Of a stretch of DNA of 59,962 nt, positions 1 through 59,962 are shown one piece after another; position 1 is the first letter of the stretch; each line of letters starts with the position of its first letter. A program made the position numbers and the translations under genes. Source of the stretch: Pelagibacterales bacterium SAG-MED48 (GTDB lineage: Bacteria; Pseudomonadota; Alphaproteobacteria; Pelagibacterales; Pelagibacteraceae). The notes beneath the pieces are model-generated. The model worked only from the letters and a program-made list of their open reading frames with translations. It did no database searches and had not been told where the DNA came from. Location: the NCBI GenBank assembly GCA_014653375.1, contig JACWEP010000006.1, positions 1 to 59,962 on the forward strand, given 5' to 3'.

Positions 1-2755
1 CACTTCCACCAGCTGTCGTTGCAGTGATACTAGTAATTGTTGCAGTTGAGCTTGCATCTGCATCAGTATCATTATCAGTCATGTCTCCAGTATTACTGCC
101 AGTGCTGGTTCCAGAAACAGCTGAACCACCATCTGTAACAGTTAAAGTTCCACCTTCTTTAATATAACCTGTATCTGCAACTGCAGTTGGATCGTCATTG
201 ATACCTGTAACTGTAATTATTAATGTTGCAGTATCAGTTCCACCATTTCCATCAGACACTGTATAAGTAAAACTATCTGTTTCAGTATCTCCAGCATCTA
301 GTGCATCCGCTGCTGCTTGATCTGCAACATAAGTATATGTACCATCTGCTCCAACCGTTAATGTTCCATAAGTTCCAGTTATTGATGTCCCACTTGAATT
401 ATAAGAACTACTTCCAGCAACTGAACTATTAGATCCACCTGTTACTGCGATTTGTGTAACAGTTAGTGTATCGCTGTCACCATCGGTATCATCTGCAACT
501 AATAAACCTGAACCAGAGCTTTGTGTTACTGTTGCATCCTCATTTACAGCATCTGTATCATTTACTGCGGCTGGTGCTGAATTACTAGAGGCAACAGTGA
601 AAGTAATGGTACCTACATCGTAAGCAAATGATCCTGAATTGGTTTCATTATCACGTGTTGTAAATGTAAATGTATCGGTTGCTGTTGAACCGTGAGAAAT
701 ATTATTACTTGCACTTGCTGTATAAGTATATGTTCCGTTTGAAGCAATATTTAATGAACCATAAGTTCCTGAAACTGTTGAGCCAACCCCAGTATTATTG
801 GTTACAATTGAATTATTTGAACTTTCATTTCCTGAAGCAACACCAGTTACTACTAAAACACTATCAGCATCATCACTATCTGCAACACCATCATGAACGT
901 CACCTGAACTTGTTCCACCTGCAGATACAGTTGATCCAACTGTTGCATTTGTAACATCTGGTGCAGCATTAACAGATATAGTCATAGTATATGCTGATGA
1001 ACTGTATTCTGTTCCATCATGAACTTTAAAACCAAACGTTGGATTACTTTCTGAATTTGCAGCTGGGGTAAATCTTAAACGATTATTTCCTATATCTGAC
1101 GCTGTTATTTCTTGATTTAAAGTTACATCACTCCAACTAGAACCATTTGAATATTCTAAAGTGCCCGCACTTTCTAAAGTAGTAATTTTAACTTTTGATA
1201 AACTGTCACCACTGTCACTGTCTGAAAAATTAAAGTCACCAGCTGCAAATATTTTTGTAATATTAGATGGAGTTCTATCACCTGCTGTGGATTCTTGGTT
1301 ATTTTCATTAATATATACCGTTCCATTTGATGCAGTGGGTGCATTATTAGTTGATTGCTTTACTATAACACGAATATAATCACCTGTATTACTACTATTA
1401 TTTCCCCAACCAAAACTTAAATAATTATTAGTACCTGATCCATGATCTCCAACGGATACCCAATCAGCACTATCACTAGTTTTATTATAATTATAAAAAT
1501 TTGGATTTTCTACAAGCCTACCTCCATCACTATCTTGACGATTAGTTGTATGACTATTGTTCTTCATATCATAAGTAAATGAGCTACTATGATATTGAAC
1601 ACCATCAACGTTATCTCCTCTTGTATACGCTTGATCAAAGAAAATACCAACGATCTCACCATCAAAAACTGCAGAGCCAAAGGAACTGCTACCTCTTCTA
1701 TTACTACCGCCAAGATATGCTACTAAATATGAATTAACTGTCATACTTTCAGAAGCGTTTTGATCTGAGTCACCTGTTATAGTTGCATTTTTGCCAGTTC
1801 CACTATCGCTTAAACCAGTATCCGTTGTATCAATGTCTATATTAGAAATTTTTGTTCCACTCGAAATACTTATATTTGATCTCTCCAGAGCTAGTCCATA
1901 TTGAGTATTTGGGCTTGATATGTGGGAATACATACCACTACTTCCTAGTCCCATTTTTGTCTGAAGTGATGTAAGCATATCAACATTGCCTGATGCTATA
2001 TGAGTAACGCCACTACCAGATACTACTCCTGTTGTAGTTAACGTGTCTAATGAATGATCATAATGTCTTACATTTAAACTTTTAACATCAATGAAACCCT
2101 CTTCTTTTTCTAAATCCCAGTCTCCATCTTTACCAGTAAGGTCATCTGAAGCTGCAATGTCTGCTTTAGTAATCTCTGATATTTTTTTAATTAACAGTTC
2201 ACCTTGTTCTGTGGATGCAACGTTACAACCATAAAATAAAATATCTCCTGTCTCTGTTAAAGATTGACCAATAGATGAAAGAGTTGATTGGTAACTATCG
2301 ATGGTGTCATTATTTAAAAAAGCATTTCCAAATAAGATTTGACCAGCCGAACCGTGACCAATAAGGTGTAAAGCATCAATATTTTCTCTATCCTTTAAAA
2401 TTTCACCTATTCTTTTAAAACCATCTTCATTTGCATTGATTAAATAAAACTCAGTATTTTTCTTAAAAGAACTTGTTATTGTTTCATAATCTTCAACTGC
2501 ACTATCAATAAAAACGATGTTTTTTTTATCGTTTCTTGCCTCTCTACCAATAGTTGTAAATGGAATTTCTGTACTATTTTGACTTCCCTCTTTATATATG
2601 TCTTTATTTTTAGAATATTTTTTAATTTCTTGCTGATTTCTCTCATCAATTAGATCTAAAAATGTAGAAGCTCCGGCTCCATCAAGCATTATTCTTTGCT
2701 CTAATGGCTCTATAAATAGCTTCTGTTTCCTTATTTTTTTATGCTTTATCTCCAT
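1..2755 (-). CDS. Giant DUF4347/VCBS-repeat surface protein, C-terminus off the left edge
   Basis: About 918 residues are visible and the frame is open to the window edge, so the protein is much longer. The ATG at 2755 is followed by IEPLEQRIMLDGAGAS near residues 15-30, a LEPR-type N-terminal motif often found in front of DUF4347. Residues about 60-195 look like DUF4347 (NIVFIDSAV, HLIGHGSAG near 125-135, FYGCNVAS near 175). Next comes a stretch of about 260 residues I do not recognise. From about residue 455 to the edge there are tandem cadherin-like and VCBS-type repeats, rich in Asp, Ser and Thr (for example AVNDTDAVNEDATV and GTYTYVADQAAADALDAG). Such proteins are usually large, calcium-binding and exported by type I secretion. 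No Sec signal is seen, which fits. The TolC-like gene starts divergently 285 bases away. Role as adhesin or surface layer protein is inferred. Confidence 0.85.
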   Translation of the reverse strand, partial: MEIKHKKIRKQKLFIEPLEQRIMLDGAGASTFLDLIDERNQQEIKKYSKNKDIYKEGSQNSTEIPFTTIGREARNDKKNIVFIDSAVEDYETITSSFKKNTEFYLINANEDGFKRIGEILKDRENIDALHLIGHGSAGQILFGNAFLNNDTIDSYQSTLSSIGQSLTETGDILFYGCNVASTEQGELLIKKISEITKADIAASDDLTGKDGDWDLEKEEGFIDVKSLNVRHYDHSLDTLTTTGVVSGSGVTHIASGNVDMLTSLQTKMGLGSSGMYSHISSPNTQYGLALERSNISISSGTKISNIDIDTTDTGLSDSGTGKNATITGDSDQNASESMTVNSYLVAYLGGSNRRGSSSFGSAVFDGEIVGIFFDQAYTRGDNVDGVQYHSSSFTYDMKNNSHTTNRQDSDGGRLVENPNFYNYNKTSDSADWVSVGDHGSGTNNYLSFGWGNNSSNTGDYIRVIVKQSTNNAPTASNGTVYINENNQESTAGDRTPSNITKIFAAGDFNFSDSDSGDSLSKVKITTLESAGTLEYSNGSSWSDVTLNQEITASDIGNNRLRFTPAANSESNPTFGFKVHDGTEYSSSAYTMTISVNAAPDVTNATVGSTVSAGGTSSGDVHDGVADSDDADSVLVVTGVASGNESSNNSIVTNNTGVGSTVSGTYGSLNIASNGTYTYTASASNNISHGSTATDTFTFTTRDNETNSGSFAYDVGTITFTVASSNSAPAAVNDTDAVNEDATVTQSSGSGLLVADDTDGDSDTLTVTQIAVTGGSNSSVAGSSSYNSSGTSITGTYGTLTVGADGTYTYVADQAAADALDAGDTETDSFTYTVSDGNGGTDTATLIITVTGINDDPTAVADTGYIKEGGTLTVTDGGSAVSGTSTGSNTGDMTDNDTDADASSTATITSITATTAGGS

Positions 2756-2810
2756 CAATTGTAATTGTTTAGTCAATTATTGGAAAATATGATTATGTAA
2801 GTGATCAATA

Positions 2811-2836
2811 TGAGTTTTGGGCTTTAAAAAAACTCA
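2811..2836. other. Inverted repeat upstream of the giant surface protein
   Basis: TGAGTTTT at 2811-2818 and AAAACTCA at 2829-2836 are perfect complements around a 10-base loop. It lies in the divergent intergenic space, 56 bases in front of the minus-strand start. It could be an operator or a 5' leader hairpin; an A/T-rich arm of 8 pairs can arise by chance. Confidence 0.35.
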
Positions 2837-2876
2837 AAATGAACAGAAATTGCACTAAATTTGAGTCTTAAATCTT

Positions 2877-2946
2877 AATTTCTTCAGCATAATTTCTTTA
2901 GCATAATTTCTTTAGCATAATTTCTTTAGCATAATTTCTTTAGCAT
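2877..2946. repeat. Five tandem copies of a 14-base unit
   Basis: The unit AATTTCTTTAGCAT is repeated head to tail at 2877, 2891, 2905, 2919 and 2933. Copies two to five are identical and the first has a single T-to-C change (TTCAGC). It sits between the divergent surface-protein and TolC-like genes, 95 bases before the plus-strand start. It has no spacers, so it is not a CRISPR array. A unit of 14 bases would change promoter spacing, not a reading frame, if copy number varied. Confidence 0.95.
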
Positions 2947-3040
2947 ATCTGTCTAATGTATTCTCTATTGGGGTATCAAAATAAACCCAAAATGATCGTA
3001 GTTTAATACATTTATGATTTAAATAATTTAAAAAAACTTT

Positions 3041-5500
3041 GTGATGATAAAAAAAATAACAAAAATATTATTAATTATATCATTTGGTGCTCTGATTTCG
3101 TGTGCAAAGAGAAGTCCTGAACCAATTTCAACTGATATAATTTCTAAATCTGCAGGTGAAGACTTAGCTAAAATTAAACAGATTAAAGAACAAAATGATC
3201 TATTTAACCTAGGTTTAAAAATAGATCTATACACTGCAATTGCACTTGCAATAGAAAATAACAAAGATTTAAGAGTTAAAATTTTAGAAACATCTCTTTC
3301 TCATAAAAAAATTGAAGATGTTAAATTCGATATGTTACCAACAATGGCAGCTAATGCAGGTTATACAAGTAGTGACAAATATAAAGCCACAACCAGCGCA
3401 ACTGTTCCAAGTAATGACAAAGCAGGAAGTATAGGTAACAATTATTCTACATCAAGAAATAGAGATGTATTTGAACAAGATGTTGGTTTTTCTTGGAATG
3501 TATTAGACTTTGGTCTTTCTTATATAAGAGCAGGACAAAGTTCAGATAGGTATTTGATATCAAAAGAACTAGAAGAAAAAGTAGCCAGTAATATTAAAAG
3601 AGACGTAATTAGAGCTTATTGGAATGCACTTTCTGCAGATAAATTAATTAGAAAATATGATCCATTATTAATTAAAGTAAACAATGCTTTAAATGATAGT
3701 CAAAAAATTGAAGAACTATTGTTACAAAAACCAATGGATGCACTTTTATATCAAAAAGAGCTATTAGATATTCAAAGAGCATTACAAAGTCAAAAACAAA
3801 GTTTTGTTAATGCTAAAATCGAATTAGGATCTTTAATGGGGCTACTTCCTAATGAAAAATTTACTCTTATAGAGACTGATCTTCCAATAAATGAATTGGA
3901 TATGAAAATAGATGAAATGGAATCTCATGCGTTAGTCAATAGGTCAGAGTTATTAGAAAACCGTTATGAGGAAAGAATTTCAATTGCAGAGACAAAAGCA
4001 GGTATGAGATCTTTATTACCAGGGTTAAATTTCAATGCTGCATGGACAAGTTCATCTAATGATTATTTAATGAATAAAACTAACTTTGAATATGGGTCCT
4101 CAATTGGTGCAAATTTATTGAATGTATTTAGAGCACCAAAATTAAAGAAAATAAACAAGAAGAATACTGAAATTATAAAAGAACAAAGATTAGCTTTATC
4201 AATGGCAGTATTATCACAAGTTCATATATCTAATATTGAATATCAAATGGCTTTAGAAGAATATGAAACTGCTGATCGTTATTATGATGTTTCAAGAAAA
4301 ATTACCGAACAAGTTAGAAATGCTCAAAAAATCGCAAGATTTGGAGAATTAGAACTAATAAGAGAAGAAGCAAGTTTATTAGTTGCCGAACTTAGAAAAG
4401 ATATAGCATTTTCAAAAGTTCAATTTAGTATTGCGCAAGTTTACACATCAGTGGGTGTAGATGTCACTCATTTACATTTGCTAGATACTAAGAAAAAATT
4501 GGGAATAGGTACTAATGAGTATGCTCAAATTATCAGAAATAATTTTAAATATACTGGGAAAAAATATAAAGCTTATGTAAGAAAACCAATAAAATTTCAA
4601 AAACCAGTTCTAACAAGTGATAATGACACTTTTAGTAGCTTCAAATTCTCAGAAAATACATTTAAATTAGACGGTAAGGGTAGAACTCAATATAGTGCAA
4701 ATTTGAGTAATAACGCACCACTTCCAAAATGGATTAGCTTTCTACCATCTCAAAGAACATTTGTAGTTAATAAAAAAAATAAAGGCAAAATTGATGAAAT
4801 TAAACTTACAGTTAATGCAAGTAATATAAATGTAGGGACAAAGGATACTTTTACATTGGTTATTGATCAAGATTTAAGAAAAAAAAGATTAGCTGAACAA
4901 AAGAAAACTGTAAAAAAACTTAAAAAAGAAAAAAAGAAAAAAGTTGTTAAGAAAGAAGTAGATAAGCCAAAAATAAAAAAAGATAAAAAATTAGCGAAAG
5001 AACAAAAAAGATTAGCGAAGATTAAAGCTAAAGAAGAGAAACGATTGGCTAAAGAACAAAAAAGATTAGCAAAGATTAAAGCTAAAGAAGATAAAAAATT
5101 AGCAGTAGAAAAAGCTAAAGAAGAAAAACGATTGGCTAAAGAACAAAAAAGATTGGCAAAGATTAAAGCTAAAGAAGATAAAAAATTAGCAATAGAAAAA
5201 GCTAAAGAAGAGAAACGATTGGCTAAAGAACAAAAAAGATTAGCGAAGATTAAAGCTAAAGAAGATAAAAAATTAGCAGTAGAAAAAGCTAAAGAAGAAA
5301 AACGATTGGCTAAAGAACAAAAAAGATTAGCGAAGATTAAAGCTAAAGAAGATAAGAAGTTAGAAAAAATTAAAGCAAAATATGAAAAAAAATTAAAGAA
5401 ATTGAAAAAACAAGAAGAAAGAAAATTGAAGAAAAAAAAAGAAAAAGAAGTAGAAGCTAAACGTAAGAAAATAGATAAGAATAAAAACAAACAATCTTAG
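3041..5500 (+). CDS. TolC-family outer-membrane lipoprotein with Ig-like domain and lysine-rich repeat tail
   Basis: The 819-residue product begins with a lipoprotein signal ending in the lipobox LISC (Cys21). Residues about 50-470 match the outer membrane efflux protein (TolC/OEP) family, with long helices and YTAIALAIENNKDLRVK near the start of the first repeat. Residues about 527-612 (4621-4875) resemble a putative Ig/cadherin-like domain (FKLDGKGRTQYSANLSN, then PKWISFLPSQRTF). Residues about 613-819 are almost only Lys, Glu, Ala, Arg and Leu and contain a 29-residue tandem repeat. TolC proteins form the outer-membrane channel of type I secretion and efflux machines, and the divergent DUF4347/VCBS gene is a likely cargo. 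Neither an inner-membrane ABC exporter nor a membrane-fusion protein is visible here. The extra Ig-like domain and basic tail are not part of ordinary TolC. Confidence 0.87.
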   Translation: MMIKKITKILLIISFGALISCAKRSPEPISTDIISKSAGEDLAKIKQIKEQNDLFNLGLKIDLYTAIALAIENNKDLRVKILETSLSHKKIEDVKFDMLPTMAANAGYTSSDKYKATTSATVPSNDKAGSIGNNYSTSRNRDVFEQDVGFSWNVLDFGLSYIRAGQSSDRYLISKELEEKVASNIKRDVIRAYWNALSADKLIRKYDPLLIKVNNALNDSQKIEELLLQKPMDALLYQKELLDIQRALQSQKQSFVNAKIELGSLMGLLPNEKFTLIETDLPINELDMKIDEMESHALVNRSELLENRYEERISIAETKAGMRSLLPGLNFNAAWTSSSNDYLMNKTNFEYGSSIGANLLNVFRAPKLKKINKKNTEIIKEQRLALSMAVLSQVHISNIEYQMALEEYETADRYYDVSRKITEQVRNAQKIARFGELELIREEASLLVAELRKDIAFSKVQFSIAQVYTSVGVDVTHLHLLDTKKKLGIGTNEYAQIIRNNFKYTGKKYKAYVRKPIKFQKPVLTSDNDTFSSFKFSENTFKLDGKGRTQYSANLSNNAPLPKWISFLPSQRTFVVNKKNKGKIDEIKLTVNASNINVGTKDTFTLVIDQDLRKKRLAEQKKTVKKLKKEKKKKVVKKEVDKPKIKKDKKLAKEQKRLAKIKAKEEKRLAKEQKRLAKIKAKEDKKLAVEKAKEEKRLAKEQKRLAKIKAKEDKKLAIEKAKEEKRLAKEQKRLAKIKAKEDKKLAVEKAKEEKRLAKEQKRLAKIKAKEDKKLEKIKAKYEKKLKKLKKQEERKLKKKKEKEVEAKRKKIDKNKNKQS
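5030..5362 (+). repeat. 87-base coding tandem repeat (29-residue Lys-rich unit)
   Basis: Within the TolC-like gene the unit KEEKRLAKEQKRLAKIKA plus KEDKKLA[V/I]EKA recurs at 5030, 5117 and 5204, with a fourth truncated copy from 5291. A shorter related copy precedes the array. Copies are nearly identical at DNA level, so gain and loss by slippage would keep the frame (87 = 3 x 29). The peptide is predicted to be a highly charged helix. Confidence 0.93.
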
Positions 5501-5537
5501 AGGTAGACTTTAAATTAAAGATAAGTAAATTGATTAT

Positions 5538-5783
5538 ATGAGCGAGGAAAATATTAAAAAAGATGTTCAAAGCCCAAAAAATATTGAAATAAAAATAAAT
5601 GCTAAATCAGGAAAAGCTTCAGGTAATTTATTTAAAAGAAATCCAGTAGTTTCAAATAACCCATCGTTAAAAGCAGGTCAAAATTTATCAGGAAAACTTG
5701 ATTTTAGTAAAAATAAAAAAGATACATTTAAGGTAAAATCAGGTCAGATTACAACTGGTCAGATTTCAAAACCAAAAAAATAA
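5538..5783 (+). CDS. Small lysine/serine-rich hypothetical protein
   Basis: An 81-residue product with no recognised domain, signal peptide or membrane segment. It is rich in Lys, Ser, Asn and Gly and carries two similar stretches, KAGQNLSGKLDFS and KVKSGQITTGQISK. It starts 37 bases after the TolC-like gene on the same strand and so may be co-transcribed with it. The lysine-rich bias resembles the tail of its neighbour. Whether it is expressed is not proven by sequence. Confidence 0.55.
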   Translation: MSEENIKKDVQSPKNIEIKINAKSGKASGNLFKRNPVVSNNPSLKAGQNLSGKLDFSKNKKDTFKVKSGQITTGQISKPKK

Positions 5784-5867
5784 TCATTTACCGTTCTCGA
5801 ATTAGTAAATTTAGGTGAGGTTAACCAAATCTAATTTTTAAAATTGAGTAAAATTCTTAAAATGAAC

Positions 5868-6290
5868 CTAAACATTACCAAGGAAATGGTGAATAATAGT
5901 TCTTTTTTGTGGGTGAAGTCTGTGCTCAAATAAATATAAACCCTGCCAAGTTCCAAGCAATAATTTACTATCTTTAATACTTAAAGAGATTTGATTATTA
6001 GTTAATGCTGATTTTATATGTGCAGGCATATCATCTTTTCCTTCCGTGGTGTGGACATATAATTTGTTATCCATAGGGACTAATTTATCAAAATAATTTA
6101 ATAAATCTGTTTGAACATCAGGATCAGCATTTTCTTGAACAATTAATGATGCACTGGTGTGTTGAATACTTAAATTTAACATTCCATTTTTAAAATTATT
6201 CTTATTTATCCAATTAATTGTTTCATTAGTAAATTCATACAACTTTTGACCATTGGTATTTATTTGAAGGTTATAAAATTCCTGTTTCAT
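5868..6290 (-). CDS. yjbQ: YjbQ/UPF0047 family protein
   Basis: The 140-residue product covers the whole small family known as YjbQ or UPF0047. It carries the conserved LSIQHTSASLIVQENADP and the C-terminal GTWQGLYLFEHR stretch, which hold the conserved His, Ser, Glu and Arg residues. Members can show weak thiamine-phosphate synthase activity, but their physiological role is not settled. The gene is the last of a minus-strand operon; its ATG overlaps the TAA of zapE by one base (TAATG). Confidence 0.9.
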   Translation of the reverse strand: MKQEFYNLQINTNGQKLYEFTNETINWINKNNFKNGMLNLSIQHTSASLIVQENADPDVQTDLLNYFDKLVPMDNKLYVHTTEGKDDMPAHIKSALTNNQISLSIKDSKLLLGTWQGLYLFEHRLHPQKRTIIHHFLGNV

Positions 6291-7345
6291 TAATTATATT
6301 CAATAGATGTTAATTCATATAAACGACTAATAGAACGTTTAAACGGTTTTTCTAATAATCTAGATGAAGTAAATTCATCTAGATTTTGGTTGGCAGTTAC
6401 TGCAATGGGTATATTTTTATCATAAATAACATCTAGTAAAGTTATAAAACGTTGTTGTTGATTAGAATTAGTGTCATTAAATTGTGGTATTTGATCTATT
6501 ACAATAAATTTACAATTTTTAATTATTGCTAAATAATCTTCTGCACCTAAATTTTGATCACATAGTTCATTAAAATTAAATCTTGCAATTCCTTCATAAT
6601 AATTTTTAATTATAAAATCTCTTTCTTTTACATTGATTGTCATTGAAGATTGTTTTTTATCTTTAGTTATAGTTCTAAAAAATTTATTAATCTTAAAGTT
6701 TATCTCTTGGTTTAATGGATAGAAATATCTCTGTTTTTGATTGTTATTTGATTTTCTATAATCATCTTCAATTTTAAGTTCGTGTTCAATTGATTGATCT
6801 TCCATTATCTTTATAAAAGGTTTAAACTGATCTCTTTGAAGACCATCTTTATAAAGCTCTGAAATTTTAGTATTAGAAGTTACCATTATTTTGATATCTT
6901 CTTTATAGATTTGATCGAACAATTTTCCTAAAATCATTGCATCCACAATATTAGTTACTTGAAACTCATCAAAGTAAATTAAAGAAGCTTTCGATTTTAA
7001 ATTTTGAACAAATTGATTAATTACATTTTCTGAATTTTTTTCTTTTTGCTCATGAACAAAATCATGAAAACTTAACATAAACTCATTAAAGTGCTGTCTG
7101 ATTTTTTTTTCATCTACTTGATTGAAAAAAAAATTTAAAATCATTGTTTTTCCAACACCTACATCTCCATATAAATAAAAACCTTTCTTTGAAGATTGTT
7201 TTGAAAAAAATTCTGAAAAAAATGATTTAAAATTATTTTGAAAATATTTTTCTAATTTTTTGATAACATCAAATTGATTTGTATTAACTTCCAACTCTTG
7301 TTCATGACAATAAGTTGCAAACTTTTTTTCAAATATATTTGGCAT
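6290..7345 (-). CDS. zapE: Cell division protein ZapE (AFG1-like ATPase)
   Basis: A 351-residue P-loop ATPase of the ZapE/AFG1 family. Walker A is GDVGVGKT at residues 60-67 and Walker B lies in SLIYFDEFQV. In other proteobacteria ZapE binds the Z-ring and is needed under stress. I place the start at the ATG at 7345, not at the TTG one codon earlier (7348), because this ATG overlaps the upstream TGA as TGATG, a usual coupling signal. About 350 residues is the family's normal length. Confidence 0.93.
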   Translation of the reverse strand: MPNIFEKKFATYCHEQELEVNTNQFDVIKKLEKYFQNNFKSFFSEFFSKQSSKKGFYLYGDVGVGKTMILNFFFNQVDEKKIRQHFNEFMLSFHDFVHEQKEKNSENVINQFVQNLKSKASLIYFDEFQVTNIVDAMILGKLFDQIYKEDIKIMVTSNTKISELYKDGLQRDQFKPFIKIMEDQSIEHELKIEDDYRKSNNNQKQRYFYPLNQEINFKINKFFRTITKDKKQSSMTINVKERDFIIKNYYEGIARFNFNELCDQNLGAEDYLAIIKNCKFIVIDQIPQFNDTNSNQQQRFITLLDVIYDKNIPIAVTANQNLDEFTSSRLLEKPFKRSISRLYELTSIEYN

Positions 7346-7776
7346 CAATGTTTTTTAGTTTTAAAATCAATTCCATATTCTGATCTTGGCCCTTTTCTTA
7401 ATCCAAAAGGTCCAGATAAGAATATAGTTAAAGGCCTTGTTCCTGGTTTTAAATCAACTCTATGTAAATTATTTGCTGAGCGAAAACCTATATACCCTGG
7501 GGGTCTCCAATATTTACCAGTGCTTAGAGTTTCCCAATATCCTCCTCTTATTATAATGGTTATATAAGGAAAAGTGTGGTTATGAACGCCCTCACCATGA
7601 TCGTCTGCCAACATTTCATGAATTAAGATATTAAAGGGGAACCATCTTGGTCTATGTCTAAATAAAACATAATATCTATTCATCCAAGGTTTCGCCTCAC
7701 TATATTTTGGATGAGATGGTCCTCTGTCTAATACAACTTTTTTTCTTCCGATCTTATCTAATAATTTTAAGATCAT
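7345..7776 (-). CDS. Cupin-fold hypothetical protein
   Basis: A 143-residue soluble protein. The segment DDHGEGVHNHTFPYITII followed later by NNLHRVDL supplies the spaced histidines expected of a metal-binding cupin barrel. The rest contains many Trp, Arg and Pro residues (PRWFPFNILIHEML). No enzyme activity can be assigned. It sits between bamB (2-base gap) and zapE (1-base overlap), so it is translated with them. Confidence 0.7.
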   Translation of the reverse strand: MILKLLDKIGRKKVVLDRGPSHPKYSEAKPWMNRYYVLFRHRPRWFPFNILIHEMLADDHGEGVHNHTFPYITIIIRGGYWETLSTGKYWRPPGYIGFRSANNLHRVDLKPGTRPLTIFLSGPFGLRKGPRSEYGIDFKTKKH

Positions 7777-7778
7777 GA

Positions 7779-9077
7779 CTAATTATACTGAATAATTGAT
7801 CCATTTTTAATTATAAAAATATTATCATTAATAATAAATGGTCTTGAAATAAAATCACCAGAAACTTTTTCCACCCTTTTTACTTCACCAAGATTTAAGT
7901 CAGCTACAATCATTTTTCCATCAGTATTTGTTAAATATAAATTTGTATTACCAATTGCAAACCCAACTGGCTTAATATTTTTTCTTTCCTTTAATTTGTA
8001 ATACTTAAATAAATCAGTGACACGAATTATATTTCCTTTATTTTTTTCTATTACTATTAAATAACCTTCATTAGAAACAGTAAAAATTAAATTTCCTGTA
8101 ATTATTGGTGTGATATTAGAATTAATTTCATTGATCCAATTAATTGTTCCATTTTTAACATCAATTGAATGAAATTCATTTTTGTTATTTGAAAAGATAA
8201 TAGAATTTCCATCAGAAACTAATTTTGAAATTTTAAAATTGTAAGTTTCATTAATTATGGAACTGCTTTGTGTTGGTAGTTGCCATGTTATTAATCCGGT
8301 TTTAATATTTATAGCTGTTATGTCCCCTATTGAATTACTAAATATAACCATATCATTAATTATAATTAACGAAAATTTTGAATTAGATATAGTGAAAGAT
8401 TCTTCAGTTTTAAAGTTCCAGCATTCAGAGCCATCATTGACTTTAAAACATCTTAAAGTATTTTTATAATCTACGACTAGAATTTTATCTTTATATTTTT
8501 TAATATCTGAATTGAAAGGGTAAGTGCTATTTCTTAACCAATTTAATTCACCAGTGTTAATATTAATTGAATAATATTTTGCAATACTATCAGCTACTAA
8601 TAAGTTTTCACCATCTAATACAAAATTTAATTTAGGTCTTAACTTCTTTTCTGATTTTGAATAATGATTTTTTTTCCATAAAACTTTTTGATTGCTATTA
8701 AATCTAATAATTGATCCTTTATTATCAAAAAATATAAGACCATCATCTAAAAAAATTGGTTTTAAATTAAGTTGATTAATATCCGCAAATTTAGAAAATT
8801 TATAATTACCAGACTTGATTGTTAAACCATCATATTTTTGTGATCCATAATTGTTTTTATTATCTGAAATTTTATTATTAGGGATAATTGATGATAAATC
8901 TAACTTAAGTTCTTGATTAAACTCTGTTTCAATTTTTTTATCTTCTTCAAATACCTTTTTAAAGTTTTTTTGAGATTCTAATTTATCCTCACCTTTTTTC
9001 CAAATACGAGACTTATCATTTAAAGAGCAATGATTTAAAAAAAATAATGCTATTACTAAGATTATTATTCTATTCAC
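7779..9077 (-). CDS. bamB: Outer membrane assembly lipoprotein BamB (PQQ-like beta-propeller)
   Basis: The 432-residue protein starts with a lipoprotein signal; FFLNHC gives the acylated Cys17. The body holds repeated PQQ/quinoprotein-like blades, such as INTGELNWLRNS, IKTGLITWQLP and VKNGTINWINE. BamB helps the BAM complex insert beta-barrel proteins into the outer membrane. Its start overlaps the upstream YfgM-like gene by eight bases. The YfgM-BamB order is shared with many proteobacteria, which supports both calls. Confidence 0.9.
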   Translation of the reverse strand: MNRIIILVIALFFLNHCSLNDKSRIWKKGEDKLESQKNFKKVFEEDKKIETEFNQELKLDLSSIIPNNKISDNKNNYGSQKYDGLTIKSGNYKFSKFADINQLNLKPIFLDDGLIFFDNKGSIIRFNSNQKVLWKKNHYSKSEKKLRPKLNFVLDGENLLVADSIAKYYSININTGELNWLRNSTYPFNSDIKKYKDKILVVDYKNTLRCFKVNDGSECWNFKTEESFTISNSKFSLIIINDMVIFSNSIGDITAINIKTGLITWQLPTQSSSIINETYNFKISKLVSDGNSIIFSNNKNEFHSIDVKNGTINWINEINSNITPIITGNLIFTVSNEGYLIVIEKNKGNIIRVTDLFKYYKLKERKNIKPVGFAIGNTNLYLTNTDGKMIVADLNLGEVKRVEKVSGDFISRPFIINDNIFIIKNGSIIQYN

Positions 9078-9714
9078 TCAAGTCTCTACTCAATCTTTTT
9101 TCAGCTTGTCTTTTTATATCTGAATTTGAGTTTTCTAAACCGATTATTTGATTGAAAAATTCTTTAGATTTTTGTTTTTGATCTTTTGAATAAAAATATT
9201 CGGCCATTAGATATAATGCGTGAGATTTCCATACACTCTTAGAATTGATTAATGGATTTAAGATACTCAATAATTTACCTTCATCAGCTTGATCTGCATT
9301 AAATAAAGCTTTCTTATATATTACTAAATTTTTCATTTCCTCATCTAAGGAAGTTTTTTCAATTAAAATATCAAAATAACTATTTAGCTCTCCTTGGTCG
9401 CTAATAAGTTTATTATCTATAATAAAATATAAAGATAGTGGTGAGTATGTTGGATCTTTTTCATTTATAATTTCTACTAAATTTTTAACTGCGTTATCTT
9501 TAATGTTTTCTGAGTAAGTTAAAGTTATCGAATTATACTTATCTGATATCTCAATTTTTTGATTAGTTTTATATTTATCGAAACTATAAGCGCCTATTAA
9601 AACGATAACTATAGTCAATAATATCGAAGTAATCTTTACTTTATTCTTAATAAAAAAATTTCTTACTTTTTCGTTTCTTGTATTGCTATTTATAATTGAA
9701 ATATCTTCATCCAT
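9070..9714 (-). CDS. YfgM-like inner-membrane tetratricopeptide protein
   Basis: A 214-residue protein with a single N-terminal membrane segment at about residues 28-46 (ITSILLTIVIVLIGAYSF) and a helical periplasmic domain of the TPR_21 type. YfgM in E. coli is a periplasmic chaperone partner of the Sec translocon. The N-terminus is cytoplasmic and short. Conservation in this family is low, so the call rests on architecture plus position directly before bamB. Confidence 0.75.
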   Translation of the reverse strand: MDEDISIINSNTRNEKVRNFFIKNKVKITSILLTIVIVLIGAYSFDKYKTNQKIEISDKYNSITLTYSENIKDNAVKNLVEIINEKDPTYSPLSLYFIIDNKLISDQGELNSYFDILIEKTSLDEEMKNLVIYKKALFNADQADEGKLLSILNPLINSKSVWKSHALYLMAEYFYSKDQKQKSKEFFNQIIGLENSNSDIKRQAEKRLSRDLSE

Positions 9715-9716
9715 AA

Positions 9717-12386
9717 CTAAATCATATTCCTTAAAACGTACTGGAGTATTCCTCCATTTTTATAATATTCTAGTTCATTTTTAGTATCAATTCTGCATAA
9801 AGTTTTGACTTTTTTAATATCCCCTGATGCATATTTGATCTCTAAATTCACTTCATCAGAGGGGTTAATTCCATTTTCAATATTAAGAACACTGATTAAT
9901 TCTGATCCAATTAAATTTAAATTTTTTCTATTAACATTATCCATAAATTGTAATGGTAAAATACCCATCCCAATCAAATTAGACCTATGAATACGCTCAA
10001 AACTTTCTGCTATTACTGCTTTTACACCTAGCAATTTTGTTCCTTTGGCTGCCCAATCTCTTGAAGATCCAGTTCCATATTCTTTACCCCCTATAACAAT
10101 TAAATTAGTTCCTCTATTTTTGTATTCAACTACTGCGTCATAAACGGGAAGTACTTTTCCTTCTGGATATATTTTTGTAAATCCACCTTCAGTGCCCGGC
10201 GCCATTTCATTTCTAATTCTAATATTTGCAAATGTACCTCTCATCATTACTTCATGATTTCCTCTTCTTGATCCATAAGAGTTATAATCTTTTGGAAGGA
10301 TTTGATGTTCCATAAAATATTCACCAGTTGGACTATCTTTTTGAATATTTCCTGCTGGTGAAATATGATCAGTTGTAACCATATCTCCCAAAATCAATAA
10401 TGGTCTTGCATCTTTAATTTCCTTAAATCCTTCAGGCTCATCAGATAGACCATCAAAAAAAGGTGGTTTTTTTACATAGGTTGAACCTTCATCCCAATTA
10501 TAAATACTTGTTTCTTCTGTTTTAATTTTTTGCCACTGACTAGGTCCGTCAGAGACATTTGAATATCTTTGAATAAACATATCAGCATTTAAAGATTGTT
10601 TTAAAGTATCTTCTATCTCTTGGTTAGATGGCCATATGTCTTTTAAATAAACATTATTTCCATCTTTATCTTTACCTAGTGCATCTTTATATAAATCAAA
10701 CTCCATATGTCCTGCTAGAGCATATGCGACTACTAAAGGTGGAGATGCTAAATAATTTGCTTTAATATGAGGTGAAATTCTTCCTTCAAAATTTCTATTA
10801 CCTGACAAAACTGAAACTGCATAAATATTTTCTTTTTGAATAGCATCAACTATATTTTCAGGTAAAGGACCAGAATTACCAATACATGTTGTACATCCAT
10901 AGCCTACCAAATTAAAACCAAGTTTATCAAGGTAAGTATTTAATTCTGCTTTTGCTAGATAATCAGTAACAACTTGAGAACCAGGCGCTAAAGAAGTTTT
11001 TACCCATGGTTTAACTTCCAGTCCTAATTCAACAGCCTTTTTAGCAAGTAATCCAGCACCTATTAATACATTTGGGTTAGAAGTATTAGTACAAGAAGTA
11101 ATTGCAGCTATTAAAATTGATCCATCTTTAATTTCATAATCTGTATTTGAAACTTTTGAGATAGAATAATCTTTTTTATTTGTTGCATCTTCAAGTACTT
11201 TTTTAAATGAAGTTGAAGCCTCAGTTAACAAAACTTTATCCTGTGGTCTCTTCGGCCCTGAAATTGTAGGAACTACTGTAGACATGTCTAATGAAATTTT
11301 ATCCGTAAATTCTATTTCATCACTTGCCCATAAACCTTGCTCTTTAGCATATTTTTCAACAACATCTACTGTGTGCTGATCTCTTCCCGAAAATTTTAAA
11401 TATTTTAATGTTTCATTGTCAATTGGAAAAAAACCACAAGTAGCACCATACTCAGGAGCCATATTTGCAATCGTTGCTCTATCAGCTAGTGTTAGATTTT
11501 TTAATCCATCTCCATAAAATTCAACAAACTTACCCACAACACCTTTGTCTCTTAACATTTTAACAACTGTTAAAACTAAATCAGTTGCTGTTGTACCTTC
11601 TGGCATTTTATTTTTAACCTCAAAACCAATTACTTCAGGAATTAACATTGAAATAGGTTGACCTAACATTCCTGCTTCAGCCTCAATACCTCCAACACCC
11701 CAACCTAATACTGACAAACCATTAACCATTGTTGTATGACTATCGGTGCCAACTAAAGTATCTGGAAATAAATATTTATCCCCTTCAAATTCTTCTGACC
11801 ACACTACCTTAGATAAGTACTCTAAGTTTACTTGATGACAAATTCCTGTTCCAGGTGGAACTATTCTAAAATTATTAAATGCTTGTTGGCCCCATTTTAA
11901 AAATGAATATCTTTCTCCATTTCTTTCAAATTCAATATCTACATTTTTTTCAAAAGAATCTGCTTTTGCAGACTGATCAACTTGAACTGAGTGATCGATT
12001 ACAAGATCAACAGCTGACAATGGGTTAATAGTATTAGGATCTTTATTCTTATCTTTTACCGCTTCCCTCATTGCAGCAAGATCAGCTACAGCAGGAATTC
12101 CAGTATAATCTTGCAATAAAACTCTTGCAGGACGATATGCTATTTCTGTATTTGATTTTTTTAATTTGAGCCATTCTTTGATTGACTCAATTTGGTTTTT
12201 ATTTACTGACAAATCATCTTCATATCTTAATAGATTTTCTAAAAGAACTTTTAAAGATTTTGGTAATTTTGATATACCATCAAGACCATTTTGTTCAGCA
12301 TTTTTTAGAGAAAAAAATTTATAATCTTTGTCTCCAATAGAAATATTAGCTAAAGATTTGTAAGAATTTTTTGTCCCTGGTTTCAT
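9717..12386 (-). CDS. acnA: Aconitate hydratase A
   Basis: An 889-residue aconitase of the AcnA/IRP type, which interconverts citrate and isocitrate in the TCA cycle. The three cysteines that hold the 4Fe-4S cluster are visible: one in TSCTNTSNP (near residue 431) and two in GCTTCIGNSGP (near 497 and 500). Other conserved stretches are VGTDSHTTMVNGL and GSSRDWAAKGT. It is full length. It lies one base after the lysE-like gene and two bases before the YfgM-like gene. Confidence 0.97.
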   Translation of the reverse strand: MKPGTKNSYKSLANISIGDKDYKFFSLKNAEQNGLDGISKLPKSLKVLLENLLRYEDDLSVNKNQIESIKEWLKLKKSNTEIAYRPARVLLQDYTGIPAVADLAAMREAVKDKNKDPNTINPLSAVDLVIDHSVQVDQSAKADSFEKNVDIEFERNGERYSFLKWGQQAFNNFRIVPPGTGICHQVNLEYLSKVVWSEEFEGDKYLFPDTLVGTDSHTTMVNGLSVLGWGVGGIEAEAGMLGQPISMLIPEVIGFEVKNKMPEGTTATDLVLTVVKMLRDKGVVGKFVEFYGDGLKNLTLADRATIANMAPEYGATCGFFPIDNETLKYLKFSGRDQHTVDVVEKYAKEQGLWASDEIEFTDKISLDMSTVVPTISGPKRPQDKVLLTEASTSFKKVLEDATNKKDYSISKVSNTDYEIKDGSILIAAITSCTNTSNPNVLIGAGLLAKKAVELGLEVKPWVKTSLAPGSQVVTDYLAKAELNTYLDKLGFNLVGYGCTTCIGNSGPLPENIVDAIQKENIYAVSVLSGNRNFEGRISPHIKANYLASPPLVVAYALAGHMEFDLYKDALGKDKDGNNVYLKDIWPSNQEIEDTLKQSLNADMFIQRYSNVSDGPSQWQKIKTEETSIYNWDEGSTYVKKPPFFDGLSDEPEGFKEIKDARPLLILGDMVTTDHISPAGNIQKDSPTGEYFMEHQILPKDYNSYGSRRGNHEVMMRGTFANIRIRNEMAPGTEGGFTKIYPEGKVLPVYDAVVEYKNRGTNLIVIGGKEYGTGSSRDWAAKGTKLLGVKAVIAESFERIHRSNLIGMGILPLQFMDNVNRKNLNLIGSELISVLNIENGINPSDEVNLEIKYASGDIKKVKTLCRIDTKNELEYYKNGGILQYVLRNMI

Positions 12387-12387
12387 A

Positions 12388-12981
12388 TTATAAATAAAAA
12401 GTTATTATGCTTAATAAAAGAAGCAGTGACATAGCATAATTAAAATAATTAATAAATTTCTGATTTGTCGCGAATTTCCTAATAAATTTACCCATAAATG
12501 TCCAAAGAGTAATACTTGTGACCGAAACTAGTAAGGCAAGAATAATAATTTGAGTCGTATAATTCACAAAGTTTTCTCCTGGATCAATATACGTAGATAC
12601 AACAATTATTGATGCAATTACTCCCTTTGGATTCAAGAATTGAAAGATAAAAGTTTCTATAAATTTAACTGGTTTTTTATTTTTGGTTTCTTGATTCGAG
12701 GATCCTGAAAATGAAATCTTATAAGCTAAAAAAATTAAAAATAATGTTCCTAGATACTTTAATATTTCTTGAATTAGTGGATAAAGTTTAAATACATTTA
12801 TTAGCCCTAAAGCTAAACATAATAAAAGAAAAGGAAACCCTAGAGTAACTCCCATAATATGTGGTAGAGTTCTTTTAATTCCAAAATTAAATCCAGAATA
12901 AAATGCTACAAAATTATTTGGTCCTGGTGTGTACGCAGCAACTATTCCAAACAATATAATTGATAAAATTTCTGGGTGCAT
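12388..12981 (-). CDS. LysE/RhtB family amino-acid exporter
   Basis: A 197-residue membrane protein with about six hydrophobic segments and the family signature GIVAAYTPGPNNFVAFYSG near the N-terminus. LysE/RhtB proteins export amino acids such as lysine, homoserine or threonine; the substrate here cannot be deduced. It sits between the csaA-like gene and acnA with gaps of one to two bases. Confidence 0.87.
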   Translation of the reverse strand: MHPEILSIILFGIVAAYTPGPNNFVAFYSGFNFGIKRTLPHIMGVTLGFPFLLLCLALGLINVFKLYPLIQEILKYLGTLFLIFLAYKISFSGSSNQETKNKKPVKFIETFIFQFLNPKGVIASIIVVSTYIDPGENFVNYTTQIIILALLVSVTSITLWTFMGKFIRKFATNQKFINYFNYAMSLLLLLSIITFYL

Positions 12982-12983
12982 TA

Positions 12984-13325
12984 TTAAGCAATTGGTAAAC
13001 CATTCTCTGACTTTTGAGATGGATGAACTAAAATTACTTTTCCCTCTTTATCAATTGACCCTAAAATTAAAACTTGTGATACAACCCCTGCAATATTTTT
13101 TTCTGCAAAATTACATACTCCAATTACTTGTTTTCCTTTAAGATTTTCCTCATTATAGTAATGAGTAATTTGAGCAGATGATTGCTTTATTCCAATCTCT
13201 TCTCCAAAGTCAACTTCAACTACTAGTGATGGTTTTCTAGCTTTTTCATTTTTTTTTACAGAGATTACAGTTCCAACACGAATATCTACTTTATCAAAAT
13301 CATCAAAGGTAATTTGTTCTTTCAT
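12984..13325 (-). CDS. csaA: CsaA-like tRNA-binding-domain protein
   Basis: A 113-residue stand-alone OB-fold of the tRNA-binding (EMAP II/Trbp111) type. The pattern FDKVDIRVGTVISV near the N-terminus and KQVIGVCNFAEKNIAGVVSQ match CsaA, a small dimer described as having export-related chaperone and tRNA-binding properties. It is the first gene of the minus-strand operon that runs to yjbQ. The divergent argE-like gene begins 18 bases away, so the two share one short promoter region. Confidence 0.88.
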   Translation of the reverse strand: MKEQITFDDFDKVDIRVGTVISVKKNEKARKPSLVVEVDFGEEIGIKQSSAQITHYYNEENLKGKQVIGVCNFAEKNIAGVVSQVLILGSIDKEGKVILVHPSQKSENGLPIA

Positions 13326-13343
13326 ATAATTAATATATAATGG

Positions 13344-14543
13344 ATGAAAAATATGAGTACAGGAAATAATTCAGATCTTTTATTTAATAATTCTGTTAAA
13401 ATTTTAACAGACTTAATAGGTTTTAAAACTATATCTGGAGAGGATAATACCGCATTAATTGATTACTGCGATGATATCTTAAAAAAATTAGGTGCTACTT
13501 CTTTTAGAACATACGATGATGAAAAAAAAAGAGTAAATCTATTTGCAACTCTTAAAGCTAAAAACACAAATAATAAAAAACCAATAATTTTATCAGGCCA
13601 TACTGATGTTGTTCCAGTTTCAAAAGGTTGGAGCTCAGATCCTTTCACAGCTACAATTAGAGAAGATAAATTATATGGAAGAGGCTCATGCGATATGAAA
13701 GGTTTTATTGCATGTACTTTAGCTTATGCACCCATCTACTCTAAATCTAATCTAGATAGGGATATTCATTTTTCTTTTACATTTGATGAAGAAACTGCCT
13801 GTCAAGGAGCTCCTATATTAATTGAAGAATTAAAAAAAAGAGGGATTAAAAACGGTATTTGTATCATTGGTGAACCTACTAATATGAAAATTATTGATGC
13901 TCATAAAGGATGTTATGAATATACAACTTATTTTAAAGGGTTAGCGGGTCACAGTTCTGCTCCACATAAAGGTGTAAGTGCTGTTGAATATGCTTCAAGA
14001 TACGTAAATAAATTAATTGAATTAAGAGAAAAACTTAAAGAAAGAACTCCAAAAGATTCTATTTTTGATCCACCACATTCAACTCTTTCAATTGGAGGAA
14101 TATTTGGCGGAATTGCTCATAATGTTATAGCTGATAAATGTCATGTGAATTGGGAGACAAGACCGGTTGTAAAAGAGGATGCTGTATTTTTAAATCAAGA
14201 ATTAGATAAATATGCAAATGAAGTATTGCTACCAGAAATGAAAAAAATTTTTCCAAATGCATCCATTGAAAAAGATATTATTGGAGAGATAGTTGGTTTT
14301 GACCGAGAAGAGAAATCAGATGCATGTGAGTTAATCTCAAACTTAACAGGTGATAATTCTAGACAAGTAGTTTCATTTGGGACTGAGGCAGGATTATTTC
14401 AAGAAATTGGAATTAGCACAGTTGTATGTGGACCTGGCTCAATTGAACAAGCGCATAAAATTGATGAGTTTATAGTTTTAGATGAACTTAAAAAATGTAT
14501 TAACCTTTTAGATGGAATTAAAAATAATTCCGTTCCTAATTAA
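13344..14543 (+). CDS. argE: ArgE/DapE-type M20 deacylase, probably acetylornithine deacetylase
   Basis: A 399-residue M20 metallohydrolase. Zinc ligands and catalytic residues are visible: SGHTDVVP (His86, Asp88), GSCDMKG (Asp117) and FDEETACQGA (Glu149/150). Closest pattern match is proteobacterial ArgE, which removes acetate from N-acetylornithine in arginine synthesis. Other M20 specificities cannot be excluded. ATG codons at 13344 and 13353 are both possible starts; there is no clear Shine-Dalgarno site. The 3' end overlaps the convergent aldehyde dehydrogenase by four bases. Confidence 0.85.
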   Translation: MKNMSTGNNSDLLFNNSVKILTDLIGFKTISGEDNTALIDYCDDILKKLGATSFRTYDDEKKRVNLFATLKAKNTNNKKPIILSGHTDVVPVSKGWSSDPFTATIREDKLYGRGSCDMKGFIACTLAYAPIYSKSNLDRDIHFSFTFDEETACQGAPILIEELKKRGIKNGICIIGEPTNMKIIDAHKGCYEYTTYFKGLAGHSSAPHKGVSAVEYASRYVNKLIELREKLKERTPKDSIFDPPHSTLSIGGIFGGIAHNVIADKCHVNWETRPVVKEDAVFLNQELDKYANEVLLPEMKKIFPNASIEKDIIGEIVGFDREEKSDACELISNLTGDNSRQVVSFGTEAGLFQEIGISTVVCGPGSIEQAHKIDEFIVLDELKKCINLLDGIKNNSVPN

Positions 14544-15976
14544 TTATTCCAACCGCTAACAGCTTTAACTTCAAGAAACTCTTCTAAACCAAGTTTTCCA
14601 GCTTCACGACCAATTCCTGAATGTTTGTAACCACCAAAAGGTGCATCTGGAGCTAATCCTGCCCCATTAATATCAACCATTCCGGATCTAAGTCTTCTTG
14701 CAACACGGTTTGCTTTTTCTTGATCTTGAGTTTGAATAAAATTTAACAGTCCATAAGGAGTATCGTTTGCAATTGTTATTGCTTCTTCTTCTGTCTCGAA
14801 CGGTATAATTGATAAAACAGGTCCAAAAATTTCAGTTCTTGCTATTTGCATTTGATTATTTACATCTGCAAAAGCTGTAGGTTTTACAAAGTATCCTTTA
14901 TCTAACCCATCTGGTTTACCCGTTCCTCCAGCAACTAATTTCGCTCCCTCATCAATTCCAACTTGAATTAATGATTGAATTTTATCAAATTGAGTTTTTG
15001 ATACAACCGGTCCAATATGATCACCCTCTTTAGTTGCAACATCAACTTTCATTGAATTAGCAAAGTTTTTAACTCTTTCAACTGTCTCTTCATAAATAGA
15101 TTTTTCAACTAACATTCTAGTAGGTGCATTACATGATTGACCTGTATTTCTAAAACATCTTAAAGCACCTCTTTCAACTGCCTCTGCATCAGCATCTTTA
15201 AAGATTATATTGGCACCCTTTCCACCCAATTCCAAACTTACTCTTTTAAAATCATTGGCTGCATTTTGTGAAATTAAGGCTCCTGCTCTAGTTGATCCTG
15301 TAAATGAAATCATATTTACATCAGGGTGACTTGTTAAAGCATTTCCAGTCACAGCTCCATCTCCATTCACTAAATTAAAAACACCTTTTGGTAATTTTAT
15401 TTCATCAATCATTTCAGCTAAGATCATTGAAGATAATGGTGCAATTTCTGAAGGCTTAAGAACCATTGTACATCCTGCTGCAATTGCTGGGATTACTTTT
15501 AAACAAGTCTGGTTCATTGGCCAATTCCAAGGTGTAATTAATGCACAAACACCTTTTGGCTCATGTAAAATATTATTATTAGGAGCATGATCGCCTAAAA
15601 TTTTTTCAAAAGTGTAGTCCTTTAAAACTTTAATGTATGATTTGATATGACTAGCACCAGTTCCTGCTTGTAATTGAGTTGAAAAATCAATTGGCGCACC
15701 CATTTCTAAAGATATCGCTTTAGCCATGTCAGCCCATCTCTTTTTATAAATAGCATATAAAGACTCTAAATATCCAAGTCTTTCCTCTTTTGAAGAAAAA
15801 GCCCAAGTTTCAAATGCTTTTGTCGCTGCATTGACTGCATCATTAACATCTTCAACTCCTCCTAAAGAAATTACCGCACACTCTTCTTCTGTTGAGGGAT
15901 CTATTACTTTAATGTCATTAGGTTTTTTTGGAGAAACCCATTCTCCATTAATATAAAATTTTTTTTGATCTAGCAT
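14540..15976 (-). CDS. NAD(P)-dependent aldehyde dehydrogenase
   Basis: A full-length 478-residue aldehyde dehydrogenase. The nucleophile is the Cys of NTGQSCNAPTRM (near residue 282), the general base lies in VSLELGGKGAN (near 248), and the TPWNWPMNQ stretch is typical of the fold. It follows the agmatinase-type gene by 20 bases on the same strand. A role in oxidising an amino- or guanidino-aldehyde from agmatine or polyamine breakdown is suggested by that pairing only. Confidence 0.9.
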   Translation of the reverse strand: MLDQKKFYINGEWVSPKKPNDIKVIDPSTEEECAVISLGGVEDVNDAVNAATKAFETWAFSSKEERLGYLESLYAIYKKRWADMAKAISLEMGAPIDFSTQLQAGTGASHIKSYIKVLKDYTFEKILGDHAPNNNILHEPKGVCALITPWNWPMNQTCLKVIPAIAAGCTMVLKPSEIAPLSSMILAEMIDEIKLPKGVFNLVNGDGAVTGNALTSHPDVNMISFTGSTRAGALISQNAANDFKRVSLELGGKGANIIFKDADAEAVERGALRCFRNTGQSCNAPTRMLVEKSIYEETVERVKNFANSMKVDVATKEGDHIGPVVSKTQFDKIQSLIQVGIDEGAKLVAGGTGKPDGLDKGYFVKPTAFADVNNQMQIARTEIFGPVLSIIPFETEEEAITIANDTPYGLLNFIQTQDQEKANRVARRLRSGMVDINGAGLAPDAPFGGYKHSGIGREAGKLGLEEFLEVKAVSGWNN

Positions 15977-15996
15977 TTTGTGAAACTATCCTTTCT

Positions 15997-16956
15997 TTAT
16001 GATTTTGCAAATAAATTTGTTAGTTCATAAACTATTGTTGCAGCAGCTAATGAGGTTACTTCGGCATGATCGTAAGCAGGTGAAACTTCAACCACATCTG
16101 CAGAGACAAGATTTAATCCTGATAGTCCTCTTAAAACATTAACCATTTCTCTTGTGGTCATACCAGCAATTTCTGGTGTACCTGTTCCAGGAGCAAAAGC
16201 TGGATCTAATACATCTATATCTATTGATAAATATAAAGGGTTATTACCAACTCTTTTTTTAATTCTTTCTGCTATTTTATCTGTTCCTTCTGTTTGAAAC
16301 TCATCACAATGAATTATCTTAAATCCAAAACTTTCATCATTTTTAATATCATCTCTACTATAGAGTGGACCTCTAATACCAACATGCATTGAAGCATCAT
16401 CTAAAAATAATCCCTCTTCCCTTGCTCTTCTAAATGGAGTGCCATGTGTATAGGGCGCTCCAAAATAAGTATCCCAAGTATCAAGGTGAGCATCAAAATG
16501 AACTAATGAAACTGGTCCATTACATTTTTTATTAATCGCTCTAAGAAGTGGTACAGCGATGGTATGGTCACCACCTAAACTAATTATACCACCTACTCTA
16601 TTTAATAAATCAGTTGCCCCAACCTCAATTTGTTTTATGGCTTCATCAATACTAAATGGGTTACAGGTTATATCCCCGGCATCTGCAACTTGTTGAACTT
16701 TAAAAGGCTCTACATCATAACTTGGATGATAATTGGTTCTCAAATGTCTTGAGGCTTGACGAATACTTTGTGGGCCAAATCTAGCACCTGGTCTGTAACT
16801 TGTGCCAGCATCAAATGGTACTCCTACAATTGCAACATCACAGCTTTCAACATCTCTTAATTCTGGTAATCTTGCAAAAGTTGATGGACCAGCAAATCTT
16901 GGAACTTTTGTACCACTTACTGGTTGAATAGGATTTTTATTACGATCTTTTTTCAT
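15997..16956 (-). CDS. speB: Agmatinase/ureohydrolase family protein
   Basis: A 319-residue ureohydrolase with the binuclear manganese site: SLGGDHTIA, HFDAHLDTWDT and SIDIDVLDPAFAPGTGTPE. Agmatinase makes putrescine and urea from agmatine, but guanidinobutyrase and guanidinopropionase share these motifs. The following aldehyde dehydrogenase would fit a guanidino-compound catabolic unit as well as agmatine use. No signal peptide. Length is normal. Confidence 0.87.
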   Translation of the reverse strand: MKKDRNKNPIQPVSGTKVPRFAGPSTFARLPELRDVESCDVAIVGVPFDAGTSYRPGARFGPQSIRQASRHLRTNYHPSYDVEPFKVQQVADAGDITCNPFSIDEAIKQIEVGATDLLNRVGGIISLGGDHTIAVPLLRAINKKCNGPVSLVHFDAHLDTWDTYFGAPYTHGTPFRRAREEGLFLDDASMHVGIRGPLYSRDDIKNDESFGFKIIHCDEFQTEGTDKIAERIKKRVGNNPLYLSIDIDVLDPAFAPGTGTPEIAGMTTREMVNVLRGLSGLNLVSADVVEVSPAYDHAEVTSLAAATIVYELTNLFAKS

Positions 16957-17012
16957 TTATAAACAAAATGTACCACATTCTTTTTAAATCTAATATCGTC
17001 TAAATTATATAT

Positions 17013-17736
17013 ATGAGGATTTTTAAGCTAGTTTTAATATCATTTTTTTTAATAACCTCAGCAAACTCTAATTCTATTTATAATCTAATCAAAATCCCAA
17101 ATTTAGAAATCTATGAATTAAAAACTCCTAATAAACTTAAATATTTTTATGCAATCAAACCCTTTAGACTTGGTATTCAAAAAAATATAGCCTGTAGCAA
17201 CTCAGATAAGAAAAAATATGATGAAAAATATAAAATAATCTCTAACAATTTGAAAAGATATTCAAAAGAATTTTTAAGAAAGATTAATCTTAAATATATT
17301 GTCATGTGTGAAAACCTATCTATTTCAGGAATAAATACAGCTGGAATTCCAGATCATGTAATGAAAACATTAATTATAGATCTAAAATTTAATGAAAAAT
17401 ATTTTGAAAGGGCAATACACCACGAGTTATTTCATATTATTAACGATGGATATAAAGAATTATTTGATGAGGATAAATGGAAAAAATTTAATAAGCCAAA
17501 TTTTGAATATGCAGATTGCTCTACTTGTTCTAAAAAACTAGGTTTAGATACCTACGAAAATACAAATGGTTTTTTTTACCGAATATTCAAAAACAATACC
17601 ATCTGAAGATATGGCTGAAGTATACTCTCATTTAATAACTGGGAATTATGAAATTTCAGATGATAAAATTTTGAATAAAAAAATTAAATTTATTAAAGAT
17701 AAATTAAAAGAAATTGATAATACTTTTGTATTTTAA
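17013..17736 (+). pseudogene. Secreted HExxH metallopeptidase-like gene split by a frameshift at an eight-T run
   Basis: Residues 1-19 form a signal peptide (MRIFKLVLISFFLITSANS). The frame has HELFH at residues 137-141, a zinc-peptidase HExxH motif, and stops at 17606. After the run of eight T at 17569-17576 the next frame continues the same gene: GFFTEYSKTIPSEDMAEVYS and on to a TAA at 17734-17736. With seven T the product would be 240 residues and contain the EDMAE segment, which resembles the third-ligand region of such peptidases. This is either a real inactivating slip or a homopolymer sequencing error. The cyclophilin gene starts two bases later, where it would sit naturally if the gene were intact. 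Family name unknown. Confidence 0.82.
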
Positions 17737-17738
17737 GC

Positions 17739-18383
17739 ATGATAAAAAAAGTTAAAGCCTCATTGCATGAAAAATTAATTTTTATTTTTTTAATACTACT
17801 TGGAGTTTTTACATTTGGTTTTACTATTGTTATAAAAAATAAGTGTTTGTTTGTAAAAAATTTTGATCTACAGAAAATTAATTTTGAAAAACCAAAAAAT
17901 ATTGTTGTGCTTAATGCTGAATGTGGAAATGTTGTCATTGAACTCTATCCTGAAATATCTCCAAATGGAGTTGAGAGATTTAAAGAATTAATTAATTTAA
18001 AAGTATACGATAATGTTGCTTTTCACAGAGTAATTAAAGATAAACTGGTTCAAGCGGGGGATCTTGAGTTTGGTAAAAAAAATCAGTTAGATTATGGAAA
18101 AATTGGAACTGGAAAATCTGGTCTTGGAACAATTAAATCAGAGATTGATGCACAGTTTGATTTTAATAGAGGAAGTGTTGGTTTAGCCAGAACCTTGAAA
18201 TATGATACTGAAGATAGTCAGTTTTTTATTACTCTCGATGATGAGCCATTATTTGAAGGCGAATATACTCCTATTGGGAAAGTAATTTATGGGATTAATG
18301 TTTTAGAAAAAATAAAATACTCTCATAGGTCTGAATATGTATTAAGACCTGATTTTATTAATACAATTAGAATGTATCAGTAA
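17739..18383 (+). CDS. Membrane-anchored cyclophilin-type peptidyl-prolyl isomerase
   Basis: A 214-residue protein with one N-terminal membrane segment (about residues 13-31) and a cyclophilin domain from about residue 55. Conserved parts are FHRVIKDKLVQAGD (catalytic Arg), GSVGLAR and DSQFFITLDD. The domain is therefore probably periplasmic and helps fold exported proteins. It lies two bases after the frameshifted metallopeptidase-like gene and is convergent with the FadN-type gene. Confidence 0.9.
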   Translation: MIKKVKASLHEKLIFIFLILLGVFTFGFTIVIKNKCLFVKNFDLQKINFEKPKNIVVLNAECGNVVIELYPEISPNGVERFKELINLKVYDNVAFHRVIKDKLVQAGDLEFGKKNQLDYGKIGTGKSGLGTIKSEIDAQFDFNRGSVGLARTLKYDTEDSQFFITLDDEPLFEGEYTPIGKVIYGINVLEKIKYSHRSEYVLRPDFINTIRMYQ

Positions 18384-18387
18384 GAAG

Positions 18388-20610
18388 TTAATTAACTAAC
18401 GGTTTACCAGTTGCTAAAGTATGTTTGATTCTATCTTGGGTTTTCTGAGTCTCAATCAATCTCATAAAAGCATCTAATTCTAATTTATACAAGTCATCTT
18501 CAGTTAATGTTTTATCAATTGTTGTATCTCCTCCACTTAAAACATGAGCTAGTTCTTGAGCAACTAATAAGCCATGATCAAGAATAACCTTTTCATTATA
18601 AAGTTTTTCTAAAATTTTATTCATCTTCTCTTTAACCACTTTTCCAGGAAGTTTAAATTCTGTCTCTGTAGGAGCTTTAAAATCTTTATTATTATTTAAA
18701 ATTTCTTTTGATACTTCAAAAAGACTATTTCTATTCATTATCTTTTTATCTTCAGGTTTTAAATACTTCATAGGCTCAGCTTCAACTGGTGAGGTTGCAG
18801 TTTTTCCATAACCAATAATATCGAATACTTTTAATGGTGCATAATGAGGATCATTTTTTGCTTCATCTGTATCAAGCCATCTTGCTAACATTTCCTTGCA
18901 TCCACCACCCGCAGGAATTAATCCAACAATTGTTTCAACTAAACCAACTACAATATTTGTATGTGATGCTACAAAATTACTTTGAACCATAACTTCAAAA
19001 CCACCACCAAGAGTTAAACCTGATGGCGCCGATACTACTGGATGATCAGAATATTTAAGATGCTTACAAGTTTCTTGGAAATATCCAACAAATTTTTCTA
19101 TAGATTTAAAATCACTTTTATTTGCAAATTCCATTGTGTAGCTTAAATTCACACCAGCAGAGAATTGCATACTCTCATTAATTATTATTAATGGCTTATC
19201 AGTAGCTTTTTTTAAAGCGTCCATTGAATCGTAATCTAGCGCATTTGCTTTAGTGGTAAATTCAACAATATTATAATCATTAAATCGATAAATTGATGCT
19301 GAGCTATTACCATCAATATTTGATGCTGTTTTTTTTACTTTTCCTAATGTTTCAATATCCGTATATTTTTGTCTTACTCCATGAAATTTTTCATTTTTTG
19401 TTTCAGCTAATTTTTCTAAGAATTTATTCCCTTCATAATTTTTAAACCTACTAAAAAAATTAGCTAGACCAATTTCCTCTAACATTTCAAAAGGACCTTT
19501 GCTCCAATTAAATCCAAGTCTCATTGCTTCGTCTATATCGTTAAACTCATCTGTAATTCCTGGAACTAAAGAAGAGGCATAATTAATAATCTTTGAAATA
19601 ACTGACCATGCATATTCGCCATATTTATCATCTCTATTAATTAATGCCTTTAAATCTACCTTATCTGATTTAATATTAATTTTTTTGGTTGAATGATATT
19701 CTCCAGTTTCTAAATTGATTGCTTCAAGAATTTTTTTATTATCAACTTTGTTCATTCTATAGAAGCCACCTTTGCCTTTACGTCCTGTATAACCAGTTTC
19801 AATTAATTTTTTGACTAGTGGTATTTCTTTTGCAACTTCTTGGAATTCATCTGACTGAGGAAGTTCTTTAATAAAGCTTTTCAAAACATCAGCCATTAAA
19901 TCTATTCCAATTAAGTCATATAAACCAAATACTCCTGTTTTAGGTATTCCCATTGGTCTTCCAAAAACAGCGTCAGCCTCTTCTATAGACATTTTCATTT
20001 TAAATGCTTCTGTCATAGCGATTTGCATTGCAAAAACTCCTATTCTGTTTCCTAAAAAGCCTGGGGTATCGTTGCAAACTATTGCACCTTTTCCTAAGCT
20101 AATTTCACAGAATTTTTTCAACGACTCAATTTTATTTAGATCGTTTTTTTCACTTTTAACAATTTCAAGTAAATCCATATACCTAACAGGATTAAAAAAA
20201 TGGGTGATACAAAAATCTTTTTTATCTTCAGCTGATAGTTTTTTCGAAAGCACGCTTATAGGTATTGAAGATGTATTTGATGATATGATTGAGCCAGCTT
20301 TTCTCTCTTTAAAAATTTTTTCGTAAATATTATGTTTAATATCTATTCTTTCTACAACAGCTTCAACAACCCAGTCTGCTTCACTAACAACATTAAAATT
20401 ATCATTAATATTTCCAACATCAATATTATCAATTTTAGATTTATCGATTAAGAGAGGTGGTCTTGATTTTTTAATTCTTTCTCTAGCTTTTTCACTTATT
20501 TCAGTAGTTAAATCTAATAATGTGACCGGAACATTAGCATTACATAAATGGGCTGCTATTCCACTTCCCATTGTACCTGACCCAATAACTACAACTTTTT
20601 TAATTTCCAT
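18388..20610 (-). CDS. FadN-type 3-hydroxyacyl-CoA dehydrogenase/enoyl-CoA hydratase
   Basis: A 740-residue bifunctional beta-oxidation enzyme. The N-terminal NAD-binding domain has VVIGSGTMGSGIAAHL (residues about 7-22) and the HAD catalytic stretch FCITHFFNPVRYMDL. The C-terminal half is a crotonase fold with GLTLGGGFEVMV and GLIPAGGGCKEM (about 525-575). Dehydrogenase-first order matches FadN-like proteins rather than FadB, where the hydratase comes first. It catalyses hydration and oxidation of acyl-CoA intermediates. Usual partners (thiolase FadA-like, acyl-CoA dehydrogenase) are not adjacent. Confidence 0.92.
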   Translation of the reverse strand: MEIKKVVVIGSGTMGSGIAAHLCNANVPVTLLDLTTEISEKARERIKKSRPPLLIDKSKIDNIDVGNINDNFNVVSEADWVVEAVVERIDIKHNIYEKIFKERKAGSIISSNTSSIPISVLSKKLSAEDKKDFCITHFFNPVRYMDLLEIVKSEKNDLNKIESLKKFCEISLGKGAIVCNDTPGFLGNRIGVFAMQIAMTEAFKMKMSIEEADAVFGRPMGIPKTGVFGLYDLIGIDLMADVLKSFIKELPQSDEFQEVAKEIPLVKKLIETGYTGRKGKGGFYRMNKVDNKKILEAINLETGEYHSTKKINIKSDKVDLKALINRDDKYGEYAWSVISKIINYASSLVPGITDEFNDIDEAMRLGFNWSKGPFEMLEEIGLANFFSRFKNYEGNKFLEKLAETKNEKFHGVRQKYTDIETLGKVKKTASNIDGNSSASIYRFNDYNIVEFTTKANALDYDSMDALKKATDKPLIIINESMQFSAGVNLSYTMEFANKSDFKSIEKFVGYFQETCKHLKYSDHPVVSAPSGLTLGGGFEVMVQSNFVASHTNIVVGLVETIVGLIPAGGGCKEMLARWLDTDEAKNDPHYAPLKVFDIIGYGKTATSPVEAEPMKYLKPEDKKIMNRNSLFEVSKEILNNNKDFKAPTETEFKLPGKVVKEKMNKILEKLYNEKVILDHGLLVAQELAHVLSGGDTTIDKTLTEDDLYKLELDAFMRLIETQKTQDRIKHTLATGKPLVN

Positions 20611-20672
20611 AAAAATATCAAAATCTTATATTAAATTAATATATAACTTGGAATAAATAAATTGCCTCAATT

Positions 20673-22697
20673 TTAACTTTGTTGAATTTTTAATTCTTCA
20701 ATATTTATATGACATCTAATTGCATTTCCATTTTCTCCAATTTGCCATGGTGGCACTTCTTGTCTGCATTTTTCACCTAGAATTCTTGGACACCTTCCTT
20801 GAAAAGAACAGCCAATTTCAGGTGGTTTTTCTTCAACTATATCTTCTGCAACTAGTTTTGGTTTTACATCTGGGTCAGGTTCTAATACAGCGCCTATTAA
20901 AACTTCTGTGTAGGGATGAGATGGAAATTGATAAACATCTTTTGATGGACCAATTTCACACAACCTTCCTTGATATAAAACGGCAACTCTATCACTTATA
21001 GCTTTAACAACTGCAAGATCATGTGAAACAAACACATAGGTTGTTCCTAACTCTTCTTTTAATTTTTGTAATAAGTCTAATACAGCAGCTTGCACCGAAA
21101 CATCTAAAGCTGAAGTTACTTCATCACATAAAATAATATCTGGTCTCGCTGCAAAAGCTCTTGCAACAGCTATTCTTTGTTTTTCTCCTCCTGATAATTG
21201 TCTAGGATATCTGCTCATATAAAAAGCACCTAATCTTACTTTTTCAAGTAATTCAGCAATACTTGATTTAAGTTTACTACCAGTCAAACCAAAATATAGC
21301 TTTAAAGGTTGGGAAAGTATTTGCTCAACTGTATGATTTGGATTTAACGACTCGTCTGGATTTTGAAAAATTAATTGAATAGATCTTAAATCCTCTGAAC
21401 TTCTTTTTTTTAAATCACCTGATAACAATTTTTCTTTATCAAATTTTATATATCCATCTTTAGTTTTTAATAAACCAGCAATAGATTTTAAAATTGTAGA
21501 TTTACCACTACCCGACTCTCCTACTAAAGCAATAGTTTCACCTTTATTAATATTTATATTTATATCTTTTACTGTTGGATTGGTGTCGGTAACTTTATTT
21601 AAGAATTGATCTATAATACCTTGTTTTGCATAAGATATGGAAACATCCTTTAAATCTAAAATTTCATCTATAGTTATTTCTTTTTTTGAGTCACTTGTTA
21701 TTTTTTGTTCATTAGTTTTTGAAGTTAATTCAGAGTGATTAAAACATCTAACACTAGTATCTATCTCAGGCAAATATTTTAATTCAGGAACTTTAACTTT
21801 ACATTCATCATCTGAAAAATTACATCTATCATAAAAACTACAACCACTTCTAATGTTGCCTGGTTGAGGTTGGCTGCCTGGCATTGAATCCGGTAGTCCT
21901 GATAAAGAGAGTTTTGGAATAGATTTTAGTAACCCATATGTATATGGATGTATTGGTTCTTTTAAAATTTTTCTTACTGGTCCTTCAAGAACAATTTCAC
22001 CTGCGTACATTACAATCACTCTGTCACAAACTTGGGCTATTGCCCCAAGATCATGACTAACATAAACCATAGATTTTCCTGTATCTTTTGCTATATCTTT
22101 TAAAAGTTCCAAAACATGTGCTTGGGTTGTTACATCTAAACCGGTAGTTGGCTCATCTAATAATAATAGTTCTGGGTTACCAGCTAAAGCCATAGCAACT
22201 GCAACTCTTTGTTGTTGTCCTCCTGAAAGTTCATGAGGATATCTAAGTGCCATAATTTTTGGAGACGGAAGTCTAACTTTATTTAATAATTCTGAACTCT
22301 TTTGCTCTCTTTCAACTTTATTAAAATCTGTATGAAGTTTAAGAGCTTCCTCTATTTGATAACCAATTTTAAGGTTAGGTGTCAGTGCCTGCCCAGCATT
22401 TTGAGGTATCATTGCAATTTTTCTACCTCTTATTTCTACTAGCTCTTTGTTGTTTAATTTAAGTAGATCTAATGATTTAAAAAAACATTCTCCTCCAGTA
22501 GTAAAAAGGCCCTGCTTAATATAGCCCATCATCGCAAGCGCAAGTGTACTTTTTCCAGACCCAGACTCTCCTACAATACCAACAGTTTCACCTTTTCTAA
22601 TATTAGTAGTTATGTTTCTAAGTATTGATATTTGTTCACCTTTTTGACTTTTAAAGCCGATAGATAAATCTTTAATTTCTTGAATATTAGTATTCAT
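20673..22697 (-). CDS. Dipeptide/oligopeptide ABC transporter, fused double ATP-binding protein
   Basis: A 674-residue protein with two complete ABC ATPase domains, equal to a DppD-DppF fusion. Walker A is GESGSGKST at about residue 44 and again at about 392; signature motifs are LSGGQQQRVAV and LSGGEKQRIAV. Each half ends with an oligopeptide-type C-terminal domain containing clustered cysteines (CSFYDRCNFSDDEC; CSFQGRCPRILGEKC), as in OppD/DppD iron-sulfur or disulfide loops. It is the last gene of the transporter operon, four bases after the DppC-like permease. Confidence 0.93.
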   Translation of the reverse strand: MNTNIQEIKDLSIGFKSQKGEQISILRNITTNIRKGETVGIVGESGSGKSTLALAMMGYIKQGLFTTGGECFFKSLDLLKLNNKELVEIRGRKIAMIPQNAGQALTPNLKIGYQIEEALKLHTDFNKVEREQKSSELLNKVRLPSPKIMALRYPHELSGGQQQRVAVAMALAGNPELLLLDEPTTGLDVTTQAHVLELLKDIAKDTGKSMVYVSHDLGAIAQVCDRVIVMYAGEIVLEGPVRKILKEPIHPYTYGLLKSIPKLSLSGLPDSMPGSQPQPGNIRSGCSFYDRCNFSDDECKVKVPELKYLPEIDTSVRCFNHSELTSKTNEQKITSDSKKEITIDEILDLKDVSISYAKQGIIDQFLNKVTDTNPTVKDINININKGETIALVGESGSGKSTILKSIAGLLKTKDGYIKFDKEKLLSGDLKKRSSEDLRSIQLIFQNPDESLNPNHTVEQILSQPLKLYFGLTGSKLKSSIAELLEKVRLGAFYMSRYPRQLSGGEKQRIAVARAFAARPDIILCDEVTSALDVSVQAAVLDLLQKLKEELGTTYVFVSHDLAVVKAISDRVAVLYQGRLCEIGPSKDVYQFPSHPYTEVLIGAVLEPDPDVKPKLVAEDIVEEKPPEIGCSFQGRCPRILGEKCRQEVPPWQIGENGNAIRCHINIEELKIQQS

Positions 22698-22700
22698 AAT

Positions 22701-23597
22701 TTAAACAGGGGCTTTTGTTGATCTATCAATTCCTAAAGCTTTAGCAAAAGCATCAGCGGTTAAATTGATACCAATAATTAATGAGCTTAATCCTACAATA
22801 GGTGCAATTACTGCCCACCAAGCAAAAGACATTAATCCTCTAGCATTAGATATCATTAATCCCCAATCAGGTGTTGGAGGGCTCACTCCAAATCCTAAAA
22901 AAGATAATGAGCTAAATCCAAGAAGCATCCAAGACCATCTCATTGCTCCTTCAACTAAAATAGCATCTCTTACATTTGGTAATATCTCATTCCAAATAAT
23001 TGAAAGATTACTGTGACCTCTAGCTTTTGCAGATACAATAAAATCTTTTGCAATGACATCATGAGTAGCTGCTCTTGCAACACGAACAATTCCTTTACCA
23101 TAAAAAAATCCAAGAGCAGGTATTAATACTTCAGTGGTTGTTCCAAGAAGCGAAACTATCAAAAGCATAGCTAAGATCCAAGGTATTGATAAAAATGCAT
23201 CTACTATTCTCATCACTATATCGTCAATTCTTCCTCCTACTAAACCACAAAAAATTCCTAAAAGACCTCCCCATAGTAAGGCAATGATTGATCCAAAGAA
23301 TGTTATGGTAAGTGCAGTTCTTCCTCCTAAAATTGTTCTGGTAAAAACATCTCTACCCAAACTATCAGTTCCAAACCAAAATTCTGATGACGGTGCATTT
23401 AACATTAACGTAGGATTGATTGCTTTATAATCATAAGGTGCAAACCATGGGCTGGTTATAGCTAAAGTTACATGAAAAATTAAAATTGCTAACCCTATAA
23501 ATCCAGATGGTTTCGAAGCCATTGTAGATATTATGTCTAAAACTTTTGCAAGAGAGCTTTTGGGATTTTCATTAAATATATTTTTAGAGTTTTCCAT
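22701..23597 (-). CDS. Dipeptide/oligopeptide ABC transporter permease, DppC type
   Basis: A 298-residue inner-membrane protein with about six hydrophobic segments. The N-terminal OppC-type leader region and FGTDSLGRDVFTR are typical, and the EAA coupling loop reads VSAKARGHSNLSIIWNEILP. It pairs with the DppB-type permease three bases upstream. Substrate specificity cannot be read from the permease. Confidence 0.92.
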   Translation of the reverse strand: MENSKNIFNENPKSSLAKVLDIISTMASKPSGFIGLAILIFHVTLAITSPWFAPYDYKAINPTLMLNAPSSEFWFGTDSLGRDVFTRTILGGRTALTITFFGSIIALLWGGLLGIFCGLVGGRIDDIVMRIVDAFLSIPWILAMLLIVSLLGTTTEVLIPALGFFYGKGIVRVARAATHDVIAKDFIVSAKARGHSNLSIIWNEILPNVRDAILVEGAMRWSWMLLGFSSLSFLGFGVSPPTPDWGLMISNARGLMSFAWWAVIAPIVGLSSLIIGINLTADAFAKALGIDRSTKAPV

Positions 23598-23600
23598 TTT

Positions 23601-24557
23601 TTATTTTCTAGTTTGTAATGTCTTAAGTCTTGGGTTTAACATTAATGTTAATAAGTCAGCTATAAAATTTATACTGACATAAATGGATGCAAGAATGATA
23701 CCTAAAGCTTGAACAACTGGTAAATCTCTATTGGATATCGACTCAATTACTAATCTTCCTAGTCCTGGATAATTAAATACCACTTCAGTTACAACTACTC
23801 CACCTAACAGCCAAGCAATTGTTAAAGCAACAACATTAATCGCTGGTAGTAAAGCGTTTGGTAACACATGTTTAAATACCATTTTCCAATATGGCACTCC
23901 TTTTAATATTGCCATTTGAATATAATCACTTGCCATTACTTGAATAACACTTGAACGAACCATACGAGCCATATGTGCAGTCATTATCATTGCAATTGCA
24001 ATTACTGGTAAAATAATATTTGGCAGCAACTCAAAAAAAGTAACATCTGTTGGTACAATTACTATACCAGGTAACCACTCTAACCAAATTGCTACTATTA
24101 GGATTAATAAAGTAGCACTTATAAATTCTGGAATAGTCATTGAAAATATTGCAACTGTTGAAATTATAATATCTGGCATTTTATCTCTCCAAAGAGCAGT
24201 AATTATTCCCAATATTAAAGCTAATGGGATACCAATAATTATTGCTGCAGACGCAAGAACTAATGAATTTTTTATTCTTGGTCCCAACACTTCATTAATT
24301 TGCATTTGACCACTTAAAGAGTATCCAAAATCTCCCTGAATAACATTATAAGCCCACGTTAAATATCTTTCATGTGCAGGAATATCTAAGCCTAGTCTTT
24401 TTATACAAGCAGCTAAAGCTTCACCAAAAGCTTCTCTCTCAAGATAAGAGGTGCAAGCATCGCCGGGCAATATCTCAACACCAATAAATGTTATTAAAGA
24501 TACAATAAATAAGGTTATTAAACCTAAGACAAATCTTTTAAAAATTAAAAAAAACAT
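23601..24557 (-). CDS. Dipeptide/oligopeptide ABC transporter permease, DppB type
   Basis: A 318-residue permease. LFIVSLITFIGVEILPGD near the N-terminus is the usual DppB/OppB start, and the EAA loop is ILKGVPYWKMVFKHVLPNAL. The extracytoplasmic loop after the first segment contains a pair of cysteines (DACTSYL; LAACIKRLGL). It follows the binding-protein gene after a 93-base gap that holds a strong hairpin. Confidence 0.92.
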   Translation of the reverse strand: MFFLIFKRFVLGLITLFIVSLITFIGVEILPGDACTSYLEREAFGEALAACIKRLGLDIPAHERYLTWAYNVIQGDFGYSLSGQMQINEVLGPRIKNSLVLASAAIIIGIPLALILGIITALWRDKMPDIIISTVAIFSMTIPEFISATLLILIVAIWLEWLPGIVIVPTDVTFFELLPNIILPVIAIAMIMTAHMARMVRSSVIQVMASDYIQMAILKGVPYWKMVFKHVLPNALLPAINVVALTIAWLLGGVVVTEVVFNYPGLGRLVIESISNRDLPVVQALGIILASIYVSINFIADLLTLMLNPRLKTLQTRK

Positions 24558-24608
24558 AATTAAGATTATTAACCTAATTTAAAATTAATTATTTATAAAT
24601 GGAAGTAC

Positions 24609-24637
24609 TTATACAGGCCACATTGTGGCCTGTATAA
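24609..24637 (-). terminator. Hairpin between the peptide-binding protein and its permeases
   Basis: TTATACAGGCCAC at 24609-24621 and GTGGCCTGTATAA at 24625-24637 form a perfect 13-base stem with a 3-base loop. It starts 14 bases after the stop of the minus-strand binding-protein gene. The flank read on the minus strand (AAGTACTTCC) has no T-run, so it may act as an mRNA 3'-end stabiliser or partial stop rather than a full intrinsic terminator. Confidence 0.8.
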
Positions 24638-24650
24638 TATAAGTTTTATA

Positions 24651-26138
24651 CTAATCTACTTTGACTTTGTGCCATTGAATTGAAAAAACTTCAACTTCAT
24701 CAAGATTTTTAACTCTTGAGTTAGTAACAACAAGTTTTGATACATGGTAAGGAATCATTGTTCCAGATTGTTCCCATAAAGTATGTTGTGCTTTTACATA
24801 GAGAGCTTTTCTTTTTTTAAAATCAAGCTCACCTCTCGCATCAGCAAGATTTTTATCAAAGTCTGAACTCTTATAGTATGACTCGTTCCATTTAGCGCTA
24901 CTATGATAAACTTCATGGAGTACACTATCTGCAGATCTTTCATTCCAACGTGTCATCGCTACATCTTTTTTCATCCAAGTTTCTTTCCAGTAACTTTTTG
25001 ATGGAGTCATTTTGATATCAACTTTAATACCAGCTTTAGCAACTTGTTGCTGAATTACTTCAGCAATTGTCGGCCAAGTAGGTTCTTTTGTTGAAACATG
25101 AATAACCATTTCTATTCCATTTGGATATCCAGCTTCTTTAAGAAGTTTTTTAGCTTCAGCAATGTTTTGTTTGCAGCCCATGTTATGACGATATTGATCC
25201 GTTGGAGCAACAGGTGTATCACATGATACTACTGCTTCACCGCCCATTACAGTATCAACAAGCTCTTGTCTGTCGACTGCTAAACGAACAGCTTTTCTAA
25301 CTTTTGGATTATCAAACGGAGCACGCTCTGTATTCATAACCATTCCTCTCCAGTTACCAGTTGGTATTACCGAAGTTTTAAATTTAGAATTACCATCAAA
25401 GATTTTTTTCTGACTAAATTGCACATATCTATTCATATCAATTTGACCAGTTAAAAGAGCTTGAACTCTAGCTTCACCATCGGGAATTGCTATTACATGA
25501 ACTTCCGCAAGACCAGGTGCACCTTCCCAATAATTTGGGTTAGCTTTTAGAATTGTTGTTCCTTCTGCATCAAACTTTTTAACTATAAAAGGACCAGTTC
25601 CAATTCCAGTCTTCCCAATAGTGTCCCCTGAACCTGAAGGAATCATTCTTAATCTGTAATCTGTTAAGTTTAGTGGAAAATCAGCAAAAGAAGTGTTTAA
25701 TTTCATTTTAACAGTATGAGAGTCAACAATCTCAATATCTGTTACAACACTTAAGCTTTTTTTTGCAGGCGATCCAATTTCAGGATCTTTTACACGCATT
25801 AAAGAATATTTTACATCTTCTGCATCAAAATCAGATCCATCATGAAACTTAACACCTTTTCTAAGTTTAAAAGTCCATTCAGTAGCATCTGCGTTTGCAG
25901 ACCAATCTGTAGCTAATTCTGCTGATGTTATTCCTTTAAGGTCTTTTCTAACTAATCGGTTTTGTGTCATTATGACTACCTGAAACAATCTACCTTTAGT
26001 TATTGCATCTAAGTTTGTATCTTTTCCAAAACCAAGATCATGTGAAAGTTTAAACGTTCCACTTGATGCATTGGCAAATGAAAAAGACACCATTAATGAT
26101 ACCAAACAAATTGATATCGTTTTAAAAATGTTTTTCAT
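24651..26138 (-). CDS. Family 5 extracellular solute-binding protein (dipeptide/oligopeptide type)
   Basis: A 495-residue periplasmic binding protein with a cleavable signal ending at SFANA (residue 24). Family 5 features include WTFKLRKGVKFHDGSDFDAEDVKYSL and GTGPFIVKKFD. Family members bind peptides but also opines, glutathione, nickel chelates and sugars, so the ligand is open. A Shine-Dalgarno AGAGGA lies a few bases before the ATG. It is the first gene of a four-gene operon with the two permeases and the fused ATPase. Confidence 0.93.
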   Translation of the reverse strand: MKNIFKTISICLVSLMVSFSFANASSGTFKLSHDLGFGKDTNLDAITKGRLFQVVIMTQNRLVRKDLKGITSAELATDWSANADATEWTFKLRKGVKFHDGSDFDAEDVKYSLMRVKDPEIGSPAKKSLSVVTDIEIVDSHTVKMKLNTSFADFPLNLTDYRLRMIPSGSGDTIGKTGIGTGPFIVKKFDAEGTTILKANPNYWEGAPGLAEVHVIAIPDGEARVQALLTGQIDMNRYVQFSQKKIFDGNSKFKTSVIPTGNWRGMVMNTERAPFDNPKVRKAVRLAVDRQELVDTVMGGEAVVSCDTPVAPTDQYRHNMGCKQNIAEAKKLLKEAGYPNGIEMVIHVSTKEPTWPTIAEVIQQQVAKAGIKVDIKMTPSKSYWKETWMKKDVAMTRWNERSADSVLHEVYHSSAKWNESYYKSSDFDKNLADARGELDFKKRKALYVKAQHTLWEQSGTMIPYHVSKLVVTNSRVKNLDEVEVFSIQWHKVKVD

Positions 26139-26294
26139 TATTAATTTCCTCTCTTTATTTTATTCAAAGCTAACACCTTACATAATTTAGAACAATGATA
26201 ATGTATAATACAATTAAAGGTTGAACTCATTTTAGGTTTTTTCTTAAATGATAATACTGGATTAAATTAAAGATTTAATTTATTACAAAATTCA
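26139..26294. promoter_or_regulatory. Divergent intergenic region between the peptide transporter and GcvT-like gene
   Basis: This 156-base A/T-rich space must hold promoters for both directions. On the minus strand an AGAGAGGA ribosome site precedes the binding-protein ATG. I see no convincing -35/-10 pair, riboswitch or long inverted repeat in it. Confidence 0.5.
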
Positions 26295-27518
26295 ATGCAT
26301 AAATCTTTACAAAACATAAGGTTTTCTATCAAACCTCAGAAGGAAGAAGGTAATAGACCAGTAGAACTGGCTCGAACTATGAGCATTCATCCTTTAACTT
26401 ATCAAGAGCTACCTTATGACCCGGAGTATTCTCATTATGCTGGAAGATTAACGACTGAAAAATTATCAAATGCTTCTCCAGATGAACAATATTGGAAAAC
26501 TAAACAAGAAATTATTCTTCGACACACAGGAGAGCATCCTTATGAAATTTCAGGTCCAGATGCGCTTAAATTATTACAGAAAATTTTTCCAAGAGACATT
26601 TCAAAAGTTAAAAAAGGAAGATGCTCTTATCAATTTGCTTGTTACCATGATGGTGGAATAATCACTGATGGTTTACTTTTAAGAATTGAGGATAATTGTT
26701 ATTGGTTTGCGCAAGCAGATGGTGACATGGTATCGTGGTATAAAGCTAATTCAGAAGGACTTGATGTTAAAATTAAAGAGCCAAATGTTTATGTAAGCCA
26801 AATTCAAGGACCTAAATCAATGGACCTTCTTAATAATTTAATTGATGAGCCAATAGCAAATACATGGAAATATTTTGATTGGGTTGAAGTAACCATGGCA
26901 GGAGAAAAAGTTATAATTAGTCGAACTGGGTTTACTAACGAACTAGGTTGGGAAATATATTTTCGTCCTGAAAATAATTCAGAAAAATTAGGTGATCTAA
27001 TTCTTGAAGAAGGAAAAAAAATGGGAATGATCATTACAGGCACACCATCATTTAGAGGTAGAAGAATTGAAGCTGGACTTTTATCTGCAGGTCAAGATTT
27101 TACAAATGATACAAACCCTTTTTCTGTTGGTCTTGGTCGTTTTGTTGATTTAAAAAAGGATGATTTCATAGGCAAAAAAGCTTTATTAAATGCAAATAAA
27201 GAATGTCGAAGTTGGGGCATTAGAGTTATTGATGGAATTGCAAAAAAAGGAAGGTCTATAAAAATCAATGATCAATCTATTGGAAAAGTGACTTCAAGCA
27301 CATGGTCTCCTTACCAAGTTTGTGGAGTTGGTATAGTACTATTAGATAAATCAGATGTAGGACCTGGAACAGTAGTTGATGTTGAGTGTGTTGATGAAAA
27401 AATCCATAAAGCTGAACTTTGTAAATTACCAATGTATGATCCGGATGGTGAAATAGTAAGAGGAATAAATAGGAAAATACCTACAAAAGCAGAGCCTTGG
27501 TTAGGAATAAAAAGTTAA
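26295..27518 (+). CDS. GcvT-family aminomethyltransferase-like protein
   Basis: A 407-residue protein of the folate-binding GcvT/YgfZ superfamily. The tetrahydrofolate-site Asp is present in GGIITDGLLLR, and the T-protein-type patterns VSQIQGPKSMDLLNNL and ISRTGFTNELGWEIYF are clear. No gcvP or gcvH lies nearby, so it is unlikely to be the ordinary glycine-cleavage T protein. Relatives include DMSP demethylase, sarcosine/dimethylglycine oxidase C-terminal domains and uncharacterised demethylases. A role in moving a methyl group from a methylated amine or sulfonium to tetrahydrofolate is inferred. It is convergent with, and overlaps by four bases, the SBP-3-like gene. Confidence 0.82.
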   Translation: MHKSLQNIRFSIKPQKEEGNRPVELARTMSIHPLTYQELPYDPEYSHYAGRLTTEKLSNASPDEQYWKTKQEIILRHTGEHPYEISGPDALKLLQKIFPRDISKVKKGRCSYQFACYHDGGIITDGLLLRIEDNCYWFAQADGDMVSWYKANSEGLDVKIKEPNVYVSQIQGPKSMDLLNNLIDEPIANTWKYFDWVEVTMAGEKVIISRTGFTNELGWEIYFRPENNSEKLGDLILEEGKKMGMIITGTPSFRGRRIEAGLLSAGQDFTNDTNPFSVGLGRFVDLKKDDFIGKKALLNANKECRSWGIRVIDGIAKKGRSIKINDQSIGKVTSSTWSPYQVCGVGIVLLDKSDVGPGTVVDVECVDEKIHKAELCKLPMYDPDGEIVRGINRKIPTKAEPWLGIKS

Positions 27519-28243
27519 TAAATATTGGGAATACTTAATTTATTTTGAACGTTATGTTTTTTCAATAAACTTTCTACATAACCTTCTTTAATTAGTTTTG
27601 AAATAAATTTATTAAGAAAATCTAAAATTTCAGGGGCACCCTTTTTAATACCAATAGATTGTTTAATATATGTGAATGGACTATTTATCATTTGAAAATC
27701 ATTATTAGTTTTAATTTCTTCAATTAGTTTTGGTTTTAATCCAGCAAGAACATTAACTTTATCTTCTCTAAACAATTTATGAGATTCTTCAATTGTATTT
27801 ACTCTTATTAATTCTATATTCTTATAATTTTCAGTTAACCATAAATCATAAGCACTTCTTTCCAAAACTGCTATTTTAATACCTGGTAAATTTATATCGT
27901 CGTTAGTTTTAAAATTATCTTTTTTTCTAAACATAAAATTTGCATCAATATTTACATAAGGATCAGTAAAATCTATTGTCTTACTCCTCTCATTTTCACA
28001 AGCTATATTACCTATATCCCACATATCTTCATTTACAGCATCAGCTAACAACCCTGGTTTTTTAAACTTCACTAATTTACATTTTAGGTTTAATTCTCTT
28101 GCGAGCTTTTTTCCAATATCTGGTGATACACCATCAGGCAATCCATTTGAGTCTTTACCATTTATCAGTAAAAAATTACTCATATTAATGCCTACACGCA
28201 AAATACCAGTAGGTGCTAATTTTTTAGAAATTGTCTCAATCAT
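27515..28243 (-). CDS. Family 3 solute-binding-like protein without signal peptide
   Basis: A 242-residue protein with the family 3 (amino-acid) binding fold: LRVGINMSNFL, GVSPDIGKKLARELNLKC, DFTDPYVNIDANFMFRKK and VLERSAYDLWLTENY. The N-terminus MIETISKKLAPTG is hydrophilic and no hydrophobic leader exists in frame, so the product should stay in the cytoplasm. No permease is adjacent. It could be a cytoplasmic sensor, or an enzyme derived from this fold as cyclohexadienyl dehydratase is. Function unknown. Confidence 0.8.
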   Translation of the reverse strand: MIETISKKLAPTGILRVGINMSNFLLINGKDSNGLPDGVSPDIGKKLARELNLKCKLVKFKKPGLLADAVNEDMWDIGNIACENERSKTIDFTDPYVNIDANFMFRKKDNFKTNDDINLPGIKIAVLERSAYDLWLTENYKNIELIRVNTIEESHKLFREDKVNVLAGLKPKLIEEIKTNNDFQMINSPFTYIKQSIGIKKGAPEILDFLNKFISKLIKEGYVESLLKKHNVQNKLSIPNIY

Positions 28244-28298
28244 TAAAACCTTTTTTTTATTATGTTATATAATAATTTGATTTTTTTGATTTAATTAA

Positions 28299-28988
28299 AT
28301 GAGCAAAATAGAAAAAAAAATAATTGCAATTGGTGGTGTTGGTGTTTCACCTGAGTCAGATAAAGAATTAGACAATTTTATTATAAATCATTCAAAAAAG
28401 ATGAAAAATAACATTGGTTTTTTGGGTACTGCTAGCAAAGATGATAAAGAAAAGATAAATAAATTTTATAAAAGATTTGATAATACTAGTTCAGAATTAT
28501 CTCATTTTAATCTTACGTCTGATATAGATGGTTTTCATGAATGGTTATTAAGCAAAGATATAGTTTATGTTGGAGGTGGTAATACTTTTTATATGCTGGA
28601 AATTTGGAAGAAAAATAGCTTAGAACAGGTTTTCAAAAAAGCTTATGAAAAAGGACTTATATTATCTGGTGTTAGTGCCGGTGCTGTATGTTGGTTTGAC
28701 TGGATATTGTCAGATTCTATGGGACGAGGTTTTGAGCCACTAAAAGGGATAAATTTAATAGAAGGAAGCTGTACACCTCACTCATCTAACACTGAAAGAA
28801 TTAATGAATTTGAATTTAATATAAAAAATAATAAATTACCTAATGGAGTTGCAATTGATGACGGTGTGGCAGTAGTTTTCATTGACGGAAAACCTAGTGA
28901 AGTTTATTCTTCAATAAATAATCATAACGCTTATTTTTTTGATAAAAATACAAAAATTAATCTAAAAGAATATATAAAAAATATATGA
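28299..28988 (+). CDS. Peptidase S51 (dipeptidase E-like) family protein
   Basis: A 229-residue protein of the S51 group. The nucleophile elbow is GVSAGAVCWFDW, and VYVGGGNTFYMLEIWK is the conserved neighbour strand. Peptidase E cleaves Asp-X dipeptides; other members are cyanophycinases. No signal peptide is present. It is the first gene of a seven-gene plus-strand operon and overlaps the next gene by four bases (ATGA). A role in trimming a modified peptide or amide before further catabolism is possible. Confidence 0.85.
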   Translation: MSKIEKKIIAIGGVGVSPESDKELDNFIINHSKKMKNNIGFLGTASKDDKEKINKFYKRFDNTSSELSHFNLTSDIDGFHEWLLSKDIVYVGGGNTFYMLEIWKKNSLEQVFKKAYEKGLILSGVSAGAVCWFDWILSDSMGRGFEPLKGINLIEGSCTPHSSNTERINEFEFNIKNNKLPNGVAIDDGVAVVFIDGKPSEVYSSINNHNAYFFDKNTKINLKEYIKNI

Positions 28989-30139
28989 ACAACATAACTG
29001 CAAGTAAAAAAATTCACAGTATTGAAGATGCAAGAAATTTAGCAAGAAAAAGAATGCCTAAATTGATGTTTGATTTTGTTGATGGTGCATCAGGTGATGA
29101 GAAGCTATGTGAAATCAATAACACAGCTTTAGATCAAATAAGACTTGAACCAAAAGTTTTAAGAAATGTTGAAAATAGAAAATTAAAAAAGAAATTTTTA
29201 GATATTGAGTTCGATCAACCATTTGGTTTTTCTCCTATGGGTATGTGCAATTTAACATGGACAGGAGCAGACAAAATGTTAGCCAAAGAAAGTGTTGTAA
29301 ATAATGTGCCTGCATGTGTATCAATGGCATCCTCAACATCTTTAGAAAAAATGTATGAGTTATCAGAGGGTCGGTCCTGGATTCAATTATACAACTTTCA
29401 AGAAAATTTTGTAATGGAGCTGTTACAAAGAGCTGAACAAACTGGTTATAAAGTAGCTATACTAACCGTAGATGTTCCAATTCAATTTAGGAGAGCTAAA
29501 GATAATAAAAATGGCTTTACTGTACCTTTTAAAATTGGTCCAAAACAAATGTTTGATTTTGCGAGCCACCCTCTTTGGTCATTAACAACTTTATTAGGCG
29601 GGATCCCAAAACCAATGAACTATGAAACCTCAAAAAATGGTAATAAATTTGTAAGAAGTGAAAGTAGAGGAGCAACAGATTGGGGAACTCTAAAAAGAGT
29701 ACGAGATGCATGGAAAGGAAAATTAATAATTAAAGGAGTTATGTCACCAGAGGATGCAATCAAAATTAAAGCTGAAGGAGTTGATGCAATTCAAGTATCA
29801 AATCATGGTGGACGACAATTAGATAGTGCTACTGCTGCAATCGAAGCGTTACCATTAATTAGAAATGCACTAGGTAAAGAATTTCCTCTACTATTTGACA
29901 GCGGTGTTAGAGGTGGAAGTGACATTATAAGGGCGTTAGCTTTAGGAGCGGATTATGTAATGCTTGGCAGACCACTAATGTATGGAATTGGCGCAGATGG
30001 AGAAAAAGGTTTAAGAAGAATTTTAGATATAATTAAGGATGAATTAAGTACTGCACTAGGTTTAGTTGGTTTAAATGATATTAATCATGTGACTTCTGAA
30101 ATTATTGCTAAAAAATTTATACAAAATATGAAATACTAA
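28985..30139 (+). CDS. FMN-dependent alpha-hydroxy acid dehydrogenase/oxidase
   Basis: A 384-residue enzyme of the L-lactate dehydrogenase/glycolate oxidase/mandelate dehydrogenase family. The active-site His-Gly-Gly-Arg is in QVSNHGGRQLD, with the FMN phosphate site in FDSGVRGGSDIIRALALGAD. It oxidises an L-2-hydroxy acid to a 2-oxo acid. The following ThDP enzyme could act on such a 2-oxo acid. Specificity cannot be set from sequence alone. Confidence 0.9.
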   Translation: MNNITASKKIHSIEDARNLARKRMPKLMFDFVDGASGDEKLCEINNTALDQIRLEPKVLRNVENRKLKKKFLDIEFDQPFGFSPMGMCNLTWTGADKMLAKESVVNNVPACVSMASSTSLEKMYELSEGRSWIQLYNFQENFVMELLQRAEQTGYKVAILTVDVPIQFRRAKDNKNGFTVPFKIGPKQMFDFASHPLWSLTTLLGGIPKPMNYETSKNGNKFVRSESRGATDWGTLKRVRDAWKGKLIIKGVMSPEDAIKIKAEGVDAIQVSNHGGRQLDSATAAIEALPLIRNALGKEFPLLFDSGVRGGSDIIRALALGADYVMLGRPLMYGIGADGEKGLRRILDIIKDELSTALGLVGLNDINHVTSEIIAKKFIQNMKY

Positions 30140-30143
30140 AATT

Positions 30144-31886
30144 ATGTCTGAAAAAAAAATTAGAGGTGGATCCTTAATCGCAAGAGCCTTAAAAGATAAA
30201 GGTATTCAACATGTTTTCACGTTATCTGGAGGATTTTGTAATCCAGCTTTAGAAGGTTTTATGGAATGTCAAATGGAGGTAATAAACTGCCCTCATGAAC
30301 AAGTGGCAGGACATATAGCTGATGGTCATACAAGAATTACTCGTAAACCAGCTGTTTGTCTTGTTGGTCCAGAAGGTTTTGCAAATGCAGTTCCTTCAAT
30401 GATGGAGGCTTGGGGTGAAAGATCACCAGTAATATTTATTACTGGTTCTAGTAGTTTAAAAAGACAAGGATCAGGGGGCTTTAAAGAAATAGACGATGTA
30501 GCAATTGCTGCTCCCTTAACGAAATACAGCGCAAGTATAACAGACGGTACTCGAATTAGAGAATTTGTAGATAAAGCATATAGGATAGCAACAAATGGTT
30601 ATCCTGGTGCAGTTCATTTAAGTTTACCAGTTGATATTATGTTTTCATCTTTTTCAGAAGATGTGGGACTTGAAGAAAGACCTTTTTCTCATGAAGCAAA
30701 ATCAGTTGATAAAGCATGGCCAGATCCAAAAAATATTTCTGAAATATTAGAGCTTGCTTGCAATGCAAAGAAACCTGTTTTGATTGGTGGACATGGTGTT
30801 TGGTGGTCTAGATCTGAAAAAAAATTAGAAGAAGTCGGAAACAATTTAAGTATTCCAATATTTAATATTCCTTATCATCAAAAATTACTTGGTGAAGAAG
30901 CTAATGCTTATATGGGTTTAGCTGATATCCATCAATACCCTCCATCTAAATTTGCATTACATGAGTCTGATTTAGTTTTAATGGTTGGTGCAAGATTAGA
31001 TAATCAAATGAATTTTGGTAATCCTCCCCTTTTTCCAAAATCAACTAAGCTTGTTTGTATTAATGGCTCTCATGAAGAAATTGAACTTAACAGAGCTGCA
31101 GACATAAATTTATTATGTGATCCTGGCGTATTTTTAGATACTTTAAAAAATCTTAAAACAAATAATAAATGGAATTTAGGTCATGAGTGGTTTGATCTTA
31201 ATAAATCTAAAAAACAAGAATGGGTTAATAAGACTTTAGAAGATTTAAGCAAAGAAACTAAAGAAGCAGAAACTAATGGTGGAAAAATGCATCCACTTCA
31301 ATTGGCTTTAGATGTTCAAGATGCAATTGGAGAAAAAGACTGGTTAGTTATTGATGGTGGCAACACACATTTCTGGTCAGAAATTGCAATAAATATTGCT
31401 GGATCAAAAGGAAAAAAAATTGGTGGAATTTTACATCCAGGAACATTTAGCATGTTAGGTGTTGGCGTACCATTTGCCCTATCTGCAAAAAATACTCACC
31501 CTGATTCAAATGTAATTCTAATAAGTGGTGATGGAGCTTTCCTTTCAGGTGGCTTATCGATAGAAGCTGCTTTTCAAGAAAATAAACCAATAGTAGTTGT
31601 CATTGATAATAACGGTGGCTTAGATTGTATTTCTCAACAACAAGAACGTTTATTTGATAGTGGAAAACACTTCGCAACTGATTTTAGAGATATACCTTTT
31701 CATAAAATTTTTGAGGGTTTTGGGGGTCATGGAGAGTTAGTTACAAAAAGAGAGCAGTTAGCTCCAGCACTAAAAAGAGCTTTAGAAAGTGGAAAAACCG
31801 CATGTATCAACGTAAAAGCCAAAGGTGTAATAAGCCCAATTGTAGCTGCAGTTAGTGATAAAAGAGATAAGGCTTCAATAGAATAA
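30144..31886 (+). CDS. ThDP-dependent acetolactate-synthase-like enzyme
   Basis: A 580-residue thiamine-diphosphate enzyme. The catalytic Glu lies in NCPHEQVAGHIADGH, and the cofactor motif runs from GDGAFLSGG to VIDNNGG (GDG...NN). Family members include acetolactate synthase, benzoylformate decarboxylase, oxalyl-CoA decarboxylase and 2-hydroxyacyl-CoA lyase. There is no regulatory small subunit gene (ilvH) nearby, and the surrounding genes are catabolic, so I doubt a role in branched-chain amino-acid synthesis. Four bases separate it from both neighbours. Confidence 0.88.
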   Translation: MSEKKIRGGSLIARALKDKGIQHVFTLSGGFCNPALEGFMECQMEVINCPHEQVAGHIADGHTRITRKPAVCLVGPEGFANAVPSMMEAWGERSPVIFITGSSSLKRQGSGGFKEIDDVAIAAPLTKYSASITDGTRIREFVDKAYRIATNGYPGAVHLSLPVDIMFSSFSEDVGLEERPFSHEAKSVDKAWPDPKNISEILELACNAKKPVLIGGHGVWWSRSEKKLEEVGNNLSIPIFNIPYHQKLLGEEANAYMGLADIHQYPPSKFALHESDLVLMVGARLDNQMNFGNPPLFPKSTKLVCINGSHEEIELNRAADINLLCDPGVFLDTLKNLKTNNKWNLGHEWFDLNKSKKQEWVNKTLEDLSKETKEAETNGGKMHPLQLALDVQDAIGEKDWLVIDGGNTHFWSEIAINIAGSKGKKIGGILHPGTFSMLGVGVPFALSAKNTHPDSNVILISGDGAFLSGGLSIEAAFQENKPIVVVIDNNGGLDCISQQQERLFDSGKHFATDFRDIPFHKIFEGFGGHGELVTKREQLAPALKRALESGKTACINVKAKGVISPIVAAVSDKRDKASIE

Positions 31887-31890
31887 AATC

Positions 31891-32226
31891 ATGGCAACTC
31901 TATCATCTCATTTACTAAATTCAGTCAATGGAACTCATGCGAGCGGTGTTAAAGTTATAATTAATCAAATCAATTCTTCTGGTGAAAAAGTAATTTTTTT
32001 TGAATCTGAAACAGATAATGGAGGAAGAATTTTAAAAGATTTTGATCTTTCAAAAAATGACTGTAATTGTGATTATGAAATGGTATGTAAAACTGCTGAT
32101 TATTTTTCTGAAAAAAAAATTGTCTCTGAAATAATAATTAAATTTAGAATGGAAGATCCTAAAAAAAAATATCACCTACCAATTATTATATCCCCAAATG
32201 GTTACTCAATTTGGTGGTCTCAATAG
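31891..32226 (+). CDS. 5-hydroxyisourate hydrolase/transthyretin-like protein with altered C-terminus
   Basis: A 111-residue transthyretin-fold protein. It keeps the three catalytic positions of 5-hydroxyisourate hydrolase: His7 in SSHLLNSVNG, Arg46 in NGGRILKD and His95 in KYHLPIIISP. The classical C-terminal YRGS is replaced by IWWSQ. No uricase, OHCU decarboxylase or other urate gene is in the window. It may therefore hydrolyse a different ring or lactam produced in this operon. It starts four bases after the ThDP gene. Confidence 0.82.
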   Translation: MATLSSHLLNSVNGTHASGVKVIINQINSSGEKVIFFESETDNGGRILKDFDLSKNDCNCDYEMVCKTADYFSEKKIVSEIIIKFRMEDPKKKYHLPIIISPNGYSIWWSQ

Positions 32227-32247
32227 TTATTAAATAATTAAATTTTT

Positions 32248-33393
32248 ATGTCTAAAAATATAAAACTGAATATGTCTAGGAGAATAAGAAGAACTCCATA
32301 TACAAACCGGGTTGAAGAACATGGTGTTTCAGATTTTACTGTAGTAAACCATATGCTTTTGCCTAAAGGATTTAAAAATTCTATTGAAGAGGATTATTGG
32401 CATTTAAGTGAAAAGGTTCAGGTTTGGGATGTTTCTTGTCAAAGACAAGTTCAAATTAGTGGGCCTGATGCAGCTACACTTGTTCAAAAATTAACACCTC
32501 GTTCAATACATAATATGGAAATAGGAAAATGTTTTTATATTCCTATGCTTAACGAAAATGCAGGAATGATAAATGATCCGGTTTTGCTTAAACTAGATGA
32601 TGATCTGTTTTGGATATCAATTGCAGACTCAGACATTTTACTTTGGACAAAAGGGTATGCTCTAGGTTTAAATTTAAATGTAAATATTGAAGAGCCTGAT
32701 GTTTATCCCTTGGCAATTCAAGGACCTAAATCAGAAGAACTATTGATATCAATATTTGGTGAAGAAATAAAAAAAATTAAATTTTTTAATTTCAGAGTGT
32801 TTGATTTTGAAGGAACAAAACAAATTATTGCAAGATCTGGTTATAGTAAACAAGATGGGTTTGAAATTTACTTTAAGACTCATGAAAAATATTTTGATAA
32901 CATCGAGATGGGTGAAAAACTTTGGGATACAATTTGGGAAGCTGGAAAAAAATTTAATATTTCTCCAGGATGTCCTAATCTAATTGATAGAATTGAAGGT
33001 GGACTTATGTCTTATGGCAATGATTTTACCAGAGAAAATAACCCTCTAGAATGTAATCTAGAAAAATATTGTAAAGAAGATGTTTCTCATGATTTTATTG
33101 GAAAACAAGCTTTAACAAAAATTCATAACGATGGTGTAAAACAAAAAATCAGAGGTATCACATTTGATGGAAATCCTTGTTTGGGAATAGGTCACCCTTT
33201 AAAAGTATTATCCAAAGATAATAAAATAATTGGGCAAATTACTTCTGGTATTTACTCTCCTAGAATTAAAAAAAATGTTGGTTTATCAATGATTTTAAAA
33301 GACTACTGGGAAATAGGAGAAAATGTATTTATTCAGAACCTTGACGGATCAAAAAGAAACGGATCGATAACCTCTTTGCCATTTCCAGATTAA
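32248..33393 (+). CDS. DMSP-demethylase (DmdA)-like folate-dependent methyltransferase
   Basis: A 381-residue protein. RRIRRTPYTNRVEEHGV, FTVVNHMLLPKGF and EEDYWHLSEKVQVWDV resemble the N-terminus of SAR11-type dimethylsulfoniopropionate demethylase DmdA, and ISIADSDILLWTKGYALGL and IQGPKSEELL continue that match. The folate-site Asp is in NAGMINDPVLLKL. DmdA moves a methyl group from DMSP to tetrahydrofolate. As dmdB/C/D are not adjacent and the operon partners differ, this could be a paralogue acting on another methylated substrate. The call is family-firm but substrate-open. Confidence 0.78.
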   Translation: MSKNIKLNMSRRIRRTPYTNRVEEHGVSDFTVVNHMLLPKGFKNSIEEDYWHLSEKVQVWDVSCQRQVQISGPDAATLVQKLTPRSIHNMEIGKCFYIPMLNENAGMINDPVLLKLDDDLFWISIADSDILLWTKGYALGLNLNVNIEEPDVYPLAIQGPKSEELLISIFGEEIKKIKFFNFRVFDFEGTKQIIARSGYSKQDGFEIYFKTHEKYFDNIEMGEKLWDTIWEAGKKFNISPGCPNLIDRIEGGLMSYGNDFTRENNPLECNLEKYCKEDVSHDFIGKQALTKIHNDGVKQKIRGITFDGNPCLGIGHPLKVLSKDNKIIGQITSGIYSPRIKKNVGLSMILKDYWEIGENVFIQNLDGSKRNGSITSLPFPD

Positions 33394-33412
33394 ATAGTTA
33401 TATATACGCCTT

Positions 33413-34537
33413 ATGTTTAAAGCAGTTATAGCAGGTTACTCAAGATCTCCTTTCACAATGGCAAGAAAAGGAGAATTAATAGATGTAAAGCCAGTTAATT
33501 TACTTGCTGAAGTAATAAACAACCTTGTTTCAAAAACTAAAATTAACAAAAGTGAAATAGAAGATATTGTAATTGGTTGTGCTTTTCAAACAGGAGAACA
33601 GTGTTTCAATATTGGTAAATTAGTAACTTTTTTAACTAATATGGATATTAAAACTTCAGGAATGACTGTTGATAGATGGTGTGGATCATCAATGGAGGGT
33701 ATTCATATAGCTGCAGGAAAGATAGCAATGGGATCTGGGAAAGTGTTTATATGTGGTGGTGTCGAAAGCATGACAAGAGTTAATACAGGTTTTGATGCTA
33801 TGCCATATCCTTATTCTGAAAAAAAAAATCCTAATGTATATTTTTCAATGGGTATCACTGCAGAAAATGTAGCCAAACAATATTCTATATCAAGAACAGA
33901 ACAACAGGAATTTGCAATATCAAGTCATCAAAAAGCATTTGAAGCTCAATCAAAAGGAAATTTTAATAATGAAATTGTAACTATTGGAACTTGTTCTCAA
34001 GATAGTAATATTAGACCAGGTAGTACTCAAGAAAAACTAGATGGATTAAAATTAGCATTTGATCAAAATGGAACAGTAACAGCTGCAACATCATCACCTC
34101 TGACAGATGGTGCTTCAGCTACATTAATTTGTGAGGAACAATTTGCTAAAGATAATAATTTAGAAATTTTAGCTAGGATTGTTTCAACCTCTGTTCAAGG
34201 ATGCAAAGCAGATACAATGGGCTTAGGACCAATTGGAGCATCACAGAAAGCATTAGAAAGAGCAAAATTAACAATTAAAGATATTGATATCGTAGAACTA
34301 AATGAAGCATTTGCATCTCAATCATTAGCTTGCATAAAAGATTTACAAATAGATCCTAAAAAAGTTAACATAGATGGTGGTGCGTTAGCGTTAGGTCATC
34401 CGCTTGGAGCAACAGGTGCAAGAATTACTGGAAAAGCAGCTCAATTATTAAAAAGAGAAAACAAAAAATATGCATTGGCTTCTCAGTGTATAGGTCTTGG
34501 AATGGGTATCGCCACAATAATTGAGTCTGTAGAATAA
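33413..34537 (+). CDS. Thiolase family acyl-CoA acetyltransferase
   Basis: A 374-residue thiolase. The nucleophilic Cys is in VDRWCGSSMEGIH (near residue 91), the His in GGALALGHPLGATGARIT and the second Cys in ASQCIGLGMG. It cleaves or forms 3-oxoacyl-CoA. In the operon it follows the DmdA-like gene by 19 bases. Its place suggests that the pathway ends in an acyl-CoA cleavage step. Confidence 0.92.
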   Translation: MFKAVIAGYSRSPFTMARKGELIDVKPVNLLAEVINNLVSKTKINKSEIEDIVIGCAFQTGEQCFNIGKLVTFLTNMDIKTSGMTVDRWCGSSMEGIHIAAGKIAMGSGKVFICGGVESMTRVNTGFDAMPYPYSEKKNPNVYFSMGITAENVAKQYSISRTEQQEFAISSHQKAFEAQSKGNFNNEIVTIGTCSQDSNIRPGSTQEKLDGLKLAFDQNGTVTAATSSPLTDGASATLICEEQFAKDNNLEILARIVSTSVQGCKADTMGLGPIGASQKALERAKLTIKDIDIVELNEAFASQSLACIKDLQIDPKKVNIDGGALALGHPLGATGARITGKAAQLLKRENKKYALASQCIGLGMGIATIIESVE

Positions 34538-34545
34538 ATCTCTAA

Positions 34546-35424
34546 ATGCAACAATTACCTTTTGATCAAAGATCTGGAAAAATTTGGTTCAATAATGAAT
34601 TATGTGAATGGCAAGATGCCAGAGTTCATATTATTAGCCATGGAATGCACTATGCAAGCTTAGTTTTTGAAGGTTTAAGAGTTTATAATAAAAAGATTTT
34701 TAAGTTAAAAGAGCATACCGATAGACTTTTCAATTCTGCCAAAATTCTTGATATGAAAATTCCTTATTCTTTTGATGAGATTATTGAGGCTACAAAAAAA
34801 CTTGTTTCTGATCAGAGTATTGAAAACGGATATATAAGACCTTTTGTTTGGAGGGGTAGTGAAATGATGGGAGTTTCTGCGCAAAATACCAAAATTAATG
34901 TAGCAATAGCTATATGGGATTGGCCAACATATTTTAATCCTGAACTAAAATTAAAAGGTATAAAATTAAATATATCTAAATGGCAAAGGCCTCCACAAAA
35001 CTCTTCACCTTGGGAAAGTAAAGCAGCTGGTTTATATATGATTTGCACACTTTCGAAACACCAAGCTGAAAAAGATGGTTACACAGATTCTTTAATGCTA
35101 GACCACGAAGGCAACATAGCTGAAGCTACAAGTGCTAACATTTTTTTTAAAGACAAAAATAATGAATTACATACACCAATACCCGACTCATTTTTAGACG
35201 GTATCACTAGAAAAACTGTTATTGATTTAGCAAAATCGAAAAATATTAGAATAAATGAAAGAAAAATATCTCCCGATGAGCTTTCTAATTTTAAAGGTTG
35301 TTTTATAACTGGTACTGCAGCAGAAATTACACCTGTTGGAAATATTCTAGATAATAAATTTGAAGTCTGTGATTTAATTAAAGATCTATCTTCAAGTTAT
35401 GAAAAATTAGTTGGAAAAAATTAA
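34546..35424 (+). CDS. Class IV PLP aminotransferase, IlvE-like
   Basis: A 292-residue branched-chain aminotransferase/D-amino-acid transaminase family enzyme. FNNELCEWQDARVHIISHGMHY is typical of the N-terminus, SKAAGLYMICTLSKHQAEKD carries the PLP Lys, and GNIAEATSANIFF follows. It could be the IlvE used in leucine/isoleucine/valine synthesis, or an operon-specific transaminase. It is the last gene of the plus-strand operon and is convergent with the permease gene. Confidence 0.87.
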   Translation: MQQLPFDQRSGKIWFNNELCEWQDARVHIISHGMHYASLVFEGLRVYNKKIFKLKEHTDRLFNSAKILDMKIPYSFDEIIEATKKLVSDQSIENGYIRPFVWRGSEMMGVSAQNTKINVAIAIWDWPTYFNPELKLKGIKLNISKWQRPPQNSSPWESKAAGLYMICTLSKHQAEKDGYTDSLMLDHEGNIAEATSANIFFKDKNNELHTPIPDSFLDGITRKTVIDLAKSKNIRINERKISPDELSNFKGCFITGTAAEITPVGNILDNKFEVCDLIKDLSSSYEKLVGKN

Positions 35425-35426
35425 AA

Positions 35427-36281
35427 CTATCTATTAATTCCTCTTAGTCTTTCAGATCTTCTTCTAAGAAGCTCTGCTGTAACTAGAATTAAAGTAGACA
35501 TTACAATCAAACATGTTGCAACAGCCATTATCGTTGGGCTTAATTGCTCTCTTAATCCTACCCACATTTGAATTGGAATAGTGGTATTTTCTAATCCAGC
35601 TAAGAACAACACAACTACAACCTCATCAAATGAAGTTACAAAAGCAAATAACGCACCAGAAATTACACCTGGCATAATTAAAGGTAGTGTTATTTTCATA
35701 AATGTATTTACAGGATTACTTCCTAGGCTTGCTGCAGCACGTGTTACACTATGATCAAAACCTGACAAAGTTGCTGTCACTGTAATTACTACAAATGGAG
35801 TTCCTAAAATTATATGCGATAAAATAATTCCTGTGTGAGTAGCTGCTAGACCAACTTTTGCCATAAAGAAAAATATTGCAGTGCCTGAAATAATTAATGG
35901 TACGATCATTGGTGAAATTAACAATGCCATGAATGCTGCCTTATAAGGCATATGTCTACTGCTTAAACCCAAAGCAGCTACTGTTCCAAGAATTGTCGAT
36001 CCAATTGTTGCAAAGAAAGCTATAAATAAACTATTCTTAGTGGCTAAACCCCATGGATTTTTAGTTCCATAAATCATGTCTTCATACCACCTTAAAGAAA
36101 AACCTTCAGGATCTAGCGCTAACATTTTAGCTGAAAAGTGAATGTATTGTTCAGCATTAAATGAAAGTGGTAAAATTACAAATAAAGGTGCGATTAAAAA
36201 AAAGAACACAAATCCACAAAAAGTTAAATATACGTAGTGCCATATTCTATAATTTAAAGGTGTGTGATTTGGTAATGCCAT
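35427..36281 (-). CDS. Polyamine-type ABC transporter permease, PotC-like
   Basis: A 284-residue permease with about six membrane segments. The coupling loop has AAASLGSNPVNTFMKITLP, as in PotC. It is the last gene of a six-gene minus operon and lies three bases after the PotB-like gene. Calling it polyamine-specific is unsafe; the operon context points to an ectoine-like ligand. Confidence 0.9.
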   Translation of the reverse strand: MALPNHTPLNYRIWHYVYLTFCGFVFFFLIAPLFVILPLSFNAEQYIHFSAKMLALDPEGFSLRWYEDMIYGTKNPWGLATKNSLFIAFFATIGSTILGTVAALGLSSRHMPYKAAFMALLISPMIVPLIISGTAIFFFMAKVGLAATHTGIILSHIILGTPFVVITVTATLSGFDHSVTRAAASLGSNPVNTFMKITLPLIMPGVISGALFAFVTSFDEVVVVLFLAGLENTTIPIQMWVGLREQLSPTIMAVATCLIVMSTLILVTAELLRRRSERLRGINR

Positions 36282-36284
36282 AAA

Positions 36285-37532
36285 TTATCCTAATTTAATA
36301 TTATCTATTCCAACAAGTTTGTTATAAATCCAATAAATCGCTAAAACTCCAACTAATAGCATTGTGCCTAGAGCTGATGCAAAAGCCCAGTCTAACGAAC
36401 TTTTCATATGATAAGCAATAGTGTTACTTATTAAAGAACCACTTGCACCTCCAACTAATGCAGGAGTTATGTAGTAACCAATAGCTAAAATAAATACCAA
36501 TAAACATCCAGCACCAATACCCGGAATAGTTAAAGGGAAATAAATTTTTACAAATGATACAAGTGGTGTTCCACCTAATGATTTTCCAGCTCTCATTAAA
36601 CTTGGAGATATAGTTTTCATAACACTGTACAAAGGTAAAACCATAAAAGGTAATAATATTTGCGTCATCGCTACAAATGTTCCAATAACATTGTACATTA
36701 ACTCTGGTCTATTATCGTCAGCTGCCAAACCGATCCAAACAATCAAATCATTTATTGGACCTTGTTGTTGAAGCAAAACCATCCAACTTGAAGTTCTAAC
36801 CAACAATGATGTCCAAAAAGGAAGCAACACACAGATCATTAGTAAATTACTATATTTCATTGGTAAAGTGGCCAATAAATGTGAAATTGGATAAGCAAGA
36901 ATAAAACAAAAAATTGTAACCCAAAAAGCTACATTCAATGTTCTCATCCATAAAATTTTATAAATTCTTCTATCTTCTTCAACGCTAACTATATTTCTAT
37001 CTTGGTCAAATGTCATATCCACACCCTTAAGATATTTTGCATATGACCATTCAGGGGCTGCATTTTTCAACGCAACTAAGTATTCAGGCTGACCCCATCT
37101 TTTGTGAACTTTAATAAACTGTTCTTTATAATTTCCCTCTTCAAATTTATTAATTTTTCTAACTGTTTTTTTTATCAAACTACTAAATCCTGATTTTTCA
37201 TAATTCAGTCTTGCTATAATTTTTCCATAAGTCTTGTTTTGTTTCAAATAAGTTAAGTCTTCATAAAGACCTTTGTAAACTGGCTCATCTGGCAAATCTT
37301 GCCCATCCCATTTCTCCATTGCATTAAATGTTTTAGGAAGCATTTTTGTAATCATACGATCATCAACACTCCTAAATAGCATGTCTCCTATTGGAAAAAC
37401 GTAAATAATTAAGATGAATAAAAATAAAGGAGCAACAAGCAAAACTGCTTTTAGTTTATTTTTTCTTTCCGCTTTTTTTAGACTTTGCTCTAGAGGTATT
37501 CCGTCTGATGATAAAATTTGTTCTTTGCTCAT
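36285..37532 (-). CDS. Polyamine-type ABC transporter permease, PotB-like, with large periplasmic insert
   Basis: A 415-residue permease, longer than the roughly 285 residues of E. coli PotB. TM1 is at about residues 28-48; after it a hydrophilic stretch of about 140 residues runs to TM2 near 192. That insert is rich in charged residues and lies on the periplasmic side by the usual topology. The EAA loop is AGKSLGGTPLVSFVKIYFP. It is separated from the binding-protein gene by an intrinsic terminator. Confidence 0.9.
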   Translation of the reverse strand: MSKEQILSSDGIPLEQSLKKAERKNKLKAVLLVAPLFLFILIIYVFPIGDMLFRSVDDRMITKMLPKTFNAMEKWDGQDLPDEPVYKGLYEDLTYLKQNKTYGKIIARLNYEKSGFSSLIKKTVRKINKFEEGNYKEQFIKVHKRWGQPEYLVALKNAAPEWSYAKYLKGVDMTFDQDRNIVSVEEDRRIYKILWMRTLNVAFWVTIFCFILAYPISHLLATLPMKYSNLLMICVLLPFWTSLLVRTSSWMVLLQQQGPINDLIVWIGLAADDNRPELMYNVIGTFVAMTQILLPFMVLPLYSVMKTISPSLMRAGKSLGGTPLVSFVKIYFPLTIPGIGAGCLLVFILAIGYYITPALVGGASGSLISNTIAYHMKSSLDWAFASALGTMLLVGVLAIYWIYNKLVGIDNIKLG

Positions 37533-37537
37533 AATTT

Positions 37538-37571
37538 AAAAAAAAAGGGCGGTTATTTTCGTAACCGCCCT
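37538..37571 (-). terminator. Intrinsic terminator/attenuator after the PotD-like gene
   Basis: AGGGCGGTTA at 37546-37555 pairs with TAACCGCCCT at 37562-37571 around a 6-base loop. Read on the minus strand the G/C-rich stem is followed by a run of nine T (37546-37538). It lies 36 bases after the binding-protein stop, before the PotB-like start, so it should lower permease expression relative to the binding protein. Confidence 0.92.
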
Positions 37572-37606
37572 AATATTATAATAAAATTTTAATCTATAAA
37601 ACTAAA

Positions 37607-38734
37607 TTATAGACCAGCTTTCATTGCTTCCCATTTCTCATTTATCTCGTCCTGGTTATCTGCCCAGAAGTCAGGGTTCATAAGAATGTGGCTTTTTAAG
37701 TTGCTAGGTGCTGTTGGCATATGTGGTACCATGTTAGTTTTACCATCTTTAAACCAAGGCTCTCCAGCTTCCATAATAGCAATTGAAGATTTTCTCCAAG
37801 GTGCGTAAGCAATATACTTAGCGCTTCCAGCTAAACCTTCAGTACTAGTCATTTCAGCAAGTACTTTCATAGCACTACCATCAGCATAACCTGGACCATC
37901 TTTAACTAATGCAAAATACTCATAATCAAGAATTTGAGCATCCCATACTTGTACAAGTGGAGTTCCTTCCATCTGTGCGTTAAAGAATCTACCGTTCCAA
38001 CCCGTAGCCATTACTACTTCACCGTTAGCTAGTAGTTCTGGTGGTTGAGCACCAGCATTCCAGAATACACATCCACCATTTGGATCCGTACAAAGTGCTT
38101 TGATTTTTGCTAAAGCTCTATCGATACCAGCACCTTCCATTTTTCTGTAAAGTAAATCTCCACCAGCTTGAGCTCCGCTAGCTTTTACTCCATCAGCAAC
38201 TAGTGCAATTTCTAAGTTAGACATTGCGCCTTTATAGATTGCTCTTTTACCTGGAAACTTTTTAGTATTGAAAAAGTCTTTAATAGTTTTTGGTTTTTTG
38301 TCTCCAATTTTATCATCATTATAAGCGAAGTTCCAAGAGTACAGAATGTTTCCAACTGCACATTTCGAAGGCATGCTTGTAAAGAAGTCTTGACTTGCTG
38401 GTGTTCCATCTGGAGCAGGTAAGAAGTCTTTATCAAAATCGAATTCATGGAAAATACCTTCGTCACATCCAATGATTGTATCTTTTGCGTATACATCAAT
38501 GATGTCCCAAGTTATTGCTCCAGCTTCTTTTTGAGCTTTAATTTCTGATAATCCACCAGTGTAGTCTACCCAATTAACAGGTATTCCTAATTTTGCTGCT
38601 GTAGGATCACCATACCCTAATTTTTGTGATTCTGTGTAAGCTCCACCCCAAGACACTACAGTAACTGCAAATGCTGAAGTTGTTACAGAAAGTACAAAAG
38701 AAAGAGCAAGTAATAATTTACTTAATTTTTTCAT
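37607..38734 (-). CDS. Family 1/PotD-type extracellular solute-binding protein
   Basis: A 375-residue periplasmic protein with a signal peptide ending at TSAFA (about residue 23). VVSWGGAYTESQKLGYGDP and WDIIDVYAKDTIIGCDEG match PotD/PotF-type proteins. Three or more cysteines occur in the mature part (GCDEG, SKCAVG, ALCTDPNGGCVFW), which may form disulfides. An AGGAG ribosome site sits nine bases before the ATG. The gene has its own candidate promoter and a terminator after it. Confidence 0.92.
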   Translation of the reverse strand: MKKLSKLLLALSFVLSVTTSAFAVTVVSWGGAYTESQKLGYGDPTAAKLGIPVNWVDYTGGLSEIKAQKEAGAITWDIIDVYAKDTIIGCDEGIFHEFDFDKDFLPAPDGTPASQDFFTSMPSKCAVGNILYSWNFAYNDDKIGDKKPKTIKDFFNTKKFPGKRAIYKGAMSNLEIALVADGVKASGAQAGGDLLYRKMEGAGIDRALAKIKALCTDPNGGCVFWNAGAQPPELLANGEVVMATGWNGRFFNAQMEGTPLVQVWDAQILDYEYFALVKDGPGYADGSAMKVLAEMTSTEGLAGSAKYIAYAPWRKSSIAIMEAGEPWFKDGKTNMVPHMPTAPSNLKSHILMNPDFWADNQDEINEKWEAMKAGL

Positions 38735-38748
38735 TTATTCTCCTATTT

Positions 38749-38760
38749 AACGTTAACGTT
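38749..38760. promoter_or_regulatory. Perfect 12-base palindrome AACGTTAACGTT in the potD-like leader
   Basis: AACGTTAACGTT is its own reverse complement. It lies about 12-23 bases downstream of the transcription start expected from the neighbouring promoter, and just before the AGGAG ribosome site. Position and a symmetrical CG-containing core suggest a repressor operator. Confidence 0.55.
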
Positions 38761-38778
38761 TAGTTTTTATAAAGATAA

Positions 38779-38807
38779 ATTAAAACAATATAGATTAGTA
38801 TAGTCAA
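38779..38807 (-). promoter_or_regulatory. Candidate sigma70 promoter for the PotD-like gene
   Basis: On the minus strand TTGACT (38807-38802) and TTTAAT (38784-38779) are separated by exactly 17 bases. It lies in the 116-base gap between the ATPase stop and the binding-protein start, giving a leader of about 38 bases. In A/T-rich DNA a weak -10 can be fortuitous. Confidence 0.6.
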
Positions 38808-38850
38808 CAGTTGATTAAAGCTAATTTGGCTTTGTTTTTAAAGAAAAAAA

Positions 38851-39945
38851 TTAGATACTTAATTTTAGGTCTAAAGCTCTACAGTCAACGCTGTTCCAGC
38901 CAATATTGATTTCTTTTCCTGCTTTTATATCCATACCACTTGAGCTATTTGGAACTTTAAGAATAAATTGTTTATTACCCAATAGGTCTACTCTTAATCT
39001 TGTATGATCACCATGATAAATAACTTCTTCAATTTTACCTTTGTGATTATTGTCCATTGTGGTTTGTGGATCAATTAATGCTCTTTCAGGTCTTAACGAT
39101 ACTGTTGTTTTCTCCCCTTTTGCTTTTGCAACAATCGGGTTTGCAAAAATTTCTGCACCTGAATTTAATTTTACCTTACATTTATCACCTGCAACATCTA
39201 TTACTTCTCCACCAAAAGTATTATTCTCCCCGATAAACTCTGCAACAAACGAGTTAACAGGTCTTTCATATAATTCATCTGGACTAGAAAGTTGTTGAAC
39301 TTTACCATCATTGAATACTGCAATTCGATTAGACATTGTTAAAGCTTCAGTTTGATCATGAGTAACATATACAACTGTTACACCAATACTTTCATGGATA
39401 TGTTTAATTTCATATTGCATGCTTTCTCTTAAATTTTTATCTAACGCACCTAAAGGTTCGTCCATCAATACAAGTTTTGGATCAAACACTAGTGATCTTG
39501 CAACTGCTACTCTTTGTTGTTGACCACCTGATAATTGCATTGGCATTCTTGCTTCAAAGCCTTGAAGTGAAACCATTGATAATGCTTTATCAACTTTTTT
39601 ATCGGCCTCGTCTTTTGGAATTTTTCTAACTCTTAAAGGAAATGCTAAATTTTCATATACCGTCATATGAGGAAACAGAGCGTAATTTTGAAATACCATT
39701 CCAATACCTCTTTTGTGAGGTGGAATATCTGAAATAACATTGTTATCTAAATAAATTTGGCCGTTAGTTGGTGTTTCAAACCCTGCTAACATCATCAAAC
39801 AAGTTGTTTTACCAGAACCAGATGGTCCAAGCATTGTAACAAACTCACCTTCTTCAATATCTAAGTTTAAACCTTTAACGACAAGTAGTTTGCCATCATA
39901 ACTTTTATCTACATTTTCAAATCTTACGAAGTGATCGTTCGCCAT
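38851..39945 (-). CDS. Polyamine-type ABC transporter ATP-binding protein, PotA-like
   Basis: A 364-residue ATPase. Walker A is GPSGSGKTT (near residue 39), the signature is LSGGQQQRVAV and Walker B is VLMDEPLGALD. The C-terminal TOBE region (VSLRPERALI) is typical of PotA. It follows the M24 hydrolase gene by 39 bases and so belongs to the EutA/DoeA/Pot operon. Confidence 0.93.
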   Translation of the reverse strand: MANDHFVRFENVDKSYDGKLLVVKGLNLDIEEGEFVTMLGPSGSGKTTCLMMLAGFETPTNGQIYLDNNVISDIPPHKRGIGMVFQNYALFPHMTVYENLAFPLRVRKIPKDEADKKVDKALSMVSLQGFEARMPMQLSGGQQQRVAVARSLVFDPKLVLMDEPLGALDKNLRESMQYEIKHIHESIGVTVVYVTHDQTEALTMSNRIAVFNDGKVQQLSSPDELYERPVNSFVAEFIGENNTFGGEVIDVAGDKCKVKLNSGAEIFANPIVAKAKGEKTTVSLRPERALIDPQTTMDNNHKGKIEEVIYHGDHTRLRVDLLGNKQFILKVPNSSSGMDIKAGKEINIGWNSVDCRALDLKLSI

Positions 39946-39984
39946 GCGTGTTTAAAACATTTGTTAGATTGATAATCAAGCAAT

Positions 39985-41151
39985 TTATTTAACATGTAAT
40001 TCTTTACTCATGTTACAAAATAATTCACTTCCACTTTCTGTTACCCTGATAGCCTCTGAAGCTTCAACTCCCCAATCACCAAATTGCATCACTGCTATCA
40101 TGTGAAAACAAACATTTGGTTCTAAAACAGTCATGTCTCCTTTATATATATTAAGAGTATGCTCCCCCCAATCAGGCGGATAACCAATCCCAATTGAATA
40201 ACCAGTTCTAGATTTTTTATCAATTCCATATTTATCAAGTATTTTCCAGAAAGCTTGAGCAACATCATCTGCCGTATTTCCTGGTTTTGTAGCACTAATA
40301 CCCGCCTCTAAAGCTTCAATAGTTTTTTTCATTGTATCGATTTTTAATTGATCAGGCTTACCTAATAATACAGTCCTTGCCATAGGAGCATGATATCTTT
40401 TATAGACACCTGATAGCTCTATTATTGTTGCCTCACCTTCTACAAATTTATCCTGAGATGCTGTTAAATGAGAAGCAGAAGTTCCTTTTCCGGTTGGAAG
40501 TAAAGTGGCAATACTAGAGTATTCGCCTCCAAATTCTTCTGTTCCATAAAATAGTGTTTTTTGAATTTCACCAACGGCATCACACTGCCTAACACCAGGA
40601 TTAATTACTTCTATTGCTCTTTTCATCCCTTTTTCAGAAATTAATGCTGCAGATTTCATAAATCCAATTTCAGTATCTGATTTCACTAACCTTACCCAAT
40701 TAACTAATCTTTCACTGTCAATAATTTTTGCATTGGGTAGCCCTTGTTTAATTTTTTCGTGACAAAAAGCTGTATAATAATGTGCATCCATTTCCACACC
40801 AATACAAAGTTTGTCCCATTTTTTTTCTTTAATAATTTGAACTAGGTAATCATAAGGGTGCTTTGGCCAAGTATGAATATAATTTTCGTCATAAACAATA
40901 ATATTTTCATCTTTTAGGTAAGACTTTATATACGCTCCACCAGCATCCTGAGCTCTAACAAAACATAAAGGCTCTTCAGCATTAACATGAACTATAGCAC
41001 ATTGTGCATAATAAAAAGACCAAGCATCATAACCAGTTAAATAATTTAAATTATTAGTATCATGTGAAATTAATAGTTCGATGCCTTTTTCTTGCATCAT
41101 TTTTTGTGTCTTTTTTAATCTTTTTTTATATTCCTCTTTAGTAAAAAGCAT
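39985..41151 (-). CDS. doeA: M24-family ectoine hydrolase-like protein (DoeA/EutD type)
   Basis: A 388-residue creatinase/prolidase-fold protein. YLTGYDAWSFYYAQCAIVHV, RAQDAGGAYIKSYL and the IGVEMDAHYYTA stretch resemble DoeA/EutD, which opens the ectoine ring to N-acetyl-diaminobutyrate. The usual metal-site pattern of aminopeptidase P is changed to ELSGVYKRYHAPMARTVLL, so the two aspartates are missing and the enzyme is probably not a dinuclear metallopeptidase. The ATG overlaps the TAA of the EutA-like gene by one base. The partner deacetylase DoeB/EutE is not in the window. Creatinase-like activity on another guanidino or cyclic compound is the alternative. Confidence 0.78.
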   Translation of the reverse strand: MLFTKEEYKKRLKKTQKMMQEKGIELLISHDTNNLNYLTGYDAWSFYYAQCAIVHVNAEEPLCFVRAQDAGGAYIKSYLKDENIIVYDENYIHTWPKHPYDYLVQIIKEKKWDKLCIGVEMDAHYYTAFCHEKIKQGLPNAKIIDSERLVNWVRLVKSDTEIGFMKSAALISEKGMKRAIEVINPGVRQCDAVGEIQKTLFYGTEEFGGEYSSIATLLPTGKGTSASHLTASQDKFVEGEATIIELSGVYKRYHAPMARTVLLGKPDQLKIDTMKKTIEALEAGISATKPGNTADDVAQAFWKILDKYGIDKKSRTGYSIGIGYPPDWGEHTLNIYKGDMTVLEPNVCFHMIAVMQFGDWGVEASEAIRVTESGSELFCNMSKELHVK

Positions 41152-41897
41152 TAATTACTTTGGAATAATTTTCCAAATCCTTTCACAGAATTATTCTTAT
41201 CTATTTTTACAAGTGTGTCCCAAATTAAAGCCTGATTGCTAGATAAAACAGTTGTATTTAATTTTTTTTCTAATTCATCAATTATTGGTAAGACTGGCAA
41301 AGCTGTACATGAAACAAATAAAGCTTCTGCTCCATTTAAGTCTATTTTAGACAAAACATCACATAAATAATTTTGATCAACCTTACCAATGTCATAATCA
41401 GCCTCTATATCAAAATATGCATTTGAGGTAATTTCAAATCCTTCACTTTTAAAATATTCAATAACATCATCATTAAGTTTTTTGCTATAAGGAGTAAAAA
41501 GACATATCTTTTTAATATTTAATTTTTTTAATGCTTTAATTGCAGCTGAGCTTGGTGTGGTAACATCTGCCATGGGTTTAGCTGCTTTAATTTTTTGCTC
41601 AATAGAATTATATCCGGCAGCTATAGTTCCTGAAGTACATCCATAAACTACACAATCAATGTCTTGGTCAGGTAGAATATCTTTAGTAACTTCTGTAACT
41701 TTGTTGGACATCTTTATTAGATTTTCCTTAGTTAACGGATTGTAACATTCAATACGATTAACAAAAAAGTCAATATCACGGTCTTTAATCACATTTATAA
41801 AGTCTCTTTCAATCATAAAGTCACTTGCAAGTGCTATTAAGCCAACTCTAGGATTTGATTTAGAAATATACTTAGGATCTATTTTTGTTGAATTCAT
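41151..41897 (-). CDS. eutA: Asp/Glu racemase-superfamily protein, EutA/maleate isomerase-like
   Basis: A 248-residue protein of the arylmalonate decarboxylase/maleate isomerase group. The two active-site cysteines are in VVYGCTSGTIAAGY and LFVSCTALPVLP, with DVTTPSSAAIKAL between. In ectoine utilisation clusters of rhizobia, eutA of this type accompanies eutD. Direct coupling to the DoeA/EutD-like gene supports that call. It is the first gene of the six-gene minus operon. Confidence 0.77.
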   Translation of the reverse strand: MNSTKIDPKYISKSNPRVGLIALASDFMIERDFINVIKDRDIDFFVNRIECYNPLTKENLIKMSNKVTEVTKDILPDQDIDCVVYGCTSGTIAAGYNSIEQKIKAAKPMADVTTPSSAAIKALKKLNIKKICLFTPYSKKLNDDVIEYFKSEGFEITSNAYFDIEADYDIGKVDQNYLCDVLSKIDLNGAEALFVSCTALPVLPIIDELEKKLNTTVLSSNQALIWDTLVKIDKNNSVKGFGKLFQSN

Positions 41898-41956
41898 AAT
41901 TTAAAAAAGTGAATATATCATAAGTTCTTTAATAATCATTAGTATTAAACGAAGAT

Positions 41957-42829
41957 ATGAATATAAAAGATACCTTTATTGCATCTTTAGTACCTATATT
42001 TTTAGGTTTTGGTTTTGTTATCGCAAAGCCTGCTTTTGAATCCTTTCCTCCTATTTTATTAATGGGAATTCGATTTATGTTTGCGGCATCTATTTTAATT
42101 TGGTGGTTTCCTATACCTTGGGGATACTTAAAAAAAATATTTATCGCCTCATTTATAGCTAATACGTTACAATACAGTATTACCTATTCTGGTTTAGATT
42201 TAATAGATGCCTCTGCAGCTGTTTTGATAGTCCAAACAGAAGTACCATTTGGAGTAATTTTTGCATATTTTATGCTTAAGGAAAAACCAACAATAAGAGC
42301 TTTGGTTGGGATTGGAATTGCCTTTATTGGAGTTTACGTTTTAACAGGATCACCCAGTTTAGATGGAAAATTTATTGGTATTGGTCTAACAATTTTAGGA
42401 TCTGCAATATGGGCGCTAGGCCAAGTTATTGTTAAGCCACTGAGCAAAGAAATTAATCCATTGGCTTTAGTTGCTTGGTTGGCATTATTTTCTGGACCAA
42501 TTTTAATATTTATTTCAGCAATACTAGATGGTAATACAATAGGTTATTTATCGAATGCAAAATTTGATCATTGGGTTATTGCTATTTATATCGGTTTTAT
42601 AATGCAACCAATTACTTATGGCTGCTTCTACTATGTTTTAAAAAACAATCCACTCTACAAAGTTCTTCCAATTGTAACTATGGGTATTCCACCAACAGGA
42701 TTGTTGGCAGCAATTTTTCTTTTAGGGGAAAATCCGACGCAGGAATTATATACTGGTGGAGCATTAATAATAGTTGGAGTAATTTTAATTGTATTTACAA
42801 AAAATAAAAATAATGAGGTTAAAAAATGA
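41957..42829 (+). CDS. EamA/DMT family transporter
   Basis: A 290-residue membrane protein with about ten hydrophobic segments in two EamA halves. MLKEKPTIRALVGIGIAFIG at the end of the first half and LGENPTQELYTGGALIIVG in the second are the family's paired motifs. Such proteins move amino acids or other metabolites, usually outward. The gene is divergent from the EutA operon and overlaps the following dehydrogenase by four bases. Confidence 0.88.
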   Translation: MNIKDTFIASLVPIFLGFGFVIAKPAFESFPPILLMGIRFMFAASILIWWFPIPWGYLKKIFIASFIANTLQYSITYSGLDLIDASAAVLIVQTEVPFGVIFAYFMLKEKPTIRALVGIGIAFIGVYVLTGSPSLDGKFIGIGLTILGSAIWALGQVIVKPLSKEINPLALVAWLALFSGPILIFISAILDGNTIGYLSNAKFDHWVIAIYIGFIMQPITYGCFYYVLKNNPLYKVLPIVTMGIPPTGLLAAIFLLGENPTQELYTGGALIIVGVILIVFTKNKNNEVKK

Positions 42830-43767
42830 AAATAGGATTTATTGGTTTGGGAAATGTTGGAGGCAAACTTGCAGGTAGTTTGTTAAGAAATAAATTTGAT
42901 TTAACTGTAAGAGACTTGGATGAGAATTTAACAAATGAGTTTAAAAATTTAGGAGCTAAAGTTGTAAATTCAGCAAAAGAATTATCAGAGCAAGTAGATT
43001 TAATAATTACATGTCTACCATCTCCAAAAATATGTGCTGAGGTAATGGAAGGTGAAGATGGAGTAATTAACGGGTTATCTGAAAATAAAATTTGGCTTGA
43101 AATGAGTACCACCGATGAAGCTGAGATAAAAAGAATTGGTCAAAAAGTATTAAATAAAAAGGCCACACCTCTTGATGGACCTGTAAGTGGAGGCTGTCAT
43201 AGAGCAGAGACTGGAAATATTGCGATCTTTGTAGGAGGAGAAAGAACAGCTTTTGAAAAAATTTTACCTGCGTTAACTGTTATGGGAAGAAAAGTTTTAC
43301 ATACTGGGGTATTAGGAAGTGCGACTATACTTAAAGTAATAACTAATTATTTAGCCTCAGTTCATTTAGTTGCATTAGGTGAGGCATGGACTGTTGCTAA
43401 AAAATCAAATTTAGATCTTGCTAAAGCTTATAAGGGAATTGCTGTTTCATCTGGAAACTCTTTTGTTCATGAAACAGAAAGTCAGGTTATTCTAAATGGT
43501 TCTTATAATATCAATTTTACAATGGACTTAGTCTTAAAAGATACGGGTCTTTTTGATGACCTAGCGAAGAAACTTAATGCTCCACTAGAAATATCTCCAA
43601 AAGTCGTAGAAATATTTAAAGATGGTCAAAAAAAATATGGTTCGAGAGCTTGGTCCTCAATGATTGTAAAAAGAATGGAAGATGCAAATAATATAGATTT
43701 TAGAACAACAGGTTTTCCTTCAGAGCTAACTGATAACGAGCCTGAGGAAAAAGGATATGAAATTTAA
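42826..43767 (+). CDS. NAD(P)-dependent beta-hydroxyacid dehydrogenase (3-hydroxyisobutyrate dehydrogenase family)
   Basis: A 313-residue enzyme. The nucleotide site is IGFIGLGNVGGKLAGSL at the N-terminus, the substrate loop is LDGPVSGGCHRAETG, and the catalytic Lys region is ATILKVITNYLA. Family substrates include 3-hydroxyisobutyrate, tartronate semialdehyde and sulfolactaldehyde-type compounds. Start ATG overlaps the EamA stop (ATGA), so the two may handle one metabolite. Confidence 0.88.
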   Translation: MKIGFIGLGNVGGKLAGSLLRNKFDLTVRDLDENLTNEFKNLGAKVVNSAKELSEQVDLIITCLPSPKICAEVMEGEDGVINGLSENKIWLEMSTTDEAEIKRIGQKVLNKKATPLDGPVSGGCHRAETGNIAIFVGGERTAFEKILPALTVMGRKVLHTGVLGSATILKVITNYLASVHLVALGEAWTVAKKSNLDLAKAYKGIAVSSGNSFVHETESQVILNGSYNINFTMDLVLKDTGLFDDLAKKLNAPLEISPKVVEIFKDGQKKYGSRAWSSMIVKRMEDANNIDFRTTGFPSELTDNEPEEKGYEI

Positions 43768-43777
43768 TAAGTATATT

Positions 43778-43809
43778 TGTTTTCAAATTAAAAATAGTTA
43801 TTGAAAACA
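43778..43809. other. Inverted repeat upstream of the ProX-like gene
   Basis: TGTTTTCAA at 43778-43786 and TTGAAAACA at 43801-43809 are perfect 9-base arms with a 14-base A/T-rich loop. It begins 11 bases after the dehydrogenase stop and is followed by a T-rich stretch (TTTATATTTTTCTATTTC). It may be a weak terminator of the upstream pair or an operator for the transporter. The same gap ends with a good ribosome site (GAGGA) before 43917. Confidence 0.5.
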
Positions 43810-43916
43810 GGCTTTATATTTTTCTATTTCAGGTTGTAGAAATTAACACCTGTTGATTTATTATTATCAATATGTTGTGATGAAAAAATATAAACTGAAA
43901 TAAATAAAGAGGAAAT

Positions 43917-44930
43917 ATGAAAATAATTAAAAAGATATTACTTTCTATGTTTGCTGTTTTAAGCTTCACATTATTTACTGGTGTAGCTAATGCAGCATGT
44001 GGAAAGATTACAATTGCGAATATGAACTGGGCTTCTGCTAACTTTATGGCTGAAGTTGATAAAGTAATTCTTGAAAGCGGTTATGGTTGCGAAGTTGAGC
44101 TAGTTCCAGGATCAACAATGCCTACTTTTACCTCTATGCAAGAAAAAGGTGAGCCAGATGTTGCTCCAGAATTTTGGGCAAATGCTGCAATAGTTGAATT
44201 AGAGGCTGCTGTAGCTGAAGGAAAACTTCATTCAATTAACAAAGCACCTATCACTGGTTTAGGAGAAGGTTGGTGGGTATTGCCTGCTACTTTAGAAAAA
44301 CATCCAGAATTAACAACTGCTGATGCAATTTTAAAAAGACCTGATTTATTTCCTCATCCTGAAGATCCATCTAAAGGTGGATTCCATATATGCCCTCCGG
44401 GTTGGAACTGTGAATTAAGTAACAGAAACCATTTTAGAGGATGGGATATGGAAGCAAAAGGATGGATGATCGTTGAAACAGGTTCTGCTGCAGGATTAGA
44501 TGGTTCTATTGCTAAAGCTGCAGAAAGAGGTGAAAACTGGTTTGGTTACTACTGGTCGCCGACTGCTTTAATTGGTAAGTATGGCATGCAAGCTGTAGAT
44601 ATGGGAGAATTTGCTGGAAAAGATAACTGGGATAACTGTTTATCTAAACCTGAGCAAGAGTGTGCTGACCCTAAAAAATCTGCATGGGTTAAATCTGAAG
44701 TTTATAGTATTGCAACTGACAACTTCAAAAAATCAGCTGGTCAAGATGGTATGAAATATCTTGAAAAACGAACTTATCCAGGTCCGGTAATGAACGGAAT
44801 GTTAGTATGGATGGGTGAAAACCAAGCTGAAGGTGCAGATGCTGCAATTGAATTCCTAAAAACACAAGAAGATGTGTGGACTAAATGGGTTTCAGGATCA
44901 GCTGCTAAAAAAATCAAAAAAGCACTTTAA
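43917..44930 (+). CDS. proX: Glycine betaine/quaternary-amine ABC transporter binding protein, ProX-like
   Basis: A 337-residue OpuAC-family periplasmic protein. The signal peptide ends at GVANA (residue 26). ITIANMNWASANFMAEVD, EFWANAAIVELEAA and GENWFGYYWSPTALIGKYG carry the Trp and Tyr residues that usually form the aromatic cage for quaternary ammonium groups. Cys pairs (GYGCEVEL, ICPPGWNCEL) may form disulfides. A GAGGAAAT ribosome site sits directly before the ATG. Ligand could be glycine betaine, carnitine, gamma-butyrobetaine or DMSP. Confidence 0.92.
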   Translation: MKIIKKILLSMFAVLSFTLFTGVANAACGKITIANMNWASANFMAEVDKVILESGYGCEVELVPGSTMPTFTSMQEKGEPDVAPEFWANAAIVELEAAVAEGKLHSINKAPITGLGEGWWVLPATLEKHPELTTADAILKRPDLFPHPEDPSKGGFHICPPGWNCELSNRNHFRGWDMEAKGWMIVETGSAAGLDGSIAKAAERGENWFGYYWSPTALIGKYGMQAVDMGEFAGKDNWDNCLSKPEQECADPKKSAWVKSEVYSIATDNFKKSAGQDGMKYLEKRTYPGPVMNGMLVWMGENQAEGADAAIEFLKTQEDVWTKWVSGSAAKKIKKAL

Positions 44931-44943
44931 TAAAATAAATATT

Positions 44944-44978
44944 AATCGAACCCGTTATATAAACGGGTTCGATTTTAT
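44944..44978 (+). terminator. Intrinsic terminator/attenuator after the ProX-like gene
   Basis: AATCGAACCCGTT at 44944-44956 and AACGGGTTCGATT at 44962-44974 form a 13-base stem with a 5-base loop, followed by TTTTATAG. It lies 14 bases after the proX stop and 20 bases before the proW start. Confidence 0.88.
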
Positions 44979-44997
44979 AGTATAAAAATTATATCAA

Positions 44998-45885
44998 ATG
45001 GATTTTTTTAATAAAATACCTGTAATGAATAGAGATGCTTTAAGAGAGCTAAAAAAAGGTATTGATTTTAGTTTTAAAAATTTTTCAAGAGAATATGGAG
45101 ATGCAATAGAAAGTTTTTTTGATCCTCTTCTTACTTTTTTAATTTTTTTAGAAAAATTATTAGTCAACACACCATGGCCAATAGTTATTGGTGTTTTTGG
45201 TTTGTTAGCATGGATTGGTTCAAGAAATTATAAATTAGTAATTGGTACAATGGTGTGTTTCTTGGTTATTGGTTATTTTGGAATGTGGAAAAATTGTATG
45301 GCAACAGTAGCAATTATATCTGTTGCAACACTAGTTTGTATAGTTGTTGGAATACCAATTGGTGTTTTAATGTCAAAATCAGCCAGAGCAGAAAAAACAA
45401 TACTGCCAGTACTCGATATGATGCAAACTATCCCCAGTTTTGTTTACTTAATTCCTATAATAATGTTATTGGGTATAGGAAAAGTGCCAGGCTTGTTAGC
45501 TGTATGTATTTATGCTCTACCACCTGTTGTCAGGTTGACAAATTTAGGAATAAGAGAAGTCGATAAAGAAACTTTAGAAGCAGCAGATGCTTTTGGAGCA
45601 ACACCAATGCAAAAATTAAGATCTGTTCAAATACCATTGTCTCTTCCAACTATTTTTGCTGGAGTAAACCAAACGATAATGATGGCTTTAGCAATGGTGG
45701 TTATTGCATCTATGATTGGTGTTAGAGGGCTTGGTGTTCCAATATTGCAGGCAATTTCTAATCAATACTTAGCGTTAGGTTTAATGAATGGTTTGGCAAT
45801 TGTAGCCCTAGCGATAATATTTGATAGAATTACTCAAGAATATGGAAATAGAATTCAAAGACACCGAGGAATAACAAAAAAATAA
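44998..45885 (+). CDS. proW: Glycine betaine/proline-type ABC transporter permease, ProW-like
   Basis: A 295-residue permease with an N-terminal hydrophilic region and about six to seven membrane segments. MQTIPSFVYLIPIIMLLGIG and the EAA loop EAADAFGATPMQKLRSVQIP are diagnostic. It follows the hairpin after proX; the ATPase gene proV is about 1.9 kb away, not adjacent. Confidence 0.92.
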   Translation: MDFFNKIPVMNRDALRELKKGIDFSFKNFSREYGDAIESFFDPLLTFLIFLEKLLVNTPWPIVIGVFGLLAWIGSRNYKLVIGTMVCFLVIGYFGMWKNCMATVAIISVATLVCIVVGIPIGVLMSKSARAEKTILPVLDMMQTIPSFVYLIPIIMLLGIGKVPGLLAVCIYALPPVVRLTNLGIREVDKETLEAADAFGATPMQKLRSVQIPLSLPTIFAGVNQTIMMALAMVVIASMIGVRGLGVPILQAISNQYLALGLMNGLAIVALAIIFDRITQEYGNRIQRHRGITKK

Positions 45886-45902
45886 GTCTTAATAATCTGT
45901 AA

Positions 45903-46550
45903 ATGCCTCAATTATTAATTCATAGAGGTCTAGCTAAAAAAAAATTTTTAGAAAATAGCATTAAATCTTTCAATTATTGTTTTAATAAGAATTATGGAAT
46001 TGAGACAGATATTCATGCAACAAAAGATAAAGAGTTTATTTGTTTTCATGATTTCTCATTAAAAAGAGTTTTTAAAAAAAACTTATGTGTGAAAAACCTT
46101 AATTACTCAAAAATTAAAGAGATTAGCACCAAACTTAATAAACCGGTTCCACTATTAAAAGACTTGTTAAAGTTGTCAAAAAATAAACACTCTTTATATA
46201 TCGAAATCAAACCAATTTTCTCAATACCTCTTCTCGAAAAACTCTTGAAAGAGACAACTAAATTCAAAAAATGTGTGTTTATAACATTTAAACATCAAAA
46301 TATTCACAATCTATTAAAGATTAATAAAAATACTAAGGTTGGATTATCTTTTGCACCGCCAACAAGTATCAAAACAATATTAAAAAAAGCAAATGATAGA
46401 AATATCAATTGTCTAATATTGGATAAATCATATCTAAAAAATAAAAAAATACAAAATTTAAAAATTGAAAAATATTTTTACACAATCAAAAATAAATTAG
46501 AATTTAATAAATATAAGAAAAATAATAATCTAATATTCGAAAATTTATAA
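45903..46550 (+). CDS. Glycerophosphodiester phosphodiesterase family protein
   Basis: A 215-residue GDPD-barrel protein. LLIHRGLAKKKFLENS, YGIETDIHATKD and FICFHDFSLKRV carry the conserved His-Arg, Glu-Asp-His and His-Asp metal and catalytic residues. These enzymes release sn-glycerol-3-phosphate and an alcohol such as choline from glycerophosphodiesters. No signal peptide is seen, so it acts in the cytoplasm. It is 17 bases after proW, which suggests that glycerophosphocholine or a similar diester may be one cargo. Confidence 0.87.
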   Translation: MPQLLIHRGLAKKKFLENSIKSFNYCFNKNYGIETDIHATKDKEFICFHDFSLKRVFKKNLCVKNLNYSKIKEISTKLNKPVPLLKDLLKLSKNKHSLYIEIKPIFSIPLLEKLLKETTKFKKCVFITFKHQNIHNLLKINKNTKVGLSFAPPTSIKTILKKANDRNINCLILDKSYLKNKKIQNLKIEKYFYTIKNKLEFNKYKKNNNLIFENL

Positions 46551-46554
46551 AATT

Positions 46555-47679
46555 TTATTTTTTCAAATAATTTAATCTTCCAATAATCTCATCTCTGTCC
46601 ATATAATAACCTTGTAGATGTCTATGTCCTGAGTTTGGATCAAACGCTGTTCTTCCATGTAATATTCTTCTGTTATTGAATGAATAAATATCGCCTGGTC
46701 CTAAACGAAAGTTGACTTGAAATCTTTTGTCATGCAATAGATTTCCAAATCTATGATGGGCTTTGTAAACTTTTTCCATAACATCAGGGTGGCAATCAAG
46801 GACATCCATTGTTGCTACACTAAATCTAATATCATGAAAATCTCCATCTTTGGTTAAACTTATTGCAGGTGCATGAAAATTTCTATGAGACTCTTGTGTG
46901 TAATCCATGTCTCTAAATTTTAAAGGAATATTGACTAAAGTTTCAAAAATTTCATTTTCATTATTTTTTAAATATTCTGCAACAGCAAACCCATCGACCG
47001 CAGATGAGTCTCCTCCATTAGCAGAATTAACTAAACAATGAAGAAATTGATATCCTGGTGGAAGTTCAAACCAAGGTAAATCCATATGATTTCTAAGTGC
47101 GTGCGCTGTATAAGCTGAATTATTTGGTTTTGGAATATTTATAACTTCAAATGGTGTTTTAAAAAAAGTTTCTCTTATATGGCTTATTCTATTTAATAGA
47201 GGAAAAGCAGATTTTTTTTCAACTGGTGCATTTTTAACAATGGCAATACCCTTATGATGTAAAAGTTCTAACCACTTAATTAATCCTTCGTCAGTATCTA
47301 AGATTTCATCATGTTCTATGCAAATTAAATCAAATTCATTTTTTAGATCTTTGTTCCACAAGCTATAAGGAGAAACATATTTAGATTTATTTTTTAATGT
47401 ATAACAATTTTTTCGAAGCCAGCTTGGATCATAATAACTAGTATGATCTCCTTCGCTCCATTGAACTTGAAGAGATCCTGCCTCATCAACTTTAAAATCT
47501 TTTATAGATAAATCTTTCGATACATCTAAGATGTTAAACATTCTATGATGTGAGTCTTTATCATGAGCTGTAGGGCAATTATCTCGAAGCCACATATAAT
47601 TAAACTTACTCTCTTCTCCATCACTCCATTTAATTTTAAGATCTGATCTATCTTTTTCAATTTTTTCAATTTGTGCCAT
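46555..47679 (-). CDS. Gamma-butyrobetaine dioxygenase-like Fe(II)/2-oxoglutarate enzyme
   Basis: A 374-residue protein with an N-terminal DUF971-like domain (MWLRDNCPTAHD near residue 29) and a C-terminal TauD-type double-stranded beta-helix. The iron ligands are in HALRNHMDLPW (His-Met-Asp near residue 198) and the late His of NRRILHGRTAF; the 2-oxoglutarate Arg is in GHRHLQGYY. This architecture is that of gamma-butyrobetaine hydroxylase and trimethyllysine hydroxylase, which act in carnitine synthesis. It lies inside the betaine transporter cluster but on the opposite strand, divergent from proV. Confidence 0.87.
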   Translation of the reverse strand: MAQIEKIEKDRSDLKIKWSDGEESKFNYMWLRDNCPTAHDKDSHHRMFNILDVSKDLSIKDFKVDEAGSLQVQWSEGDHTSYYDPSWLRKNCYTLKNKSKYVSPYSLWNKDLKNEFDLICIEHDEILDTDEGLIKWLELLHHKGIAIVKNAPVEKKSAFPLLNRISHIRETFFKTPFEVINIPKPNNSAYTAHALRNHMDLPWFELPPGYQFLHCLVNSANGGDSSAVDGFAVAEYLKNNENEIFETLVNIPLKFRDMDYTQESHRNFHAPAISLTKDGDFHDIRFSVATMDVLDCHPDVMEKVYKAHHRFGNLLHDKRFQVNFRLGPGDIYSFNNRRILHGRTAFDPNSGHRHLQGYYMDRDEIIGRLNYLKK

Positions 47680-47786
47680 TAGTAGATGATTATTTAAGGA
47701 TTGAAGTTTGTCAATGCAATTTAAAGTTGAATAACTTATTTCTTTCCTTTAATAAATTTTATAGTTTTGTTACAAGTTCTTACAAA

Positions 47787-48809
47787 ATGTCTAAAATAGA
47801 AATCAATAACATCTACAAAATCTTTGGTAATAAGCCTCAATCAATTTTACAAATGGTTAAAGATGGTGCGACTAAAGACGAAATCTTAGAAAATACAGGG
47901 CATACTGTTGGTCTAGATAATGTCTCTTTAAAAATTGAAGAAGGAGAAACTTTCGTTTGCATGGGTCTTTCTGGATCAGGAAAATCTACTCTAATAAGAC
48001 ATCTTAATAGATTAATAGAACCTACCTCTGGAGAAATTTTAGTTGAAGGTACAAATGTTATGTCGTTAAATAAACAAGAATTAATCGAATTTAGAAGACG
48101 TAAAATGAGTATGGTATTTCAGAGGTTTGGTCTTTTTCCTCATAAAACTGTAATTCAAAATGTTGCTTATGGACTTGAAATGAGAGACATATCTCAAGAT
48201 GAAAGAAATAAAATATCTATGGAAAAAATTGAAGCAGTTGGATTAAATGGTTTTGAAAATCAGTATCCAAACCAACTATCAGGAGGAATGCAACAAAGAG
48301 TTGGCCTAGCTAGAGCATTAGCAACAGACTCTGATATTATGTTGATGGATGAAGCCTTTAGTGCCTTAGATCCTTTAATAAGAAGTGATATGCAAAAGCA
48401 GTTACTTTCACTTCAATCAGAATTAAAAAAAACAATAGTATTTATAACACATGATTTAGATGAATCATTGAGGCTTGGTAATCATATTGCAATTTTAAAT
48501 GCTGGCAAATTAGTTCAAGTTGGAACTCCAGTTGATATCGTAATGAATCCAGCAGATGATTATGTTGCTGCGTTTGTAAAAGATGTAAATAGAGCAAAAG
48601 TACTAAAAGCAAAAGTAATTATGACCGACGCTAAAGAAGGACAACCATCTGGAGAAAACAGATTAAAAGTTCATGAAGATGAGTTTTTGGAAGAATTTTT
48701 ACCTAAAATTGTTTTAAAAGATATTGTTGTAGAAGTTGTAGATTCAGCTGGCGATATAAAAGGTTATATTACAAGCAAAGAGTTACAATCTTCTTTGGTT
48801 AAATCATAA
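47787..48809 (+). CDS. proV: Glycine betaine/proline-type ABC transporter ATP-binding protein, ProV-like
   Basis: A 340-residue ATPase. Walker A is GLSGSGKSTL, signature LSGGMQQRVGLARAL, Walker B IMLMDEAFSALDPL. N-terminal KIFGNKPQSILQMVKDGATK is a ProV hallmark. I use the ATG at 47787 and not the in-frame GTG at 47673: the 38 residues in between are unlike any ProV and would overlap the divergent dioxygenase start. The C-terminal regulatory part is shorter than in E. coli ProV. Confidence 0.92.
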   Translation: MSKIEINNIYKIFGNKPQSILQMVKDGATKDEILENTGHTVGLDNVSLKIEEGETFVCMGLSGSGKSTLIRHLNRLIEPTSGEILVEGTNVMSLNKQELIEFRRRKMSMVFQRFGLFPHKTVIQNVAYGLEMRDISQDERNKISMEKIEAVGLNGFENQYPNQLSGGMQQRVGLARALATDSDIMLMDEAFSALDPLIRSDMQKQLLSLQSELKKTIVFITHDLDESLRLGNHIAILNAGKLVQVGTPVDIVMNPADDYVAAFVKDVNRAKVLKAKVIMTDAKEGQPSGENRLKVHEDEFLEEFLPKIVLKDIVVEVVDSAGDIKGYITSKELQSSLVKS

Positions 48810-48850
48810 AACATAAAAAAATTATAACTGTTAGTGTTTATAAAATTTAA

Positions 48851-49633
48851 ATGTCTATTTTAAAAAATAAAAAAATTATAATTTCAGCAGGTGCGTCTGG
48901 AATAGGCTTGGCAACAGCAAAAGTTTGTCTTGCTAGAGGTGCTTACGTTTATCTTTGCGATATAGATAGCAAATCACTTAATAAACTTAACAAACATCCA
49001 TTAAATAATAAAAAATTATTTGCTTATCATTGTGATGCTTCTAATGAATATCAAGTTTCTGATTTTTTTCAAAAAATAAAAATGAAGACAAAAAAAATTG
49101 ATGCTTTAATTAACAATGTTGGAATATCTGGTCCTACAGGATCACTAGAAAAATTAAAATCTAAAGACTGGGAAAATACCTTACATGTCGATGTAAACAG
49201 TCATTTTTATTTTACAAAGAAAGCTATACCTCTAATTAAAAAATCTAAAAATGGGTCAATAGTAAACATTTCTTCAACTGCTGGAATACTTGGTTTTCCA
49301 CTTCGTTCACCTTATGCAGCAAGTAAATGGGCAATTATTGGTGTTACAAAAACTTTAGCAATGGAGCTTGGTAAATTTAATATTAGAGTTAATGCAGTAT
49401 GCCCTGGAACAATTAAAGGTGATAGAATGAAAAGAGTGATAAAAGATAAAGCAAAATTCACTAAAGTATCAACAAAAATAATTGAAAAAGATTTTATTTC
49501 CATGAGTTCAATGAAGCAATGGATCTTAGAAGAAGATATTGGAAAAATGTGCTCTTTTTTAATCTCTGACGACTCAAGTAAAGTTTCTGGACAAGTAATC
49601 TCTGTTGATGGTCACACAGAAAGAAATGATTAA
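48851..49633 (+). CDS. Short-chain dehydrogenase/reductase
   Basis: A 260-residue classical SDR. The cofactor motif is SAGASGIGLATA near the N-terminus, NNVGISG follows, and the catalytic Ser/Tyr/Lys set is in NISSTAGIL and YAASKWAI. The C-terminus has GQVISVDGHTE. Substrate unknown; it follows proV by 41 bases. The end overlaps the convergent hydrolase by four bases. Confidence 0.9.
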   Translation: MSILKNKKIIISAGASGIGLATAKVCLARGAYVYLCDIDSKSLNKLNKHPLNNKKLFAYHCDASNEYQVSDFFQKIKMKTKKIDALINNVGISGPTGSLEKLKSKDWENTLHVDVNSHFYFTKKAIPLIKKSKNGSIVNISSTAGILGFPLRSPYAASKWAIIGVTKTLAMELGKFNIRVNAVCPGTIKGDRMKRVIKDKAKFTKVSTKIIEKDFISMSSMKQWILEEDIGKMCSFLISDDSSKVSGQVISVDGHTERND

Positions 49634-50400
49634 TTTATAAAGCTTAATAAATTATCTGCAACCAAATCTGGAGCTTCAATTAAAAAAGAGTGTTTAACCT
49701 TTGGGATAATTGCTAATTTGGAATTTTCTATCTCATTAGACATTTTTTTATTATGTGAAGGTGAACATCCTCCATCATTTTCGCCAGTCATAAGTAAACA
49801 TGGTTTTTTAATTTCATGAAGCCAATTTATCATTTCAGTTTTTGCATAAATTTTAAAAACATTTATAAATACATCTTTATCAGTATCTATTACTTGATTT
49901 AATCTCCTAGAAACTAAGTCAGGATTTTTCAATATAAATTCATCTGTAAACCATCGCGATGTTAAATTTTCCAATGTTTTTTTAACACCTATTGTTTCAA
50001 GATCATTAATAACCTTCCAAATTTTATTTCTATCATCATCTGATCTAGCTGCTACAGTCGACAACATCCCAACAGACAAAACTCTATCTGGATATTTTCT
50101 TGCATAAGCTGGGGAAATCATTCCTCCCAATGAATGTCCAACAAAATGAGCTTTTTCTATTTTTGTTTTTTCACGAAGTCTCTCTAAATCTGAAACAAGA
50201 CTATCAAGATTAAAGTCTTTGTTTGTTATAGGTGATTTACCATGACCTCTTAAATCATAAGTTATAATTGTAAATTTTTTTGTTAACTTGGGAGTGATAA
50301 GTCGCCAAGCATCCTCAGCAGCACCTACTCCATGTGTTAAAAATATAGCTGGTCCAGATCCTTCAATAGAGTAACTACAATCTATTGCTGTTTCGCTCAT
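49630..50400 (-). CDS. Alpha/beta hydrolase
   Basis: A 256-residue alpha/beta hydrolase. The nucleophile elbow is GHSLGGM (near residue 92), the acid lies in TGENDGGCSP and the His in KVKHSFLIEAP. It resembles enol-lactonase and esterase members. As the last gene of the eight-gene minus operon it may hydrolyse an ester or lactone made by the flavin or Rieske oxygenases. Confidence 0.87.
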   Translation of the reverse strand: MSETAIDCSYSIEGSGPAIFLTHGVGAAEDAWRLITPKLTKKFTIITYDLRGHGKSPITNKDFNLDSLVSDLERLREKTKIEKAHFVGHSLGGMISPAYARKYPDRVLSVGMLSTVAARSDDDRNKIWKVINDLETIGVKKTLENLTSRWFTDEFILKNPDLVSRRLNQVIDTDKDVFINVFKIYAKTEMINWLHEIKKPCLLMTGENDGGCSPSHNKKMSNEIENSKLAIIPKVKHSFLIEAPDLVADNLLSFIN

Positions 50401-50406
50401 TTCTGT

Positions 50407-51441
50407 CTATGCAACTTGAACATTTGATTTTTTAAAATATGGAATAACGTTTTCACCAATTCTTTGCATTGATTGGATTAAATCATTATGTGATTGGCCA
50501 AAACTAGAGCTTAATATAACTTCATCTACTCCTGTCTCTGCGTATACACTTAACTTATCTATCATTTCATTTAATGTACAAATCAAAAGGTTTTCTTTAA
50601 GCTCTTCAAGCGATTGTTCTCTTTTAAGAGGTTCTACGTTTCCTTCTTTTACTTTTCCTGGTCCTGTAAACATATTGTCAAATCTTTTGTAGTATTCATA
50701 AGCCATTTTTATTTTTTCTTTTGCATCATTATCGTCTTTAGCTAAATAAGCCATCCGTTGCATTGATAATTTTAATAATTTTCCTTTTTCTCCAAGAATC
50801 TCACATCCTTCTTTAAATGCGTTTACTCTATTTAAAAGAAGGTCCTTTGTTCCTGATAATACAGTTGATTGCACATGAAAACCTCTGGTAGCAGCGTCTT
50901 TAATGCTTTCTAAATTCATTGCTGCAATCATCATTGGTATAGGATTGCTTATTGGTCTTGGCATGATTGTTAATGGCTCAAAATCATAAAATTTACCCTG
51001 GTAAGATACTTCTTTATTTTTCAATAATAACTGTAAAACATGAAGGGACTCAGTAAATTTTTCTTTTGATGTTTCAATTGGTGTACCTAATCTTTTCATT
51101 TCCCATGGGAAGGCTCCTCTACCTACTCCAAGTATCAGTCTTCCATCTGTTAATATATCTGCTGTAGCTACATCTCCTGCATACGTTCTCATATCATGAA
51201 GTGGTAAAACTACTATTCCGGTTGTAATATTAATTTTTTTTGTAATTGAAGCAATTTTAACTGCCATTTGCAAAGGTGATGGCATCATCAATATATTTAT
51301 TAAGTGATGTTCTGGGATTGATACTGTTGTGTAGCCAAGTTTTTCTGCAATAACACTTTCATTTAACATATTATCAAAGTGAATTTTTGAACCAATATTT
51401 GTATTTGGCATATAACTTGTTAAAAAATGATTAAAATCCAT
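50407..51441 (-). CDS. Luciferase-like (LLM class) flavin-dependent monooxygenase
   Basis: A 344-residue bacterial-luciferase-fold protein. EKLGYTTVSIPEHHLI, GIVVLPLHDMRTYAGDVATADILTDGRLILGVG and PRPISNPIPMMIAA (in parts) match F420/FMN-type LLM oxidoreductases. Such enzymes oxidise substrates such as alkanesulfonates, dimethyl sulfide or amines with reduced flavin. Twelve bases separate it from the carnitine-dehydrogenase-like gene. No flavin reductase is adjacent. Confidence 0.85.
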   Translation of the reverse strand: MDFNHFLTSYMPNTNIGSKIHFDNMLNESVIAEKLGYTTVSIPEHHLINILMMPSPLQMAVKIASITKKINITTGIVVLPLHDMRTYAGDVATADILTDGRLILGVGRGAFPWEMKRLGTPIETSKEKFTESLHVLQLLLKNKEVSYQGKFYDFEPLTIMPRPISNPIPMMIAAMNLESIKDAATRGFHVQSTVLSGTKDLLLNRVNAFKEGCEILGEKGKLLKLSMQRMAYLAKDDNDAKEKIKMAYEYYKRFDNMFTGPGKVKEGNVEPLKREQSLEELKENLLICTLNEMIDKLSVYAETGVDEVILSSSFGQSHNDLIQSMQRIGENVIPYFKKSNVQVA

Positions 51442-51453
51442 AAATTTATTTTA

Positions 51454-52398
51454 CTATTTTCTTATTAAGTTTGTATATTTTTTTCTTAAAATTTGTAACT
51501 CTACCAAATATTCATCTCTTATATTTGAAAGCTTATTAACTGACTTACCTTTTGCTTGTTTTTTTGTACCAGATATTATTCGGTCAGATAATTTCTTTGT
51601 AAGTTTAGGAGCTTTTAATTTAGTCCATGGTAACTTTAATGCTGGTCCAAATTGTTCCAGCATGTGCTTCATACCTGCTTTTCCACCAGCAAGATGAAAA
51701 GTAAGGAATGTACCCATCAATGAATATCTTAGACCAGGGCCATCTTCTATAGATCTATCTAAATTTTCAGTAGTTGCATAACCCTCATTAATAATATGTA
51801 GACCCTCTCTCCAAAGAGCTTCTTGCAATCTATCAGACAAATAACCAGGTAGCTCTTTTTTAAGTAAAATAGGATTCATCGAAATAGATTTATAAAAATT
51901 ATTAGCAATATTCATGTATTTTTTAGATGTTTTTTTTCCTGGAACTATCTCAACTAATGGCAACAAATATACAGGATTAAACGGATGCCCTATAATTCCT
52001 CTTTCTGGATTTTTACATTTTGAATAAATTTTAGTTGGTAGCAGTCCTGAAGAACTTGATGAAATAATTGCATTAGGTTTTGCATATTTGCCAATGATGT
52101 TCATCAATTTAGTTTTTAAGGCATAATTTTCACTTGCACATTCTTGAATAAAATCTGCATCTCTTAAAGTTTCCTCAATAGAAGTAAAATATTTAAAATT
52201 TTTAAGGTTAATTGTTTTTTTATTAAAAAGTTTTTTTACGTAAGGCAAGGTTCTTTTAATTTCAGTTATTAAGCCTTTCTTTAATTTTAAATCTCTATCG
52301 AAAGCATAAACAATTTTGTTGTGTGCCAAACAACGAATAATCCAACCGGCTCCTATTACTCCAGTACCTATTATGGCTACTTTTTTAATTTTTGTCAT
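51454..52398 (-). CDS. L-carnitine dehydrogenase-like 3-hydroxyacyl-CoA dehydrogenase family enzyme
   Basis: A 314-residue NAD-dependent dehydrogenase. VAIIGTGVIGAGWIIRCLAH is the dinucleotide site, GHPFNPVYLLPLVEIVPG carries the catalytic His, and YLSDRLQEALWREGLHIINE with DGPGLRYSLMGTFLTFHLAG matches carnitine dehydrogenases more than fatty-acid HAD enzymes. Carnitine dehydrogenase makes 3-dehydrocarnitine. The BKACE gene at the right edge would supply the next step. A different 3-hydroxy acid remains possible. Confidence 0.8.
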   Translation of the reverse strand: MTKIKKVAIIGTGVIGAGWIIRCLAHNKIVYAFDRDLKLKKGLITEIKRTLPYVKKLFNKKTINLKNFKYFTSIEETLRDADFIQECASENYALKTKLMNIIGKYAKPNAIISSSSSGLLPTKIYSKCKNPERGIIGHPFNPVYLLPLVEIVPGKKTSKKYMNIANNFYKSISMNPILLKKELPGYLSDRLQEALWREGLHIINEGYATTENLDRSIEDGPGLRYSLMGTFLTFHLAGGKAGMKHMLEQFGPALKLPWTKLKAPKLTKKLSDRIISGTKKQAKGKSVNKLSNIRDEYLVELQILRKKYTNLIRK

Positions 52399-52401
52399 TT
52401 T

Positions 52402-53412
52402 TTAATTTAATAATTCTTTAATATTTTTATCTAGTTCTTTTTCAAAATTTATATCATTACCTGGATTAGCGGCACAATGACCAAAAGAAGAGTCAACCGG
52501 TCTTAGAGATGAGCGGGTTATGAATTTACTTTCATATTCATTATCTTTGGTTCTAAAGTAAAGGTCTTGATTGCATGGCATCAAAATTGTTTTTGCTTTT
52601 ATTGATTTTAATGCTTTAATATAATTATTATTATACTTTGGGCCCTTACTTATATCATTTAGTTGCCATGTTTTTAGCTTAGATAGTAAATTATTTGCAT
52701 CCCAGTTTTTAGCATGATCATTTTCCCAATCTTTTAATAATTCTTCAGAATTTTTATAACCCAGTTTTTTGTATAGTTTTTGTCTATAAAAATTTTGAGA
52801 AAAAGCCCATCCAGCATAAACACGGCCAAAAGCTTTTAAGCCTGCTACAGGTTGTTTTTTATAGTTGCCTTTGTTCCAATTTTTATCAGTTGTCAGTGCC
52901 GCTTTAACTCCTTCTAAAAATACGTGATTATGGATTGATGTTTTGGATGAAGCGCAAAAAGGAAGGATAGCTTTTACCATATTTGGATATTGAGCAGCCC
53001 ATTGATAAGATTGGCAACCTGCCATTGACCAGCCAGTTACTAATGCAATTTTTTTTATTTTAAACTTTTCTGTAATAAGCTTATGCTGACAATAAATATT
53101 ATCCCATAATGTTAGAGTTGGAAATTTGGAACCTGATTGGTTTTGTATAGAATTATTTGGTGACGATGAAAAGCCATTTCCAAACATATTTATAGATATA
53201 ATAAAATACTTATTTGGATTTATTGCTCTATTTTTTCCAATAAATCCCTCGTTCCTTAAATGATTTCCCGTATAAAATGTTGGAAGAATAATAACGTTTG
53301 AGGAATTTTTGTTTAATTTACCATAAGTTTTATAGGCTAATTCAGCTGATTTTAAAACTTTTCCAGATAAAAGTTTTATATTTCCTAATTTAAACTTTTC
53401 ATAATTCTTCAT
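52402..53412 (-). CDS. MetX-like alpha/beta hydrolase (homoserine O-acetyltransferase family)
   Basis: A 336-residue alpha/beta hydrolase. The nucleophile elbow is VTGWSMAGCQSYQWA, the acid is in MPCNQDLYF and the His in DSSFGHCAANPG. MetX is the nearest family, but the usual NxLGGC-type substrate patterns are altered and the gene lies within a catabolic operon, so methionine synthesis is doubtful. It could be an esterase or acyl transferase for the betaine pathway. Confidence 0.8.
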   Translation of the reverse strand: MKNYEKFKLGNIKLLSGKVLKSAELAYKTYGKLNKNSSNVIILPTFYTGNHLRNEGFIGKNRAINPNKYFIISINMFGNGFSSSPNNSIQNQSGSKFPTLTLWDNIYCQHKLITEKFKIKKIALVTGWSMAGCQSYQWAAQYPNMVKAILPFCASSKTSIHNHVFLEGVKAALTTDKNWNKGNYKKQPVAGLKAFGRVYAGWAFSQNFYRQKLYKKLGYKNSEELLKDWENDHAKNWDANNLLSKLKTWQLNDISKGPKYNNNYIKALKSIKAKTILMPCNQDLYFRTKDNEYESKFITRSSLRPVDSSFGHCAANPGNDINFEKELDKNIKELLN

Positions 53413-53415
53413 GAA

Positions 53416-54837
53416 TTAGTAAAGTCTTAAGTACTCTTTTACTTCCCAATCCGTCACTGCCTGATGATATCTTTCCCATTCATCATTCTTGTATGCGAGT
53501 AATGATTTTTTCATAACAGATCCTATTACCTCATCTGACAAAGTATCATTTTTAAGAGTCTCTAAGGCCATTAGTAAATTTCTTGGCAATCTTTTAATTC
53601 CAAGTTTTTTAAATTCTTTCTCAGTCATATTGTAAAGATCTTGGTCTGTAGCCTTACCTGGATGAATTTTTTTCTTAATCCCTTCAACAGCAGCTGAAAG
53701 TGTCATTGAAAAAGCCAAATAAACATTCATTGTCATATCTGCAGCTCTATTTTCAATACAATATCTGTTTTGTGGTAATCTAAACTGAGCTGATCTATTA
53801 TTGTGCCCATAAGTAATATTTGTTGGAGCCCAAGTAACAGTGCCTCCTTCAAATCCACCAACTCTTGGTACTAATCCATTATACGAGTTTACTGTTGAAC
53901 ATGTAATTGAAGTTATTGCCTCTGCATGTTTCATTAGTCCACCTACAGCAAACAAAGATTCTTTAGACCATTTATTTCCACCATCAAAAATATTTTTTCC
54001 TTTTTTATCAATCATTGAAAAGTTTATGTGAGCTCCTGATCTCCAATCACCAATTGTTGGCTTCGGCATAAATGTGATGAACATGTTATGTTTTTTAGCA
54101 ACTTCTTTTAAAAGTATACGAAGAAAAACCAATCTGTCAGCCATCTCTAAAAGGTTTGTATAATGAAAATCTAATTCAAATTGAGAATAGGCACCTTCAG
54201 CAACTACATCATGAAGCTTCCAACCTAAACCGTTAAGAATATCTATCAGTTCTTTTAAGAAATGCATTGAATCTAGTGAGTGTTCAACGTCATATCCAAA
54301 AGCCTGGCGTCGTGGTCTAATTCCTTTTATTGGATCTGTATCAATTGCTTTTACTGGATGTCCATTTTCATCATATTTCATTGCAATAAATTCTGGCTCA
54401 ACACCTGCCATACCTATGTATCCAGCATTTTGAGCTTTTTGCATATTACGTTTTAAGGCCTGTCTTGGACAAACATTATAAGGTTTGTCTTCCCAATAAA
54501 GATCTGCAAAAATAATTGCAGTAGATTTGTCCCAAGGACAAATATAAACAGCATCTAAATCTGGTAACATAACTTGATCAGAATCTGCAGGGGTAAGTTC
54601 AGGAACAAATGATATTGAATGAACTGCAAACTGTGGTCCTTTACCTAAACACAAAGGTTCAAAATCTGTCATTGGCACAGGTTTTGATTTTGGAATACCG
54701 TGGAGATCAATCCAGCTTGATAAAACATATTTAACACCAGCATTTTTTAATTTTTTATGAATTGATGGTATTTTTTTTCTATTACGCTCTACTGCATCTT
54801 TAAAATTTTCATAATAAATTTTTTCATTTTTACTCAT
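53416..54837 (-). CDS. Glutamine-synthetase-family protein (GlnT/gamma-glutamylmethylamide synthetase-like)
   Basis: A 473-residue GS-fold ligase. AGVEPEFIAMKYD carries a metal-binding Glu, EGAYSQFELDF more, FMPKPTIGDWRSGAHINFSM is the ATP/glutamate region and NRYCIENRAADM the late Arg/Glu loop. The protein is closer to GlnT and gamma-glutamylmethylamide synthetase than to housekeeping GlnA. The latter joins methylamine to glutamate, which would fit demethylation products made next door. Gamma-glutamylpolyamine synthetase is an alternative. Confidence 0.83.
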   Translation of the reverse strand: MSKNEKIYYENFKDAVERNRKKIPSIHKKLKNAGVKYVLSSWIDLHGIPKSKPVPMTDFEPLCLGKGPQFAVHSISFVPELTPADSDQVMLPDLDAVYICPWDKSTAIIFADLYWEDKPYNVCPRQALKRNMQKAQNAGYIGMAGVEPEFIAMKYDENGHPVKAIDTDPIKGIRPRRQAFGYDVEHSLDSMHFLKELIDILNGLGWKLHDVVAEGAYSQFELDFHYTNLLEMADRLVFLRILLKEVAKKHNMFITFMPKPTIGDWRSGAHINFSMIDKKGKNIFDGGNKWSKESLFAVGGLMKHAEAITSITCSTVNSYNGLVPRVGGFEGGTVTWAPTNITYGHNNRSAQFRLPQNRYCIENRAADMTMNVYLAFSMTLSAAVEGIKKKIHPGKATDQDLYNMTEKEFKKLGIKRLPRNLLMALETLKNDTLSDEVIGSVMKKSLLAYKNDEWERYHQAVTDWEVKEYLRLY

Positions 54838-54859
54838 ATTGATCTCCTCAAATAATTTA

Positions 54860-55255
54860 TTATTGTGGCATATCTTCAGGGTCTATTCCAGGAACAAATG
54901 TTATGCCTGCTTGCTGTTTCCAATCATGTGGGTAAGCAGCATAAAATATTACACATTTCTCATCACATTCATACGCTATATGATTGTCTTTAGGTATATA
55001 AAGTACATCACCTGGATTACAGATATAAGACTGTCCATCGCAAGTTAATCTAAAAGTTCCTTCCATACAGTAAATAATTTCATCACAAGTTAAATCCCAT
55101 GGAACAGAAACTTTATTTAAAAAATTTAATCCACCACACATTGTATTACTTACTTTGCTGGTCACAAACGGTTTAATATAACTTTTGCCAGGTTCTAGAG
55201 TATGAAGTCTATTTTCTATATCTTTAAACTTATATAGCTGGGGTTTTTTTGACAT
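54860..55255 (-). CDS. Cupin domain protein (EutQ-like)
   Basis: A 131-residue single-domain cupin. VPWDLTCDEIIYCMEGTFRL and CNPGDVLYIPKDNHIAYECD are the two cupin motifs, with Glu and His candidates for metal binding. Similar short cupins accompany amine-catabolism operons. It has an unusual number of cysteines (MCGG, TCDE, YCMEG, TCDG, ICNPG, ECDEKC). Enzyme role unknown. Confidence 0.8.
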   Translation of the reverse strand: MSKKPQLYKFKDIENRLHTLEPGKSYIKPFVTSKVSNTMCGGLNFLNKVSVPWDLTCDEIIYCMEGTFRLTCDGQSYICNPGDVLYIPKDNHIAYECDEKCVIFYAAYPHDWKQQAGITFVPGIDPEDMPQ

Positions 55256-55272
55256 TCTTATTTCCTTTCAGT

Positions 55273-55692
55273 TTATACTTTTATTGGTTCGTTTAATTCG
55301 ACTTTGTATCCATCAGGGTCTTCACAAAATGCTATTACTCTAGTTCCATGTTTCATAGGGCCTGGTTTGCGAGTGATATTAACTCCAAGTTTCTCAAGAT
55401 CTTCACAAGCCTTGTAAACATCAGGAGTTTCAATACAAACATGACCCCATCCATTTCCCTTGTCGTAGTCCTCTTTTTGATCCCAATTACAAGTTAATTC
55501 TAAACAAGGCGACTCAGTTTCAAGTCCATATCCAATAAATGCATTTGTAAACTTACCATCAGGATAATCTGTTTTTCTTAAAACTTTCATACCTAAAGTT
55601 TTGCAGTAAAAATTAAAAGATGCTTCTAGATCTTTAACTCTTATCATTGTGTGGGCAAGTCGATATCGTTCTAGATTTATTTCTTTAGACAT
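55273..55692 (-). CDS. gloA: Glyoxalase I (lactoylglutathione lyase) family protein
   Basis: A 139-residue vicinal-oxygen-chelate protein. The metal ligands are His in LAHTMIRVKDL, Glu in PCLELTCNW, His in GWGHVCIET and Glu in GYKVELNEP, as in GloA. Glyoxalase I converts the methylglyoxal-glutathione hemithioacetal. Here it overlaps the Rieske gene by eight bases, so detoxification of an aldehyde from oxidative demethylation is a possible role. Confidence 0.9.
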   Translation of the reverse strand: MSKEINLERYRLAHTMIRVKDLEASFNFYCKTLGMKVLRKTDYPDGKFTNAFIGYGLETESPCLELTCNWDQKEDYDKGNGWGHVCIETPDVYKACEDLEKLGVNITRKPGPMKHGTRVIAFCEDPDGYKVELNEPIKV

Positions 55693-56818
55693 TTTTTTTC
55701 CTTTTTATTGATTTAGAAGATTTCATTGTAGCATCAACTATAAGTTTTTGAAATGCTTGCACACCTTTTTCCCAAACTGGAGATAAAAGACCACCTTCTT
55801 TTGCAGCTGGAGAATATCTGCCTTCTTGGAGTCTTTCACACATTTCATGATCTTCTTTATGAACACTCCACCATATGTTTTTTACCATCTTGATTTCTTT
55901 TTCGCTCATAGACTTACCATCAGTAGTATAGATTATTCTTTTTTGTGAAGTTATACCTGGGCTTATTGGTATATTTAAATAAACACCAATTTGATTAGGA
56001 AAATATGTTCCTATTATAAAATTTGGAAAAAGAGATAAATATTTTGAGGTTACGGACAGTGCAGCACTATTATTTGTATCTTCTTCATCAACATCAACGC
56101 CACTTCCATAACACATACCATCGACAACTGTATAATGATCCTTTAAAGGTTGATTAGTAGTAGTTTTATGAACAAATTGTACATGATACGGTTCTATAAA
56201 ATTTTCAATTAGAAATTTCCAGTTAGTATTTATTTTTCCAAAATCTAGAGTTGTTGCATATTTTAATTTTGTTAAATCAATATCATCAAATTTTTTAATA
56301 AGTGGTTTCGCATACTCCTCAAATTTTTTTGCTTTTCCATTAAAATTAATAAAAATCCAATCATGCCAAATATGAACTTTAATTGATTTTAATCCATGAT
56401 TAGAAAAATTAAATCCTTTTGGCTTGTGTTGATCTGTACCACCCACATGTGGGGCTGCTTTTAATTTACCATCAAGATCATAGCTCCAAGCATGATATGG
56501 ACAGCGGATAATCTTTCCTACATTTTTTTTTTCATTTACAAGTTTTAAACATCGATGACTACAAACATTGTGAAAAGCAGAAATTTCATTTTCATTTCTC
56601 ACAAGTAAAATAGGTTTATTTGCAATAAAAATTGGAATTACATCACCAGATTTTTTAAGTTCATGTGAAAAACCCACAAACAGCCATCCATTGGATAATA
56701 CAGTTTCACATTCCTTTTTCCAAAAATCTTCATCGATATAAGATTTAGGTGGCAATCCAAATATAGTATTAGAATTTTTAGGTTTTTTAATTTTTACTAA
56801 ATTTTTTTCTTTAGACAT
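55685..56818 (-). CDS. Rieske oxygenase alpha subunit, quaternary-amine monooxygenase-like
   Basis: A 377-residue Rieske non-haem iron oxygenase. The 2Fe-2S site is CSHRCLKL and CPYHAWSYDLDG. The mononuclear iron site is ENFIEPYHVQFVHKTT, in which a Glu takes the bridging position three residues before the first His. CntA (carnitine) and GbcA (glycine betaine) type enzymes use a Glu there, unlike the Asp of aromatic-ring dioxygenases. The reductase partner is not adjacent. It is the first gene of the eight-gene minus operon and is divergent from the second Rieske gene. Confidence 0.88.
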   Translation of the reverse strand: MSKEKNLVKIKKPKNSNTIFGLPPKSYIDEDFWKKECETVLSNGWLFVGFSHELKKSGDVIPIFIANKPILLVRNENEISAFHNVCSHRCLKLVNEKKNVGKIIRCPYHAWSYDLDGKLKAAPHVGGTDQHKPKGFNFSNHGLKSIKVHIWHDWIFINFNGKAKKFEEYAKPLIKKFDDIDLTKLKYATTLDFGKINTNWKFLIENFIEPYHVQFVHKTTTNQPLKDHYTVVDGMCYGSGVDVDEEDTNNSAALSVTSKYLSLFPNFIIGTYFPNQIGVYLNIPISPGITSQKRIIYTTDGKSMSEKEIKMVKNIWWSVHKEDHEMCERLQEGRYSPAAKEGGLLSPVWEKGVQAFQKLIVDATMKSSKSIKRKKNV

Positions 56819-56905
56819 TAGCTGGTTACTAAAGGGTTATTTATATTGAAAAGCCTATTTTAGAATAATAATATTTACAATATAATTTTTCAAAAGAGCA
56901 CTGGT

Positions 56906-58261
56906 ATGATTAATGATAATTTCAAACAGGAAGATTTTAGAGGCTACAAACAGTCAGCTGTACCAGAGATTGATAATGGATTGGCCCAAACAAATTCTAA
57001 AACACCATGCGGAGAATATTTAAGACGTTATTGGCATCCCGTTGCTTTAACTTCCGATGTAAGTGAGATACCAAAGGAAATTCGTATTCTAGGTGAAGAT
57101 TTGGTTATATTTAAAACTACAAAAGGAAATATAGGTTTGGTACATAAAGCTTGTCCTCATAGAAGAGCTTCAATGGCATATGGGAAAACTGAACATGAAG
57201 GTATTAGGTGCTGTTATCATGGTTGGCTTTTTTCAACTAATGGCGAAATTCTCGAAACGCCTGGCGAGGATATAGACTCGAAACAGGCTAAAAAATTAAG
57301 AGAAACATTTAAGCTTGGAGCATATCCAGTCATAGAGTTTAACGGTTTAGTTTTTTCATATCTTGGTCCGATGGAAAAAATTCCTGAATTTCCACACTAT
57401 GATTCATTTGAAATTCCTGGAAATATTTCTAGTCCTTATCGAATAGATTATAATTGTAATTGGATACAAGTGCTTGATGCAATTATGGACCCTCTTCATA
57501 CCTCATTTTTACATGGTCAAAGCTCAGGTATACAATTTTCTGAAGGTTTTGCTGAAGTTGGAGAGATAGATTTTTTTGAAAGAGGAATTCAATACCTTGG
57601 ATGCAATACAAGACGTATAAACGATAATGTATGGGTTAGAGTAAATGAATTAATTTTACCAAATTTTACACAAGCTGGAGCTGCTTTTGCTGCTGATGGT
57701 ACAAAAAGTAAATACTTTGGAAGAAGCTCTTTTACAAGATGGGTTGTTCCAGTTGACGATCATCATTGCGTTGCTTTAGCTTGGGCAAATTTTGGTGATA
57801 GAGGAGATCCAATTGAATATAATAATCAAGAAGGATATGAAAGAATTGAAGCTGGTGAAATTTCAAACAGAACACAAGAAGAAAAACAAAAAAACCCAGG
57901 TGATGCAGAAGCTGTTGAAGGAATGGGATCAATCAGTAGTCACAAAGGTGAGCATTTAATGCCAACTGATAAAGGTGTTATGATTTACAGAAGAAGAATA
58001 AGAAAACTATCAAAAGATTTAGAAGAAGGTAATGATCCTCCTCAACCTCAAAAAGCAAAAGGACAAATTGTAAGAACTAACGGACAGGATACAATATTAA
58101 AAGCACCAAAAAAAAACAATAATGATAAAGAATATGTTAAATCAATCTGTTCATCTGTAATGAATATGCAGTTTAATTTAGAAGATATGCCATTAAAAGA
58201 ACGGGATAAAGGTATTATAAAAAATCTTCAAGAAATGGAAGCAAGAGGTAGTTTTGAATAA
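56906..58261 (+). CDS. Rieske oxygenase, phthalate dioxygenase/VanA-like
   Basis: A 451-residue Rieske oxygenase. The cluster site is KACPHRRASMAYG and IRCCYHGWLFSTNGE. The iron site is VLDAIMDPLHTSFLHG, with Asp in the bridging position, as in phthalate-dioxygenase-like and demethylating enzymes. The C-terminal extension of about 100 residues is charged (EEKQKNPGDAEAVEGMGS). The following 2-hydroxyacid dehydrogenase overlaps it by eight bases. Substrate unknown. Confidence 0.88.
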   Translation: MINDNFKQEDFRGYKQSAVPEIDNGLAQTNSKTPCGEYLRRYWHPVALTSDVSEIPKEIRILGEDLVIFKTTKGNIGLVHKACPHRRASMAYGKTEHEGIRCCYHGWLFSTNGEILETPGEDIDSKQAKKLRETFKLGAYPVIEFNGLVFSYLGPMEKIPEFPHYDSFEIPGNISSPYRIDYNCNWIQVLDAIMDPLHTSFLHGQSSGIQFSEGFAEVGEIDFFERGIQYLGCNTRRINDNVWVRVNELILPNFTQAGAAFAADGTKSKYFGRSSFTRWVVPVDDHHCVALAWANFGDRGDPIEYNNQEGYERIEAGEISNRTQEEKQKNPGDAEAVEGMGSISSHKGEHLMPTDKGVMIYRRRIRKLSKDLEEGNDPPQPQKAKGQIVRTNGQDTILKAPKKNNNDKEYVKSICSSVMNMQFNLEDMPLKERDKGIIKNLQEMEARGSFE

Positions 58262-59282
58262 AGATAAAAAGATTAAAATTCATGTTAAAAATAATCACTG
58301 GGCGCCTGGGTCATTCCCAACAGATGCTGAGGGTGAAAAAAATTTTACTATTACAAAAGAACATTTAAATGAAGCTCTTAAAGATTTTCCTGAAATAAAG
58401 GATAAATTAGAAATATTTATTGATTGGGATGAAGATAATTTTGAAAAATCAATGTCAAATTCAGATATATTATTAGCTTGGAATTTTCCTACAAATAATC
58501 TCAAAAAAATTTCACCTAATCTGAAATGGATACATGTTGTATCAGCAGGCGTAGAACATTTACTACCTTTGGACTGGATGTTTGATGATTTAGTTTTGAC
58601 AAATAGCAGTGGCGCTCATGCTAAAAAAGCTGGTGAATATGGACTAATGGCTATTTTAATGTTGCAAAACCATATGACTAGAATTGTTACCAACCAAAAA
58701 AAGAAAGAGTTTGTGTCTCTTTTTAGTAACCCTATTGCAGGAAAAACAGTAGTTGTAGTTGGAACAGGTTCTTTGGGCTCTTCGATGGCAAAACATGTTA
58801 AGTCATTAGGGGCAAATGTTATTGGAGTTAATAAAAGAGGAAAAACTGTAGAAGGATGTAATAAGGTAATCATAATAGAAAATATTGATAGCGTATTACC
58901 TAAAGCTGATTTTCTATATTTGGCAGTTCCCGAAACTCCAGATACAAAAAATCTAATCGGTAAAGAAAAGCTTAATATGCTTAAACCTACTTGTGGAATA
59001 GTAAATGTTGGACGACAATCAGTAATGGATTACGATGTATTGTGTGAAAAACTAAACAATAATGAAATAGCGGGTGCAATACTTGATGTTTTTACCCATG
59101 AACCTCTTGATAAGTCTTCAAAACTTTGGGATACACCAAATTTAATTTTAACTCCTCATGTGTCATCTGATGATAATGGTGATTATGTTAGATTAACTCT
59201 TAATATATTTTTAAAAAATTTAAAATTATTTATAGAAAATAAAGATTTAGTGAATCAGATTGATAAAAGATTAGGTTATTAA
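58254..59282 (+). CDS. D-isomer-specific 2-hydroxyacid dehydrogenase
   Basis: A 342-residue NAD(P)-dependent dehydrogenase of the GhrA/SerA-like family. The dinucleotide site is VVVGTGSLGSSMAKHV, the catalytic Arg is in NVGRQSVMD, the Glu in DVFTHEPL and the His in LTPHVSSDDNGD. It begins with TTG at 58254 inside the preceding gene (eight-base overlap); no in-frame ATG exists before the conserved part, so the TTG start is likely. It would reduce a glyoxylate-like 2-oxo acid or oxidise a D-2-hydroxy acid. Confidence 0.87.
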   Translation: MNKDKKIKIHVKNNHWAPGSFPTDAEGEKNFTITKEHLNEALKDFPEIKDKLEIFIDWDEDNFEKSMSNSDILLAWNFPTNNLKKISPNLKWIHVVSAGVEHLLPLDWMFDDLVLTNSSGAHAKKAGEYGLMAILMLQNHMTRIVTNQKKKEFVSLFSNPIAGKTVVVVGTGSLGSSMAKHVKSLGANVIGVNKRGKTVEGCNKVIIIENIDSVLPKADFLYLAVPETPDTKNLIGKEKLNMLKPTCGIVNVGRQSVMDYDVLCEKLNNNEIAGAILDVFTHEPLDKSSKLWDTPNLILTPHVSSDDNGDYVRLTLNIFLKNLKLFIENKDLVNQIDKRLGY

Positions 59283-59320
59283 AAAAATTACACTAAGTTA
59301 ATTAAACTACTATTTTGAGA

Positions 59321-59962
59321 TTACTTATATTTTGTAAGTTTAAGTTGTTCTCTTGTTTGGGCTGGTGTAATAGTTGAGTAACCAAGTTCATCTACTATTC
59401 TTATAGCTTTTTCTACTAACTGAGCATTAGTAGCCAGCTTACCTTTTGATAAATATAAATTATCCTCAAGTCCAACTCTTGGGTTACCTCCCATTAGAAC
59501 AGTTTGAGCAACAAATGGCATTTCGTTTTTTGAAATTGCAAATCCAGACCAAACACCTTCTTTTGGCATAATATCTTTCATTGCTTGCATTGCTAAAGTT
59601 GTTGCTGGTGCTCCCCATGGAATTCCTAAACACATTTGAAACATTGGTGGATCACTTAATAAACCCTCTTTATATAACTGGGCGCCAAACCACATATTAC
59701 CTAAATCAAAAGCTTCTATTTCAGGTTTAACTCCTATTTCTTTTAATTTTTTTGCTGCTTTTCTTAAATCATTTGGTGTATTAACTGTAATAACTGAGCT
59801 GTCACCAAAGTTTAATGTACCAGCATCCAGTGTACAAATTTCAGGTAGAAACTGTTCTGCGTTTGCAATTCTTTCCATAACATTTGCCATATCAGTCATA
59901 GGACCAAAATCTAAGGGATTATCACCTTGTCCGATATCAAGATCACCACCCATACCTGTAGT
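59321..59962 (-). CDS. BKACE (DUF849) beta-keto acid cleavage enzyme, N-terminus off the right edge
   Basis: The visible 213 C-terminal residues belong to the beta-keto acid cleavage family: TTGMGGDLD at the edge, LPEICTLDAGTLNFGDS, PEIEAFDLGNMWFGA, CLGIPWGAPATTLAM and GGNPRVGLEDNLYLSKGK. BKACE enzymes condense a beta-keto acid with acetyl-CoA to give acetoacetate and a new CoA ester. One branch cleaves 3-dehydrocarnitine to betainyl-CoA. With the carnitine-dehydrogenase-like gene 7 kb away this is the probable specificity. The frame is open to base 59962, so the start lies outside. Confidence 0.88.
   Translation of the reverse strand, partial: TTGMGGDLDIGQGDNPLDFGPMTDMANVMERIANAEQFLPEICTLDAGTLNFGDSSVITVNTPNDLRKAAKKLKEIGVKPEIEAFDLGNMWFGAQLYKEGLLSDPPMFQMCLGIPWGAPATTLAMQAMKDIMPKEGVWSGFAISKNEMPFVAQTVLMGGNPRVGLEDNLYLSKGKLATNAQLVEKAIRIVDELGYSTITPAQTREQLKLTKYK

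Follow-up and report, generated by a model that had tools for sequence, protein, structure and literature searches.

The window considered here is a stretch of 59,962 nucleotides from the SAR11 genome of Pelagibacterales bacterium SAG-MED48. At positions 28299-35424 it carries seven genes on the forward strand, which an earlier sequence-only reading had taken for one catabolic operon, and our ORF calls together with Pfam/NCBIfam matches recovered all seven of the gene families named there. With the genes found upstream, the features are as follows:

20673..26138, reverse strand: Opp/Dpp-type ABC importer, likely uptake system (SBP_bac_5, 295.6 bits)
26295..27518, forward strand: second GcvT-like protein, gcvT2, found in SAR11 and one other lineage (PF01571)
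27515..28243, reverse strand: family-3 binding-protein-like protein, facultative (PF00497, 63.4 bits)
28299..28988, forward strand: S51-family serine peptidase/amidase-like protein, 229 aa (PF03575)
28985..30139, forward strand: FMN-dependent 2-hydroxyacid dehydrogenase/oxidase-family enzyme, core (PF01070)
30144..31886, forward strand: ThDP-dependent enzyme of the acetolactate synthase/2-hydroxyacyl-CoA lyase superfamily, core (PF02776/00205/02775)
31891..32226, forward strand: transthyretin/HIUase-fold protein of a distinct subfamily, core (PF00576)
32248..33393, forward strand: DmdA-clade tetrahydrofolate (THF)-dependent methyltransferase (demethylase), core (NF009133)
33413..34537, forward strand: thiolase, acetyl-CoA C-acyltransferase family, SAR11 addition (TIGR01930)
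34546..35424, forward strand: class IV (branched-chain type) aminotransferase, facultative extra paralogue (PRK07544)

From the S51 gene to the aminotransferase gene, the junctions are a 4-base overlap followed by gaps of 4, 4, 21, 19 and 8 bases; the gaps of 4-21 bases reported earlier hold for every junction other than S51/FMN, where the genes overlap. The GC profile gives no island signal. The importer comprises an ATPase (20673-22697), two permeases (22701-23597 and 23601-24557) and a binding protein (24651-26138), all on the reverse strand, while gcvT2 matches PF01571 with 146.5 bits and the family-3 binding-protein-like protein has no evident signal sequence.

The FMN enzyme (FMN_dh, 376.8 bits) shares its family and catalytic residues, the active-site Lys, His, Arg and Tyr, with L-lactate dehydrogenase, mandelate dehydrogenase and glycolate oxidase, but it scores under the cut-offs of the curated lactate-dehydrogenase, lactate-oxidase and MftD models. 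It also differs from these enzymes at the Tyr24 position (presumably, in spinach numbering, the second carboxylate-binding Tyr), where 28 aligned rows show Phe 24 times (the window protein accounts for two of these rows) and Tyr 4 times. Since Phe occupies this position in most rows, the FMN enzyme may act on something other than a plain 2-hydroxy acid. The S51 protein (Peptidase_S51, 117.5 bits) conserves the SAGA motif in 13 aligned rows and scores far under the PepE and cyanophycinase cut-offs (27 vs 156 and 26.5 vs 126.6, respectively). The thiolase (Thiolase_N/C; TIGR01930, 409.7 bits) and the aminotransferase (Aminotran_4; branched-chain model PRK07544, 464 against a cut-off of 396) both exceed their model cut-offs. 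Homologues of the thiolase at 60% identity or more came from SAR11 rows only, within a representative set giving four such rows including the query.

Six of the genes (S51, FMN, ThDP, HIUase-like, DmdA-like and thiolase) are arranged in the same order with conserved spacing in 72 further SAR11 loci, a set from which a 73rd locus (L104) was dropped as it carries a canonical-type DmdA. Neighboring pairs are kept for S51-FMN in 61 of 62 cases, FMN-ThDP in 67/68, ThDP-HIU in 69/69, HIU-DmdA in 70/71 and DmdA-thiolase in 69/70, and the four missing pairs are partial or split matches; genes of the fetched loci were called with our own script, and their start sites are approximate. The aminotransferase is present in 21 of 65 SAR11 loci, and the genome studied here holds a second copy elsewhere (G000:C1, 68%). 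Upstream, gcvT2 occurs in 48 of 55 SAR11 loci and the family-3 binding-protein-like gene in 10 of 55, and an Opp-type binding protein in all 55 of those having more than 4.5 kb before S51. The gene set is a real conserved unit. The co-occurrence search that had been proposed as a check found the genes together in SAR11 relatives, not scattered, and it narrowed the supposed seven-gene unit to a core of four enzymes (FMN-ThDP-HIU-DmdA), with S51 and thiolase as lineage additions and the aminotransferase as an extra paralogue. A chance neighborhood of unrelated housekeeping genes might be imagined where the genome is small and streamlined and its genes lie close together, but the idea is refuted by this conserved co-occurrence, by an order kept across families despite different flanks and by a patchy presence (21 of 81 genus genomes), and we give it practically no weight.

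Beyond SAR11, the four-enzyme core turns up again in 32 loci of four other alphaproteobacterial families. Near the ThDP gene, HIU was found in 32/32 of these loci, DmdA in 28/32 and FMN in 26/32, counts that are lower bounds, contig ends cutting three loci (L123, L135, L197). Within the distance limits (FMN and HIU at most 1.5 kb and DmdA at most 2.5 kb from the ThDP gene, other genes 5-9 kb, minimum identity 24-45%), FMN is absent from six loci and DmdA from four, L135 being cut by a contig end. A ThDP match was found in 22 SAR116-family genomes, 15 of which supplied loci; one locus with a 31% ThDP relative (L125, from G350) was fetched but excluded, another such genome (G453, 31%) was not fetched, and searches of relatives' genomes scored only the best few candidates in each. 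The distances of the four core proteins correlate over 26 loci (Mantel r 0.85-0.91, reached by 0 of 2000 permutations), as is also expected from shared species descent. No viral copy of the module was confirmed, and plasmid records gave no match of at least 60%, the matches listed lying at 27-29%.

The flanks beyond the core vary greatly among lineages and, insofar as the neighbors were annotated, point several ways. Frequent companions outside SAR11 are LysR, an Opp-type binding protein (16/32, at a distance of up to 9 kb), S51 (10/32) and an MttB-like protein (12/32); a search of the 72 SAR11 loci found no MttB-like protein. The MttB-like proteins share PF06253 with the MttB superfamily but score below the trimethylamine MttB cut-off (329.4 vs 525). 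Members of the LDH2 family occur in four of the 32 loci, two of them near-identical, and ApbA orthologues adjoin MttB in L193, L195 and L199; we counted these 2-oxo/2-hydroxy-acid redox neighbors in favor of the chemistry proposed below. So too were further methyl-transfer genes counted, namely those for the MttB-like protein, for a homocysteine S-methyltransferase (in L120, with a 52% homologue in L097, a SAR11 locus without gcvT2) and for THF metabolism (L200). A 64.5% gcvT2 homologue lies directly 5′ of the FMN gene in L120, and a 52% homologue of the family-3 binding-protein-like protein lies near the L136 module. Divergent neighbors include carnitine genes (L200), ectoine synthase and 5-oxoprolinase genes (L131), HutF (L202) and hydroxyproline dehydratase (L193). 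No riboswitch or other ligand clue emerged from an Rfam scan of six loci other than the window itself.

The ThDP enzyme is the best conserved member of the module, with 64-85% identity in the four other families, and the catalytic Glu in PHEQ and the GDG...NNG motif are invariant in 17 aligned rows. It shares its three ThDP domains and the catalytic Glu with 2-hydroxyacyl-CoA lyase, oxalyl-CoA decarboxylase and acetolactate synthase, but it misses the cut-offs of the first two equivalogs (247 vs 600 and 212.9 vs 557, respectively) and, of the 51 models that match, each of the 25 listed has a cut-off that it does not reach. Its closest solved relatives are 2-hydroxyacyl-CoA lyase/synthase enzymes: ApbHACS is 26% identical in the structure match, and the HACS stretch ANTMDIGR, which we take to have a role in the CoA site, reads GNTHFWSE in the module enzyme. 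The structure model (pLDDT 76; Foldseek TM ~0.5) adds little beyond the sequence search.

In all loci examined, the HIUase-like gene adjoins that of the ThDP enzyme (69/69 in SAR11 and 32/32 elsewhere). Its product (PF00576, 68.5 bits), whose AlphaFold model (pLDDT 94.9) matches the E. coli transthyretin-related protein 2g2n in Foldseek, keeps the transthyretin fold of 5-hydroxyisourate hydrolase (HIUase) together with the counterparts of H7, R46 and H95, residues matched by alignment whose catalytic roles we assume to be those known from HIUase. It differs in its partner ThDP enzyme, in a new invariant H16 and in its C-terminus, where the YRGS of HIUases is replaced by W-x-S in 23/23 aligned rows; H7, H16, R46, H95, W108 and S110 are invariant in these rows. 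Four genomes with the ThDP-HIU pair gave no DmdA-family match (E 1e-80), which marks the pair as a self-contained step.

The HIUase fold with its conserved H/R/H invites a reading as purine or hydantoin-type ureide breakdown, where the HIUase-like protein would open an N-heterocycle and the ThDP enzyme would act like glyoxylate carboligase, one of its distant relatives. Amidase-like neighbors (S51, and an asparaginase in L124) fit this idea, as do the LDH2-family neighbors, which resemble ureidoglycolate dehydrogenase, though under the cut-off (131.4 vs 356). However, the YRGS tail is lost and the HIUase cut-off is not reached (TIGR02962, 67.7 vs 87.45), while YRGS-type HIUases are found separately in other SAR11 genomes (seven non-module homologues displayed). 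Moreover, glyoxylate carboligase lacks the catalytic Glu that the module enzyme retains, and no uricase, allantoin or hydantoin genes were found among the annotated subset of neighbors. We consider ureide breakdown improbable.

The DmdA-like protein (GCV_T, 144.9 bits, plus GCV_T_C) passes the NCBIfam DMSP demethylase equivalog NF009133 with 520.8 against a cut-off of 410, and other module proteins score 633.9 (L121, from G436) and 566.1 (L127). It belongs to the same family as P. ubique DmdA (3tfh), to which it is 46.7% identical (46-49% for SAR11 module rows), and 84 of the 101 columns invariant in 12 canonical-type DmdA rows are kept in at least 90% of 20 module rows. Yet in a tree of 57 hand-picked rows (L154 and L161 were left out, being equal to L121 and L120), all 20 module rows form their own clade with support of 100/100, inside the wider DmdA group and apart from both the 3tfh clade and the roseobacter-type clade. 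Y32V and E63Q are fixed in all 20, and Y29F occurs in most. The module version further differs from known DmdA in being embedded among FMN-ThDP-HIU genes and in coexisting with another DmdA match in 18 of 21 module-bearing SAR11 genus genomes.

These data bear on a rival reading, in which DMSP is demethylated through a variant pathway and the module DmdA is an ordinary DMSP demethylase with new neighbors. To our knowledge, the known DMSP route has no role for FMN, ThDP or HIU proteins. The equivalog scores speak for such a variant, and in G436, where 7 of 14 candidates were scored, the module DmdA alone exceeds the cut-off. Two neighboring enzymes are of the same types as DmdC and DmdD: an acyl-CoA dehydrogenase, which adjoins the modules of L193 and L199, and an enoyl-CoA hydratase near those of L120 and L199. 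One publication reports a DMSP demethylase in strain IMCC1322 (PMC3368413). Against this stand the separate clade with its fixed substitutions, the second DmdA of most genus genomes and the absence of an acyl-CoA ligase among the window's module genes. In addition, 39 non-module DmdA-family loci carry none of the HIU, ThDP and FMN module genes in their short flanks. On balance, a DMSP pathway appears unlikely, though it deserves some weight.

The module probably serves to break down some methylated compound in common ocean bacteria. That it is a catabolic module for one methylated carboxylic acid is a proposal we hold at about an even chance, and for it we infer the reactions, their order and the substrate class beyond the gene content, gene order, conservation, active-site residues and clades described above. 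Points against it are the divergent flanks, the Phe at the Tyr24 position, the loci where FMN or DmdA was missed within the distance limits, the lack of MttB-like proteins in the SAR11 loci and the absence of ligand clues in the Rfam scan. The substrate would most likely be an onium compound, either a sulfonium or a betaine, with a 2-hydroxy or 2-oxo acid moiety; it might arrive as an amide or peptide-like conjugate, and it may be taken up by the Opp-type importer, an entry route already proposed from the sequence that fits the recurrence of its binding protein. An amide bond could be cut by the S51 protein in SAR11 and SAR116; the DmdA-clade enzyme would pass a methyl group to THF, extra methyls possibly falling to gcvT2 or the MttB-like protein; and oxidation by the FMN enzyme would turn a 2-hydroxy acid into the 2-oxo acid. 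One coupled step, shared by the ThDP enzyme and the HIUase-like protein, may then cleave or decarboxylate this 2-oxo acid and hydrolyze the product, and in SAR11 a thiolase, plus a transaminase in some strains, may follow as extras. Demethylation to THF and 2-hydroxy/2-oxo-acid chemistry had been suggested from the sequence alone and would suit the enzyme families; a cyclic, methylated amino-acid derivative had also been suggested, and no result here fixes the substrate. We know of no pathway that the gene set matches, and the earlier statement to this effect agrees with the open-access literature searched, where neither a matching pathway nor a description of the module was found.

As a special case, the substrate could be 4-dimethylsulfonio-2-hydroxybutyrate (DMSHB) or a conjugate, the one marine solute known to us that combines a sulfonium with a 2-hydroxy acid. 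The DmdA-like enzyme would then give methylthio-hydroxybutyrate and the FMN enzyme methylthio-oxobutyrate, which the aminotransferase might convert to methionine or the ThDP-HIU pair degrade. The homocysteine S-methyltransferases of L120 and L097 would be in keeping with such a route. Two papers add that DMSHB in one cyanobacterium accumulates far above DMSP (PMC11306096) and that SAR11 requires reduced sulfur (PMC7487153). However, DMSHB leaves the HIU-like protein, S51 and the peptide-type importer unexplained, the MttB-like partners suggest nitrogen, and the ThDP-HIU pair exists without DmdA; we regard this substrate as a long shot.

Other substrates were set aside. Ectoine, suggested by an ectoine-like cluster next door (35427-41897), has no methyl group of the kind removed by these enzymes. 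In homarine degradation the N-methyl group is retained until N-methylglutamate, and no such operon was found in the homarine literature searched. Mycosporine-like amino acids came to mind by analogy to ThDP dione hydrolases, with no computed support, and pantothenate breakdown through ApbA-family neighbors in three loci and nothing else. A histidine/imidazole-lactate route has HutF in one locus only, and the ureohydrolases of two loci and the window are merely 33-46% alike.

Returning to the proposed catabolic module, SAR11, SAR116 and roseobacter-like bacteria may use it to process a widespread dissolved methylated compound by a new route. The novel step of that route would be formed by a ThDP enzyme obligately paired with a HIUase-derived hydrolase, and a second, non-DMSP branch of DmdA would feed it; we advance this tentatively, as a reading somewhat short of an even chance. 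SAR11 and SAR116 consume much of the small dissolved organic matter in the ocean, yet many genes conserved in them have still to be matched to a compound. In the module, a single missing substrate ties together four enzymes and an importer, and a cultured strain seems to carry this gene set. Passing the standard DMSP-demethylase model need not mean membership of the characterized DmdA clades, and if the new-pathway reading is true, part of the surveyed dmdA counts would reflect another compound, not DMSP. Both the search for the substrate and the correction of dmdA counts become directly testable.

The seven gene families that the sequence-only reading had placed at 28299-35424 were all recovered by ORF and family searches, as same-strand ORFs whose junctions are, in order, a 4-base overlap and gaps of 4, 4, 21, 19 and 8 bases. 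As the closest named relatives of the window are Pelagibacteraceae, it belongs to SAR11; a locus of SAG-MED49 (L038) is 92-100% identical per gene match, and the source genome (1.07 Mb, 75.6% complete) contains eleven GCV_T-domain matches, ten of them above cut-off, which is many for a streamlined genome. The module, in which HIU denotes the transthyretin/HIUase-like protein, and its surroundings are as follows:

20673-26138, minus strand (opposite to the module): oligopeptide-type (Opp-type) ABC importer, upstream of the module
26295-27518, plus strand: gcvT2, a second GcvT-like gene, upstream of the module
27515-28243, minus strand: binding-protein-like gene (family-3 protein), upstream of the module, seemingly without a signal sequence
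28299-35424, plus strand: seven ORFs, namely Peptidase_S51, FMN_dh, three-domain ThDP enzyme, Transthyretin/HIUase, GCV_T (DmdA type), Thiolase and Aminotran_4
35427-41897, minus strand: potC-potB-potD-potA polyamine-type ABC cluster with a DoeA-like M24 hydrolase and a EutA-like protein, downstream of and convergent with the module

The last of these is an ectoine-like uptake and breakdown cluster, whose DoeA-like hydrolase (450.6 bits, cut-off 613) and EutA-like protein (202 bits, cut-off 318) both score below cut-off. potC comes next after the thiolase or aminotransferase gene in 65 of 72 SAR11 loci.

These 72 loci were obtained by a scan with the DmdA-like protein, which returned 73, including one (L104) excluded for its canonical-type DmdA. 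The order S51-FMN-ThDP-HIU-DmdA-thiolase is preserved across them: the testable adjacent pairs are intact in 61/62 (S51-FMN), 67/68 (FMN-ThDP), 69/69 (ThDP-HIU), 70/71 (HIU-DmdA) and 69/70 (DmdA-thiolase) cases, the four misses being split or partial matches. Where over 4.5 kb of sequence precedes S51 (55 loci), an Opp-type binding protein is encoded upstream in all 55, gcvT2 in 48 and the family-3 protein in 10; a family-3 protein also occurs near one SAR116 module. No MttB-like protein was found in the 72 loci. The aminotransferase is a facultative duplicate outside the core: just 21 of 65 SAR11 loci carry it in the interval from thiolase to potC. In the genus of the window, 21 of 81 whole genomes carry a ThDP orthologue (at least 80% identity, two partial), the remaining matches being at 25-29%. 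The aminotransferase adjoins the module in three of the 81 (G000, which is the genome of the window, G169 and G213), and all three encode a further copy, 66-68% identical, away from it. Of the 18 remaining genomes with a module, 14 carry a copy at 68-73% on a different contig; in the last four no copy was found.

Close ThDP orthologues were also sought outside SAR11. Counting that of the window itself, they were found in 6/385 genomes of the class sample (two further matches reach only 31%) and 2/398 of the phylum sample; family samples gave 22/61 for f109 (taken as the SAR116 family), 12/295 for f23 (probably Rhodobacteraceae) and 4/14 for f81. From these, 32 loci were used: G385 of family f141, 15 of the 22 in f109, and all 12 and all 4 in f23 and f81. 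Within the distance and identity limits applied, the genes near ThDP are HIU (32), DmdA (28), FMN (26), Opp-type binding protein (16), LysR (15), MttB-like (12), S51 (10), LDH2 family (4) and gcvT2 (1). On the basis of these counts, the core is FMN-ThDP-HIU-DmdA, with S51, thiolase, gcvT2, MttB and LysR as lineage-specific parts. Over 26 loci, the sequence distances of each of the four core proteins track those of the others (r 0.85 to 0.91; 0/2000 permutations), an agreement for part of which species descent alone can account. Two MttB-like genes match Rfam PYLIS_3 (mttB) at L121:6383-6493 and L138:14839-14934, in frames without an in-frame stop; these matches are probably mere mttB sequence similarity.

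The HIU-like and ThDP genes adjoin each other everywhere examined, in 69/69 testable SAR11 pairs and in 32/32 other loci. In L124, L203, L204 and L205 the pair occurs with neither FMN nor DmdA nearby, and the corresponding genomes (G588, G1246, G1305, G1306) gave no DmdA-family match at E 1e-80. At L203 it lies behind TctA and TctC genes for a carboxylate-type transporter. Since the pair occurs without FMN and DmdA, and once behind such a transporter, it would carry out a complete step by itself, acting on a carboxylic acid; in the full module DmdA and FMN would make its substrate. The surroundings of the L203 pair (L203:3883-11470) also include a LysR-like gene and another whose product partially matches alpha-acetolactate decarboxylase.

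The HIU-like protein is read as an HIUase-derived subfamily with a changed substrate. Ten residues are invariant in 23 aligned rows (H7, L9, G14, H16, G45, R46, H95, P97, W108 and S110), of which H7, R46 and H95 correspond in the alignment to the catalytic His/Arg/His of HIUases. Differently from HIUase, H16 is a new invariant residue and the C-terminal YRGS tail is replaced by W-x-S. The score falls below the HIUase model cut-off. Its AlphaFold model (pLDDT 94.9) best matches, among solved structures, the E. coli transthyretin-related protein (2g2n), crystallised with Zn; given three invariant histidines, a metal site may be present. About 30% identical homologues exist in loci L019-L037 (SAR11 genera g3 and g6; L034 of the window's genus), and the seven of these non-module SAR11 homologues that were inspected all keep the YRGS tail of true HIUases.

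The DmdA-like protein scores above the NCBI DMSP-demethylase model cut-off, but it is 46.7% identical to P. ubique DmdA. In a tree of 57 rows, with sequences chosen by the author, the 20 module-linked rows form a single clade (100/100) with no foreign row within, apart from both the SAR11 clade with 3tfh (P. ubique DmdA) and the roseobacter-type clade. In 41 loci of other DmdA-family matches, HIU or ThDP module genes lie in the short flanks only in L154 and L161, which are the module genes of G436 and G385 themselves. The 12 canonical-type rows share 101 invariant columns; 67 of these are kept in 20/20 module rows, and 84 are kept by 90% or more of them. Six columns are fixed otherwise, namely Y29F (19/20), Y32V and E63Q (20/20), G103A, V229I and I297F. 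This pattern suggests that the methyl donor is a related compound but not the same one. In the genus, a further DmdA match of at least 423 bits is found away from the module in 18 of 21 genomes that carry it (the exceptions are G162, G208 and G213), so the module enzyme is not by default the DMSP enzyme in SAR11. Of the 14 candidates in G436 (f109), 7 were scored, and among these the module gene alone exceeds the cut-off. The consulted parts of the literature report that the cultured SAR116 strain 'Candidatus Puniceispirillum marinum' IMCC1322 and HIMB100 have a DMSP demethylase (PMC3368413), place dmdA only in another SAR116 subgroup (PMC8547437), and list four aminomethyltransferases, GcvT, DmdA, SAR11_1265 and SAR11_1303, in three SAR11 isolates (PMC3160333, whose covered text does not mention the module).

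The FMN enzyme retains the catalytic residues of its family, with Phe at the Tyr24 position (spinach numbering) in 24/28 rows. The ThDP enzyme, whose conservation of 64-85% is unusually high, retains the catalytic Glu and the motif for ThDP/Mg. In the stretch that forms the CoA site of 2-hydroxyacyl-CoA lyases, its sequence is different. Non-core neighbours are frequently enzymes for 2-oxo/2-hydroxy acids or methyl groups:

LDH2 family, 2-oxo/2-hydroxy acid type
ApbA orthologues adjoining MttB
L120: homocysteine S-methyltransferase
L200: carnitine dehydrogenase, BKACE, FolD and FTHFS

Others point elsewhere:

L131: 5-oxoprolinase genes and ectoine synthase
L202: HutF
L193: hydroxyproline dehydratase

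A DMSP-type route would also suit some neighbours, namely acyl-CoA dehydrogenases (L193, L199) and enoyl-CoA hydratases (L120, L199). As the neighbours point to different routes, gene context alone does not settle the substrate. A 52% homologue of the L120 methyltransferase lies upstream of a SAR11 module without gcvT2 (L097:5149-6045), and L206:9000-10352, about 3 kb from a module, weakly matches the methanethiol-oxidase family (155.9 bits against a cut-off of 650).

Gene content, order, co-occurrence and conserved active-site residues are established directly. Building on them, the Opp-type importer would take up the substrate, S51 would cleave an amide, the DmdA-clade enzyme would pass a methyl group to THF, the FMN enzyme would oxidize a 2-hydroxy acid to a 2-oxo acid and the ThDP-HIU pair would perform a cleavage, to which SAR11 would add thiolysis and transamination. 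Among compounds that we could name, 4-dimethylsulfonio-2-hydroxybutyrate (DMSHB) best matches the sulfonium and 2-hydroxy-acid pattern, but it accounts for neither HIU nor S51 nor the type of importer, and we therefore consider it quite improbable as the substrate. Searches of open-access literature, as far as covered, found the module nowhere described, and we know of no pathway that matches this gene combination with its HIUase-derived subfamily. The component proteins are members of known families, and there is a sizeable chance that the module includes a new enzyme step.
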